DNA from: Natronomonas sp.
GTDB taxonomy: Archaea > Halobacteriota > Halobacteria > Halobacteriales > Haloarculaceae
Length of the DNA stretch: 46,023 nt
Reading direction: 5' to 3'
Assembly (NCBI RefSeq): GCF_028274965.1
Contig: NZ_JAQCNO010000001.1
Coordinates: forward strand, 1 to 46,023
Position 1 is the first letter of the stretch. Every line of letters starts with the position of its first letter. The notes under the pieces were generated by a model. It saw only the letters and a program-made list of their open reading frames with translations, had not been told where the DNA came from and made no database searches. Both the position numbers and the translations under genes were made by a program. Shown here piece after piece: positions 1 through 46,023 of this stretch.

Positions 1-288
1 GAGGAGACAATCATTCACCGAGAGACGCTCAACGAACTGGCGGCGAACAATCCCAATCTCAACCTGACCTTCGTTCTCTCGGACCCCAACTGGGAATGGA
101 CCGGGCGGATCGGATACGCACAGGAACACCTCGAAGACCTGTTCGACGAGTTCACCGAGCGGGACTTCTACGTGTGCGGGGTCCCGCCGATGGTCGTCCA
201 GGCGAAAAACCGACTGGCCGAGCTTGGAGCGCCCGACGAGCGAATTCACAGCGAAGGCTGGGAAGACAGCGTCGTCGCAGACGACTAA
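1..288 (+). CDS. FNR-type flavin/NAD(P) oxidoreductase, C-terminal fragment
   Basis: The frame is open from the first base of the window to a TAA and encodes 95 residues, so the gene begins outside. The tail contains the motif YVCGVPPMVVQAKNRL followed by LGAPDERIHSEGW. This is the typical end of a ferredoxin-NADP reductase-like NAD-binding domain: the CG(x)PPM nucleotide-contact loop, a helix, and a final strand ending in an aromatic residue. Such domains pass electrons between NAD(P)H and a flavin, and the missing N-terminal part would bind FAD or FMN. The partner protein cannot be told from here. Codon use is visibly less G/C-biased than in the genes beyond 1.9 kb. The family is well supported; the exact role is unknown. 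Confidence 0.8.
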   Translation, partial: EETIIHRETLNELAANNPNLNLTFVLSDPNWEWTGRIGYAQEHLEDLFDEFTERDFYVCGVPPMVVQAKNRLAELGAPDERIHSEGWEDSVVADD

Positions 289-397
289 CGAGGAGTGACG
301 ATATTCGGTCAGTGCAAGGACCGTTCGCAGTTGGTTCGCTTGATCTGACCGTCCTCGGTTCGGCTCTTGGTGCGGTATCCCGGTAGGCCCGGCTCGA

Positions 398-1459
398 CTA
401 TCCTTCGAGACGGCGCTCGGAGAGCCGCGGACAGCCGAGTCGGTCCATCGTGCCGTGCGCTACGAGTTCACGGAGTAGACCAAGATCTGCGCTCGCGTAC
501 GCTTTCAGGCAGTGAGCGAGTTGTGCCGAATCGATCGATCCGTCCTCGGGACCGAGATACCGCTCGATGAGCGCCGCATAGTCACCGTCGGTCATCCGTG
601 GGTCGGATACGTCCGAGAGCGGCATGGTGTCGACCTCGCCGCGCCAGTCTGCCCGGTCGATCCCGATGTTGTAGTCGCTGAGTAGAACCGGATCGACCTC
701 GATGCCGAGTTGACGAGCCGCTTCGACAACCGTGTCAGCCTCCGATCTGATCGGGACGCTCTCCGGGGTTGCGTGGAAGCACCCGTCCAGCACCCGCTCT
801 GCTCCGGTCCCAACGATATCGCCCCCCGATGCTTGCGCGAGACGTTGATAGAGAATTTCGAGGGGAGAGCGGTCGGACCCACGCGTAACAAGCGTTGCTC
901 CTTCTGCCTCGGAAAGGTCTTCGACGACGTGCTCGAGCAGGAGCTGTTCGTCTCGCGTGTCGGGTTCCTCGCGATGGTATACCGTCGCATCACTGGACCG
1001 GTCACAGTATGCGAAACAAACGGCGGCGATTTCGTACGTCTCCGGGTCTTCCACCCGGATACTTCCCGTTTCATCCGTCGGCCGGGGCTGGACTGTCACA
1101 GCGATACGTTCGTCGCTTGCCCCCAACTGGACCAGCCACGGGGTGTCAAGGTCAGCCAGTGGCGGGTGTGTCTGAGGCTCCGGTGCCTCGATACGTTCCA
1201 CGCCACTGTTTCCGGATGGAAACAGGAGGTGGCCCCCGCGTGACCTCGACCGGACAACCCGGTTGAACCGGTACCATTTGCCCGTCTCCAACGACGATTC
1301 AGTAGCCGATGGCTCCTGGACTGCTACCCGTAGCTCCGTCCCCTCGGTATCGGTACAGTATAGCATGGACGTGGGTTCGGCCGGGTCGTCTGCAACGTAG
1401 TCAACCCGGAGTGGGACCTCTAAACCACGCTCCGCCGAAATCTCTCTTGAGGCTGTCAT
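398..1459 (-). CDS. Unrecognised 353-residue protein, possible degenerate DEDD/PolB-type exonuclease fold
   Basis: I do not recognise this gene with confidence. The first ~90 residues look like a beta-rich, OB-like module. The C-terminal ~200 residues carry a pattern reminiscent of PolB-like 3'-5' exonucleases: DEQLLLEHVVEDLSE followed by TLVTRGSDRSPLEIL near the Exo II position, then WRGEVDTMPLSDV, and YASADLGLLRELV near the Exo III position (YxxxD). The DxE of Exo I is not evident and the usual N of Exo II is replaced, so if the fold is right it may be inactive. The first Met at 1459 is taken as the start. The gene is AT-richer than most genes of the window and stands alone, convergent with the reductase fragment. 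The exonuclease idea is inference only. Confidence 0.6.
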   Translation of the reverse strand: MTASREISAERGLEVPLRVDYVADDPAEPTSMLYCTDTEGTELRVAVQEPSATESSLETGKWYRFNRVVRSRSRGGHLLFPSGNSGVERIEAPEPQTHPPLADLDTPWLVQLGASDERIAVTVQPRPTDETGSIRVEDPETYEIAAVCFAYCDRSSDATVYHREEPDTRDEQLLLEHVVEDLSEAEGATLVTRGSDRSPLEILYQRLAQASGGDIVGTGAERVLDGCFHATPESVPIRSEADTVVEAARQLGIEVDPVLLSDYNIGIDRADWRGEVDTMPLSDVSDPRMTDGDYAALIERYLGPEDGSIDSAQLAHCLKAYASADLGLLRELVAHGTMDRLGCPRLSERRLEG

Positions 1460-1909
1460 CTGTTCGAGAAAATACGGCCCGTACGTTCAAAAACTACAAC
1501 CTGTCTCTGTGGAGTGTTAATCAGGAGCTCACCAACATTTTCTGCAACTACCCGTTCACACTCTTTTTAGAGATTCTGAACCCATCGTCGGACGTATTCT
1601 CTGTCTCTGTGCTAATTCGTATAGCTCTTGAGACAGAGTCGTACGGACCACTGCCTCACGTCGCATCTAACCGCTCACATTGTACTCTATTCGACCTCAA
1701 ATGACGGCTGTTCTCTCAGAGGGCAGCAGACGCGATTCTCTGACGCTCGTCCACTTCTCTTCGCAAATGTACGGATAGAAACGTGGCCTCGGCACTCATA
1801 GGGCTCGTCACCGCCGGCTGCCTACGCCGACTCGGACGGAGCGCTCGTCATCGGCCACCCGATGGTAGACGCGCGGGCGATTAAAAACCGCCGAGAGCCC
1901 GCCGCCGGC
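1460..1909. other. AT-richer intergenic spacer
   Basis: This 450-base gap has clearly lower GC than the rest of the window. Open frames crossing it give protein-like sequence on neither strand. It holds a perfect 9-base inverted repeat (listed separately) and ends with an ATTAAAAACC box around 1879-1888, just beyond the 3' end of the purine phosphoribosyltransferase-like gene. I see no tRNA fold or transposon ends. Confidence 0.6.
1599..1638. repeat. Perfect 9-base inverted repeat with 22-base loop
   Basis: CTCTGTCTC at 1599-1607 is exactly complementary to GAGACAGAG at 1630-1638. It lies 140 bases upstream of the start of the 398-1459 gene, in the AT-richer spacer. It could be a hairpin or a regulator site; there is no direct evidence for either. 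Confidence 0.5.
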
Positions 1910-2455
1910 TCAATGGACCGTCACGTCGCCGTCCTCGACGGTGATGTCGACGAGACTCGTCGCCTCGTGGGACGTCTCATCGAGCGCGGACTCCCCGAGT
2001 TTCCGTATCACGACGACGATGTCGGCGATGTCGGCTCCGATCCCGTCCAGGGCGTCACAGATGGCCGCGAGCGTGCCGCCCGTCGAGAGCAGGTCGTCGA
2101 CGATGAGCACGCGGTCGCCCGCCTCGACGTCGTTGATGTACATCTCCGACTCGGAGTAGCCGGTCGTCTTGTGCAGCGAGACCTCGTTCGGCAGGCCGTA
2201 GGACCGCTTCCGGATGACGACGAGCGGGACGTCGGTCTGCAACGAGAGCGCGGTCGCCAGGTGGATCCCCATCGCCTCCGGCGCGACGATCTTGTCGACG
2301 TCGAGATCGGCCGCCCGGATGACTTCGACGACGACCTCCCGGAGCAGCGCCGGATCGAGCACCGGGACGCCGTTGCTTATCGGATGCACCATGTACTCGT
2401 AGCCGTCCTTGTCGATTATCGGTGCCTCGTGCAGCGACTCGCGGAGCCGGTCCAT
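1910..2455 (-). CDS. hpt: HGPRTase-like purine phosphoribosyltransferase
   Basis: This encodes a 181-residue type I phosphoribosyltransferase of the archaeal hypoxanthine/guanine family, which salvages purine bases using PRPP in the cytoplasm. The PRPP-binding loop reads [15 protein letters not shown], with the two adjacent acidic residues and the TGGT turn that define the family. Upstream lie the [12 protein letters not shown] segment and the [10 protein letters not shown] region that shape the base pocket. The start [13 protein letters not shown] is chosen over an upstream Met 18 codons earlier because it matches the usual N-terminus and because a TATA-like GATACAAA (plus-strand reading, 2475-2482) lies just upstream. 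Haloarchaeal members are often called HGPRTase-like because some may prefer adenine; specificity cannot be read from sequence. Confidence 0.9.
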
Positions 2456-2559
2456 ACCGGCCGTTCGGAAACCGGATACAAATGGCGTTCGCTCTCGTGG
2501 ACGCCACAACGCCGACGCGGGACTGCGGCGAACGCCAGAAACGACGGCCCGCGGGGCTC

Positions 2560-2584
2560 GGTTCGGTTCGGTTCGGTTCGGTTC
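2560..2584. repeat. Five tandem copies of GGTTC
   Basis: Five uninterrupted 5-base units (GGTTC) lie between the purine phosphoribosyltransferase-like gene and the downstream end of the 101-residue protein gene. A 5-base unit changes frame with copy number, but the tract is intergenic. It is probably a slippage-prone microsatellite. Confidence 0.9.
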
Positions 2585-2598
2585 CGGAGACGGGACGT

Positions 2599-2904
2599 TC
2601 AGGACCCGATCGAGGGGTCCGCACCCCGCGCTCCGAACCCCGAGAGGCGGTACGCCCGCGAGTCGGTACAGTCCTCGTTCTCGGCGGCGAACTCGCCGAT
2701 CGCGGCGTCGAAGCGGTCCTCGAACCCCTCGTAGGGGGCCTCCTCGATCGCCGCGATCACCGCCTCGACGGTGAGCGTCTCCGCGTACTCCTCGCGGAAC
2801 GCCGCGGCGTTCGACGCCGCCTCGCCCGCGACGCCTCCGTCGGCTCCGAACGCTTCGACGAGGCGCTCTGCTAGTTCCGTCTCGAACGCGTCGTCCTCGC
2901 TCAT
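2599..2904 (-). CDS. Small acidic haloarchaeal protein of unknown function
   Basis: This is a 101-residue very acidic protein beginning [20 protein letters not shown]. The middle reads [28 protein letters not shown], a helical, low-cysteine soluble domain. I recognise the general style of conserved haloarchaeal small proteins but not a family. Strong third-position G/C bias and the acidic composition support coding. A TATA-like sequence (ATACAAAC read on the plus strand, about 2931-2938) lies roughly 27-34 bases upstream of the ATG. It sits between deoxyhypusine synthase and the phosphoribosyltransferase, all on the same strand but with gaps that suggest separate transcripts. Confidence 0.75.
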
Positions 2905-2971
2905 GGGTACTGTTCCGTACGCCGTCGTGGTTTGTATCGGTTCCGGGATCGGCTCCGGTCCGGTCCGCCGG

Positions 2972-3997
2972 CTACCGCTCGAGTTGGTCTAAGGCCCCGG
3001 CGACCACGAGCGGGAGCGTGATCGTCGCGTCCGCGTAGACGGAGACGCTCTCGGCGTCCGTCTCGAGTTTCCCCCACGAGCGCGCCTCATCAAGCGTCGC
3101 CCCCGAGAGCCCGCCGGTCTGGGGCGCGTCCATCGTCAACTGGACCGCGTAGTCGTACGCGCCGGGCGTGACGAGCATCGTCTGGAGGACGTAGTTCTTC
3201 GGAACGCCGCCCCCGACGACGAACGCCGCCGAGGAGTCCGCCTCGTACGCGAGGTCGTTCAGCGCCGACATGTCCCCCAGCGCGTCCAGCGAGAACCCGG
3301 AGACCTGCGAGCGGAGCCACGCCTGCAGCCCGAGCACCGAGTCCTGGATCGCCGGCGCGTGGATCGGCACGTCGTGTTCGTACGCCGCCGCGGCGATCCC
3401 CGGGTCCTCCGGGACGTCCTCGCGGTCGTTCACTTCCGCGTTCGCCCGCCCGAGTTCGCGCGTGAACGCCGCGATCGGAACGGTCTCTTCGCCGACGGTC
3501 TCGAACACCTCCTCGCGGAGGTGGGTCTCGAAGAGCGCGAAGTGCTCCTGAGGGAGATAGACGTTGTAGATCCGATCGACCTGTTCCTCGCGGAGGCGCT
3601 CGTCGAACGCCGGCCCGTCGTACTCAGGGTGGTCCTCGGTGCCGTGGTGGTGCTTCCCGCCGATGGCCTCGATGGCGTCGTGCGTCAGGTTCGCGCCGGT
3701 CGTCACCAACGCGTCGATGTGGCCCTCGCGGATCAGGTCGGCGACGATCGCCCGCATCCCGGCCGGCACCATCGCGCCGGCGAGCCCGAAAAAGACCGTC
3801 GTCTCCTCGCTGCGGAACATCTCGCCGGTGACGTCGATCGCCTCGGCGACGTTCGCCGCCCCGATCCCCGCCTCCCCGTACTCGGCGGCGAGTTCGGCGA
3901 CGCTCATCCCCGCCGAGACCCGCGCGTGACCGATCGGATCGTGGTCGAACGCCTCCCGATGCGGCGTCTCCGCCGGCTCCGTCTCGTCGTCGCTCAT
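2972..3997 (-). CDS. dys: Deoxyhypusine synthase
   Basis: This 341-residue enzyme transfers an aminobutyl group from spermidine (or, in some archaea, agmatine) to a lysine of translation factor aIF5A, the first step of hypusine formation. Family signatures include ETTVFFGLAGAMVPAGMR, the NAD-site segment TTGANLTHDAIEAIGGKHHHG, and SWGK near the end, where Lys310 corresponds to the catalytic lysine that forms the covalent imine. The length is close to the family norm. A TATA-like GCTTAACG lies 23-30 bases upstream of the ATG, so the transcript is probably leaderless. The presence of the catalytic lysine argues that this is a true synthase rather than an inactive paralogue. Confidence 0.93.
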   Translation of the reverse strand: MSDDETEPAETPHREAFDHDPIGHARVSAGMSVAELAAEYGEAGIGAANVAEAIDVTGEMFRSEETTVFFGLAGAMVPAGMRAIVADLIREGHIDALVTTGANLTHDAIEAIGGKHHHGTEDHPEYDGPAFDERLREEQVDRIYNVYLPQEHFALFETHLREEVFETVGEETVPIAAFTRELGRANAEVNDREDVPEDPGIAAAAYEHDVPIHAPAIQDSVLGLQAWLRSQVSGFSLDALGDMSALNDLAYEADSSAAFVVGGGVPKNYVLQTMLVTPGAYDYAVQLTMDAPQTGGLSGATLDEARSWGKLETDAESVSVYADATITLPLVVAGALDQLER

Positions 3998-4019
3998 GAT
4001 CGTGCCTCGGGCGGCGGCC

Positions 4020-4027
4020 CGTTAAGC
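4020..4027 (-). promoter_or_regulatory. TATA-like box of dys
   Basis: Reads GCTTAACG on the minus strand, 23-30 bases before the dys ATG. This spacing implies transcription starting at or next to the start codon. Confidence 0.5.
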
Positions 4028-4178
4028 CCGCGGATCCGTCGTCGTTCGGTCGCGAGCGAGGCGGGCACGCAGAGGGGGCTCGAAAACTAGTAGTCACACA
4101 GTAATAAATCTGCCGCATCGGCCGAAAACGGCGGAGTACGAGCCTGTGATTGCGATAATACCGGCCGAATGAAGAGTC

Positions 4179-4185
4179 TTTAATA
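4179..4185 (+). promoter_or_regulatory. TATA-like box for the ferredoxin/NrfD operon
   Basis: TTTAATA preceded by purine-rich GAAGAG, a plausible BRE. Initiation would fall at about 4208-4211, which coincides with a GTG/ATG. The transcript either carries a ~460-base leader to the ferredoxin gene or is a leaderless message for the doubtful upstream ORF. Confidence 0.5.
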
Positions 4186-4207
4186 CCGTCGGACCAAATA
4201 GCCAGCC

Positions 4208-4672
4208 GTGATGGCAGCACCCGGTGGCGACTGGCGACCCCTCGCCGATGGATCCCGGACGGCCACGACCGAGCGGGCGTGTTCGGAGGACCCGGGGATC
4301 GGTTCGGGGGCCGCGGCGACCGACCTCGGAGCGGCCCGAGACGGATCGATCGCCGCGCGGACGCTCGCCGATACCACGGGTACTAGCACCGAAACGTCGA
4401 ACACCACCGAAGCGGACGGCGATCCGGTCCCCCGAACCTCCGGCCATCGAGGTATCGGGGCGATCCGATGTCGTCGCGGGGTCCGTTCGGACGGGACGAC
4501 CCCGCGATCCGTCGATCCGGCGGGGACGCGACCCCGACGGTATCTCTCTGCGTTGCTCTCTACGGGACCCGGACACCTCCGGCGGTGCGGCGGTCTTCCG
4601 ATCGCCCGCGCCGGGGTGCCGGCGAACGACAGCCGTGGACGGTCCACGAGCGGAACGGTGATACTCACATGA
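4208..4672 (+). CDS. Doubtful 154-residue ORF ahead of the ferredoxin gene
   Basis: The frame starts with GTG ATG exactly where a leaderless transcript from the TTTAATA box would begin. It ends with a TGA that overlaps the ferredoxin ATG in an ATGA arrangement, both hallmarks of real genes here. Against it: the product is arginine-rich rather than acidic, has no recognisable domain, and about a quarter of third positions are A or T, far more than in neighbouring genes. It may be a leader peptide region, a decayed gene, or a structured untranslated leader. I list it so that the gap is not treated as empty. Confidence 0.25.
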   Translation: MMAAPGGDWRPLADGSRTATTERACSEDPGIGSGAAATDLGAARDGSIAARTLADTTGTSTETSNTTEADGDPVPRTSGHRGIGAIRCRRGVRSDGTTPRSVDPAGTRPRRYLSALLSTGPGHLRRCGGLPIARAGVPANDSRGRSTSGTVILT

Positions 4673-6114
4673 GCAAAGACGACTCTTCCTGTGGCCGCGA
4701 CAGTTGCGGCTGCGGGGAAAACGACGAAACAGCGGACGAATCGTTCCACCCGATGGGTGAGGATTACGAGGAGGAGATGCGGGAGATGCTCGACGACACC
4801 GAGTACGACACCGAACTCGGCATGGATATGGCCGAAGACGCCATGGCCCTCATCCAAGGCGAGATCTCCGAGGCCGAGTTCCACGACAAGTACAACGAGG
4901 CCGTCGTCGAGGAGTTCGATGTCGACGACCGCCCGACGGTCGACGCCTTCGAGGAGATGAACGCCGAGGAGGACGAGAGCATCTTCAAGAAGCTGACCGG
5001 CGGCGGCGACATCGCCGACAAGCTCGCCGGCCTCGACGCCGACACGAGCCAGAGCCGCCGCGACACGATGAAGAAGATGGGCGCCGCGGGCGCCGCGCTC
5101 GGTCTCGGCGGCGTCGCCTCCGCACAGGGGGGCTCCAGCGACCCGAAGGACGACGAGTACGGAGCCAACCCGGTCGGGGACACCTCCGACGAGGGCACGC
5201 AACTCGGGATGGTCATCGACCTCAACCGCTGTGACGGCTGTCTCGAGTGCGTCACCGGCTGCATCGAAGAAAACAACACCTCCTCCGGGGCGAACTGGAT
5301 GTACGTCCTCAGCTACGAGGACGAGAGCACCGAACAGGAGAACTTCCTCGTCCGGCCGTGTCAACACTGCACGAACGCGCCGTGTGAGAAGGTCTGTCCG
5401 GTCCGGGCCCGACACACCCGCGACAAGGACGGCATCGTCCTGACGAACTACGAGACCTGCATCGGCTGTCGGTACTGCCAGGTCGCCTGCCCGTACGGCG
5501 TCAACTACTTCCAGTGGGGCGAGCCCGACACGCCGTTCGACGAGCTGATGGGCGCGGACGGCGACTACGACGAGGACTCGCTCAAGGAGATGGACTACGA
5601 GCAGCGGAACCAGCTCCTCACGGAGAACAACGACCACATCTACGACGAGCGTGGCATGTGGAGCGACAGCCGACCGCCGCAGGGCGTCATGGGCAAATGC
5701 ACCATGTGCCCGACCCGACAGGACGGCCACAGCGGCGAGGAAAAACAGGGGACGGTCGCCTGCATGGAGGCCTGCGACGCGGCGGGCATGAGCGCGATCC
5801 ACTTCGGCGACGTCAACGACCCCGAGAGCCGACCGCGGCAGTACATGCGACAGCGCGCCGAACAGGAGTTCGCCCGCGACACCGAACTCGACAACGGCGA
5901 GCAGTGGGGCGAGACGGTCACGCCGTGGGCGAAGCTCTCGGCGTTCAAACTGCTCGAGGACCTCGGCACCCGGCCGAACATCACGTACCTCGGCAACCAG
6001 CCCGGCCCCGAGGCCGAACAGGTCGAGGGCCCCGTCTCCTACGAGCAGATCGGCGTCACGGACAACAGAAAAGAGCACCTCGACCAGTACACCTTCGGGG
6101 CGGGTGACGACTGA
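4669..6114 (+). CDS. Four-cluster 4Fe-4S ferredoxin subunit with internal Tat signal (HybA/PsrB-like)
   Basis: This 481-residue protein is the likely electron-wire subunit of a membrane redox complex. Residues 1-125 form an acidic N-terminal domain with a cysteine patch (SCGRDSCGCG). At residues 130-155 sits a Tat-type signal, RRDTMKKMGAAGAALGLGG, ending in ASAQGG. Four cysteine groups follow: CDGCLECVTGC, CQHCTNAPCEKVC, CIGCRYCQVAC, and a split CTMC...CMEAC, the standard set for four [4Fe-4S] clusters in the HybA/PsrB/DmsB family. The start MSKDDSSCG is supported by family-like sequence from the first residue. The stop overlaps the next ATG. A Tat signal buried 130 residues in is odd: the N-terminal domain would have to stay in the cytoplasm or be exported with the rest. 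The oxidoreductase it serves is not in this operon. Confidence 0.9.
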   Translation: MSKDDSSCGRDSCGCGENDETADESFHPMGEDYEEEMREMLDDTEYDTELGMDMAEDAMALIQGEISEAEFHDKYNEAVVEEFDVDDRPTVDAFEEMNAEEDESIFKKLTGGGDIADKLAGLDADTSQSRRDTMKKMGAAGAALGLGGVASAQGGSSDPKDDEYGANPVGDTSDEGTQLGMVIDLNRCDGCLECVTGCIEENNTSSGANWMYVLSYEDESTEQENFLVRPCQHCTNAPCEKVCPVRARHTRDKDGIVLTNYETCIGCRYCQVACPYGVNYFQWGEPDTPFDELMGADGDYDEDSLKEMDYEQRNQLLTENNDHIYDERGMWSDSRPPQGVMGKCTMCPTRQDGHSGEEKQGTVACMEACDAAGMSAIHFGDVNDPESRPRQYMRQRAEQEFARDTELDNGEQWGETVTPWAKLSAFKLLEDLGTRPNITYLGNQPGPEAEQVEGPVSYEQIGVTDNRKEHLDQYTFGAGDD

Positions 6115-7451
6115 TGAGCTCGCGAACGCCGAGTTCGGACGACATCGTCCGCCCGATGCAGTCGACCTCGAAGTGGTACTACGTCCTCTTCGGCGTCGCC
6201 AGCCTCCTCGCGCTCGTGTGGTTCGGCCTCTGGTCGATCCAACTCAGCCAGGGGCTCGCGGTCACGAACCTCGCCGACTGGGGTTCCGGCGGCGGCGTCA
6301 CCTGGGGGCTCTACATCGGCGCGTTCATCTGGTGGGTCGGGATCGCCCACGGCGGGATCATCCTCTCGGCCGCCGTCCGACTGTTCGGGATGAAGCGGTA
6401 CCTGCCGGTCGCCCGCCTCGCCGAGCTGCTCACGATCGGCGCGCTGAGCATGGCCGGGATGTACATCGTCATACACGTCGGCCGCCCCGATCGGATCGTC
6501 ACGAGCGTCGTGCAGGCGTACCCGGTGACGGTTCATCAGTCGCCGCTGGTGTGGGACGTGACGGTCATCACGATGTACATGGTGATGACGCTCACGTACC
6601 TCGGTCTCACCGTCCGGTACGACCTCGCGCGGCTCCGTGACGACCTGCCCGACATCCTCGAACCGGTGTACAAGATCGCGACGCTCGGCTACTCCGAGGC
6701 CGAGGACGAGGTCATAGAGCGGATCGTCTGGTGGCTCGCGCTCGGCGTGATCGTCATGGCCCCGCTGTTGTTGCACGGCGGCGTCATCCCGTGGCTGTTC
6801 GCGCTGCTCCCGTCGATGCCCGGCTGGCAGGGGGCCATCCAGGGGCCGCAGTTCCTGACGATCGCGCTCACGTCGGCCATCGCCGGCGTCATCATCCTCG
6901 CGCTCACGGTGCGGCGCGCCTACGACTGGTACCACATCCTCACCGACGACGTGATCCGCGGCCTGACGCTTTGGCTCGGGCTGTTCAGCCTGCTTTTCGT
7001 CTGGCTCCAGCTCCAGCAGGTCATCACGGGCGTCTACGCCGCGCCGCTCGATCAGCGCACGTTCGCGGCGGCGAAGGTCACCGCGCCGGCGTACCAGTTC
7101 GCGATCGGCGTCGTGTTGATCGCGCTGGCGTACATCTTCGCCCAGGCGGTTCGGCCGAGCATCTTCAGCGTCCGCCGCTCGCTCGCGGCCTCGGTGATGG
7201 TGCTCGCCGGAACGCTGACCGAGAAGATCCTCTTCGTCTTCGAGGGGATCGAGTACCCGACGTTCAGCATGTACGCGAACACGCCCGGCGAGTACTTCCC
7301 GAGTCTCATCGAGATCGGGTCGCTCGTCGGAACGATCGCCATGTGTACGCTGTTCTTCATGGTGATACTGAAGGTCGTGCCGGTGATCGAACTCCACGCG
7401 ATCGAGGAACTGCGTGGCGAGGGCCACAGCGCTCCGGGGGATGATGACTGA
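6114..7451 (+). CDS. nrfD: NrfD/PsrC-type integral membrane subunit
   Basis: This 445-residue membrane protein has about ten hydrophobic helices (near residues 21-44, 59-90, 98-123, 140-168, 206-235, 247-270, 282-308, 328-350, 355-377 and 396-425). Early segments contain GGVTWGLYIGAFIWWVGIAHGG, the characteristic first part of NrfD-family proteins that hold the quinone site and dock a ferredoxin subunit. It would exchange electrons between menaquinone and the 4Fe-4S protein encoded just upstream. Its ATG overlaps the upstream TGA and its own TGA shares a base with the next ATG, so the three genes are translationally coupled. No heme-ligating pattern is evident, as expected for this family. 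Confidence 0.92.
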   Translation: MSSRTPSSDDIVRPMQSTSKWYYVLFGVASLLALVWFGLWSIQLSQGLAVTNLADWGSGGGVTWGLYIGAFIWWVGIAHGGIILSAAVRLFGMKRYLPVARLAELLTIGALSMAGMYIVIHVGRPDRIVTSVVQAYPVTVHQSPLVWDVTVITMYMVMTLTYLGLTVRYDLARLRDDLPDILEPVYKIATLGYSEAEDEVIERIVWWLALGVIVMAPLLLHGGVIPWLFALLPSMPGWQGAIQGPQFLTIALTSAIAGVIILALTVRRAYDWYHILTDDVIRGLTLWLGLFSLLFVWLQLQQVITGVYAAPLDQRTFAAAKVTAPAYQFAIGVVLIALAYIFAQAVRPSIFSVRRSLAASVMVLAGTLTEKILFVFEGIEYPTFSMYANTPGEYFPSLIEIGSLVGTIAMCTLFFMVILKVVPVIELHAIEELRGEGHSAPGDDD

Positions 7452-7681
7452 TGGTTGAGTTCGACGCCTGGAACTTCCTCTACCCGGGAACGTGGGTCAT
7501 CTTCGTCGTGATCGGGATTCCGGTGTACACCGCGATCCTCGGGTGGTTCTTCGGCAAGCCCCGCGAGTTGGACAAATCACTGATGGCGCTGACGTACCTG
7601 GTCGGGTTCATCATCTCGATGTGGGTCGGACTGTACGTCCTGACCCAGATCATCGGCGTGGTCTTCCCGATGGCGAGGTAG
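7451..7681 (+). CDS. Small two-helix membrane protein, third subunit of the NrfD complex
   Basis: This 76-residue protein has two hydrophobic stretches, TWVIFVVIGIPVYTAILGWFF and SLMALTYLVGFIISMWVGLYVL, separated by a short charged loop (GKPRELDKS). The start codon overlaps the nrfD stop, making it an obligate co-product. I do not recognise a named family. The context suggests an accessory or stabilising subunit of the ferredoxin/NrfD complex. It is followed by an unusual adenine-free, T-rich stretch that may terminate the operon. Confidence 0.85.
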   Translation: MVEFDAWNFLYPGTWVIFVVIGIPVYTAILGWFFGKPRELDKSLMALTYLVGFIISMWVGLYVLTQIIGVVFPMAR

Positions 7682-7784
7682 CTCCGCGCCGTCCGGCCTC
7701 CGTCCGCTTCCGGTTTCGTTCGTTTCTGTTTTCGCTCCCGTTTTTGCCTTCGTCTCGGTTCCGTTCCCGTCTCCGTCCTCCTCG
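7681..7784 (+). other. 104-base adenine-free pyrimidine-rich tract
   Basis: From the last base of the stop codon to 7784 the plus strand contains no adenine. It is mainly C and T with scattered G, in runs such as TTTCTGTTTTC and CCCGTTTTTGCC. It lies between the electron-transfer operon and mrp. There is no protein-like frame in it. Confidence 0.9.
7712..7745 (+). terminator. T-rich putative archaeal terminator
   Basis: Several T runs of 3-5 bases begin about 30 bases after the last stop codon of the operon. Archaeal RNA polymerase terminates on such tracts without needing a hairpin. Assignment rests on position and composition only. Confidence 0.5.
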
Positions 7785-7834
7785 AGCGTTCGCTTTCTGC
7801 CGTCGGGTCCGCTCGCCGGCCGAGATCGCCCGAG

Positions 7835-7841
7835 AATAAAA
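7835..7841 (+). promoter_or_regulatory. TATA-like box of mrp
   Basis: AATAAAA lies 37-43 bases before the mrp ATG, so the transcript would have a short leader of about 15 bases. Confidence 0.4.
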
Positions 7842-7877
7842 CCTCATACGTCCTCGCGCCGTAGGATTGCCGATCAG

Positions 7878-9002
7878 ATGACAGAAACCGAAGACGAACT
7901 CGAGGCGCGACTCCGGGAGATCGAGGACCCGCTCGTCGGCGAGGACATCGTCACGATGCGGCTGATAAACGACGTGACGATCGACGACGGTACGGCCTCC
8001 GTCTCGCTCGCGTTCAACACGCCGTTTGCGCCCGCCGAACTGGAACTGGGCGACGCGATCAGGGAGGCCGTCAGGGACGTCGGCCTCGAACCGGACCTCT
8101 ACGCCGAGGTGGGCGACGAGCACGGGTTCGACGAGGAGGTCATGCCGAACGTCCGAAACGTCGTCGCGGTGGCCTCCGGAAAGGGCGGCGTCGGCAAGAC
8201 GACCATCGCCGCGAACCTCGCCGCCGGCCTCGAACAGATGGGCGCACGCGTCGGTCTGCTCGACGCCGACATCCACGGCCCCAACGCGCCCCGCGTCCTC
8301 CCGGTCGAGGAGGAACCCGGGATCACCCCCGACGAGAAGATCGTCCCGCCGACGGCCGACGGCGTGAAGGTGATGAGCATGGGCTTTCTGATCGGCGAGG
8401 AGGACGATCCCGCGATCCTCCGGGGGCCGATGGTCAACAACGTGATGACGCACTTCTTCGAGAACGTCGAGTGGGGCGCGCTCGATTACCTCGTCGTCGA
8501 CCTGCCGCCGGGAACGGGCGACGCCTCCTTGGATCTCGTCCAGACGCTGCCCGTCGCCGGCGTGGTCATCGTCACGACGCCACAGCAGATGGCCGTCGAC
8601 GACGCCCGCAAGGGGCTCCGGCTCTTCGAGAAGCACGACACGCCCGTGTTGGGCATCGTCGAGAACATGAGCCTCTATCACTGCCCGAGTTGCGGCGACG
8701 AACACGACCCCTTCGGCCGGGGCGGGGCCGAGGAGATGGTCGAGTCCTACGACGTCGATCTCCTCGGTCAGGTCCCGATCCACGAGGACCTCGGTGCCGA
8801 CGGGACCGCCGATCCGGCGGTCAAACTCGAAGGGAGCCCGGTCAGGGGGTCGATGCGCGATCTCGTCGACGACATCGCCGACACGGTCGGCGAGACCAAC
8901 CGCCGGAAGGTCGCCGACATGCTCGATCTCGGCGGGCGCGAGGAGGACAAAAGCCCCGTCGACGACCGACAGCCGAAAAGCGAGAGCGGGCCGAAGCTGT
9001 AA
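7878..9002 (+). CDS. mrp: Mrp/NBP35-type Fe-S cluster carrier ATPase
   Basis: This 374-residue cytoplasmic P-loop protein delivers 4Fe-4S clusters to apoproteins. Residues ~1-80 form a MIP18-like (DUF59) domain. The ATPase domain opens with the deviant Walker A SGKGGVGKTT, followed by LLDADIHGPNAP and DLPPGTGD. The CPSC motif near residue 275 provides the two cysteines that bridge a cluster across a dimer. The acidic C-terminal tail is probably disordered. The position next to a four-cluster ferredoxin and not far from a hydrogenase fits a supply role, but this gene is also housekeeping in haloarchaea, so context alone proves nothing. Confidence 0.93.
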   Translation: MTETEDELEARLREIEDPLVGEDIVTMRLINDVTIDDGTASVSLAFNTPFAPAELELGDAIREAVRDVGLEPDLYAEVGDEHGFDEEVMPNVRNVVAVASGKGGVGKTTIAANLAAGLEQMGARVGLLDADIHGPNAPRVLPVEEEPGITPDEKIVPPTADGVKVMSMGFLIGEEDDPAILRGPMVNNVMTHFFENVEWGALDYLVVDLPPGTGDASLDLVQTLPVAGVVIVTTPQQMAVDDARKGLRLFEKHDTPVLGIVENMSLYHCPSCGDEHDPFGRGGAEEMVESYDVDLLGQVPIHEDLGADGTADPAVKLEGSPVRGSMRDLVDDIADTVGETNRRKVADMLDLGGREEDKSPVDDRQPKSESGPKL

Positions 9003-9122
9003 GCGCCGGGCGATCGCCTTGCGAACATGCGCTCGCGGATGGCGGCGGCACACACGAGGTCCGCGGGCTGTTCCCCTATCCCGCGCCGAACCCTCTTGTG
9101 TGAGACGCCCCACAGTGGAGGC

Positions 9123-9344
9123 ATGTCCACGACCGTCGACACCCCGAGCGCGGACGAGACGTGTGCGTACTGCGGTTCGCGCATCTTCGATCACGATCCG
9201 ATCTGCGTTCGCGACTGCGACGCCGACTGCGGCTCGCCGGCGTACTTCTGTAACTACGCGTGCCTGTCGGTGTACATAGACGAACACGGCCTGACGACCG
9301 GAGACGCCTGCGCGTGGTCGCCCGACGCGGACGGGTGCTGTTGA
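9123..9344 (+). CDS. Small cysteine-rich zinc-binding protein
   Basis: This 73-residue protein has CAYCGSRIFDHDPICVRDC, then CDADCGSPAYFCNYACLSVYIDEHG, giving about ten cysteines in knuckle-like pairs, and ends in GCC. The pattern resembles treble-clef zinc proteins such as the TRASH/FCS type (FCNYAC). Start MSTTVDTPSADETC is chosen because the acidic N-terminus and cysteine spacing begin there, while upstream codons give basic, shadow-like sequence. No function can be assigned. It is convergent with the TFS gene. Confidence 0.8.
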   Translation: MSTTVDTPSADETCAYCGSRIFDHDPICVRDCDADCGSPAYFCNYACLSVYIDEHGLTTGDACAWSPDADGCC

Positions 9345-9424
9345 TCGGGGCCGAACGAACGCCCGGGGCGTAGAGACCACGTTCCCCGGAGACGCGGCCT
9401 CGCCCGCGGCGGACTCGGTTCGAC

Positions 9425-9748
9425 TCAGCTGTATTCTCGCCAACGATTGCCACAACTCTGGCACTTGAAAAACCGCGTCGGCGGCTCGTCGGCCGCCCCG
9501 GTCTGTTTGATCGTGTACCACGCGACGCCGTGGCCGCACTCCTCGCAGGTGACGTCCTCGGCGGTCGGTTTGCCCTCGAAGTCGGCGTCGGGGGAGGACT
9601 CGATCACGTCGCCGTCCGTCTGGGTCTCCGTGCTGACGAACGACGCCGCAAGCGACCGGTCTTTCGGCACGCTCGCGCCGCAGGACGAACAGACCATCTC
9701 CTCGCCGTCGGCGTGCATCATCGAACCGCAGTCGTCACAGAACTGCAT
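9425..9748 (-). CDS. tfs: Transcription factor S (TFS), RNA cleavage factor
   Basis: This 107-residue protein is homologous to RPB9/TFIIS. It stimulates RNA cleavage by paused RNA polymerase. The N-terminal zinc ribbon is MQFCDDCGSMM...VCSSCGA; the C-terminal one is CEECGHGVAWYTIKQTGAADEP...FFKCQSCGNRW. In active cleavage factors the C-terminal loop carries an acidic pair, and here the ADEP turn lies at that position. The length and both ribbons are normal for archaeal TFS. The frame continues upstream without a stop, but that part is arginine/serine-rich shadow sequence; ATG at 9748 is the real start. It lies last in a leftward run of four genes. Confidence 0.93.
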   Translation of the reverse strand: MQFCDDCGSMMHADGEEMVCSSCGASVPKDRSLAASFVSTETQTDGDVIESSPDADFEGKPTAEDVTCEECGHGVAWYTIKQTGAADEPPTRFFKCQSCGNRWREYS

Positions 9749-9812
9749 GCCGGGCCGAACGAGACACGAACGCAAAAGCGTGCGGGCTCGGTGCGACCGA
9801 CCCCGACCGGAG

Positions 9813-10241
9813 CTACCCGGACTCGTCGTCGGGAAAGACCGTATCGGCCCGCTGCCGGCGGGCGACGATCGGGCAGTTCGAGACCCGGAACCGATCGACG
9901 CCGACGAGCTCTTCGATCTCGGTCCCGGGGTTCGTACACGCCACCTCGGGCGGCTCCGAGAAGAACTCGCACTGCTTGCAGTACTGGTGTTTCGAAACGA
10001 CGGCGTCGGCTCCGAGCGCCCCCGGCTCCGGGGATTCTCCCTCCTCGGAGAGGACCGCATCCCAGAGGGCCTCCTCGTCGATACTGGTCGTCTCGACCGG
10101 CTCGAAGAGGTTCTCGACCGACTCGCCGGCGATCTCGTCGTCGGCGAGCGGTTCGAGTTCGGCGAAGGGGTCGCCGTCGCCGTCGTGTCCGTTCGTCGCC
10201 CGGTCGCCGCCGTCGCTGGCGTCCTCGCCGCCGTCACTCAT
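9813..10241 (-). CDS. Haloarchaeal protein with C-terminal four-cysteine site
   Basis: This 142-residue protein has a long, very acidic N-terminal half (MSDGGEDASDGGDRATNG...) and a C-terminal domain with YCKQCEFFSEPPEVACTNPG, and VSNCPIVARR. The four cysteines (CxxC, C, C) look like a zinc or Fe-S site. The start overlaps the end of the upstream coiled-coil gene by 8 bases, indicating co-translation. I know of similar conserved haloarchaeal proteins but no established function. Confidence 0.82.
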   Translation of the reverse strand: MSDGGEDASDGGDRATNGHDGDGDPFAELEPLADDEIAGESVENLFEPVETTSIDEEALWDAVLSEEGESPEPGALGADAVVSKHQYCKQCEFFSEPPEVACTNPGTEIEELVGVDRFRVSNCPIVARRQRADTVFPDDESG

Positions 10242-11055
10242 CGTCCGTCCCCGCCGTCCCGTCGGCCCCGGGGTCGTCCTCGGGGTCCGCCCCGGAGTCG
10301 ACGAGCTTCGGGGTCCGCCACCGCCGGAGCACCGAGTCGTCGTACTCGATCCCGTCGAAGCGGTGCTCGCAGTGCGGACAGGCGGGCTCGCTCAGCAGGC
10401 CGATCCGGACCGACTCGCCGCAGCTCTCGCAGTTCGCGCTCGTCGTTCCGTTGCGGTTGGCGTCCTCGCGGATCGATCCGAGCGCGCCGCTCGTCCCGTC
10501 TATCCCGTCCGCGCGCCGCTTGAGCACGACGACGGCGCGCGCGAGCCGATCCAGCTTGGTCTCGGTGTCCTCGATGCGCTCCGCGAGCCCGTCGACCTCC
10601 GAGGCGAGCCCCCCGAGTTCGTCCCCGATGGACTCGACGTCGGCCCCGATGCGGTCGGTGTCTGCCGAGAGCTCCCCGACCCGCCCGGAGAGCTCGTCGA
10701 TCTCGGCGTGGCCGTGGTCGGCCGACGCGGCGTCCTCGACGCCCTCTTTGAGCTGGAGGATGCGGCTCCGGAGGTCCTCGACGTGGTCCGAAAGCGAGCG
10801 CTCGACGTCGTCGATGCGGCCCTCGATAGCGTCGATGTCGGCCGGTTCGATCTCCGCGTCCTCGATCGCGTCCGAGACCAGCGCCGACAGGTCGTCGTCG
10901 TCGACGTCCGACACCGCGCGGTGCGCGCCGAGCAACCGGACGAGAAGCGTCTCGCGGTCGACCCCGAGCTCCGCGGCTCTCTCGTCGAGCCACGCCGAAA
11001 GCGGCGGCGAGAGCGTGACCGACAGTTCCCCGTCGGCGGCCGACTCGGTAGCCAT
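10234..11055 (-). CDS. Coiled-coil protein with N-terminal CopG-like segment and C-terminal zinc ribbon
   Basis: Of 273 residues, 1-45 (SVTLSPPLSAWLDERAAELGVDRETLLVRLLG) resemble a ribbon-helix-helix dimerisation unit. Residues ~60-185 are a long heptad-patterned coiled coil rich in E, D, L and I. CESCGESVRIGLLSEPACPHCEHRF is a zinc ribbon, followed by an acidic tail. This order suggests a DNA- or complex-binding scaffold, but no function is known to me. A TATA-like CTTAAG sits about 27-34 bases ahead of the ATG. It is co-transcribed with the 142-residue cysteine protein and perhaps TFS. Confidence 0.82.
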   Translation of the reverse strand: MATESAADGELSVTLSPPLSAWLDERAAELGVDRETLLVRLLGAHRAVSDVDDDDLSALVSDAIEDAEIEPADIDAIEGRIDDVERSLSDHVEDLRSRILQLKEGVEDAASADHGHAEIDELSGRVGELSADTDRIGADVESIGDELGGLASEVDGLAERIEDTETKLDRLARAVVVLKRRADGIDGTSGALGSIREDANRNGTTSANCESCGESVRIGLLSEPACPHCEHRFDGIEYDDSVLRRWRTPKLVDSGADPEDDPGADGTAGTDDE

Positions 11056-11081
11056 TATGGAGTGTTAGGTGCCGACGCGTT

Positions 11082-11089
11082 CTTAAGGG
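11082..11089 (-). promoter_or_regulatory. TATA-like box of the coiled-coil/zinc-ribbon gene
   Basis: Reads CCCTTAAG on the minus strand, 27-34 bases upstream of the start codon at 11055. Confidence 0.45.
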
Positions 11090-11117
11090 TTCGCCCGCCT
11101 CAGCCGCCGAAACGCGC

Positions 11118-11954
11118 TCACCTGATCTTCCGGACGTCGCTGATGTCGAACCCCGAATCGCCGATCTCGGTCTCGAACTGGACGATGTCCTCGGCTTCGA
11201 TCCGCGAGAGCACGCCGTCGAACTGCTTGACGACCAGCGTCCTGTCCCGCGTCGATCCCCCGCTCTCCCAGTTGAACACCATGGTCCCGTCGACGGAATC
11301 GACGAGCTGCCCGTGTCGCGTGTCGTCGACCGCGTTCCGGTTGATCCGAACGAGGACGAGCCCGCCCCACTCCGAGGCGGCCCGGCCGATCCCCTTCAGT
11401 ACCACGGGGACGTCGTTCCACGAAACCTCCGCGTCCGAGATCCCGAGGAGGTCTGTCACGGAGTCGATGGCGACGAGGTTCCCGCTCGCGTGCTCCGTCA
11501 GCCGGTCGCCGAGCGCCTCGGCGACGTTCCGCCTGGCCGTCGTGTCCCCGAGGTCCGAGATGGAGTCGATCCGGTCGGAGTACCACTCCTTGGGGACCGG
11601 GCTGAGCCGGAAGTACTCGGGCGAGAGGTCGTGAAACGTGGTGTTTTCGACCGCGCTCTCGATGATCTCGTCGTCGACGGTGAACGACATCTCGTCGCGG
11701 ATCTGCTCGCCCGCGTCGGTGAACGAAACGTAGTGCACCTCCTCGGGGATGACGGTGTTCTCGCCGAGGTCGCCGTAGTAGAGGTCGAAAAGCTCCGGAT
11801 CGGCCCTCGCCAGGGCGTTCATCAACACGGCGGTGTACATGAACTCGCTGGCTCCCGCGCCGGCCTCCCCGGAGAGCAACACGACGCTTCCCGGGGGCGC
11901 GCCGCCGCCGATCGTCGAATCCAGTCGGGGGATTCCGAATGGGATCCGGTCCAT
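11118..11954 (-). CDS. KaiC/RadA-fold HTR-like protein with degenerate Walker A
   Basis: This 278-residue protein belongs to the RecA/KaiC superfamily, opening with FGIPRLDSTIGGGAPPGSVVLLSG as in KaiC-type ATPases. The next residues are GEAGAGASEF. The lysine expected in GxxxxGK(T/S) is absent, so normal ATP hydrolysis is unlikely. The Walker B-like strand is NLVAIDSVTDLLG, and a later strand reads GGLVLVRINRNAV. In haloarchaea such proteins are annotated as HTR-like, after methyl-accepting transducer operons, but no transducer is present here. It begins with a TATA box 23-30 bases upstream and is read toward the coiled-coil gene. Confidence 0.85.
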   Translation of the reverse strand: MDRIPFGIPRLDSTIGGGAPPGSVVLLSGEAGAGASEFMYTAVLMNALARADPELFDLYYGDLGENTVIPEEVHYVSFTDAGEQIRDEMSFTVDDEIIESAVENTTFHDLSPEYFRLSPVPKEWYSDRIDSISDLGDTTARRNVAEALGDRLTEHASGNLVAIDSVTDLLGISDAEVSWNDVPVVLKGIGRAASEWGGLVLVRINRNAVDDTRHGQLVDSVDGTMVFNWESGGSTRDRTLVVKQFDGVLSRIEAEDIVQFETEIGDSGFDISDVRKIR

Positions 11955-11976
11955 ACGGGTACGTCCCGCCGGAGCG

Positions 11977-11984
11977 CTAAATAA
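11977..11984 (-). promoter_or_regulatory. TATA-like box of the HTR-like gene
   Basis: TTATTTAG on the minus strand, 23-30 bases ahead of the ATG at 11954, typical of a leaderless transcript. Confidence 0.55.
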
Positions 11985-12009
11985 CTGCCCGCGTTCGGGC
12001 CGGGCGGGC

Positions 12010-12984
12010 TCACCCGAGCCGCGTGACGTCCGCCCCGCGGTTCCGGGCGGCGTGAACGCTGACGCGCCCCTCGAGTCCCAGCTCCGACAGCGCCGCTTCG
12101 GCCGCCGCGACGGCCTCCGGGGCGTCCGAGGCGTCGGTCACGCCGTAGACGGCCGGTCCCCACGAGGACTGCCCGACCCCCCGGACCGCGGGACTCTCCG
12201 AGAGCGCGTCGATGATCCGGCCCGCTGGCGGCCGGTAGACGCCGCCCTGCTCGTCGGCGTACCACGTCCCGTTGAGCCGGCCGAACGCGCCGAGCGCGTC
12301 GCCGAAGGCGCCGAGTCGGCGCTCGGCGACCGCCGGCAGGAGCCGCCTGACGAGCACGGCGGCGAGTTCATCAGCGACGGCGGGATCAGCCCCCTCCACC
12401 GCGTTCCGCATGCTCTCGTCCTCGTCGGCGCCGCTCCGCCCGGCGTCAGCGTCGGGTAACACGAGGAGAAACCGCCACGACGGGGCCACCTCGCGGCGCG
12501 CGATCACCGCCGGTACGCTCCACTCGCCGGGGGTCGGCGGGGCCGTCGTGAAGCGCTCGGTCGGGTGTCCGGCGTCGGCGACGAACCCCCCCGACTCGAA
12601 CGTCGCGACGCCGACGCCGCTCCGTCCGCCCCTGTCTAGCGCCGGCGCCCGCTCTCGGACCTCCGGCGAGAGGTTGTGAGCGCCCGCGACGGCGGCGAGC
12701 GTTCCGAGCGCGGCCTGCGTGCCGCTTCCCAGTCCGACGTGTCTCGGCAGCGTCTCGACGACGTCCAAGGCGACGCCGTCGACGCCGAGGAGGGCACAGC
12801 TCTCGGCGGCGTACTCGGCGAACGGCGACCGATCGCAGGCGACCGCCCCGGCGGGTTCGGCCTCGAGGACGACGCTCGGCGACTCCAGGCCGACGCCGAC
12901 CCCGCCGTAGAGCCGCCCGTGGGTCAACGAGAGGTTCTGAAACCCGAAGTGAAGCCTCGCCCCGACGTCAACGCGGACGCGCAT
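12010..12984 (-). CDS. mptG: Beta-RFAP synthase family protein (GHMP-kinase fold)
   Basis: This 324-residue protein matches beta-ribofuranosylaminobenzene 5'-phosphate synthase, which in methanogens joins 4-hydroxybenzoate and PRPP in methanopterin synthesis. It starts VDVGARLHFGFQNLS, has the GHMP-type glycine loop LPRHVGLGSGTQAALGTLAAV, then RGGRSGVGVATFESGGFVADAG, and ends with GVGQSSWGPAVYGV. ATG at 12984 gives the family N-terminus (MRVRVDVGARLHFGF); the frame is open further upstream but the sequence there is arginine-rich shadow. Haloarchaea do not make methane, so the product may feed another C1 carrier. The family is clear; the physiological product is uncertain. Confidence 0.85.
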   Translation of the reverse strand: MRVRVDVGARLHFGFQNLSLTHGRLYGGVGVGLESPSVVLEAEPAGAVACDRSPFAEYAAESCALLGVDGVALDVVETLPRHVGLGSGTQAALGTLAAVAGAHNLSPEVRERAPALDRGGRSGVGVATFESGGFVADAGHPTERFTTAPPTPGEWSVPAVIARREVAPSWRFLLVLPDADAGRSGADEDESMRNAVEGADPAVADELAAVLVRRLLPAVAERRLGAFGDALGAFGRLNGTWYADEQGGVYRPPAGRIIDALSESPAVRGVGQSSWGPAVYGVTDASDAPEAVAAAEAALSELGLEGRVSVHAARNRGADVTRLG

Positions 12985-13113
12985 TGAACGCCGTAGGCCG
13001 CCGGCCCTGTTGTCGGTTTCGGCAGCGGCGAAGCGTCTCGTTCCGTTCTGTTCCGTCTCGCCCTCGTGTCGTCCCGCCCGTTGCTCCGGCGTCAAAGCGC
13101 CGCCGCGGGCGGC

Positions 13114-13254
13114 TCAGAGGTCCCGGGACCGACCCAGGTGCAGAAGCTCCCCGCCGCATTCCGGGCAGATCCCGGCGTCGTCCGCCTCCGTCCTGTTCCC
13201 GCATTCCAGACATTCGTGTACTTCTGCGCCGCATTCGATCTGGTTCGGTCGCAT
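13114..13254 (-). CDS. 46-residue rubrerythrin-like zinc ribbon protein
   Basis: A short frame missed by most size cut-offs. The product begins MRPNQIECGAEVHECLECGN and continues RTEADDAGICPECGGELLH before ending SRDL. CxxC...CxxC with the CPECGGEL form is the rubredoxin/zinc-ribbon unit seen in small haloarchaeal proteins called rubrerythrin-like domain proteins. It probably binds zinc or iron. Alternative frames over the same bases give basic, cysteine-poor products. The upstream AT-rich zone (13285-13320) offers TATA candidates, including CATTAAGG on the minus strand about 40 bases ahead. Confidence 0.8.
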   Translation of the reverse strand: MRPNQIECGAEVHECLECGNRTEADDAGICPECGGELLHLGRSRDL

Positions 13255-13364
13255 ATTTCCTCGTACGTTCCCGAAGCCATTATCGGGTTTCCTTAATGAC
13301 CTAGTTGTATATAATCACTCCGAGGGCGGCGCTGTACGGACGTCCGGTTTTCGGAGAGGGGGAC

Positions 13365-13371
13365 GATTAAG
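13365..13371 (+). promoter_or_regulatory. TATA-like box of ilvD
   Basis: GATTAAG lies 25-31 bases ahead of the ATG at 13396. It fixes that ATG, rather than the in-frame GTG three codons upstream, as the start. A further GTATATAAT at 13308-13316 is also present. Confidence 0.5.
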
Positions 13372-13395
13372 TCGCTCGCCCGCCACGTGTGTCGT

Positions 13396-15153
13396 ATGAG
13401 CCAACAGACGCCACCGGAGACGGAACCCGGCAGCTACGAGAAAGACGAGCGGCTCCGGAGCCGCGAGGTCACCGAGGGCGCCGAACGGGCGCCCCACCGC
13501 GCGATGTTTCGGGCGATGGGGTTCGACGACGAGGACCTCTCCTCGCCGCTCGTCGGGGTCCCGAACCCGGCGGCCGACATCACCCCCTGTAACGTCCATC
13601 TCGACGACGTCGCCGCCTCCGCCATCGAGGGCATCGAGGACGGCGGCGGCATGCCGATCGAGTTCGGCACGGTGACGATCTCCGACGCGATTTCGATGGG
13701 GACGGAGGGGATGAAGGCCTCGCTCATCAGCCGCGAACTCATCGCCGACTCCGTCGAGTTGGTCTCCTTCGGCGAGCGGATGGACGCCCTCGTGACGGTC
13801 GCCGGCTGCGATAAGAACCTCCCCGGCATGCTGATGGCCTCGATCCGGACCGACCTCCCCTCGGTGTTCCTCTACGGCGGCTCGATCATGCCCGGCGAAC
13901 ACGACGGGCGGGACGTGACGATCGTCCAGGTCTTCGAGGGCGTCGGCGCGTACGCCCAAGGGGAGATGAGCGGCGAGGAGCTCGACGAACTCGAGCGGAA
14001 CGCCTGTCCCGGCGCGGGCTCCTGCGGCGGGATGTTCACCGCGAACACGATGGCGTCGATCTCGGAGGCCCTCGGGATGGCCCCGCTCGGCAGCGCCTCC
14101 GCGCCGGCCGAGGACCACGAGCGGTACGCGATCGCCCGCCGAGCCGGCGAACTCGCTGTCGACGTGGTCGAGGCCGACCGCCGGCCCTCCGATATCCTCT
14201 CGAAGGAGTCCTTCGAGAACGCGATCGCGCTCCAGACCGCGATCGGCGGCTCGACGAACGGCGTGCTCCACCTGCTCGCGCTCGCCGCCGAGGCCGGGAT
14301 CGACCTCTCGATCGAGGAGTTCGACGAGATCTCGCGGCGGACGCCGAAGATCGCCGACCTCCAGCCGGGCGGCGAACGGGTGATGAACGACCTCCACGAG
14401 GTCGGCGGCGTGCCGGTCGTCGTCCGACGGCTGCTCGAGGCCGACCTGTTCCACGGGGACGCGATGACGGTCACCGGCCGGACGATCGCGGAAGAACTGG
14501 CCGTTCTCGAGGACGAACACGGCCTCCCGGCCGACGAGGAGATCGAGGCCGACTTCCTCTACACCATCTCGGACCCGAAAGAGCCCGAGGGCGCGATCAA
14601 GGTCCTCGACGGCAACCTCGCCCCCGACGGGGCGGTCCTGAAGGTAACCGGGGATGACGAGTTCTACCACGAGGGGCCTGCCCGGATCTTCGAGGACGAG
14701 GAGGCCGCCATGCGGTACGTCCAGGAGGGCCACATCGAGTCCGGCGACGTCATCGTCATCCGCAACGAGGGCCCGAAGGGCGGGCCGGGCATGCGCGAGA
14801 TGCTCGGCGTCACCGCCGCCGTCGTCGGCGCGGGCCACGAGGACGACGTGGCCCTTCTGACCGACGGCCGCTTTTCCGGTGGCACCCGCGGCCCGATGGT
14901 CGGCCACGTCGCCCCCGAGGCGTTCGTCGGTGGCCCCATCGCGGCCCTCGAGGACGGCGACCGCATCACGGTCGACATCCCCGAGCGGACGCTTGCGGTC
15001 GATCTCTCCGAGTCCGAACTCGACGCCCGCCTCGCCGACTGGGAACAGCCCGAGCCGGCCTACCCCGGCGGCGTCCTCGCAAAGTACGGCAACGCCTTCG
15101 GCTCGGCCGCAAACGGCGCGGTGACGAACCCCGGCGTCAGACGCGACAAGTAG
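13396..15153 (+). CDS. ilvD: Dihydroxy-acid dehydratase
   Basis: This 585-residue Fe-S enzyme removes water from 2,3-dihydroxy-isovalerate or -methylvalerate to give the keto acids that precede valine and isoleucine. Signatures are [67 protein letters not shown] and [12 protein letters not shown]. The conserved cysteines in CNVHLD, GCDKN and GSCGGM hold the cluster. The length is normal. The gene is monocistronic with its own promoter. Its cluster could be supplied by the nearby mrp product, though that is a general role. Confidence 0.96.
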
Positions 15154-15164
15154 AGCCCGCAGCG

Positions 15165-15851
15165 CTATCCCCGTTCGGCCCGCTCGATCCGTTCGAGCGC
15201 CTCCAAGAACCCGTCTGCGAACCGCCCGTCGGTCACCGTGCCGGCCGCTCGCGTCGCCGCCTTATCGGCGTTTTCGACCGCGAACGAGCGCCCGACGGCC
15301 CCGAGAAGTTCGGCGTCGTTCTCCGAGTCGCCCACCGCGGCGAACTCGGCGACGTCGACCCCGAGAAGGCGGGCGGCGTCCCGGAGCCCGGTCGCCTTGT
15401 CGACGTCGGGGGACTTGACGTGGTACGCGTAGCCGGTGTCGACGACGACCTGTCCGTGCGCGTCGGCGATCGCCTCAAGCGGCGCGAGGGGCTGGTCGCG
15501 GGCGACGGCGAGTTCCGTCTCCCGCCAGCGGTTGACCGCGTCGAACGAGCCCCATCCGAGGGCGTGTCCGGCCGCCCGGTAGTCGGACGCGACGGCCGCC
15601 GCGGCCTCGGGGTCGCCGTTGTACACCACCTCGTCGGCCGCCTCGACGAAGACGACGCCCCCGTTCTCCGCGACGACGGCGGTCGGGATCCCGAGGAAAT
15701 CACACAGCCCGACCGGGTACGGGAACGATTTCCCCGTTGCGATGACGACCGGCGCGTCCCAGGCCCGGATCGGGTCGAACACCCGCGGGTCGAGCGACCC
15801 GTCGGGGCGGGTGAGCGTGCCGTCGATGTCGGCGGCGAGCGGCGGGACCAT
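15165..15851 (-). CDS. HAD-family phosphatase, archaeal phosphoglycolate phosphatase type
   Basis: This 228-residue protein carries HAD motif I in LAADIDGTLTRPDGS (the two catalytic aspartates), motif II in VVIATGKSFPY, the lysine of motif III in HVKSPDVDKATGLRDA, and motif IV in AAVGDSENDAELL. The cap region and length match archaeal phosphoglycolate phosphatases (TA0175-like), which recycle 2-phosphoglycolate. Related proteins dephosphorylate other sugar phosphates, so the substrate is inferred. The gene is convergent with ilvD, with 11 bases between the two stops. Confidence 0.88.
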   Translation of the reverse strand: MVPPLAADIDGTLTRPDGSLDPRVFDPIRAWDAPVVIATGKSFPYPVGLCDFLGIPTAVVAENGGVVFVEAADEVVYNGDPEAAAAVASDYRAAGHALGWGSFDAVNRWRETELAVARDQPLAPLEAIADAHGQVVVDTGYAYHVKSPDVDKATGLRDAARLLGVDVAEFAAVGDSENDAELLGAVGRSFAVENADKAATRAAGTVTDGRFADGFLEALERIERAERG

Positions 15852-15918
15852 ACATGGGGTTGTCCGGCCGCCACAATCAACCCCTCGGCGACCCGACGCT
15901 TCGCCGCCGCGGAGACAG

Positions 15919-15925
15919 CTTTAGG
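15919..15925 (+). promoter_or_regulatory. TATA-like box of the 69-residue zinc protein
   Basis: CTTTAGG lies 24-30 bases upstream of the ATG at 15949. Confidence 0.45.
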
Positions 15926-15948
15926 TCGCTCGGCCCGGTATCCGATGT

Positions 15949-16158
15949 ATGAGCGTCAGCGGGCTCTGTGAGCTCTGTGAGTCCGGGTCCGTCGAGGACG
16001 GCTGCGAGCGCTGCGGCCGACTCGTCTGCTCGGAGCACTACGACGAACCGACCGGGTTCTGTACGGCCTGCGTCTCCGAGGTCGGACGATCCCCGGGCGG
16101 CACCCCCAACGGAGATCGCGGGGAGCGCCCTGACGGCGTCGACGAGTACCGGTTTTGA
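15949..16158 (+). CDS. Small cysteine-rich zinc-finger protein
   Basis: This 69-residue product begins MSVSGLCELCESGSVEDGCERC and continues GRLVCSEHYDEPTGFCTACVSE. The pattern CxxC-x8-CxxC-CxxHY-CxxC is a double treble-clef arrangement similar to HIT-type or B-box-like zinc fingers. The C-terminal third is disordered and acidic. Function is unknown. It converges on the hydrogenase operon, its stop lying 14 bases from the end of hypF. Confidence 0.82.
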   Translation: MSVSGLCELCESGSVEDGCERCGRLVCSEHYDEPTGFCTACVSEVGRSPGGTPNGDRGERPDGVDEYRF

Positions 16159-16171
16159 ACGCCCGGACGCC

Positions 16172-18490
16172 TCAGCCCCCCTCGGCGGTCCCCGCGGCCA
16201 GCCTCGCGCTCGCGACGACCGCCTGTCCGTACGATAGCCCGCCGTCGCCCGGCGGCACCCGGTCGTGGGCGAGGTACGTCAGCCCGGCGCGCTCGATCCG
16301 CTCGCGGACGCGCCGATCGATCGCGGCGTTGTACGCCACGCCGCCGGTGAACCCGACCGCCCCGAGGCCCCGCTCGGTCGCCGCGTCTATCGCGATCGCC
16401 GCGAGGCCGTCGGCGAGCAGCTGCTGTGCCGTGGCCGCCACGTCCGCCTCCGGGTGTCCTTCGAGTCGGTCGGCCAGCGCGGCTCCCGCCTCGCGGGCGT
16501 CGAGAACCCGCGTTTCGCCCCGCGAGCGGACCGGCGGGTCGAGTCCGAGCGGCTCGCCCGCCCCGGCCGCGGCCTCGAGTCTCATCGCCGGTTCGCCCCG
16601 GTAGCGCCGCTCGGTACAGACGCCACAGAGCGCCGCGGCCGCGTCTAAGAACCGCCCGGCGCTCGTCGTGGGCGGGCTGTTGGGTCCGCCCGTCGCCTGC
16701 TCGAGGACCGCGTCCGCGGCCGTCTCGGACCCCACCGTTTCGCTCTCGAGAAGCAGCGACCGCGCCAGTTTGGGGTCGCTCTCGGCGAGGAGTGCGGCCG
16801 CGACGCGCGGTGGCTCGTGGACGGCCCGCTCGCCGCCGGGCAGCCGGAACCGCGAGAGCCCGCCGACGCGCTCGTAGCCGTCGAGCCCGGCGTCGAGCAC
16901 CTCGCCGCCCCGGACGATCCCTTCGGGGCCGTAGCCGGTGCCGTCAGCGGCGATGACGACCGCGCGCTCTCGGCCCCGCTCGGCCAAGAGCGACGCCGCG
17001 TGGGCGTGGTGGTGCTGGACGGCGACCGTCGGCTCCGGCCGCGCCTCGGCCATCCGCGTCGTCTCCACGTCCGGGTGCATGTCGCGGGCGACGACCGACG
17101 GTTCGACGCCGAGGAGATCGAGCGCCCCCGCGCTCGCGCGCCGGTGCCACGCGGCCGTTTCGGGGCCCGACACGTCGCCGACGTGCTGTGAGAGAACGAC
17201 AGCGTCCCCGCGGGTGGCCGCGACCGTGACGTCCGATCCCGCGCCGACGGCGAGCACCTCCCGGTCCCCGCCGGGCACCACCGGGCGATCGAGCGGTCGG
17301 GGAACGTACCCCCGAGAGCGCCGCAGCACCCGCGATCCGTCGGCGAGGGGCTTCACGACGCTGTCGTCGCAGCGGTTCTCGATCGCCCGGTCGTGTACCA
17401 ACGCGGCGTCGAGGACGTCCCCGAGTTCCAGCAGTTCCTCCGTCGTCGTCGCCATCGGCGCTCCCGGCCGGTTCGCGCTCGTCATCACGAGCGGCCCCGA
17501 GCCGACGGCGTCGAAAAGCAGGTGATGGAGGCCGCTGTGCGGGAGCATGACGCCGACGGTGCCGAGTCCCGGCGACACGCACTCGAGCCACTCCCCGCCC
17601 GCCTTCGGCAACAGCGCGATCGGCCGCCGCTCGTCGGAGAGCAACCCGGGGTCCCGAAGGGTCACAAACGAGCCGGCCGACTCCACCGACCGCGCCATCG
17701 TCGCGAACGGCTTTGCGGGCCGGGCGAGCCGCTCCCGGAGCCGGCCGACCGCCCCGCGATCGCGGGCCCGACAGGCCAGGTGCGTCCCGCCGGCGCCTTT
17801 GACCCCGACGATCGCGCCCCGGTTCAGGCGCTCGGCGGCCGCCTCGATAGCCGCAGCGCCCGTCGCTTCGCGCTCCCCGTCGGCGACGAGAGACAGCGTC
17901 GGCCCGCAGACGGGACAGGCGATCGTCTGTGCGTGAAACCGGCGGTCGGTCCGGTCGCGGTACGCCGCCTCGCAGTCCGGACACGGCTCGAAGGCGGCGA
18001 GTGCGGTTTCGGCTCTGTCGTACGGGAGCCCGCGGGTGATCGAGAACCGCGGGCCGCACTCCACGCAGGCGGTCGCCCAGTAGCCCTCGAACCGCGAGTT
18101 CGGGTCGCGCATATCGCCGAGACACGACGCGCAGACGGCGGTATCCGGCGGTACGAGCGCCGCGCGTTCGTCGCTGCCGGTCGAGTCCTCGATCCGGAAC
18201 GACGCGTCCCCGCGACAGTCGGCCCGCTCGACCGACACGCCGTCGATCCGGGCGAGCCGCGGCGGGTCCGTCCGGATCGCCTCGACGGCGCGATCGACGG
18301 CCGACGGCGGCCCCTCGAGACGCGCGAGGACGCCGCTGTCGGTGTTCCTGACGCGGCCGGCGAGTCCGCGATCGGCGGCGATGCGGGCCACGAAGGGCCG
18401 GAAGCCGACGCCCTGGACCGTCCCGGTGACGGTGACACGGACCGCCGTTCGGTCCGGGCCCGTCGACTCAGCGGCGGCGTTCGTCGGCAC
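16172..18490 (-). CDS. hypF: [NiFe]-hydrogenase maturation carbamoyltransferase HypF
   Basis: This 772-residue cytoplasmic enzyme makes the thiocarboxamide on HypE that becomes cyanide of the NiFe(CN)2CO centre. Domains in order are an acylphosphatase-like region (TGTVQGVGFRPFVAR, 22-36), two zinc fingers (C120/C123/C142/C145 and C170/C173/C192/C195), a YrdC-like carbamoyl-adenylation domain (about 205-390), and a Kae1-like domain with AVQHHHAHAASLL, the metal-binding HHxxH set. The length is slightly above the bacterial norm of ~750. Translation probably starts at GTG 18490, overlapping the end of hypB by 23 bases. It is the last gene of the operon. Confidence 0.95.
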   Translation of the reverse strand: MPTNAAAESTGPDRTAVRVTVTGTVQGVGFRPFVARIAADRGLAGRVRNTDSGVLARLEGPPSAVDRAVEAIRTDPPRLARIDGVSVERADCRGDASFRIEDSTGSDERAALVPPDTAVCASCLGDMRDPNSRFEGYWATACVECGPRFSITRGLPYDRAETALAAFEPCPDCEAAYRDRTDRRFHAQTIACPVCGPTLSLVADGEREATGAAAIEAAAERLNRGAIVGVKGAGGTHLACRARDRGAVGRLRERLARPAKPFATMARSVESAGSFVTLRDPGLLSDERRPIALLPKAGGEWLECVSPGLGTVGVMLPHSGLHHLLFDAVGSGPLVMTSANRPGAPMATTTEELLELGDVLDAALVHDRAIENRCDDSVVKPLADGSRVLRRSRGYVPRPLDRPVVPGGDREVLAVGAGSDVTVAATRGDAVVLSQHVGDVSGPETAAWHRRASAGALDLLGVEPSVVARDMHPDVETTRMAEARPEPTVAVQHHHAHAASLLAERGRERAVVIAADGTGYGPEGIVRGGEVLDAGLDGYERVGGLSRFRLPGGERAVHEPPRVAAALLAESDPKLARSLLLESETVGSETAADAVLEQATGGPNSPPTTSAGRFLDAAAALCGVCTERRYRGEPAMRLEAAAGAGEPLGLDPPVRSRGETRVLDAREAGAALADRLEGHPEADVAATAQQLLADGLAAIAIDAATERGLGAVGFTGGVAYNAAIDRRVRERIERAGLTYLAHDRVPPGDGGLSYGQAVVASARLAAGTAEGG

Positions 18491-19301
18491 GGTTCGCCCC
18501 GCTACCGTGATCGTGGTCGTGGTCGTAGCCGTCGCCGTGGCTCTCGGGCCCCCGATCGAGCAGACGGCGGAGCCGATCGATCCCCGCTCCGGTCTCCGCG
18601 CTCGTCGCGACGACCGGCGTCTCCGGGGCGATAGCCCGGGCGTCCTCCCGCATTCGCGCGACGTCCGCGCCGACCGCGCCGGCGATGTCGGTCTTGTTGA
18701 TGACGACGAGATCGCACGCCTGAAACACCAGCGGGTGCTTCCGGACCACGTCGTCGCCCTCGGTGACGCTGACGACGACGACCCGAAGCGACGCCCCGAG
18801 CGGGAAGTCGGCCGGGCAGACCATGTTGCCGACGTTCTCGACGAAGAGGCGGTCGAGCCCGCCGAGATCGAGTTCGTCGATCGCCCGCCCGACGCGCGCC
18901 GGATCGAGGTGGCAGTCCGTCCCCGTCGTCACGTCGACGACCGGGACGCCGTGGCTCCGGTAGCGCGTCGCGTCGTCGTCGCCGGCCACGTCGCCGGCGA
19001 TGACGGCCGCTCGCTCCCCGTCAGGCCGTCGGTCGAGAAGCGCCTCGACGAGCGCCGTCTTCCCGCTGCCGGTCGCTCCGAGGAACTCCGCGGCAAAGAC
19101 GCCGCCGTCGCGGGCCAACCGCTTGTGGACCGCCGCCGCCTCCCGCTCGACCGCGGCGAGGACGTCCGCCTCGGCCTCGCCGTCCGACGGGGCGGACCCG
19201 CCTTCGCCGTGACCGAACCGGTGTGCCCGGACGGCGGATAGAATCGGTTCAACTGCGTTTCGAAGCGTCGCGTCGACTCCGCGTTTGGGTGCGTGTCTCA
19301 T
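18468..19301 (-). CDS. hypB: Hydrogenase nickel-insertion GTPase HypB
   Basis: This 277-residue SIMIBI-class GTPase inserts nickel into the large subunit together with HypA. Walker A is EFLGATGSGKTALVEALL (residues 72-89), and the nucleotide-site metal segment is TTGTDCHLDPARV. LFVENVGNMVCPADFPLG carries the nickel-binding cysteine, and LVVINKTDIAGAVG gives guanine specificity. The C-terminus is histidine/aspartate-rich (HGDGYDHDHDHG), a nickel store usually found at the N-terminus of bacterial HypB. ATG at 19301 overlaps the hypA stop as ATGA; the frame extends upstream but with shadow sequence. Confidence 0.95.
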   Translation of the reverse strand: MRHAPKRGVDATLRNAVEPILSAVRAHRFGHGEGGSAPSDGEAEADVLAAVEREAAAVHKRLARDGGVFAAEFLGATGSGKTALVEALLDRRPDGERAAVIAGDVAGDDDATRYRSHGVPVVDVTTGTDCHLDPARVGRAIDELDLGGLDRLFVENVGNMVCPADFPLGASLRVVVVSVTEGDDVVRKHPLVFQACDLVVINKTDIAGAVGADVARMREDARAIAPETPVVATSAETGAGIDRLRRLLDRGPESHGDGYDHDHDHGSGANRADERRR

Positions 19302-19678
19302 TGTTCCGTCTCCGTTCGCTCGGGTATCTCGATGGCGCTGAGGCGGCACTCCCGGCCGGCGCGCAACGACAGCCGGCGCCCACAGTCGGGACAGCGGAGC
19401 GAGGGCGCGTCGGGCACGACGCCGTCGATCGGCTCCGTCGGCCCGGACCACCCGCACTCGCAGGCCCCGGCCGGCTCGACGCGATCGAACTCGACGGTCG
19501 CCTCCGCGGCCGCCGTTCCCTCCGTGATCGCGTCGAGACAGAACCGGAGTTGATCCGCGGTCAGGTGGGTCGCGGTCCCGAGTTCGACCGTCAGGCGGTC
19601 GATGCGCCCGGCGTTTCGCTCGCTCGCCGCCTCGAGCGCCGCCTCCAGCAGTCGGTTCGCCGCGGTCAGTTCGTGCAT
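19298..19678 (-). CDS. hypA: Hydrogenase nickel metallochaperone HypA
   Basis: This 126-residue protein starts MHELTAANRLLEAAL, the Met-His-Glu N-terminus that binds nickel; this fixes the start at 19678 rather than the Met ten codons upstream. The zinc domain is unusual: the first pair is CEC (C73, C75, one residue between) rather than CxxC, and the second is the normal CPDC (C96, C99). It ends with RLSAIEIPE like other HypA proteins. It sits 1 base after hypE and overlaps hypB, within the nine-gene operon. The CxC pair may be a haloarchaeal variant. Confidence 0.93.
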   Translation of the reverse strand: MHELTAANRLLEAALEAASERNAGRIDRLTVELGTATHLTADQLRFCLDAITEGTAAAEATVEFDRVEPAGACECGWSGPTEPIDGVVPDAPSLRCPDCGRRLSLRAGRECRLSAIEIPERTETEQ

Positions 19679-19679
19679 C

Positions 19680-20729
19680 TCAACAGATCCGCGGGCGCTG
19701 TTCGCCACTCGGTTCGGTGAGGTATCGCTCTCCGATCCCGGTGTCGACGACGACCCGGCCGCCGTGCTCCGCGACCGCCCGCCCGACGAGCGCCGCCTCC
19801 GTCCCGCCGGCCGCCCGGAGCGCCGACAGGACGTCCTCCGCGTCGCCCTCGTCGACGCCGAGCACCATCCGCCCCTCGCAGGCGATCTTCAGGGGATCCA
19901 GCCCGAGGACGTCGGCGACCGTTTCCGTCGCGTCGTCGACCGGGACGGCCCGCTCGTCGAGGCGGACCCCGACGCCGCTCCGTTCGGCGAACTCGACGAG
20001 CGCGGTCGCCACCCCGCCGCGGGTCGGGTCCGTCGCCGCGGTCACCGTCCCGGCGTCCACCGCGGCCGCGACGAGGTCGTTGACCGGCGCGACGTCGCTT
20101 TCGAGGTCGGCGTCGAACCCGAACGACTCCCGCTCGGCGAGCAGGGCGACGCCGTGGTCGCCGACCGGCCCGGTGACGAGGAGCCGGTCGCCCGGCGAGA
20201 GCCCGGCGACCGGGAGTTCGGCTCCCTCCTCGATCCGGGCGACGCCGGCCGTGTTGACGACGATCCCGTCGAGATCGCCGCGAGGCATGACCTTCGTGTC
20301 GCCCGTCGTGATCGGCGCGTCCGCGGCCGACGCGGTCTCGGCCATCGAACCGAGGACGCTCTCGACGGCGGCCGTCGGGGTTCCGGCCTCGACGACGAGC
20401 CCGCAGGTGAGCGTCTCCGGCTCGGTCGCCCCCATCGCCGCGAGGTCGTTGACCGTCCCGGCGACCGCGAGCCGCCCGACGTCGCCGCCGGCGAAGAACG
20501 GCGGATCGACGACGTGGCTGTCGGTCGTCACGACGAGCGCGCCGTCGCCGGTCGGCAGGACCGCTCCGTCGTCCAAGGCGTCGATCCCGATCCCGTCGGC
20601 CGGCGAGTCACCCCGGAACCGGGGCACGACGGCGTCGGACAGCAGCTCGCGCATCCGCTCGCCGCCCGCGCCGTGGGCCGCGGTGACCGTTTCGTCGCCG
20701 TCGGCCATCGGGTCCGCGCGCTCGCTCAT
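19680..20729 (-). CDS. hypE: Hydrogenase maturation protein HypE (cyanide-forming dehydratase)
   Basis: This 349-residue PurM-like ATPase converts the carbamoylated C-terminal cysteine to a thiocyanate that becomes the Fe-bound cyanide. Signs are TAAHGAGGERMRELL, VVTTDSHVVDPPFF, VNDLAAMGATP-like VNDLAAMGATEPETL, TGDTKVMPRGDLDG, DPTRGGVATALVEF and the diagnostic C-terminus PRIC, whose cysteine is the reactive one. Start MSERADP is chosen because its ATG overlaps the hypD stop as ATGA; an internal MADGD start is possible. The length fits the family. Confidence 0.95.
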   Translation of the reverse strand: MSERADPMADGDETVTAAHGAGGERMRELLSDAVVPRFRGDSPADGIGIDALDDGAVLPTGDGALVVTTDSHVVDPPFFAGGDVGRLAVAGTVNDLAAMGATEPETLTCGLVVEAGTPTAAVESVLGSMAETASAADAPITTGDTKVMPRGDLDGIVVNTAGVARIEEGAELPVAGLSPGDRLLVTGPVGDHGVALLAERESFGFDADLESDVAPVNDLVAAAVDAGTVTAATDPTRGGVATALVEFAERSGVGVRLDERAVPVDDATETVADVLGLDPLKIACEGRMVLGVDEGDAEDVLSALRAAGGTEAALVGRAVAEHGGRVVVDTGIGERYLTEPSGEQRPRIC

Positions 20730-21841
20730 CGCCCTCGGACCTCCCCGAACTCGCGTTTGATCCGACAGGGGCCCTCGTCGCTGACCATGCACGCGCCGAC
20801 GGGGTCCGCCGGCGTGCACTCGTCGCCGAACAGCGGGCAGTCCGACGGCGTCGCGTGTCCGGCCATGATCTCCCCGCAGAGACACTCGCTCTCGCGGTGA
20901 TCGCCGCCCGGGGGATCGATCTCGAATCGCTCGCTCGCGTCGTAGGCGGCGTACTCCGACCGGATCGATAGCGTCGCGTCCGGCACCTCAGCGATCCCGC
21001 GCCACCGCCCCGGGACGCGCTCGAAGACCTCCCACAGCGCCGCCGCCGCGGCCGCGTTGCCGTCCTCGCTGACGCACCGCGGGTACGCGTTCTCGACGCC
21101 CGCCGAGCCCTCGGCGACCGACTCGACGACCTCGAGTAACGCGTACAGGACGTCGATCGGCTCGAACCCGCCGACGACGACGGGGATGTCGTGGGCTTCG
21201 GCGATCGGCTCGTAGACGCCCGCCCCCGTGATCGTCGCGGCGTGACCGGCCGCGAGAAAGCCGTCGACGCGGGTGTCCGGATGGGCCGCGACGACGTCCA
21301 TCGCCGGCGGGATGTACTTGTGCGCCGAGAGCACGGAGAAGTTCGACGGCGGACCGTCCCGGAGCACGCTCGCCGTCGGCGCCGCCGTCGTCTCGAACCC
21401 GACGCCGAAGAACACGACCTCACCGTCGGTCTGCTCGGCGAGGGCGACGGCCTCGTCGGCGCTGTAGACGACCCGGACGTCCGCGCCGCGATCGCGGGCG
21501 TCCGCGAGGCTCCCGTTGTGGCTCGGCACGTCGATCATGTCGCCGTACGTCGCAACGGTGTGGCCCGCCTCGGCGAGGGCGACGGCCTCGGCGATCTCCG
21601 CGCTGTCGGTGACACAGACCGGACAGCCGGGCCCCATGGCGACGGTCAACCCCTCGGGCAGCACGCTCCTGATGCCGAACTCGGCGATCGTCTCCTCGTG
21701 GGTGCCGCAGACGTGAACGATCCGGACCGGCTCCTCGAGACCGGCCAGACGCTCCTCGAGGCGATCCCGGAGCGCGCTCGCCCGGTCGGGATCGCGGAAC
21801 TCGAGTTCGTCCAGACCGGACTCGGGTTCGGCGCCCGTCAC
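20726..21841 (-). CDS. hypD: Hydrogenase maturation Fe-S scaffold HypD
   Basis: This 371-residue protein carries the growing Fe(CN)2CO unit with HypC. VRIVHVCGTHEETIAEFGI contains the catalytic Cys45 and GTH motif. AMGPGCPVCVTD (C73, C76) and FFGVGFETTAAPTA are the other core motifs. The 4Fe-4S ligands lie in ECLCGEIMAG, DCPLFGDEC and GACMVSDEGPC near the C-terminus. Translation starts at GTG 21841, overlapping the hypC stop by four bases. All expected cysteines are present, so an active protein is likely. Confidence 0.95.
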   Translation of the reverse strand: MTGAEPESGLDELEFRDPDRASALRDRLEERLAGLEEPVRIVHVCGTHEETIAEFGIRSVLPEGLTVAMGPGCPVCVTDSAEIAEAVALAEAGHTVATYGDMIDVPSHNGSLADARDRGADVRVVYSADEAVALAEQTDGEVVFFGVGFETTAAPTASVLRDGPPSNFSVLSAHKYIPPAMDVVAAHPDTRVDGFLAAGHAATITGAGVYEPIAEAHDIPVVVGGFEPIDVLYALLEVVESVAEGSAGVENAYPRCVSEDGNAAAAAALWEVFERVPGRWRGIAEVPDATLSIRSEYAAYDASERFEIDPPGGDHRESECLCGEIMAGHATPSDCPLFGDECTPADPVGACMVSDEGPCRIKREFGEVRGR

Positions 21842-22167
21842 GGGCGTTCACCTCCTCTTTCATCCCCACCCCTGCTTTCGCCTCCGCCCTCGGCGGTCGC
21901 CGGGCGACCGACGCCGCCGAGGCCTCCGGCCGCCGCGTCGGGGCCCTCGCCGCCCTTGATCGCGGACTCGTACAGCTCGATCGTCCGTTCGACCTGCGCT
22001 TCGGGGATCTTCCGGATGGCGAACCCGGCGTGGGTGAGCACGTAATCGCCCACGTCGACGTCGCTTCCGACGATGTCGATCCGCACCTCCTTTTTGGCGC
22101 CGCCGAAATCGACGGTCGCCTCGACGCCGTCGATCGAGCTGACCTCTCCGGGGACGCCGAGACACAT
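21838..22167 (-). CDS. hypC: Hydrogenase assembly chaperone HypC
   Basis: This 109-residue protein has the invariant N-terminus MCLGVPGEV, whose Cys2 (after Met removal) holds the Fe(CN)2CO precursor with HypD. The barrel continues ATVDFGGAKKEVRIDIVG and DYVLTHAGFAIRKIPEAQ. The ordinary domain ends near residue 75. A glycine/glutamate-rich disordered tail of about 35 residues follows, which bacterial HypC lacks. The ATG shares a base with the stop of the protease gene, and the stop overlaps hypD. Confidence 0.94.
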   Translation of the reverse strand: MCLGVPGEVSSIDGVEATVDFGGAKKEVRIDIVGSDVDVGDYVLTHAGFAIRKIPEAQVERTIELYESAIKGGEGPDAAAGGLGGVGRPATAEGGGESRGGDERGGERP

Positions 22168-22814
22168 CACTCGACACCCCCTTCCGGCCTCTCGCCCGCG
22201 TTGTGGCTCTCGCCCGCCTCCCAGGGATCCCCCGAGAGGAGCCGCTCGGGTCGGAGTCTGCCTCTGACGCTGTGCCCCTGTCGCTCGTGGTCGTCGACCG
22301 CTTCGGCCTCGATCTCGGCCTCGCAGTCGACGCAGTACCAACTGGCGTTCATGAATCGGTCACCACCGCTCGGCCGGTCGGCCGTCCGCTCGGCGTCGAC
22401 GGCGGCGGCTAAGTCCGGAACGATCCGCTCGATCGACGGGCTCAGGCCGACGGCCGGTTCGATCCGCGCCGGAACGACGCCGACGACGGCGACGCGCTCC
22501 GGGAGGTCGTAGGCGCTCCGACAGCGCCGGATCGCCGAGGCGAACGTGAAATCGTGCATCAGCACCTCGGCCGCCGCGCCGTCGTCGTCCGCCCGCACCC
22601 GATGGATCGTCCCCGGCGGGCCCTCGGCGTCGATCGCGTCCACGACGACCGCCCGGCTCGCGCCGTCCATCGCCTCCAAGGCGAGAAGCGCCGTCGTGCC
22701 GACGAAGGCCGTCTCCGGCCCGCCGTCGTTCGCGCCGTCGAGCTCCCGAACGACGGCCCTCGCGACGCCGTCGTCGCCCATCGTCGGGTTCCCCACGCCG
22801 ACGACGACCGCCAT
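22167..22814 (-). CDS. Hydrogenase maturation endopeptidase with C-terminal C2H2-like zinc finger
   Basis: Residues 1-145 of 215 are a HyaD/HybD/HycI-type protease that cuts the C-terminal peptide from the nickel-loaded large subunit. VGVGNPTMGDDGVARAV provides the acidic nickel ligand (Asp14/15), VVVDAIDAEGPPG the second (Asp59), and EVLMHDFTFASAI the histidine (His87). Residues 155-215 form a separate module: YCVDCEAEIEAEAVDDHERQGHSV has C161, C164, H176 and H181 in C-x2-C-x11-H-x4-H spacing, close to a classical C2H2 finger. No stop codon separates them, so they read as one protein; an internal ATG at 22352 could also make the finger alone. The ATG overlaps the large-subunit stop. Confidence 0.9.
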   Translation of the reverse strand: MAVVVGVGNPTMGDDGVARAVVRELDGANDGGPETAFVGTTALLALEAMDGASRAVVVDAIDAEGPPGTIHRVRADDDGAAAEVLMHDFTFASAIRRCRSAYDLPERVAVVGVVPARIEPAVGLSPSIERIVPDLAAAVDAERTADRPSGGDRFMNASWYCVDCEAEIEAEAVDDHERQGHSVRGRLRPERLLSGDPWEAGESHNAGERPEGGVE

Positions 22815-24331
22815 CACTCGCCCCCCGGAGCGTGCGGTTCGATCGTCGTCTCGAAGGACTCGCCGCCCCCGTGGACGTGGACGCCGCAGCCGAGACAGGG
22901 GTCGAACGAGCGGATCGTCCGCATCACGTCGATCGGGGCGGAGACGTCGGGCACGGGGATCCCCTCGGCGGCCGCCTCGAAGACGCTCGGCTCGCCGTCG
23001 GCGTCGCGGGGTCCGAGGTTCCACGTCGTCGGGGTGATGAGCTGATAGCCCGTCACCTCCCCGTCGGTGACCTCGACCCAATGCGAGAGCGCCCCCCGCG
23101 AGGCGCCCCAGAAGCCGACGCCGCGCCCCGAGAACTCGTCGTTCCAACTCGCCGTCGTCTCCCCAGAGGGGTCGAGCGCGTCGAGCCACTCCAGTACGTA
23201 CTCCCGGACGAGAAGCAGCTCCTGGACGCGAGCGGCGAGGCGGTTGAACGTGTTCGATCGCCGCCTACCGCCGCCGAGGGACTCCCGGAGTCGCCCCGGA
23301 TCGCGCTCGGCGGCGACGAGCCGCGCCAGCGGCCCCGTCTCCATCGAGTCGCCCTCGAACCGCGGCGCCTTCCCCCAGGAGTACGCGTCGGGCTTTTCGG
23401 GGGCCGGCTCCGGCGGCGGCGAGTCCCCCGGCGAGCCGCCGGAGTCCTCGGTGTACCAGGCGTGCGAAACGTCCTCGGTGATGCCCTCGACGAGTTCCTC
23501 GCGCGTCGGGCGGGTGAGCGTTCCGTCCCGGTAGATCCCGGGCGGCAACACGAGCGACTCGTCGCCGGTCCCGTAGAACATCCCGTTCGCGTAGAACCGC
23601 CCCGGGCCGACGCCGAACCCGTCGGCGCCCTCCTCGGCGGCGGCGACGAGCACCGAGCAGACGTCGTACAGCCCCGGCGCTCGGTCGGTCGGGCCGCGCC
23701 GGTCGCGGGCCCGCTCGATCGTCGCCTCGAGTTCCCCGGTCGGGCCGAGCCACTCGTCGAGCGCCGCCATCGTCTCTGTGACCTCCTCGATTGTCTCCGG
23801 GTCCGGGTCAGAGACGACGCCGCCCGGCGCGTACGTGAGCGGGTGGGGTGCCCGCCCACCGAACTCGGAGAAGCCCTGTAGCAGGCGGCGCTGTTGATCC
23901 AGCGCCGCCCGGTAGCCGTCGCCCTCGACGGGATCGAGGCGGGCGAACCCGGTGTCGGCGACCGCGTCGCTGTAGTCCGGCCCCGCGAGGGTGAACAGGT
24001 GGATCGCGTGGTTCCAAAGCAGGAACATCCCCTCCATGATGTCCCGGAGCAACCGCCCGGTCTCCGGGACGGATCCGAAGACCCCGGCGCGTCTGGCCGC
24101 GTCCTCGATAGCGAGGATCGACGCCTGCCGGTGGCAGGTAAAACAGACGCCGCAGACCATCTGGGTCACCTGCGGGACGTCGGAGGGTCGGCGACCGAGG
24201 ACGATGCTCTCGATGCCCCGGAACATGTTCATCTCGCTTTCGGCGCGGACGACCCGCCCGTCCGCCACGGAGAGCGTCGTGCTGTGGTGTCCTTCGATGC
24301 GCGTCGTCGGATCGATCTCGATTTCCGGCAT
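22814..24331 (-). CDS. [NiFe]-hydrogenase large subunit
   Basis: This 505-residue catalytic subunit splits or forms H2. MPEIEIDPTTRIEGHHSTTL leads to VCGVCFTCH (C60, C63 as nickel ligands, H67). GRAPHPLTYAPGGV, SWGKAPRFEGDSMETGPLAR, GASRGALSHWVEV and LITPTTWNLGPRD are all family landmarks. The second cysteine pair is SFDPCLGCGVH (C479, C482), followed by a 20-residue tail (486-505) that the adjacent protease would remove after H485. The residue before VCG is Met rather than the usual Arg of RICG, and APRGALGHW reads ASRGALSHW. ATG 24331 is preferred over an upstream open stretch that is arginine-rich. It lies ten bases after the small subunit. Confidence 0.95.
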   Translation of the reverse strand: MPEIEIDPTTRIEGHHSTTLSVADGRVVRAESEMNMFRGIESIVLGRRPSDVPQVTQMVCGVCFTCHRQASILAIEDAARRAGVFGSVPETGRLLRDIMEGMFLLWNHAIHLFTLAGPDYSDAVADTGFARLDPVEGDGYRAALDQQRRLLQGFSEFGGRAPHPLTYAPGGVVSDPDPETIEEVTETMAALDEWLGPTGELEATIERARDRRGPTDRAPGLYDVCSVLVAAAEEGADGFGVGPGRFYANGMFYGTGDESLVLPPGIYRDGTLTRPTREELVEGITEDVSHAWYTEDSGGSPGDSPPPEPAPEKPDAYSWGKAPRFEGDSMETGPLARLVAAERDPGRLRESLGGGRRRSNTFNRLAARVQELLLVREYVLEWLDALDPSGETTASWNDEFSGRGVGFWGASRGALSHWVEVTDGEVTGYQLITPTTWNLGPRDADGEPSVFEAAAEGIPVPDVSAPIDVMRTIRSFDPCLGCGVHVHGGGESFETTIEPHAPGGE

Positions 24332-24341
24332 GGGTTCGGTC

Positions 24342-25586
24342 TCAGTGCTCCGCCGACGGTCGATCGACGCCTCGGACGATCGATCCGCCGTCGGTGTGTC
24401 TGTCGTACAACCATACGAACGGTGCCAGCGGCGCGAGCGGAACGAGGACGACGGCCATCGCACAGGCGAGCGCGATCCCCGGGAGGCTGCGCGGCGCGTC
24501 GGGGAGCGACGCGGCGACACCGGGGCCGTCGTTTCGGTCGGTCCCGCCCGCTTCCGGCCGGTCGGGCGGATCGGCGCGTCCCGTCCCGTCGTCGTCGCGC
24601 GTGTTCGAATAGAACGGGCTGAACCGGTCCCAAAACGCCGGCTCGACGCAGCCGATACAGGGCGCGCCGACGTTCCGACAGACCGTCGTCCCGCCGTTTC
24701 TGAGCCGCATCGACCCGTCGCAGTGGGCGTACACCCCCGCGCAGCCGACGTCGTACAGGCAGCCGCCGTCGCCCGGCTCGGCGGCGAACTCGAAGCACTC
24801 GTAGTCCTCGCGGAGTTCGCAGTCGTCGTGAACCAGCGGACCGAAAAGCGGCAGCGGTCGGTTGTACTCGTCGAGCGCGACGCCGTGGCCGTTGAGAACG
24901 GTCGCGAGCGTCAGTATCAGGTGTTCGGCGTACAGCGGACAGCCGGCGACGTTGATGACGGGAAGCCCCGCGTCGGTCCGAAACGCCGGGCCGAAGACGC
25001 CGCCGGGGTCCTCGCCGTCGAACTGCAGCCCGCGGGCCCCGGTCGGGCTCTCGCCGACCTCGTTGCTGTCGTGCCGTCCGGCGGCCGGCAGCCCCCCGAA
25101 GGCCGCACAGCTGCCGGCGGCGATGACGACGTCCGCGCGCTCGCCGAGTTCGATGACCCAATCGAGGACCGGCTTCGGGTTCCCCTGCTCGTCCACGCCG
25201 AGCGTCGCGGCCCGGGGGATCCTCGTCGGGATCGCCCCCTCGACAATGAGCACGTCCGGGCCCTCCGCGAGCCCGTCGACGGCGGCGTCGCCCGACGGCT
25301 CCATGAGCGTCGAGTGAAAACTGACCCGTTCGCGGAGCTCGCTGAGCGTCTCCTCGATCGCCGGCGAGTCGCTCTGGAGGAACGACATCGTACACCCCGA
25401 GCAGCTCTGTCCCTGCACCCAGGCGACGCCCGCGGACCCGTCGATACCGCCCCGGAGCGCAGAAACGATTTCCGTGCCGTACTCGCTGACGACCGCCCCG
25501 GCCTCGCTTCGGTCGACGAGTCGGAGGAAGTCCGGACCGGTCGGTGCGGGTTCCTGCCGCGGCTGGCGTGGAGGCTCTGTTGACAT
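24342..25586 (-). CDS. [NiFe]-hydrogenase small subunit, no Tat signal, C-terminal membrane helix
   Basis: This 414-residue electron-transfer subunit carries proximal-cluster ligands C62, C65 (SCSGCTMSF), C160 (AAGSCAAFGG) and C216 (VAGCPLY). Distal ligands are H253, C256, C276 and C282. Medial-cluster ligands are C289, C310 and C313, with a fourth cysteine C303 at the position of the conserved proline, predicting a [4Fe-4S] rather than [3Fe-4S] medial cluster. The proximal motif is CSGC, not the double-cysteine form of oxygen-tolerant enzymes. A hydrophobic helix spans about 370-394, but the N-terminus (MSTEPPRQPRQEPAPTG) has no twin-arginine signal, and none appears in the upstream in-frame codons before a stop. 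It is first in the operon. Confidence 0.95.
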   Translation of the reverse strand: MSTEPPRQPRQEPAPTGPDFLRLVDRSEAGAVVSEYGTEIVSALRGGIDGSAGVAWVQGQSCSGCTMSFLQSDSPAIEETLSELRERVSFHSTLMEPSGDAAVDGLAEGPDVLIVEGAIPTRIPRAATLGVDEQGNPKPVLDWVIELGERADVVIAAGSCAAFGGLPAAGRHDSNEVGESPTGARGLQFDGEDPGGVFGPAFRTDAGLPVINVAGCPLYAEHLILTLATVLNGHGVALDEYNRPLPLFGPLVHDDCELREDYECFEFAAEPGDGGCLYDVGCAGVYAHCDGSMRLRNGGTTVCRNVGAPCIGCVEPAFWDRFSPFYSNTRDDDGTGRADPPDRPEAGGTDRNDGPGVAASLPDAPRSLPGIALACAMAVVLVPLAPLAPFVWLYDRHTDGGSIVRGVDRPSAEH

Positions 25587-25634
25587 GGTTCGTGCGCAAT
25601 GAGCGTCCGGCGTTACCCGCCGTCGGCCGCTATT

Positions 25635-25650
25635 GCGTACCGCGGTACGC
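25635..25650. promoter_or_regulatory. Perfect 16-base palindrome upstream of the hydrogenase operon
   Basis: GCGTACCGCGGTACGC reads the same on both strands and ends 49 bases before the small-subunit ATG. On the minus strand it is followed directly by a weak TATA-like CAATAG, and a better TTCATAAAC lies near 25689-25697. A dimeric regulator could bind here. It could equally form a leader hairpin if transcription starts from the upstream box. Confidence 0.5.
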
Positions 25651-25734
25651 CGCCGGGCGACCTCAGCAGCCCCCCAAAGTACGGTGGTGGTTTATGAACC
25701 GACAGCCGGCTCCTCTTCCGGGCGTCCGCGCGGA

Positions 25735-26193
25735 TCAGGTCCGGGCGCGCTCCGACAGCGCCGACAGCGTCGCCGCCTCCCGGAGGTCGCCAACGTCGCA
25801 GTACCACGCGCCGCGGACCCCGTGGCCGTCGTTTTCGACCGGAGAGTCGAGCGGGACGAGTTCGTCGAACTCGAAGACGACGACCACGTCCTCCTCGGAG
25901 AACGGATCGATGAGCGCCGCCCAGTCGGCCTCCGACATCGGCCCGGCCCCGCCGCGGACCTGCTCGGTCCGGTCGGTCACGCGGGCGTAGTGCGTGATCG
26001 CCGAGACCGGGTCGGTCCGGTAAAAGGCCATGTACTCGAACGCGGCGCGGGTCCGATCGTACGACCGCGGGGCCGGGTAGAAGCCCTCCCGGCAGCGCTC
26101 GAAGGTCGCCGCCTGCGTCGCGACGACACAGACGCTCGCCCCGGCCGGGGCGTCGTCGTCCGGGCTGTCGGCCGCGAACCGATCGAGATCCAT
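25735..26193 (-). CDS. Haloarchaeal protein of unknown function, 152 residues
   Basis: The product begins MDLDRFAADSPDDDAPAGASVCVVATQ and includes FYPAPRSYDRTRAAFEYMAFYRTDPVSAITHYARV, SEADWAALIDPFSEEDVVVVFEFDELVPL and GAWYCDVGDL. The mixed alpha/beta pattern with two isolated cysteines and the conserved-looking aromatic segments suggest a folded domain, but I cannot name the family. It has its own TATA-like box 24-31 bases upstream and is separated from the hydrogenase genes by a regulatory gap, so a functional link is unproven. Confidence 0.75.
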   Translation of the reverse strand: MDLDRFAADSPDDDAPAGASVCVVATQAATFERCREGFYPAPRSYDRTRAAFEYMAFYRTDPVSAITHYARVTDRTEQVRGGAGPMSEADWAALIDPFSEEDVVVVFEFDELVPLDSPVENDGHGVRGAWYCDVGDLREAATLSALSERART

Positions 26194-26216
26194 GCGTCAC
26201 CCTCGGGGTCGGGACG

Positions 26217-26224
26217 CTTATTTT
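26217..26224 (-). promoter_or_regulatory. TATA-like box of the 152-residue protein gene
   Basis: AAAATAAG on the minus strand, 24-31 bases ahead of the ATG at 26193. A second AT-rich TTTTAAATAG lies at 26259-26268. Confidence 0.45.
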
Positions 26225-26288
26225 GGACGGCGACCGCGTCGGCTGCCCCGATGCGACGTTTTAAATAGCACGCGTCGCGGCGTGCGGC

Positions 26289-26519
26289 CTACTCCATCGC
26301 AACGTACGTTCGGGTGTCCTCGACGCCCGACAGCGACTGGATCGCGTCGGCGGCGATCTCCTTGACCTCCGCGGGCGAGTCGACCTCGACTTTCGTGATG
26401 ATGTCGACGTCCCCGGCGACGATGTGCGCGGAGACGACGCCGCCGATCGCCTCGATGTCGTCTCTGAGCCGCCCGGCCTTCCCCGTGTGGGCCTTGACCA
26501 TGATGTAGGCGACGACCAT
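26289..26519 (-). CDS. Stand-alone Lrp/AsnC RAM domain protein (ligand-binding only)
   Basis: This 76-residue protein consists only of the beta-alpha-beta effector domain of Lrp/AsnC regulators: MVVAYIMVKAHTGKAGRLRD, IVAGDVDIITKVEVDS and a final DTRTYVAME. There is no helix-turn-helix, so it cannot bind DNA alone; it may sense an amino acid and act through a partner. It starts three bases after trkA ends, in the same operon. A second copy with the same layout lies on the other side of trkA at 27334. Confidence 0.92.
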   Translation of the reverse strand: MVVAYIMVKAHTGKAGRLRDDIEAIGGVVSAHIVAGDVDIITKVEVDSPAEVKEIAADAIQSLSGVEDTRTYVAME

Positions 26520-26522
26520 CGC

Positions 26523-27209
26523 TCAGACACCCCCGTCGGCGAGCGCGCGGCTGGTGTCGCCGGCGATGATCTGCTCGACCTCCCGGAGGACGCTGAAGTC
26601 GGCGATCACGATCAGCCGGTCGCCAGACTCCAGCGAGGCGTCGGCGTCGGGGAGCCCGAGCTGTCCGCCCTCCTTGCCGAACGCGAGGAGCCGCGAATCG
26701 GCCGGCAGCTCCAACTCGGACAGCGAGTACCCCCGCATCGGCGACCCGGACGTGATCGTCAACTCGACGAGCTGGAGGTTCCGGGCGATGTCGGCGACGG
26801 CCCGGACGCTGCCCCCGACGAGGGCGTTCTTGGCGGCGATCGCGCCGAGCCGTTCGGGGTAGATCACCTCGTCGACGTCGCCCGCGTACTTCCCGACGAC
26901 GTACTCGCGTTCGTCGCTTTCGGCCCGGAGGACGGTCCGACAGCCGTGGCGTTTGCCGACCATGCAGGCGATGATGTTGGTCGCGAAGTCGCCGGTGAGA
27001 CCGGCGATCCCGTCGACGCTGTCGAGGTCCCGGGACAGAAGCGTCGATTCCTCGCTGCCGTCGCCCTCGATGACGTCGAACCCGGCCTCCCGGAACCGCT
27101 CGGCTTTCGTCACGTCGGACTCGACGATGACGACCTCGTGGTCCTCCTCGCGAAGCACGCGAGCGGTCCGCGTTCCGACCCGGCCGGCACCGACGATAAC
27201 GAATTTCAT
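26523..27209 (-). CDS. trkA: TrkA-type potassium transport regulator
   Basis: This 228-residue cytoplasmic protein has an RCK_N domain, MKFVIVGAGRVGTRTARVL, a Rossmann GxGxxG fold that binds NAD(H) or ATP/ADP, with D/E ligands in VIVESD. The RCK_C domain near residue 140-220 includes LPADSRLLAFGKEG and SGDRLIVIADFSVL. Such proteins gate Trk/Ktr K+ channels in the membrane, central to salt-in osmoadaptation of haloarchaea. No channel gene lies in the window. The gene is divergent from an Lrp-like gene and followed by another. Confidence 0.9.
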   Translation of the reverse strand: MKFVIVGAGRVGTRTARVLREEDHEVVIVESDVTKAERFREAGFDVIEGDGSEESTLLSRDLDSVDGIAGLTGDFATNIIACMVGKRHGCRTVLRAESDEREYVVGKYAGDVDEVIYPERLGAIAAKNALVGGSVRAVADIARNLQLVELTITSGSPMRGYSLSELELPADSRLLAFGKEGGQLGLPDADASLESGDRLIVIADFSVLREVEQIIAGDTSRALADGGV

Positions 27210-27232
27210 AGGCTACGGTACGACGACCCGCC

Positions 27233-27240
27233 ACAATAAT
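27233..27240 (-). promoter_or_regulatory. TATA-like box of trkA
   Basis: ATTATTGT on the minus strand, 24-31 bases upstream of the trkA ATG, in the 124-base divergent spacer shared with the Lrp-like gene. Confidence 0.45.
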
Positions 27241-27333
27241 GTTACTCAATCACACGATCCCGCCTTCGGGTCCGGTCCGCCGGCGCCTCCCGGCCCGCGA
27301 AAGACTTTTTTCCGCCTGATGACACTTGGTACC

Positions 27334-27564
27334 ATGGTTCGTGCGTTCATCACGGTGAAAACGGAGACGGGGCAGGCCGAGACGCTCGCTGGGGCGCTCA
27401 CCGACATCGAACACGTGACCGCCGCGAACGTGGTCGCCGGCGACTTCGACGTCATGGTCGAGGCCGAGGCCGGGGAGGTCTACGAGCTCATCGACGCCGT
27501 CGCGACGCGGGTCCGCGGCACGGAGGCGGTCGAGGAGACGAAGACGTACGTCTGTCTCGAGTGA
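27334..27564 (+). CDS. Second stand-alone Lrp/AsnC RAM domain protein
   Basis: This 76-residue protein is similar in design to the one at 26289: MVRAFITVKTETGQAETLAG, NVVAGDFDVMVEAEAG and EETKTYVCLE. It also lacks a DNA-binding domain. The ATG at 27334 is chosen because it yields the family's exact N-terminus; upstream in-frame codons overlap trkA on the other strand. A T-rich box (CTTTTTTC, 27305-27312) lies about 22-29 bases ahead. It is transcribed divergently from trkA, and the pair may form hetero-oligomers with the sister protein. Confidence 0.92.
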   Translation: MVRAFITVKTETGQAETLAGALTDIEHVTAANVVAGDFDVMVEAEAGEVYELIDAVATRVRGTEAVEETKTYVCLE

Positions 27565-27633
27565 CCCCGCGACCGCGGCGAAAGCGCGGGCCGTCGGTGC
27601 AACTCGAAAGCGGACCCCCGTTGCGGCCGGCCG

Positions 27634-28221
27634 TCACTCGAGGAGCTCCCTCACGGCCGCTTTGGCCGACTCGATCACCGCCGCCCGCGGGCGGGTCGCG
27701 TCGATGCGGTGAAACCGCTCCGGCTCGGCCTCGATGAGCCGCTCGTAGTTCGCCCGGACCTCCCGGAGGTACGACGCGGTCTCGAACTTGTTCGTCGCCC
27801 CGGCGCGCTCTGCGCCCGCCTCCGCCGGCAGGTCGAAATACAGCGTCAACTCCGGGGGCTCGGTGATCGGTCGGTGGATCTGTTTAATATACTCCATCGG
27901 GTCCTCGAGCCGTCCGGCGAGCGTCGCGCCCTGGTAGGCGTACCGCGAATCTGAGTACCGGTCCGAAACGACGAGCGTCCCGTCCGAAAGCGCCGGCCGA
28001 ACGACCCGCGAGAGGTGATCGGCGTGGTCCGCCGTGTACAGAAACAGCTCCGCGAGCGGGTCAGCATCGTCGTCGTCGATCGATCTCGCGACCGCATCGC
28101 CGTACCACGAGTCGGTCGGTTCGCGGGTGAACACCGCCTCGTCCCCGAGCGGCGACTCCCGCAGCGCCTCGGTGACCGTCGTCTTGCCGGCCCCATCGAT
28201 CCCCTCGAGCGTGACGAGCAT
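27634..28221 (-). CDS. tmk: Thymidylate kinase
   Basis: This 195-residue enzyme phosphorylates dTMP to d[23 protein letters not shown] is the P-loop region, [14 protein letters not shown] the DR/EP motif region, [18 protein letters not shown] the conserved DRY, and the lid is [12 protein letters not shown]. The start is the ATG directly before VTLEGIDG; a longer frame adds non-family residues. The length matches archaeal enzymes. It stands alone, 105 bases from the eS1 gene. Confidence 0.95.
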
Positions 28222-28326
28222 ACGCCGAGTGTCGGGCGGGCCACACATCAGCGTGACCATCCCGGTCACCCCGAGCGACGGGCGATAGGCGACGGGCAAC
28301 GGGCGAGTCTTTGGGCCGACTCGGTC

Positions 28327-28953
28327 TCAGGCCCCGTCCTCGACGTCGACCGCGGTCTCCTCCTCGGCGGCGACCTCCTCGGGTTTCGCCTCGACGCGGG
28401 TCTTCTGTATCTCGACGCGCCGCAGCGGGTAGATCGTCTTCGCCTCGTTGTAGATCGCCGAGGACAGCCGGCCCTCGACGATGCCGTCGACGAGACCCTC
28501 GAAGGTCCGCTCGGCGGCGGCCTCCTCGACGAGATCGACCATCGTCTTCCGGACCGCCCGCTCCTGGCTGTGGTCGGCCGACTTCGTCGTGTACGCGACC
28601 GGCTGGACCTGCACCCGGTACTCGTCGGTCGTCAACACGGTGACGAAGGCGTCGACCTTCGAGGTGCCGCGCCGGGTGAGACTCCGCAGGTAGTCCCGCG
28701 TGAGTTCGTGTTTGATGAACTCGGTGTAGGCGGTGTCGCTGCCGACGTCCGTGATCTGAAACGTCAGCTTCGTGTTGTTCTCGCTCGGGTCGTTCTGCAA
28801 CTCGCCGAGGGTCGTCTCGATCGTGCGGTCGTAGACCTGTTCCGGTTCGTCCGCGGGTGTTTCACCGAGTTCGGCCCGGTCGAACATCTCGGGGGCCATC
28901 ACGGTGTACCATCGCTTCTCCTGTTTCTGCTTGGATACTGATCGTTCGCTCAT
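28327..28953 (-). CDS. rps3ae: 30S ribosomal protein eS1 (S3Ae)
   Basis: This 208-residue ribosomal protein of the small-subunit platform is found only in archaea and eukaryotes. It begins MSERSVSKQKQEKRWYTVMA, continues with LTRRGTSKVDAFVTVLTTDEY, and ends with the archaeal IYPLRRVEIQKTRVEA plus a short acidic tail typical of halophiles. The ATG overlaps the pcc1 stop by four bases (ATGA), making it the last gene of a four-gene operon beginning with uS15. Confidence 0.96.
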   Translation of the reverse strand: MSERSVSKQKQEKRWYTVMAPEMFDRAELGETPADEPEQVYDRTIETTLGELQNDPSENNTKLTFQITDVGSDTAYTEFIKHELTRDYLRSLTRRGTSKVDAFVTVLTTDEYRVQVQPVAYTTKSADHSQERAVRKTMVDLVEEAAAERTFEGLVDGIVEGRLSSAIYNEAKTIYPLRRVEIQKTRVEAKPEEVAAEEETAVDVEDGA

Positions 28954-29180
28954 AGTTGTGTTATCGTGTCGGTCGTTCGCTGTGCGACTGTGAGGTTCGC
29001 AACGTAGTCGTCGACGCTCGTCCGGAGTCCGCCGGTCGTCTCCCGCTCGATGGTCGTCACGACGGTCCCCTCGGTCGGATCGGCCCGCGTCGACATCTCC
29101 TCGGTGTTGTCGGGTTCGAGCGCGGCCGCGATCACCGCCGGGTCCTCGTGGCTCGTCCGCAGCGTCGCCCGCGGCGTCAT
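28950..29180 (-). CDS. pcc1: KEOPS complex subunit Pcc1
   Basis: This 76-residue protein of the KEOPS complex is needed for the t6A modification of tRNAs reading ANN codons. MTPRATLRTSHEDPAVIAAALEPDN and TTIERETTGGLRTSVDDYVANLTVAQRT are the two halves of the small dimerisation fold. It overlaps both neighbours, with its ATG at the RecJ-like gene stop and its stop at the eS1 start, so production is coupled to ribosomal proteins. Confidence 0.9.
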   Translation of the reverse strand: MTPRATLRTSHEDPAVIAAALEPDNTEEMSTRADPTEGTVVTTIERETTGGLRTSVDDYVANLTVAQRTTDTITQL

Positions 29181-30256
29181 AGCGCCCTCCGGAACGCCGC
29201 GACGAACTCGTCGGCCGTCCCCTCGAACGTCGCCGTCGCCGCCCGGCCTCCGGCGGTCGTCCGTCCCTCGAGTGCGGCCGCCGCCTCGGAGAAGGGGTCG
29301 CCCGTCGGCTCCTCGCCGACGACCGCCGACGCGCCGTCCGTCGCCGCCAGTGCCGTCGGTTCGGGCGATCGATACCAGAACGCGAGCCGCGAGAGGCTCC
29401 CGAGGACGGCCGGTGTCGCCTCGTCGGGACGGACCACGTACAGCCCGTCGTACCGCCGCGTGTCGGCGCTCCGAAGCGCGGCGTGGACGCGCCCGCCGAG
29501 CGCCCGCCAGGCGTCGTAGGCGGCCCCTTCGACGCCGTACCCGAGCGCGAGCGCCAGCCCGGTCGCCGGCTCCGTCCGGGCCGCGGCGTCGAGTACGTCC
29601 GCGTAACCGCCGAGCGTCTCGAAGCGATCGGTCGCGTACGGGCGCAACGCCCGCTCGATCGCCGTCGCGGCGCGCGGCGGCGCGTCCTCGATCGCCGACA
29701 GCGCAAGCAGGGACGCGACCTCCCGGCCCGTCGGATCCTCGGTCCCGAGCCCCGAGACCGCCGCGCCCGCCGCGTCGACGTCGCCGGAAAACGCCGCGTG
29801 TGCGAGCGTCGAGAACGCCAGCCCCTCGGCCGGGTCGTCGGTCGGGACCGCAACCCCGGGGCGCCGTTCGAGCCCCGCCCGTTCGAGGAGCCCCGACGGC
29901 GGGTCCACGCCCGCAGAGACCGCGCCTGCGAGTGCGAGTTCCGGATCGACCGCGTCGGGAGCCAGCGCCTCGAGGATCGAGGCGGCCTCGAGCGCCCGCG
30001 AGCGCTCCCGGAGGCTCACGTCGCCGATCCGGCGGCCGATCCCGACGGTGCAGTCGGCGTCGGTAGCCGGCGGCTCCGGAACGGCGGCGGAACTCGCCTG
30101 GTACGGGATCGCCGCCGCCTCGAGCCCGCGGGCCAACAGCCCCGCCGCTGCTAAGGAATCGCCGTCCGACGCCGAGACGAGCCGAACGAAGTCGGCCCGC
30201 TCGATCGCCGACGCGGCGCGGTCGGGGGTGTCCTCCGGGTGGCCGGCGGCCGCCAT
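29177..30256 (-). CDS. RecJ-like/DHH-superfamily protein lacking the catalytic motifs
   Basis: This 359-residue protein occupies the slot downstream of uS15 where haloarchaea carry RecJ-like (GAN-related) proteins that associate with the replicative helicase. The N-terminus has FVRLVSASDGDSLAAAGLLARGL, corresponding to the start of the DHH fold, where active nucleases have HxDxDG-like residues. I see no DHH triad further on, and cysteine or histidine metal sites are absent. The rest is alanine-rich and helical, ending in TATFEGTADEFVAAFRRAL. It may be a structural relative rather than an exonuclease. It starts 4 bases after the uS15 stop. Confidence 0.8.
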   Translation of the reverse strand: MAAAGHPEDTPDRAASAIERADFVRLVSASDGDSLAAAGLLARGLEAAAIPYQASSAAVPEPPATDADCTVGIGRRIGDVSLRERSRALEAASILEALAPDAVDPELALAGAVSAGVDPPSGLLERAGLERRPGVAVPTDDPAEGLAFSTLAHAAFSGDVDAAGAAVSGLGTEDPTGREVASLLALSAIEDAPPRAATAIERALRPYATDRFETLGGYADVLDAAARTEPATGLALALGYGVEGAAYDAWRALGGRVHAALRSADTRRYDGLYVVRPDEATPAVLGSLSRLAFWYRSPEPTALAATDGASAVVGEEPTGDPFSEAAAALEGRTTAGGRAATATFEGTADEFVAAFRRAL

Positions 30257-30260
30257 CCGA

Positions 30261-30725
30261 CTACTCCAGTAGCTCCTTGGCCTCGTCGTACTCGTAGGTG
30301 AACTCCGCGTCGAGTTCGTCGCCGCGGTAGTAGTCGACGAGCCGGCGGATCTTCGACTCCGTGTTCTGCAGCGCGCGCTTGTTCTGCGCGTCGCCGGGGT
30401 TTCGCTCCATGTGGTCGCGGAGCCGGACGGCCCGCTCCATGAGGCTCCGGAGGTCCTCGGGGAAATCGCCCGTCGCGTCGTTCTCCTCGAGGATCTCCGT
30501 GACCTTCTTGCCGGTCGCGAGTTTCACGTCCGGGACCGGGACGCCCTTGACGCCCTCGTCGCGGAGTTTGCGGCCGATCTGGCTGGGCTCGTGGCCCGCC
30601 TCGGCCAACTCGACGACGCGCTCCTCGATCGCCGATTCGTCTACGTCGCTCCACTCCGGTGGTTCCTCTGCCGTGGGGCGGTCCGAGCCGGACGACCCGC
30701 GACGGCGTGAATGCATTCGTGCCAT
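30261..30725 (-). CDS. rps15: 30S ribosomal protein uS15
   Basis: This 154-residue archaeal-type S15 binds 16S rRNA at the platform. It has the archaeal N-terminal extension MARMHSRRRGSSGSDRP and SQIGRKLRDEGVKGVPVPD, then the core NKRALQNTESKIRRLVDYYRG. An acidic halophilic tail follows. ATG 30725 is chosen over an upstream Met because MARMHSRRRG is the standard start. It is first in the operon with the RecJ-like gene, pcc1 and eS1. Confidence 0.96.
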   Translation of the reverse strand: MARMHSRRRGSSGSDRPTAEEPPEWSDVDESAIEERVVELAEAGHEPSQIGRKLRDEGVKGVPVPDVKLATGKKVTEILEENDATGDFPEDLRSLMERAVRLRDHMERNPGDAQNKRALQNTESKIRRLVDYYRGDELDAEFTYEYDEAKELLE

Positions 30726-30904
30726 TGGTAGATTGGAACTGCACGGACCGCTCGCAGGCGGCACGAGCCGCACCGACGCGCCGTTCGCGCCCGTGTCTCG
30801 CGCCAGCACTACCGCAATCCCGAGCCGGCCAACCGGCCGGCGAGTCAGATTTGCGGTCGCGCGGTTCCCATCGAAGTATGGTGCGTTCGGGGTGAAAACG
30901 GTTT
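30726..30904. other. Spacer upstream of uS15
   Basis: About 180 bases between the uS15 start and the end of the RNA ligase gene. It holds a short GCCGG-CCAA-CCGGC hairpin near 30825 and no convincing frame. The uS15 promoter should be here but no clear TATA box stands out. Confidence 0.4.
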
Positions 30905-31762
30905 CTACTCGCCGCCCGCCCGGCGCTCGTCCAGAAAGCCCCGCACCCGCGCCGCGAGCGCCTCCCGGAACGCGCCCGCCTCGACGCCGTCCCCCCGCGA
31001 CAGCGTCGCGTGTCTCTCCCGGAAGACGTCCTCGAGTGCGCGCTCGTACAGCGCCTCGACGGTGACGGCCTCCCCGCGGTCAGAAAGCGTCGAGGCGAGC
31101 CGCTCGAGGCGGCGCTCGGTCACGTACCGGTCGGCTACCGCGCCCGCCGACGCCTCAGGCGGGTCGGGCTCCGGGTCGCCGTCCGATCCGACGGCGGGAC
31201 CGACGATCTTCGCCCGCCCGCCGGCTTTGTTCCGGACGACGACGCCCTCCGCGGGGCCGTCGTAGTACGCCGACTCGGGGACGGCGTACGATCCGGGGTC
31301 GAAATCGCGGGTGTGTACCTCCCGCTCGACGACCGGCACCGACTCGAGCCCGAGGCGCTCGTAGATCCGCTCGACCGCGTCCGGCGGCCGGAACCGCTCC
31401 TCGTCGGCCGACCACACGTCGAACCCGAGAAACGACGGGAGCCGCTCCCAGTCGTACTCGATGGTCCGCTTTTGTGTCGCCTCCCCGAACAGCACGACGG
31501 ACTCGACGTCATCGAGTGCGCCCCGGAGCGCGCCGCGATCGAGCCGTTCGCGGACGTGCCGGACCGCGTGTCGGTACCGTGTTGGGACCGCGTCGGGGTC
31601 GTCGTACACCGCCGTCTCGGTCCCGACCCGGAGCAGCCCCGAGTCCCGGAGCTGCACCCGGAGGCGCTCGCCGTCGATCTTCTCGGTCACCCAGAGGTGC
31701 CCCGACGCGAACAGCCCCGCGGCGGCGTCCTCGGCGGTCGGTATCGGCGGGTACCCCCGCAT
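30905..31762 (-). CDS. ATP-dependent RNA ligase family protein
   Basis: This 285-residue nucleotidyltransferase of the RNA ligase superfamily has motif I in VTEKIDGERLRVQL (the lysine of KxDG is adenylated), motif III in VLFGEATQK, motif IV in AEGVVVRNKAGG and motif V around RAKIVG. A C-terminal helical region of ~90 residues follows, as in archaeal RNA ligases. It probably seals or circularises RNA; the natural substrate is unknown. The start lies one base after the stop of the upstream 154-residue protein gene, so the two are co-transcribed. Confidence 0.86.
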   Translation of the reverse strand: MRGYPPIPTAEDAAAGLFASGHLWVTEKIDGERLRVQLRDSGLLRVGTETAVYDDPDAVPTRYRHAVRHVRERLDRGALRGALDDVESVVLFGEATQKRTIEYDWERLPSFLGFDVWSADEERFRPPDAVERIYERLGLESVPVVEREVHTRDFDPGSYAVPESAYYDGPAEGVVVRNKAGGRAKIVGPAVGSDGDPEPDPPEASAGAVADRYVTERRLERLASTLSDRGEAVTVEALYERALEDVFRERHATLSRGDGVEAGAFREALAARVRGFLDERRAGGE

Positions 31763-31763
31763 C

Positions 31764-32228
31764 TCAGGGGAGGTACCTGACGCTGACGACGCCGGCGTCG
31801 CTGCGGACCTCGACGCGGTCGACGCCGAGACGGGCCGCGCGGACGAGCGTCGCCTCGTCCTCGAGGACGTCCCGCGTCGCCGCCTCGGTCCGTTCTTCGG
31901 GAACCGTGAGGACGTGGAGTTCCCCGTCGCCCGCCCGCGGCTCGGCCGTCACCTCCCCGGCCGGCTGCTCGGCGGCGATCTCCCGCTCCTGACGCGTCGG
32001 GGGTTCGGGGCTCTCCTCGACGGTCACGCGGCTCCGCGAGTCGACGTCGACGAGCCGGTATGTCACCTCCATCGGCGGCTCCGGCTCGACGGTGCCCTCT
32101 ACGACGTCGCCGGTCTCGACGCCGGGGTTCTCGGCGAGGGTGTGCACCTGGCCCCGCTCGACGTCTTTCAGCACCGCCGCGTCCGACTCGGCGTGCGTCA
32201 CCAGAAACCGACCGTCCTGTTCGCTCAT
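31764..32228 (-). CDS. Haloarchaeal conserved protein (resembles DUF5812)
   Basis: This 154-residue protein begins MSEQDGRFLVTHAESDAAVL, with LAENPGVETGDVVEGTVEPEPPMEVTYRLVDV, and ends EATLVRAARLGVDRVEVRSDAGVVSVRYLP. The N-terminal half is an OB/TRAM-like beta domain, which could contact RNA. I believe it belongs to the haloarchaeal DUF5812 family, from memory. It sits one base ahead of an RNA ligase gene, suggesting a partner in RNA repair, but that is inference from arrangement only. The gene is divergent from pgi. Confidence 0.82.
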   Translation of the reverse strand: MSEQDGRFLVTHAESDAAVLKDVERGQVHTLAENPGVETGDVVEGTVEPEPPMEVTYRLVDVDSRSRVTVEESPEPPTRQEREIAAEQPAGEVTAEPRAGDGELHVLTVPEERTEAATRDVLEDEATLVRAARLGVDRVEVRSDAGVVSVRYLP

Positions 32229-32287
32229 ACCCGACCCGAGGCGTCCGGTGCCCTTCGGGGTTTCGGGGCGGGCGCTACCGGTAGGCC

Positions 32288-32294
32288 CTTTAGC
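32288..32294 (+). promoter_or_regulatory. TATA-like box of pgi
   Basis: CTTTAGC, 21-27 bases ahead of the pgi ATG. Confidence 0.45.
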
Positions 32295-32314
32295 GTCGGG
32301 TCGGCAGGTGCGGT

Positions 32315-33592
32315 ATGCACGTCGATTACGGGAACGCGCTCGCCTCGGAGGCCGTCACGGGCGTTTCCGAGTCCTCGCTCGAGGCCCTCGAGGGGCGCGT
32401 CGAGCGGGCCCACGATCGCATCGAAAGCGAAATCGAATCGCGGACGTTCGGGTACGCGAGCCTCGCGCTGCCGGCGGACACCGACGCGGCGGCGATCGAT
32501 GCGACCGTCGCGGGGTTCGACCCGGAGGCCGTGTTGACCGTCGGCATCGGCGGGTCCGCACTCGGCGCGGACGCCATCACGGAGGCCCTCGGCGTCCGGG
32601 AGCACTACAGCCTCGACAACGTCGATCCGGCCCTGACCGACCGACTGCTCGGGGAGCTCCCGCTCGAATCGACGCTCGTCAACGTCGTCTCGCGGTCCGG
32701 AACGACCGCCGAAACGCTCGCGAACTTCCTCGTCGTCCGCTCGGCGATGGCCGAGGCCGGCGTCGACTGGACGGAGCGGACGGTCGTCACGACCGGCGAC
32801 TCCGGGCCGCTCAGGGAGCTCGCCGACGAACGCGGCCTGCCGACCTGCCGCGTTCCCGAGGGCGTCCCCGGGCGCTTTTCTGCGCTGTCGGCGGTGGGGC
32901 TGCTCCCCGCCGCCGCGCTCGGCTGCGACATCGAGGCGATACTCGACGGCGGGGCCGAGGGCCGGGCCGGGCTGTCGCCGTCGCTGTCGGGCGCGCCCGC
33001 CTACGCCTACGGTGCGGTCGCGTACGCGCTCGAACAGCGCGGCGCGACGACGAACGCCTTCGTCCCCTACGCCGAGGCCCTCGAACCGTTCGCCGAGTGG
33101 TTCGCCCAACTGTGGGCCGAAAGCTTGGGCAAGGACGGCCTCGGACAGACGCCGGCCCGAGCCCTCGGGGCGACCGACCAACACTCCCAACTACAGCTGT
33201 ACCGCGCCGGCCGGAGGGACAAACTCGTGACGCTGCTTCGCCCGACCGAACGGGAGGACCGCGCGATCCCGGAGACGGACGTCGGGGCGCTGTCGTATCT
33301 CGGCGGCGGGACGCTCGGCGGGCTGATCGACGCCGAGTTCGAGGCGACGGAGGCCTCGCTGGCCGCCGCCGGACAGCCCAACGTCCGCCTCGAGATCGAC
33401 CGCATCGACGCCCGGAGCGTCGGCCGGCTCCTCTACGACCTCGAGGCCGCCTGCGTGCTGTACGGGGAGCTCTCCGGCGTCGAGACGTTCACGCAGCCGG
33501 CCGTCGAGTGGGGCAAGCGGGCGACACGGCGACTGCTCGAGGACGACTCCGACGCGGCGCTCGAAGAGAAGACGCGCCGCCGCGTCGAGTAG
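32315..33592 (+). CDS. pgi: Glucose-6-phosphate isomerase
   Basis: This 425-residue PGI-superfamily enzyme interconverts glucose-6-phosphate and fructose-6-phosphate. VLTVGIGGSALGADAITEAL and VNVVSRSGTTAETLANF bind the sugar phosphate. EGVPGRFSALSAVGLLPAAA and ATDQHSQLQLYRAG carry the catalytic glutamate/histidine region, and the C-terminal VETFTQPAVEWGK holds the conserved lysine. The length is typical of haloarchaeal Pgi, used mainly in gluconeogenesis. A TATA box at 32288 implies a leaderless transcript. Confidence 0.95.
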   Translation: MHVDYGNALASEAVTGVSESSLEALEGRVERAHDRIESEIESRTFGYASLALPADTDAAAIDATVAGFDPEAVLTVGIGGSALGADAITEALGVREHYSLDNVDPALTDRLLGELPLESTLVNVVSRSGTTAETLANFLVVRSAMAEAGVDWTERTVVTTGDSGPLRELADERGLPTCRVPEGVPGRFSALSAVGLLPAAALGCDIEAILDGGAEGRAGLSPSLSGAPAYAYGAVAYALEQRGATTNAFVPYAEALEPFAEWFAQLWAESLGKDGLGQTPARALGATDQHSQLQLYRAGRRDKLVTLLRPTEREDRAIPETDVGALSYLGGGTLGGLIDAEFEATEASLAAAGQPNVRLEIDRIDARSVGRLLYDLEAACVLYGELSGVETFTQPAVEWGKRATRRLLEDDSDAALEEKTRRRVE

Positions 33593-33594
33593 GC

Positions 33595-34335
33595 TCAGAC
33601 CACCCCGACGGCCTCGACGTAGCTGAGCCCGAACGTGATCGCGTTGTAACAGCCGTGTGCGAGCACCGGCACGAGGAGGTTCCCCGTGTGCTCGTACACC
33701 GTGCCCAGGATTGCCCCGAGCGGCAGCACGATCACGAGCAGGGTCACGAGGGTTCCGGCCAGGTTCGTCGGATCGAGGTACGCGAAGACGTGCGTCGCCG
33801 CGAAGATGACCGCGGCGATGGCGACGGCGCTGTTGGTGTCGAAGGGCTCGCCGAGCCGCGTCTGGACGATGCCCCGATAGAGGAACTCCTCGGCGGGCCC
33901 GACGAGAAGCAGCGAGATCGGGACGAACGCGAGCCCGACGGCGGGGTTCGCCCTGATGCTGTCCCCGATGTTGTGCTCGACGATCGGCAGCCCCAGGCGG
34001 GTGACGAGCGCCGACACGGCGACGGCGAGCCCGAACAGGACGACCACGGTTGCCACCGTCCACAGCCCGTCCCGGACCGACGGCGAGCGGAGCCGGACGT
34101 ACGACAGCGGGAGCCCGTACCGGAGCAGATACACCGCCCCGACGCCGGCGACCCCGGCGTACGTCCCGACCGTGAACACGAGCTGTCCCGGCAGGCTGTC
34201 GATCGGTACCGACAGCGGGGTGCCGACCAGTCCGAACGTCACGATGCCGAGAAGGAACCCGACGAGCAGTCCGACGGTGCCGAGCGCGGCCATCGACGCG
34301 GCCACGAACCCGGGGCGGGCCGATCGTTCGCTCAT
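33595..34335 (-). CDS. CPBP-family intramembrane metalloprotease
   Basis: This 246-residue protein has about seven hydrophobic helices and the CPBP (Rce1/type II CAAX-like) motifs: GPAEEFLYRG gives the EExxxR, VIFAATHVFAY the FxxxH, and VLAHGCYNAITF the HxxxN. In bacteria and archaea such proteins are often linked to bacteriocin self-protection or protein processing; the substrate is unknown here. A TATA-like GATTAAGC (plus-strand reading) lies 24-31 bases upstream of the ATG. The gene is convergent with pgi. Confidence 0.92.
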   Translation of the reverse strand: MSERSARPGFVAASMAALGTVGLLVGFLLGIVTFGLVGTPLSVPIDSLPGQLVFTVGTYAGVAGVGAVYLLRYGLPLSYVRLRSPSVRDGLWTVATVVVLFGLAVAVSALVTRLGLPIVEHNIGDSIRANPAVGLAFVPISLLLVGPAEEFLYRGIVQTRLGEPFDTNSAVAIAAVIFAATHVFAYLDPTNLAGTLVTLLVIVLPLGAILGTVYEHTGNLLVPVLAHGCYNAITFGLSYVEAVGVV

Positions 34336-34358
34336 TGCCGGCCGTACGACCGTGTGTA

Positions 34359-34366
34359 GATTAAGC
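34359..34366 (-). promoter_or_regulatory. TATA-like box of the CPBP protease gene
   Basis: GCTTAATC on the minus strand, 24-31 bases before the start codon. Confidence 0.45.
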
Positions 34367-34409
34367 CTGTCCGTCCGCGGCTCGCGGCCGTCCGATCGCC
34401 GCCCGCGAG

Positions 34410-34865
34410 TCAGGGGCGCTTTCGCTCGAGGCCGCTGCCGCAGATCTCACAGCGGTCGCGGTCCTCCTCGAAGACCCGACCGCAGCCCTGGCACTGAAAG
34501 CGCCACTCGAGGCGCTCGTCGATCCCCTCCTGTGCGATGACGTCGACTGTGATGTCGAGCTTCTCGGCGACGTTCTGCATCGCGTAGTCGTCGGTGACGA
34601 GCGTCGCGTCCAACTCGAAGGCCGTCGCGAGCAGGCGGACGTCGGTCCGCGACAGCGTCCCGGCGTCGCCGGTCTCCCGGGCGGCCCGCTCGGTCCGCTC
34701 GACGGTCTCGGCGTCGGGAACGTGGATCCGCATGCCGGACCCCTCAAGCGCGTCGAAGCGGTACCCGGCCTCGTCCTCGAGTTCCTCGCGGACCATCGGG
34801 ATCGTCGCGATCGGTTCGTCCGTCGCGTACTCGTCGATAAAGGCCGACGAATCGAGGACCTGCAT
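34410..34865 (-). CDS. nob1: NOB1 endonuclease
   Basis: This 151-residue PIN-domain protein, [13 protein letters not shown], has the first catalytic aspartate in DSSAF, an acidic residue at REELED and later [15 protein letters not shown] and [12 protein letters not shown]. Then comes a zinc ribbon [10 protein letters not shown]...[12 protein letters not shown]1 trims the 3' end of 16S rRNA precursor in the late pre-30S particle. Domain order and size match archaeal NOB1. It lies 5 bases after a PRC-barrel gene and immediately upstream of the CPBP gene. Confidence 0.93.
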
Positions 34866-34870
34866 CGAAC

Positions 34871-35110
34871 TCAGCGGTCGACGACGATGGTGTCTTTGAC
34901 CGCCTGAACGCGGTTTACCGGCACGCGGTAGTTGCCCTGTTCGTCGCGTTCGAACTCGAGGTCGTCGGCCCGCTGTGCGGGATCGAGAACGAGGTACTGC
35001 AGCGATCCCGTCCGGAGGTCGGCGGTGATGTTGTACAGCGTTCCGAGGTTGGCCCCGTCCGATCCCATGATCTCCTTCTCCGAGAGGTTCTCCGCGAGTA
35101 TCCCAGCCAT
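34871..35110 (-). CDS. PRC-barrel domain protein
   Basis: This 79-residue protein starts [20 protein letters not shown], continues [25 protein letters not shown], and ends [15 protein letters not shown]. The PRC barrel resembles that of RimM and of archaeal homologues that help assemble the small ribosomal subunit. Co-operonic NOB1 supports a rRNA-processing role. ATG at 35110 is the family start; an in-frame upstream Met adds unrelated residues. Confidence 0.9.
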
Positions 35111-35242
35111 GTCTCGGCGTTGATCGTTGTACGGTATCAACGTTCGGGTCGGCGACGGACCCACCGATGCCCCGGCGTCGTCGTTCCCGGCAGCGTCCAA
35201 CGGAGGCCGGGCCGTCCGGACGGCGAGTCGACATTGAAACGG

Positions 35243-35249
35243 TTATATG
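35243..35249 (+). promoter_or_regulatory. TATA-like box of infB
   Basis: TTATATG, 41-47 bases ahead of the ATG, implying a leader of about 20 bases. Confidence 0.5.
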
Positions 35250-35289
35250 ACCGCGGCGGCGACAAAAACGTAAGGTAAGGGTCTTTTCT

Positions 35290-37098
35290 ATGTCTGAATC
35301 CGACACCACGGACGCCGGGAACGCGCCGGAGCTGCGGACGCCGATCGTCGCCGTCCTCGGCCACGTCGACCACGGGAAGACGAGCCTCCTTGATGAGGTC
35401 CGCGGCTCGGCCGTCACGGCGGGCGAGGCGGGCGCGATAACCCAACACATCGGCGCGACGGCGGTCCCGCTCGCGACGATCTCCGAGATCGCCGGCTCCC
35501 TCGTCGACCCAGACGACTTCGACCTTCCCGGGCTCTTGTTTATCGACACGCCGGGGCATCACTCCTTTTCGACGCTGCGCTCTCGCGGCGGCGCGCTCGC
35601 CGACATCGCCATCCTCGTCGTCGACGTCAACGACGGCTTCCAGCCCCAGACGTACGAGGCGCTGAACATCCTCAAGCGGACGCAGACGCCGTTCATCGTG
35701 GCCGCGAACAAGATCGATACGGTCCCCGGGTGGAACCCCAACCCCGACGATCCGGTCCAGACGACCCTCGAGGCACAGAGCGACCGGGCCGAGTCTAGGC
35801 TCAACGAACAGCTCTACGAGATCATCGGCCAGCTCTCCGACGAGGGCTTCTCGGCGGACATGTACTGGCGCGTCCAGAACTTCCGGGAGAACATCGGCGT
35901 CGTCCCCGTCTCCGCCGAGACCGGCGAGGGGATCCCGGACCTGCTGACGGTGCTCATGGGGCTCTCCCAGCGGTACCTGAAAGACGAGATGTCGATCGAC
36001 ACCGACGGCCCGGGGGTCGGAACGGTGCTCGAGGTCAAGGACGAACGCGGCTTCGGGACGACGCTCGATACCGTCCTCTACGACGGGACGATCCGGGCGG
36101 ACGACACGATCGTCGTCGGCGGGCAGAACGAGCCGATCCTCACCGACGTCCGGGCGCTCCTCCAGCCCCAGCCGCTCGCGGAGATCAGGACCGAACGGCA
36201 GTTCGAGCAGGTCGAGTCGGTCCGCGCCGCGGCCGGCGTCAAGATCGCCGCGCCGGATCTCGACGACGCGATGGCCGGCGCGCCGGTCCGGGTCGTCCGG
36301 GACCGGAACGTCGAGGAGATCGTCGCGGCGGTCCGGGCCGAACTCGCCGACATCGAGGTCAGCACCGACGAGCGGGGCCTCGTCGTCAAGGCCGACACGC
36401 TCGGGTCCCTCGAGGCCATCGCCAGCAACCTCAAGGACGCCGAGATCCCGATCGTTCGCGCGGAGGTCGGCGACGTCGCCCCCCGGGACGTGGCCGTCGC
36501 CTCGACCGCCGAGGACCCGAAGAACAAGGCAATCTTGGGGTTCAACGTCGAGGTGCTCGACGACGCCGAGGCGGAGATCGAGACCACCGGCGTCGATCTG
36601 TTCGCCGACGACGTCATCTACCAGCTCGTCGAGGAGTACGAAGCGCACGTCGCCGCGATCGAGGACGCCCAACAGGAGCAGATCCTCGACAAGATCCAGC
36701 GGCCCTGTCGGTTCCGGATCCTCGAGGACCACGTCTTCCGGCAGTCCAACCCCGCCGTCGTCGGCGTCGAGGTGCTCTCGGGAACGCTCAAGCGGAACTC
36801 CCGGGTCGTCGCGTGGGCGGGCAACGAACCCGAACGCGTCGGGGAGCTGAAATCGCTTCAGGACGCCGGCGAGGACATCGACTCGGCGCGGGCCGGCGAG
36901 TCCGTCGCCGCCTCGATCGACGGCCCGACCGTCGGCCGCCAGATCAACGAGGGCGACGAGCTCTGGACGGAGATCCCCGAAAAGCACGCGAAGATCCTCG
37001 AACAGGAGCTCGCCGACGAGATCCCCGCCGACGAGCTCGAAGCCCTCCGGATGTACCTCGACAACCACCGAAAGCGCGACCCCTTCTGGGGGAAGTAG
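35290..37098 (+). CDS. infB: Translation initiation factor IF-2/aIF5B
   Basis: This 602-residue GTPase joins ribosomal subunits at initiation. G1 is [13 protein letters not shown]3 [17 protein letters not shown]4 [12 protein letters not shown], and G5 [10 protein letters not shown]. Domain II follows ([25 protein letters not shown]), and the C-terminal domains III-IV end [12 protein letters not shown], the archaeal/eukaryotic style. The bacterial N-terminal extension is absent, fitting aIF5B. No intein disrupts the G motifs. Confidence 0.96.
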
Positions 37099-37143
37099 AC
37101 CCCGGACCCGAGGCCGCGCCCGCCCGCGACCGCGAGTAATGAG

Positions 37144-37151
37144 ATTTAATT
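37144..37151 (+). promoter_or_regulatory. TATA-like box of the 62-residue membrane protein gene
   Basis: ATTTAATT, 24-31 bases ahead of GTG 37175. The box lies inside the first codons of the longer ATG frame from 37139, which argues against that ATG. Confidence 0.5.
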
Positions 37152-37174
37152 ACCTCCGGTCGGTAGATGGGGGC

Positions 37175-37363
37175 GTGCCGGAAACGCCAGCCCCGACGCT
37201 GACCCGATACGACGGCCTCCTCGCCGCGATGCCGGCCTCCGTCGCCGGCGGTGTCGCCGCCGCCTGGTGGTCGACGCTGTCGGTGTTCGCCGGGATCGGG
37301 GTCGGCGGCGGCGTCGCCGCCGCTCTCGTCGCCGTTTCGCTGTTTGTCGTCCCGCCGGAGTGA
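37175..37363 (+). CDS. Small membrane protein
   Basis: The product, beginning at GTG as MPETPAPTLTRYDGLLAAMP, has 62 residues and two hydrophobic segments, ASVAGGVAAAWWSTLSVFAG and GVAAALVAVSLFVVPPE. I chose GTG 37175 over ATG 37139 because a TATA box lies 24-31 bases upstream of the GTG and would overlap the longer form's codons. The function is unknown; similar short two-helix proteins are common in haloarchaea. Confidence 0.75.
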   Translation: MPETPAPTLTRYDGLLAAMPASVAGGVAAAWWSTLSVFAGIGVGGGVAAALVAVSLFVVPPE

Positions 37364-37381
37364 CAGCGTCGACCCGGACCG

Positions 37382-38413
37382 TCATTTCGGCTCCGCGCCC
37401 GTCCCGCGGTCGACCGCCCCGAGGTCGAACCGACCCTCCGAGACGGGGACGCCCTCGTAGGGGTCGCTCCCGAGCAGTAGCGACCCGTCGAGGTCCGCGT
37501 AATCGAGCAGCGGAAGCAGGTGCGCCGCCGCGGCGATCGACGCGTTCGTCTCGACCATGCAGCCGCACATCACGTCGAGCCCGTGGGCGCGGGCGGCGTG
37601 GATCAACTCGACGGCGGGGGTCAGACCGCCCGTTTTCATCAGCTTCAGGTTCGCGATGTCGCAGCGATCGGCGATCGCCGGGACGTCGGCGGCGGTCCGA
37701 CAGGACTCGTCGGCGGCGATCGGAAGCGGCGAGCGCTCGTAGACGTACCGGAGCCCGTCGGCGTCGCTCGCCGCGACCGGCTGCTCGACGAACTCGACGC
37801 CGAACGCCTCGAGGTCGCGGCACATGTTGACCGCCTCCGTCGGCGTCCACGCCTCGTTCGCGTCGACCCGGATCGTCGCCTCGGGGACCGCCCGCCGGAC
37901 CGCCTCGACGATCTCGACGTCCCGGTCGGTCCCGAGTTTGAGTTTCACCACCGGGTACCCCTCGGCGACCGCCTCCTCGGCGCGCTCGACCATCGCCTCC
38001 GTCCGGTCGATTCCGACCGTAAAGGAGGTGGCCGGACGCGTCGACTCGGCCGAACAGCCGAGGAGCCGATAGACGGGGACCCCGAGGGACTTCCCGGCGA
38101 GGTCCCACAGCGCGACATCGACGGCGGCCTTCGCCGCGGGGTGGCCCCGCACCGTCTCCGACAGCCGGTCTCGGATCGCCTCCCGGGCGTGCGGGTTGCC
38201 GACCGCTTCGGCCGCCTCGAGTAGCTCCGGGAGCAGCGCCTCGACCGTCGCCGTCGTTTCGCCGTACCGCGCGTCCGGCGCTGCCGCCCCGTAGCCCCGT
38301 TCCCCGTCGTGTTCGATAGAGACCACGACGTTCTCGGTCGTCTCGGTCGTCCCGCGGGCGATCCGAAACGGGACGTCGAGCGACAGCCGGACCGTCTCGA
38401 ATCCCGCGTTCAT
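37382..38413 (-). CDS. dgcA: Enolase-superfamily racemase, candidate N-acetyl-D-glutamate racemase
   Basis: This 343-residue protein belongs to the muconate-lactonizing subgroup: FTVGIDRTEAMVERAEEAV, the general base pair in VVKLKLGTDRD, metal ligands in RVDANEAWTP, EQPV and ADES, and NLKLMKTGG with the second lysine. The motif DLDGSLLLG is typical of dipeptide (L-Ala-D/L-Glu) epimerases. Its ATG overlaps the stop of the DUF1611 gene, the same pairing as dgcN-dgcA in D-glutamate catabolism, where this enzyme racemises N-acetyl-D-glutamate. A plain dipeptide epimerase is the alternative. Confidence 0.85.
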   Translation of the reverse strand: MNAGFETVRLSLDVPFRIARGTTETTENVVVSIEHDGERGYGAAAPDARYGETTATVEALLPELLEAAEAVGNPHAREAIRDRLSETVRGHPAAKAAVDVALWDLAGKSLGVPVYRLLGCSAESTRPATSFTVGIDRTEAMVERAEEAVAEGYPVVKLKLGTDRDVEIVEAVRRAVPEATIRVDANEAWTPTEAVNMCRDLEAFGVEFVEQPVAASDADGLRYVYERSPLPIAADESCRTAADVPAIADRCDIANLKLMKTGGLTPAVELIHAARAHGLDVMCGCMVETNASIAAAAHLLPLLDYADLDGSLLLGSDPYEGVPVSEGRFDLGAVDRGTGAEPK

Positions 38414-39423
38414 AGCCGCGAGATCAGGGGCTCGACGCCGCCTCGGACCGGATCGACGGCCGGCGCGCCGAGGGCGGAGCCGTACGCCTCGATCGCCCCC
38501 TCGGCCTCGTCGGCCGGGAGATGCGACGTGTTCAACGCGCCGCCGAGGAGTTCCGCCGGCGCGACCGACTCGGCGAGACGCTGGTACGTCTCCGCGACCG
38601 CGGCGGGCTCGGGGATCGCGAACGACTCGTAGCCGTGGATGCGCTCTCGCCCCGCCTCGTGACAGAGCACGAGTCGGTCCGGCGCCGCCCCGTGGAGGAT
38701 GCCGCAGGTGACCGCCGAGTACGCCGGATGGACGATCGAGCCCTGGCCCTCGACGAAGACGTACTCGTGGTCTTCTGCGGCCTCCCGGACGAGTCGCTCG
38801 GTCGCGCCCGCCGTGAAGTCGCTGACCGTCCGGTCGATCGCGATCCCGCCGCCGGCGATCATGATGCCGGTCTGACCGGTCGGCACGAACGCCGCGTCGA
38901 GCCCGTTGGCGCGGGCCGCCTCGACGAGTTCGAGCGTCGTCGTCATCTTCCCGGTCGAGCAGTCCGTCCCGACCGTCAGGACGATCTCGCTGTCGAGGTC
39001 GCGGGCGACCCCCTCGGCGACGGTGAGGTCGTCCGGCGGCCGCCGGACGTCCCGGAGTTCGACGGCGTGCTCCGCCGCGAGCGCGGCGAACTCCTCGTCG
39101 TCGTTCAGAAGGTAGTGGAGGCCGGCGGTCACGTCCGCGCCCCGCTCGATCGCGGCCCGGACGTCCGGGCGCCAGGAGTCGTCGAACCCGCCGCCGATCG
39201 GCGCGATCCCGATCAGGAGCTCGTCGAAGGCCGCCGCGTCGGCGACGCTCCCGACGACCGGCACGTCTCCCCTATCGGTCCCGGAGACGTGGTCGCCGAC
39301 CGTCGTCCCGGCGCGCTCGCGGTCGAGGACCGCAACGACGTCCTGGTCGCCGTACCGGAGCACGCCGACGGCGGTTTTCGCGCGGTCCGGGAACTTCCCG
39401 TGGGCGAGGATCGCGGTTCGCAT
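38410..39423 (-). CDS. dgcN: DUF1611 protein, candidate D-glutamate N-acetyltransferase
   Basis: This 337-residue protein starts MRTAILAHGKFPDRAKTAVG and has a central P-loop-like VLTVGTDCSTGKMTTTLEL, with FVPTGQTGIMIAGGG and EYVFVEGQGSIVHPAYS. These are the DUF1611 landmarks. In marine bacteria DgcN of this family acetylates D-glutamate, with DgcA then racemising it. The ATG is fixed by a TATA box 23-31 bases upstream. The frame continues upstream without a stop, but those residues are shadow sequence of the peptidyl-tRNA hydrolase gene region. Confidence 0.86.
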   Translation of the reverse strand: MRTAILAHGKFPDRAKTAVGVLRYGDQDVVAVLDRERAGTTVGDHVSGTDRGDVPVVGSVADAAAFDELLIGIAPIGGGFDDSWRPDVRAAIERGADVTAGLHYLLNDDEEFAALAAEHAVELRDVRRPPDDLTVAEGVARDLDSEIVLTVGTDCSTGKMTTTLELVEAARANGLDAAFVPTGQTGIMIAGGGIAIDRTVSDFTAGATERLVREAAEDHEYVFVEGQGSIVHPAYSAVTCGILHGAAPDRLVLCHEAGRERIHGYESFAIPEPAAVAETYQRLAESVAPAELLGGALNTSHLPADEAEGAIEAYGSALGAPAVDPVRGGVEPLISRL

Positions 39424-39445
39424 ACCGGCCTTCAGACCCCGCCGG

Positions 39446-39454
39446 GTAATAAAC
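39446..39454 (-). promoter_or_regulatory. TATA-like box of the dgcN-dgcA pair
   Basis: GTTTATTAC on the minus strand, 23-31 bases ahead of ATG 39423. Confidence 0.55.
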
Positions 39455-39536
39455 GCACCACCGCCGGGGTCGGGCGCGCTCCGATCGCCTCGTCCCACCA
39501 GGCCGGGCCGAAACGAGTCGCCCGCCCCGTCGGGCC

Positions 39537-40415
39537 TCAGAGGCCGTACACGCTGACCGCCCAGAACTCCCTGAAGGCGTCCGGAAGCGCGGCCCGGGGG
39601 GCGCCGGTGGCGTCGACGGCCGCCGTCGCGTCGGCGTCGAACTCGCCGACCAACCGGCGGTCCCCGACGACGTACGAGCGGCCGGCGTCGACGGCTGCGA
39701 GCGCCTCCTCGCAGCGCTCGACGTGGTCTCGGATCTGTTCGTCGCGGATCCGCTCGAAGCGGGACTGCGAGAACCCGCCCTTCGAGTGGTCGCTCTTGAC
39801 GTTGCTCTCGAAGCCCTCGAAGGACACGCGCTCGTCGCCCTCGTAGACGCCGACCGCGAACGTGTCCGACCGGACCAACGCGAGCGCGAACCGCCCGGTC
39901 GGCCGGAGCCACGATCGCTCGATCCGCGGCGTTCGGCCCCACTCGCAGAACGGCTCCGGCGCGAGCGGCGGCCGGAGCGCGGCGGCGAGCACCCCGGCGT
40001 CGTCCGCGCAGACGAGACACGGCGCCGCCCGCGACACGAGCGACGCGTGCTCGCCGAGAACCGACCTGACATCGTCGGGGACGGCGTCCTCGACGTACGC
40101 CGTCAGCACGCTCTCGGGGCGTCCCTCGAAGGAGTCGATCCGGTCGTAGACGGCCTCGACGCGGTCCCCGTGGACCGTCTCCTCGCGGCGGAACCCGACT
40201 TCCGTGGCGTCCGGCTCCGAGGCGAGTTGCCCCTCGAGGTCGGCGATCCGGTCCTGAAGCCGGTTGATCCGCTCCTCGGCGGACTGCTTTGCGCTGACGG
40301 CGTCCGCCCGGCGCTCGCTCTCGGCTTCGAGCCGCGCCTCGAGGCGCTCTCGCTCCTCTTCGAGGGCCTCGATCCGCTCTTTCAGCTCGGTCCGGCCGAG
40401 GATGTCGTCGAGCAT
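39537..40415 (-). CDS. Vms1/Ankzf1-type peptidyl-tRNA hydrolase homologue
   Basis: This 292-residue protein starts with a coiled coil (LKERIEALEEERERLEARLEAE to about residue 70), followed by an eRF1/VLRF1-like fold. The segment KSDHSKGGFSQSRFERIRDE is the Vms1 signature, a GG(x)xQ-containing loop (GGFSQ) that cleaves peptidyl-tRNA on stalled ribosomes. In eukaryotes this releases nascent chains during ribosome quality control. ATG 40415 is preferred to GTG 40424 because a TATA box (40439-40446) lies 24-31 bases upstream. It starts just after a DUF5802-like gene. Confidence 0.85.
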   Translation of the reverse strand: MLDDILGRTELKERIEALEEERERLEARLEAESERRADAVSAKQSAEERINRLQDRIADLEGQLASEPDATEVGFRREETVHGDRVEAVYDRIDSFEGRPESVLTAYVEDAVPDDVRSVLGEHASLVSRAAPCLVCADDAGVLAAALRPPLAPEPFCEWGRTPRIERSWLRPTGRFALALVRSDTFAVGVYEGDERVSFEGFESNVKSDHSKGGFSQSRFERIRDEQIRDHVERCEEALAAVDAGRSYVVGDRRLVGEFDADATAAVDATGAPRAALPDAFREFWAVSVYGL

Positions 40416-40438
40416 CGCCGGCACAACGCCTCCGCGCG

Positions 40439-40446
40439 CCTAAAAC
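40439..40446 (-). promoter_or_regulatory. TATA-like box of the Vms1-like gene
   Basis: GTTTTAGG on the minus strand. It overlaps the stop codon of the upstream gene and lies 24-31 bases ahead of ATG 40415. Confidence 0.45.
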
Positions 40447-40775
40447 CCGGCGGGTCCGTCCGTCCCGAACTGGAGGAACTGCTTTGCGCGCTCGGCCTTC
40501 GCGAGAAACACCTCGCTGAGCGTCGGCGGGTTCTCGATGCCCGCCGCCGACAGCGCGCGCTCCGGTAACGCGAGCGTGCGCTGTGGAACCCCTTCGGCCC
40601 CCCCGACCGCGAGGTGCGTCGGTCCGACCTTCATCACCAGCGGGCACTCGTCGGACTCGTAGAGCTGCTCGTTGACCCGTTCGTGGTGGGCGGCGTGTAT
40701 GGCCGCGCGCTCGCCGTCGTAGGGCTCGACGTAGAGCCGACCGAGGTAGTACCCGCTTGAGAACTGTTCGAACAT
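40440..40775 (-). CDS. Haloarchaeal conserved protein (resembles DUF5802)
   Basis: This 111-residue protein begins MFEQFSSGYYLGRLYVEPYDGERAAIHAAHHERVNEQLY and later has PLVMKVGPTHLAVGG and NPPTLSEVFLAKAERAKQFLQFG. From memory it matches the haloarchaeal DUF5802 family, of unknown function. There is a TATA-like box 28-36 bases upstream. Its end overlaps the promoter of the peptidyl-tRNA hydrolase homologue, so the two may be linked. Confidence 0.82.
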   Translation of the reverse strand: MFEQFSSGYYLGRLYVEPYDGERAAIHAAHHERVNEQLYESDECPLVMKVGPTHLAVGGAEGVPQRTLALPERALSAAGIENPPTLSEVFLAKAERAKQFLQFGTDGPAGF

Positions 40776-40802
40776 GTCTTATTCGTGTGTTACCATGTGA
40801 CA

Positions 40803-40811
40803 CATATAAAC
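40803..40811 (-). promoter_or_regulatory. TATA-like box of the DUF5802-like gene
   Basis: GTTTATATG on the minus strand, 28-36 bases before the ATG at 40775. Confidence 0.55.
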
Positions 40812-40946
40812 GTTGCCGCGGGCTCGCCCGGTGCGATCGATCGCTGATTCCAAGGGCGTCGATACACCAGCAGACGGACGGATGAACGCTTTCGCGTCCT
40901 CTCGGGGCGTCTATGGGTTCGGGTAAACCGTTCGAACGACCGGCGG

Positions 40947-40955
40947 TTTTTATAC
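40947..40955 (+). promoter_or_regulatory. TATA-like box of the secreted protein gene
   Basis: TTTTTATAC, 25-33 bases ahead of ATG 40980. Confidence 0.55.
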
Positions 40956-40979
40956 GAAGATCGCCCAAAGTGACACGCG

Positions 40980-41855
40980 ATGAGACGGATCCTGTCCGCC
41001 GCGTTCGGACTCGTCGTCGCGCTCGGCGTGGTCGCCGCCCTCGCCGCCGGCGTCGCGACGGCCCAGGCGGCCGACGCCGAACCGAACGCCTCCCTCGGTG
41101 CGGACGTCTCGGCGTTCATGCAGGCGAGCGAAGCCGACGCCGAGAACGGGGTCGACGACGGCATGTTCGACGCCGCGCTGAACCGGACGAACGACCCCGA
41201 CGCGAAACGGGCGCTCGTCGAACGGCGACAGCGACGCCTCGCGGAGCGCGATCGCTCGCTCAGGACGCGCCGCGAGCGGATCGGCGAAACGCCGGGGATC
41301 CGGGCCCGCGCGGTCGCCACGCGGGTCGCGGTCGGCGCCGCCGGCCTCGAACGGTCGGCCAACGACACCCGGGCCGTCGCCGCGAGCGTCGGCGCCGACA
41401 CCGATCGACTGGAGGCGATCCGCTCGAGCGCGCGCGAGATGCGCGGCCCGGACGTCGCCGCCCTCGCCAGCGGTCTCGCCGGGCCTCCCGGAAACGCCCG
41501 CGGCTCTCCGGAAGCCGCCCCGGGAAACCGAACCGGGGCCAACCGTCCCGGACGGAACGGCTCGGCGGCCCCGCGGGGTCCCCCGGGGAACGGAACCGAC
41601 GGAGCCGACCGCTCGGACGCTCCCCAGAGACCGACCGATGGGGACAGTTCGGGCGCGCCCGCTGAGAACGGCCGGGCCGGCCCGCCCGATCGGAGCGATC
41701 CGGGACCCGACGCCGACCCCACGGACGAACCGGAGAACGCGGAGAACTCGGGGGGATCTGACGCCGACTCCGCGGGAGCGAACAAAACCGATCGGGGGTC
41801 CAACGGGGGGTCCGACGACTCCGGCCCGCCCGCAAGCGCCGGCGCGCCGAACTGA
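40980..41855 (+). CDS. Secreted sequon-rich protein with low-complexity C-terminus
   Basis: The 291-residue product begins with a classical signal peptide, MRRILSAAFGLVVALGVVA, ending in a likely cleavage site near ATAQAA. Residues ~35-165 are helical (VSAFMQASEADAENGVDDGM...) and then a disordered Gly/Pro/Asp/Asn tail runs to the end. Seven N-x-S/T sequons are present (NAS, NRT, NDT, NRT, NGS, NGT, NKT), suggesting heavy N-glycosylation. No C-terminal membrane helix or PGF-type anchor is seen, so it may be released. It is followed by a regulator gene on the same strand. Confidence 0.78.
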   Translation: MRRILSAAFGLVVALGVVAALAAGVATAQAADAEPNASLGADVSAFMQASEADAENGVDDGMFDAALNRTNDPDAKRALVERRQRRLAERDRSLRTRRERIGETPGIRARAVATRVAVGAAGLERSANDTRAVAASVGADTDRLEAIRSSAREMRGPDVAALASGLAGPPGNARGSPEAAPGNRTGANRPGRNGSAAPRGPPGNGTDGADRSDAPQRPTDGDSSGAPAENGRAGPPDRSDPGPDADPTDEPENAENSGGSDADSAGANKTDRGSNGGSDDSGPPASAGAPN

Positions 41856-41980
41856 CCCGTCCCGCCGGGGCGATCACCCAGTCTGGCCCGGGGAACCGAC
41901 CGGGGCGGCCGATCCGACGCGTCTCCCCGGACACGGTCGTCACGTCACGCTTTTTTCCCGTCGGACCCTACGAACCGGTA

Positions 41981-42745
41981 ATGGACTCCGCGGCACTCCT
42001 CGATCTCCTCGGGAACGAAAACCGCAGGCGGATCCTGCGGCTGCTGTCGCGGAAACCGTGTTACGTGACGGAGATAAGCGAGTATCTCGGGGTGAGCCCG
42101 AAGGCCGTCATCGACCACCTCCGGAAGCTCGAGGAGACCGGGCTGGTCGAGTCCGACGTCGACGACGGCCGCCGCAAGTACTTCTCGATCGCCCGGAACC
42201 TCCGTCTCGAGGTCAACGTCTCGCCGTACGAGTTCGGGACGAAAAGCGCGTACTCGGCCTCGCAGAACCTCGATATCACCGCGTGGCGACACGTCTCCCT
42301 GCACGTCGGACGCGACGACGCGCTCGCCGACGAGACAGACCGACTCGGCGACCCCGGCGAGCGACTCGAGGCGCCCGACGGCGACGTCGATCCGCCGGGG
42401 TGGACCGACGGCGACGGCGACGAGCCGCCGGATCTGGCCGCGCTCACCGCGGACCTCGAACGGCTCGAACGGCTCGGAAACGAGCTTTCGATGGCCCAAC
42501 GGTGGGTTCAGGGTCGGCTGACCGAGACGCTCGATCGGATCAGCGCGCACTTTGAGGGCGTCGACGGGCGGTTTTACGGCGACCTCCTCCGCGGGCTGGC
42601 GGACGGCCCCGCGACCGCCGAGGAGCTTGCCGGACGGGTCGACGCCCCGCCAGACGTGGTCACCGACGCGCTGGAGGGGCTCTCGGCGCACGGTGTCGTC
42701 GAGCGCGACGGCGATCGGTGGGTGCTGACGACCGACCGGTCCTGA
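41981..42745 (+). CDS. ArsR-family winged-helix transcriptional regulator
   Basis: This 254-residue protein has an N-terminal winged helix, LLDLLGNENRRRILRLLSRK, CYVTEISEYLGVSPKAVIDHLRKLEETGLV and a wing DDGRRKYFSI. A linker and acidic middle follow (residues ~110-150). A second winged-helix-like segment lies at the C-terminus (LLRGLADGPATAEELAGRVDAPPDVVTDALEGL). The effector is unknown. It lies 125 bases downstream of the secreted protein gene and could regulate it. Two helix-turn-helix units in one chain is unusual but seen in haloarchaea. Confidence 0.88.
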   Translation: MDSAALLDLLGNENRRRILRLLSRKPCYVTEISEYLGVSPKAVIDHLRKLEETGLVESDVDDGRRKYFSIARNLRLEVNVSPYEFGTKSAYSASQNLDITAWRHVSLHVGRDDALADETDRLGDPGERLEAPDGDVDPPGWTDGDGDEPPDLAALTADLERLERLGNELSMAQRWVQGRLTETLDRISAHFEGVDGRFYGDLLRGLADGPATAEELAGRVDAPPDVVTDALEGLSAHGVVERDGDRWVLTTDRS

Positions 42746-42748
42746 CCG

Positions 42749-43273
42749 CTACACGTCGCGCGTCAGGCCGTCCCGGAGGTCGCGGCCGAAGTACGTGCCG
42801 ACGACGCCGACGATCCCGCCGAGGCCGCCGGCCGCGAGCGCGAGCGAGATCCCGAACCCGCCGAGGAACGCGACGACGGCGAAATCCAAGAACGTGCTCG
42901 CCGCCGCGGCGATCCCGCCGGCGAGGGCCGTCTCGGCGTACCGGCGCTCGTCGACGACGAGACCGAACGCGAACGCCGCGAGAAAGACCCCGAGTAAGCC
43001 GGCCCCGGGCAGCGGGACGAACGCGTCCGCCGCGAGGAGCCCCCCGGACGACGCGAGCAGCGCAACCGCGAACAGGCGAGGCGAAAAGAGCCGCCCGGCG
43101 CGGGTCGAGAGGCGACCGCGGAGCCCGGAGGCGCCCTCGCTCTCGACGCTCGTCGCGGCGGCTTCGCTCTCCTCTCGGCTGACCCCGTTATCTGTGCCGA
43201 CGTCGAACTCGGCGGCGAACTCCTCGTCGGTACCGTCCGGCGAGTCCCGCGTTCGGGTCCGATCGCGGCTCAT
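42749..43273 (-). CDS. DUF456-like or related small membrane protein
   Basis: This 174-residue protein has an acidic N-terminal tail (~1-60) and about four hydrophobic helices: LFAVALLASSGGLLAADAF, GLLGVFLAAFAFGLVV, ETALAGGIAAAASTFL and VAFLGGFGISLALAAGGLGGIVG. The glycine-rich helices resemble small transport or stress-related membrane proteins, but I do not recognise the family firmly. It is convergent with the ArsR gene, three bases apart. Confidence 0.75.
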   Translation of the reverse strand: MSRDRTRTRDSPDGTDEEFAAEFDVGTDNGVSREESEAAATSVESEGASGLRGRLSTRAGRLFSPRLFAVALLASSGGLLAADAFVPLPGAGLLGVFLAAFAFGLVVDERRYAETALAGGIAAAASTFLDFAVVAFLGGFGISLALAAGGLGGIVGVVGTYFGRDLRDGLTRDV

Positions 43274-43413
43274 ACCCCCTGTAGGGACGCCACCGGTATC
43301 GGTCTTTCCCAGGGCGGCTCTCGCCCCGGAGGCGGCAGGCGCTCCGAGGGGGCGGATCCGGCACGTCCGTCGGGAGAGCCAAAGGTTCTACCCGCGGCCG
43401 ACGAGAGGACAGT

Positions 43414-44181
43414 ATGGCCACCCAGGACGGCGGACACCGCGACGCCGCGGTCGCCGCCATCGCGGAGCGATCGTACGAGCGCGCAGGCGACGAGTACACC
43501 CGGGCGGGATGGCGCGTCCTCGCCGACCCGCGACCGGACGTCGCGCCGTTCGAACCCGACGAGAAGGGCTGGGCCGGCGTCGGCCTCGGCCACCTCGCCG
43601 TCGCCGCCGTCTGCTATCGGGTGGACGCGACCCCGGCGCGCGCGAGTCGCCGCGCGGTCGAGGGGATCGCGATCGCCCGCGACCTCTCGGCGGGGTTCGA
43701 ACACCCCGCCCAGCGGGCCTGTCTCTCTGAGTTCGTCGCCGACTTCCGCGCCATCGCCGGGATGGACGGCGTCGACGCGGCCTACGACGACGCCGAATCG
43801 GCCTACGAGGCGGCGGCCGACTCGATCGAACGGCCTCAGACGCTCGGGACGACGCCGCTTTTCGAGGCGGCCGCGGCGCCGATAAAACAACTCGCGCGCG
43901 GGCTCGCCAACGGCGAGATCGCCGTCGAGTGGTCGGACCTCCACGGCGACGACCCCTCGCGGCCCGGGGCGTTCCTCGCCGCGCGCGCCGCGTACAAACG
44001 ACAGCGCTTCCGGAGTCTGCTGGAGCGGACGGTCGAGTCCGGCGTCCTCGCCGCGCCGCGCGGGACGACGGAGTACGGCACCGACCACCACCGCTGTCCG
44101 AGTTGCGGTTCGACGGACGTCAACTGGGTCGCCGACAGCACCCTCTGTATGCGGTGTTCGCGCCCGACGGAGTCGACCTAA
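43414..44181 (+). CDS. Haloarchaeal helical protein with C-terminal zinc ribbon
   Basis: This 255-residue protein consists mainly of paired helices resembling TPR repeats (ERSYERAGDEYTRAGWRVL, GLGHLAVAAVCYRVDA, CLSEFVADFRAIAG, DDAESAYEAAADSIE). It closes with a zinc ribbon, HHRCPSCGSTDVNWVADSTLCMRCSRP. The layout suggests an adapter or assembly factor. No function is known to me. Composition and codon bias strongly support a real gene. Confidence 0.8.
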   Translation: MATQDGGHRDAAVAAIAERSYERAGDEYTRAGWRVLADPRPDVAPFEPDEKGWAGVGLGHLAVAAVCYRVDATPARASRRAVEGIAIARDLSAGFEHPAQRACLSEFVADFRAIAGMDGVDAAYDDAESAYEAAADSIERPQTLGTTPLFEAAAAPIKQLARGLANGEIAVEWSDLHGDDPSRPGAFLAARAAYKRQRFRSLLERTVESGVLAAPRGTTEYGTDHHRCPSCGSTDVNWVADSTLCMRCSRPTEST

Positions 44182-44202
44182 AGCGACGCCGGGCGTCTGC
44201 GT

Positions 44203-44853
44203 TCAAAGCCCGTAGGGATCGAACGCCGGGCGCGTGTCCTCGCCGCGGGGGATGCCGTACTCGTCTCTGAAGCGGTCCGCGAGCGCCCGCCCCGCCTCGG
44301 CGAAAAGCAGGATCACGCCGTAGGGCTCGGTGTACGAGGAGGTGTCCGGCGGATCGGGGTCGAAAAACAGCGCCTCGGCCGCCTCCGAGCCGACCTCCGG
44401 GATCCCGCGTAAGTGCGGTTCAAGCGGCAACAGCCCTGTCAGGACGTTCGGGACGAACGCGCCGTTCGGCAGCGGGTCGCGGGGCTGGACGAAACAGCCC
44501 CCGACCGCCTCGTCGCCGTCGCGCAAGACCGCGTACGCCGGCTCGGTTCGCCCCGGCGTCCACAGCTCGCGGGCGACGTCGGGCGGCCGCACGTCGGTTC
44601 CGAATCCCATCTCGACGCGGTCGAGGCGGTCGAGATCGGTCACGCGCCACGGCTCGTCGTCGGCCGCCGGATCGCCGGCCAACACCGCTTCGATCCGGTC
44701 GCCGGTCCGGAGGGCGTCGATCTCGGGCTGTCTCTCGCCGTATCCGGAGCTGTAGACGGTGTACAGCGTCGGCGATTCGACCGCCTGGAGGTTGTACTGC
44801 GGCACGGACTCGACGACGCGGTACACGCGGAACTGTCCGGACTGCTCTGCCAT
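44203..44853 (-). CDS. Haloarchaeal conserved protein of unknown function, 216 residues
   Basis: This starts MAEQSGQFRVYRVVESVPQYNLQAV and contains FGTDVRPPDVARELWTPGRTEPAYAVLRDGDEAVGGCFVQPRDPLPNGAFVPNVLTGLLPLEPHLRG, which looks like a compact beta-rich domain preceded by an OB-like segment. It ends with a helical LLFAEAGRALADRFRDEYG. ATG 44853 is chosen; the upstream in-frame Met adds only four residues. A GAGATAGG box lies about 24-31 bases upstream. I cannot name a function. It is read from the same strand as the FAD enzyme gene. Confidence 0.75.
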   Translation of the reverse strand: MAEQSGQFRVYRVVESVPQYNLQAVESPTLYTVYSSGYGERQPEIDALRTGDRIEAVLAGDPAADDEPWRVTDLDRLDRVEMGFGTDVRPPDVARELWTPGRTEPAYAVLRDGDEAVGGCFVQPRDPLPNGAFVPNVLTGLLPLEPHLRGIPEVGSEAAEALFFDPDPPDTSSYTEPYGVILLFAEAGRALADRFRDEYGIPRGEDTRPAFDPYGL

Positions 44854-44895
44854 ACGGGTACACACGTCCCCAGGGGCCTATCTCTTCGGCTCCGA

Positions 44896-45933
44896 TCACG
44901 CCCCGTGTGCGATCCGCTCGCCGACGTCGAGACCGTTCCGGAGGGCGGCGTGGACCCGCGCCTCGCCGGCGACCCAGTCGCCGAGACAGTACAGGTTCGC
45001 CGACTCGGCCGAGTCGAGCGGTCCGCGCTCGACGCCGGCCTCCGGGAGCGCGTACCGCCAGCCTTGGTGGTCCGTCCAGTCGGGCGACCGGAGGCGGTCG
45101 TCGCCGACGATGTTCGCGGCGTGGTCGGCGAGCGCCGCGACGTTCCGCTCGGGGTCGTCGTCGTAGTGCTCCGCCGACCACTCCCCGCCGGCCTGGACCA
45201 CCAACAGCGACTCGCCGTCCGGAACGTGCCCGGCCTTGCACTCCTCGCGTGAAATCCAGCCGACGGCGTGGTTCTTGTCCGTGTTCACCAGCCCGTAGTA
45301 GGGCCGATCGATCTCGAAGGGGTAGTGCAACACCGCCGTCCAGACCGTCCGGTACGGGACCGCCTCGGCGGCCTCCCGGAGGGCGCTGCGGTCCGGCGAG
45401 TCCCACTCGGCGTCCGCGAGGAGTTCGGCCGTCTGCGGCGCCGGGGGGTTCACGACGAGCACGTCGAAGGGCCCCCACCGCTGTCGGTCGGCGTCGACGA
45501 GCGCCCACGCCCCCGCCTCGCGCTCGATCGTCTCCACTCTCGTCCGCCGGTGTACCGTCGCGTCCGTCCGCCCGAACAGCCGCTTTGCGATCTGCGTGAG
45601 CCCGCCCCGGTAGCTCCATTTGTGCCCGTCGGCGTCCCGCCCCGGCGAGACCGCCCCCGACTCGTCGAACGTGTAGACCGGCTCGGCGGCGTCGACGAGT
45701 CCGTCGTCGTCGAGCGTCTCGGTGAGCAACTCGACGACCCGTTCGTCGTCGGACTTGACGTAGTTCGCCCCGTAGTCGTAGACGAGGTCTTCATGTCGCC
45801 GTGTTGCTGCGCGCCCACAGACGCCGCCGGACTTCTCCAAGACGGTGATCTCGGCGTCCGGAAGCGCCGTGTCGAGGACGAGCGTTCCCGCCGCCGCCGC
45901 CGCGCCCGCGCCGATGACTCCGATGGCTGGCAT
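44896..45933 (-). CDS. FAD-dependent amine-oxidase-like oxidoreductase
   Basis: This 345-residue flavoprotein has the Rossmann motif PAIGVIGAGAAAAAGTLVL, followed by ITVLEKSGGVCGRAATR as in renalase/monoamine-oxidase-like enzymes. The FAD-contacting end is NLYCLGDWVAGEARVHAALRNGLDVGERIA, which resembles the terminal GD(x)8-15GA loop. The middle is a substrate domain. The substrate is unknown. A TATA-like CTGTTAGG (minus strand) lies 24-31 bases ahead of the ATG and overlaps the upstream gene's stop codon. Confidence 0.87.
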   Translation of the reverse strand: MPAIGVIGAGAAAAAGTLVLDTALPDAEITVLEKSGGVCGRAATRRHEDLVYDYGANYVKSDDERVVELLTETLDDDGLVDAAEPVYTFDESGAVSPGRDADGHKWSYRGGLTQIAKRLFGRTDATVHRRTRVETIEREAGAWALVDADRQRWGPFDVLVVNPPAPQTAELLADAEWDSPDRSALREAAEAVPYRTVWTAVLHYPFEIDRPYYGLVNTDKNHAVGWISREECKAGHVPDGESLLVVQAGGEWSAEHYDDDPERNVAALADHAANIVGDDRLRSPDWTDHQGWRYALPEAGVERGPLDSAESANLYCLGDWVAGEARVHAALRNGLDVGERIAHGA

Positions 45934-45956
45934 CGTCGTTGCTTGGGCCGCGTCGC

Positions 45957-45964
45957 CCTAACAG
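45957..45964 (-). promoter_or_regulatory. TATA-like box overlapping the upstream stop codon
   Basis: CTGTTAGG on the minus strand, 24-31 bases before the oxidoreductase ATG. Its TAG is also the stop codon of the partial gene entering from the right. Confidence 0.4.
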
Positions 45965-46023
45965 TTGTCGGGCGCGCGCTCCATGATCGACTCCAACAGC
46001 TTCGATTGGGCCGCGGAGAGATG
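45958..46023 (-). CDS. C-terminus of an unidentified gene cut by the window edge
   Basis: The minus-strand frame from the window end reads LSAAQSKLLESIMERAPDNC and stops at TAG (45958-45960). Twenty-one residues are visible. They form an amphipathic helix and are protein-like, but too short to name. Confidence 0.5.
   Translation of the reverse strand, partial: HLSAAQSKLLESIMERAPDNC

Follow-up and report, generated by a model that had tools for sequence, protein, structure and literature searches.

A haloarchaeal [NiFe]-hydrogenase clade lacking a Tat signal and cytochrome b, and its possible relocation to the inside of the cell

Results

A nine-gene [NiFe]-hydrogenase operon in Natronomonas sp.

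We analysed a stretch of 46,023 nucleotides (the window) from the draft genome of Natronomonas sp. (contig NZ_JAQCNO010000001.1). Rechecking of its open reading frames (ORFs) left the coordinates of a nine-gene [NiFe]-hydrogenase run as first called, on the minus strand from 25586 to 16172. The locus belongs to a haloarchaeal group termed here type B, or clade B, compared below with type A.

24342..25586, minus strand: [NiFe] hydrogenase small subunit, 414 aa (PF01058 and PF14720, 6e-22)
25488..25538, minus strand: decayed Tat-signal segment of the small subunit, residues 17-33 (aligned with the type-A Tat segment)
24405..24488, minus strand: candidate hydrophobic C-terminal anchor of the small subunit, residues 367-394 (hydropathy; low-confidence model)
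22814..24331, minus strand: [NiFe] hydrogenase large subunit, 505 aa (PF00374, 6.3e-79; motifs; solved-structure relatives)
22167..22814, minus strand: maturation protease (HycI/HyaD type) fused to a C2H2-like mini-protein, 215 aa (PF01750; TIGR00072)
22167..22352, minus strand: mini-protein part, 61 aa from an internal ATG (conserved in related operons)
21838..22167, minus strand: HypC (PF01455, 2.9e-24)
20726..21841, minus strand: HypD (PF01924, 1.3e-124)
19680..20729, minus strand: HypE (TIGR02124, 4e-102, over cut-off)
19298..19678, minus strand: HypA (PF01155, 4e-20)
18468..19301, minus strand: HypB with a His/Asp-rich tail (TIGR00073, 2.7e-67, over cut-off)
16172..18490, minus strand: HypF (TIGR00143, 1e-205, over cut-off)

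Pfam and NCBIfam profiles identified all nine products, which excludes chance as the source of the set and bears out the sequence-only reading of a complete operon in both positions and identities. The intergenic gaps are +10 bases between the subunits, -1 at large subunit/protease and protease/HypC, -4 at HypC/HypD, HypD/HypE and HypA/HypB, +1 at HypE/HypA and -23 at HypB/HypF.

The large subunit carries the Ni-ligand motifs CGVC near the N-terminus and DPCLGCGVH near the C-terminus, with both CxxC pairs present, and ends in a cleavable tail of 20 residues after the second motif. Its dN/dS lies between 0.12 and 0.27 in seven pairs of relatives, and it is under purifying selection. In the small subunit the Fe-S cysteines are intact: the window keeps all 11 columns in which 33 or more of the 34 A and B rows have cysteine, with the proximal, medial and distal cluster cysteines of a [NiFe] small subunit, and the protein matches PF14720. 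Profiles, intact motifs and selection on the large subunit thus agree with the earlier view that the operon encodes a full [NiFe] hydrogenase together with its maturation proteins. This operon holds the sole [NiFe] large subunit found in the draft genome, which is 94% complete.

The endopeptidase called in the sequence-only reading is present, but a further part of the same ORF had been missed. The protease frame runs without a stop into a C2H2-like mini-protein of 61 aa, and the ORF therefore encodes two modules. The mini-protein follows the pattern WYCxDC...HExxGHxVRG..RPxRLL and has no Pfam match; it was found in 7/7 type-B operons and 23/24 type-A loci, the 24th being a short stretch. The fusion itself occurs in six of the seven type-B operons.

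Clade B among haloarchaeal hydrogenases

Hydrogenases had been described as uncommon in Halobacteria; their carriers are indeed a minority but not rare: of 391 genomes sampled from the class, 41 have a PF00374 match, and these fall in 20 of 86 genera. Both subunits cluster with haloarchaeal HydABC in a 36-row haloarchaeal clade (support 100/100), that is, with uptake hydrogenases and not with non-hydrogenase relatives. The window's locus sits in clade B (100/100; SH-aLRT 98 on the large-subunit tree and 99 on the small-subunit tree), whose 10 loci are spread over six genera. Monophyly of type A survived an AU test (p 0.33), and we do not claim as proven that B arose from within A. The L1 change to QMVCGVC was rejected as a clade-B hallmark, the arginine being absent also in L107 and other type-A rows. 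In three genomes (G069, G178 and G258) the type-B locus is an extra copy made up of just a small and a large subunit, and a type-A hydrogenase lies elsewhere.

The division into A and B was drawn up once the traits were known. The A and B counts leave out L003, L004 and L105 (the same loci as L132, L134 and L121), L183 (a short stretch, its N-terminus lying outside), L113 and L120 (group V, with counts of its own), L106 (outgroup, 34% identity), L136-L142 (type C) and L143-L145 (other types). The outgroup of the main tree comprised L106 and 8 of the 12 non-halophile loci found (L008, L022, L024, L036 and L049 are not in the tree); the single-subunit and AU-test trees had four outgroup rows. 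Genome searches score the best first-look candidates per genome, and the absences reported below hold at that sensitivity.

The small subunit has lost its Tat signal

Where a type-A member has RRNFLRLVGSTAAGGVI, the window's small subunit reads GPDFLRLVDRSEAGAVV. Twin arginine stands at the aligned Tat position in 24/24 type-A and 2/2 group V rows, versus 0/10 in type B. The N-terminal segment is retained in all ten type-B members, but with the twin arginine gone and the core charged: the 15 residues after FL/FT have a hydropathy of -0.99 to -0.05 and 4-8 charged or His residues, versus 0.31 to 0.93 and 0-3 in type A. Most type-B members still have the FL and G-V of the former signal segment, and L128 and L133 have an RR one residue further upstream (RRPDFL). 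No further upstream in-frame ATG, GTG or TTG start was found for the window's small subunit. As to polarity, RRxF occurs in six of the nine outgroup rows of the tree (absent in L106, L013 and L037). Among related haloarchaeal loci outside clade B the Tat signal is present in 26/26 and an adjoining cytochrome b in 24/26. Tat loss and loss of the cytochrome b HydC are not strictly coupled, because group V lacks HydC and keeps the Tat motif.

The opposite end of the protein also differs. The window's C-terminal segment reaches a 20-residue Kyte-Doolittle maximum of 2.27 within an uncharged run of 28 residues. The corresponding values are 1.77-2.70 in nine of the ten type-B members, which share a hydrophobic tail with a P-(L/A)-(A/L)-P break, versus 0.68-1.60 in type A. 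The basal type-B member L172 is without this tail, so a membrane anchor is not general in clade B. In five wider pairs, amino-acid identity is 37-52% in the N segment and 27-44% in the tail, versus 70-80% in the core; both ends evolve faster than the core, and neither is therefore tightly conserved. A structure model of the small subunit, in which the tail forms two short helices, is weak (mean pLDDT 59.7) and was rejected as a guide to topology; the folds that match it best are those of hydrogenase small subunits.

Cytochrome b is missing from type-B operons and was not found in genomes with B alone

HydC adjoins the subunit genes in 24/24 type-A loci and 0/10 type-B loci. In the seven genomes with B alone, genome-wide searches gave no HydC match at E<=1e-3, and none of the seven had a PF01292 (cytochrome b561 family) match over cut-off, versus 9/9 type-A genomes searched. 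Two B-alone genomes gave partial sub-threshold PF01292 matches, including the window's (a single match of 73 positions, on C22). With HydC missing from the operon and not found in the genome, and the Tat signal decayed, the suggestion that the gene set would suffice for lithotrophic growth is not supported as it stands.

Among the 10 B loci, which differ in length, no conserved neighbour qualifies as an electron acceptor or partner. An ORF of 213-218 aa recurs near HypF in L128 and L134, and a similar ORF lies upstream of the operon in L133. The window's FeS-NrfD module (4468-7681) was rejected as an electron partner, since it is not co-distributed with the hydrogenase: close NrfD copies (63-90% identity) occur in four genomes of the same genus that have no hydrogenase match (G036, G037, G099 and G288), and none was found at E<=1e-20 in five of the seven B genomes searched. 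Aerobic CO dehydrogenase was likewise rejected as a constant companion (a trace-gas idea), with one of 10 B genomes over the TIGR02416 cut-off; the window's genome scores 703 bits against a cut-off of 991.

The proposed link to sulfur-using anaerobes rests on type-A species. A haem-copper oxidase gene is present in every one of the 10 type-B genomes, but oxygen use does not set B apart, since of 18 further hydrogenase-bearing genomes searched 16 carry such a gene as well.

Discussion

What is new here is the Tat-less, HydC-less clade-B variant; the hydrogenase kind itself is published, in haloarchaeal HydABC operons (PMC5437934, PMC6176080). In PMC6176080 these are assigned to HydDB group 1a, and hydrogenase-bearing Natrarchaeobaculum strains are reported to gain energy by anaerobic H2 oxidation. 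The HydABC operons of Natrarchaeobaculum and Halodesulfurarchaeum share the window's maturation genes, mini-protein and, apart from HydC, gene order, and the large subunit of the Natrarchaeobaculum plasmid copy is 58% identical to the window's; the window differs in having no HydC, no Tat motif, a strongly hydrophobic tail and the protease-mini-protein fusion. Two clade-B operons from other genera, in Halovenus carboxidivorans (large subunit 80% identical) and Halorientalis regularis (73%), share the Tat loss, the missing HydC and the fusion. The part of PMC9765009 considered treats CO oxidation in H. carboxidivorans and not its hydrogenase. None of the open-access literature matches listed describes a Tat-less, cytochrome-less haloarchaeal hydrogenase, which is no proof of absence.

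On balance, we favour a functional [NiFe] hydrogenase of group 1 that has common ancestry with the exported, cytochrome-b-linked uptake enzyme and has moved to the inside of the cell. The argument is one of sequence comparison: the Tat signal and cytochrome b have apparently been lost, and the clade-B enzyme therefore probably works inside. We put forward more tentatively that a respiratory hydrogenase changed sides, keeping the old segment in the mature protein, using the tail as its own anchor and passing electrons from inside H2 straight into the respiratory membrane. The ancestral enzyme would have been an exported, cytochrome-b-linked haloarchaeal uptake hydrogenase, which, to judge from the sequences, lost the twin arginine and hydrophobic core of its signal, while retaining the segment itself, and lost the cytochrome b gene. 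After maturation by HypA-F and the protease, the dimer would remain cytoplasmic, held on the inner membrane face by the small-subunit tail. H2 would be split at that face with release of protons inside, and electrons from the distal cluster may pass to menaquinone, or to a different acceptor on the cytoplasmic side, and thereby feed respiration.

The absence of both Tat signal and cytochrome b in type B would also suit a cytosolic, possibly bidirectional hydrogenase with a soluble carrier (e.g. haloarchaeal ferredoxin), acting as a redox valve or releasing H2 in fermentation, with the tail as a tether only. The tail-less L172 and a ferredoxin-like ORF near the B operon of L133 (3930-4271, named by eye) point the same way, but nine of the ten members have the strong tail with its proline break, no carrier or flavin-subunit neighbour is conserved across B loci, and the closest kin are uptake enzymes; we consider this reading unlikely. 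Continued export, whether through a degenerate signal or as a passenger of another Tat protein, together with use of a different quinone-reactive subunit, would explain why FL and G-V persist and fits the RRPDFL of L128 and L133. It is improbable in view of the charged or His residues filling the former core in all ten members, and comparison of gene neighbourhoods across the B loci showed no conserved gene that might carry the enzyme out.

H2 sensors of the HupUV/HoxBC kind (group 2b) are not known to have a Tat signal, a cleavable tail on the large subunit or a protease. A regulatory sensor would match the absent export signal and the bare second pair beside a type-A hydrogenase in three genomes, but the window has both the cleavable large-subunit tail and the protease, and its kinship is with group 1. 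B is moreover the only [NiFe] large subunit found in six genomes, the window's included, so there would be nothing there to regulate, and we hold a sensor to be very improbable. That the operon is a decaying remnant without function is hardly credible: the losses of signal and cytochrome b could be the first steps of decay, and both small-subunit ends evolve fast, but nine ORFs are intact, the motifs are kept, large-subunit dN/dS is low and the clade is present in six genera.

Like clade B, the high-affinity hydrogenases Huc (group 2a) and group 1h are not known to have a Tat signal on the small subunit, and they may work in a similar way. Huc 7utd is the best match of the window's small subunit both in sequence and in fold; the fold match comes from the weak model (TM-scores 0.43/0.54). 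By match scores, the large subunit does not side with them: its matches to Huc (172 bits) and group-1h HofG (103 bits) fall below that to a NiFeSe enzyme (219 bits), and its best solved-structure relatives are NiFeSe enzymes.

Clade B has cultured members, and the operon is present in the named strain Halovenus carboxidivorans WSH3, so the relocation reading can be tested. If it is true, clade B would offer a natural case of protein relocation, in which a once exported metalloenzyme with exported sisters has lost its membrane partner and still bears a readable signal fossil. Oxidation of H2 inside would alter the energetics, protons being released inside instead of outside, and would raise the question of how, with no cytochrome, an enzyme of two subunits connects to the respiratory chain.

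The hydrogenase operon and its setting

Nine contiguous ORFs on the minus strand (25586-16172) encode the small subunit, the large subunit, a protease and HypC, D, E, A, B and F, with spacings of -23 to +10 bases. Each was identified individually with Pfam or NCBIfam; the sequence-only reading had given correct coordinates and names to this hydrogenase run. The window corresponds to contig C63 in a draft genome (2.28 Mb), and a PF00374 search of this 94% complete draft found no second [NiFe] large subunit.

In the class, [NiFe] large subunits (PF00374) were detected in 41 of 391 sampled genomes (20 of 86 genera) and belong to several types. Operons of this kind are already known for the class: two papers (PMC5437934, PMC6176080) describe HydABC, a haloarchaeal uptake hydrogenase with adjacent maturation genes. 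According to PMC6176080, HydABC falls in group 1a by HydDB, and anaerobic H2 oxidation yields energy, H2 not being used aerobically. A second haloarchaeal type, 26-29% identical to the window's enzyme, comprises L136-L142 (genomes G298, G118, G264, G290, G220, G281 and G240), and G220 belongs to the window's genus. Its single member tested, L139, scored 468 bits against the group-1h HofG structure 5aa5; a Halopiger enzyme of such kind is mentioned in PMC11018855.

A group lacking Tat signal and cytochrome b

Haloarchaeal loci with a Tat signal and an adjacent cytochrome b, HydC, were called type A (24 loci), and the window's group, without either, type B (10 loci); the groups were named only after these traits had been seen. 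Type B occurs in the window's genome, Halovenus carboxidivorans, Halorientalis regularis, G367, G295, G124, G391, G069, G178 and G258, being a second copy in the last three. These second copies (L124, L130, L131) are bare small-large subunit pairs, with no protease or Hyp match in their 19-kb stretches.

All 24 type-A small subunits carry RRxFL followed by 0-3 charged or His residues per 15. At the aligned place, none of the ten type-B proteins has RR, and 4-8 residues are charged or His, the segment reading GPDFLRLVDRSEAG in the window and RPDFLELVREREAG in Halorientalis; in L128 and L133 an RR sits one position further upstream. Outside B, the Tat motif is found at 26 of 26 loci, namely type A and two loci of the same haloarchaeal clade, L113 and L120. 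HydC adjoins the large subunit at 24/24 type-A and 0/10 type-B loci, and at 24 of the 26 outside B, L113 and L120 keeping the motif without HydC. The small subunits of these two (G089, G318) have the C-terminal cluster domain replaced by Arg/Ser-rich sequence, repetitive in L113; the missing cysteine motifs were not found in the other two forward frames, nor were Hyp genes or the module described below within the stretches taken.

A HydC protein search of the seven genomes carrying B alone returned nothing at E<=1e-3 (G391 is 78% complete), with matches in both type-A control genomes. PF01292 passed the cut-off in 0/7 B-alone versus 9/9 type-A genomes searched; G367 and the window's genome gave partial sub-threshold matches (64-73 positions). 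Among the columns where B has a fixed residue that A lacks are W to R and M to V, which we place near the cysteines of the medial cluster, and Y to H, presumably near the proximal ones. If these changes alter a docking face, this would agree with cytochrome b having been lost.

In type A, the final cluster cysteines are followed by an Ala/Gly-rich segment of weak hydrophobicity (20-residue maximum 0.68-1.60). In nine of the ten B proteins the tail is an uncharged stretch of 28-31 residues (maximum 1.77-2.70), divided midway by a P-(L/A)-(A/L)-P break; L172 lacks a tail of this kind. An AlphaFold2 model (ten sequences) places two short tail helices at 368-384 and 387-397 with low confidence.

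A mini-protein fused to the protease

In the protease ORF, no stop separates the protease from a further module of 61 residues, which shows the pattern C-x2-C...H-x4-H and a conserved RPxRLL and is matched by no Pfam family; the sequence-only reading had listed the nine ORFs correctly and overlooked this second module. In type-A operons the module is a small gene of its own between protease and HypC, its Natrarchaeobaculum counterpart being annotated as a hypothetical protein. The fusion occurs in 6/7 type-B operons (the exception is L172) versus 0/23 type-A loci. Thirteen of 392 genomes of the phylum matched the module: eight matches were strong (E below 1e-25), each in a genome that has a hydrogenase of the window's kind, and five were weak (3.6e-9 to 9.9e-4). 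Because it is fused to the protease, a role in hydrogenase maturation is suggested.

Descent and selection

For the main tree, the core regions of the two subunits were concatenated (45 rows), leaving out signal and tail except for a leading stretch of L107, which falls to the column filter. B forms a single clade (100/100; SH-aLRT 98 with the large and 99 with the small subunit alone), to which the type-A enzyme L107 is sister (97/94). Since a constraint keeping A together was not rejected (p 0.33), placements of B inside A and beside it both stand. RRxF is present in six of nine outgroup rows (L005, L006, L007, L009, L019, L021) and absent in L106, L013 and L037; loss of the Tat signal in B is the simpler, if unproven, account. 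The type-A operon of L107 (G346) is adjoined at 12510-15239 by ORFs that, by eye, resemble anaerobic CO dehydrogenase and a CooC-like ATPase.

Large-subunit dN/dS is 0.12-0.27 over seven B pairs, with similar values for the small-subunit core. The decayed N segment and tail of the small subunit are much less conserved than the core, and these ends look loosely constrained.

Gene order at 26.3-34.3 kb of the window is kept in two of seven same-genus stretches (G036, G037); the remaining five share with it only a TrkA-Lrp pair and no more than one or two genes besides. This pair (window 26289-27209) also adjoins the B operon of G295, from another genus (L133/L196), but is oriented the other way; a preferred site of insertion or an inversion may lie behind this.

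Candidate electron partners and proposed location

Haem-copper oxidase subunit I was found in 10/10 B genomes and in 16/18 other genomes of the same search; it was not found in G001 and G007 (type A). No conserved neighbour of the B operons qualifies as electron acceptor. A candidate module lies in the window:

4468-7681, plus strand: an FeS protein that contains a Tat-like motif internally, the membrane protein NrfD and a further membrane protein of 76 aa, similar to DsrO/DsrP and to subunits of alternative complex III

Close copies of the NrfD gene occur in members of the genus without hydrogenase, and the FeS/NrfD pair was rejected as partner, not being co-distributed with the B hydrogenase.

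Maturation of [NiFe] enzymes takes place in the cytoplasm. The B dimer would mature there and, the signal being absent, stay inside, where in nine of ten members its own tail would seat it on the inner membrane face. H2 would be split inside the cell and electrons would exit via the distal cluster, with menaquinone or a cytosolic carrier as candidate acceptors. The acceptor is the weak point of this mechanism, because no conserved neighbour qualifies and the FeS/NrfD pair is not co-distributed. Type B is a cytochrome-less branch that seems to have been relocated; we found no description of it in the portions of the literature searched. This variant merits testing, for which cultured members exist.
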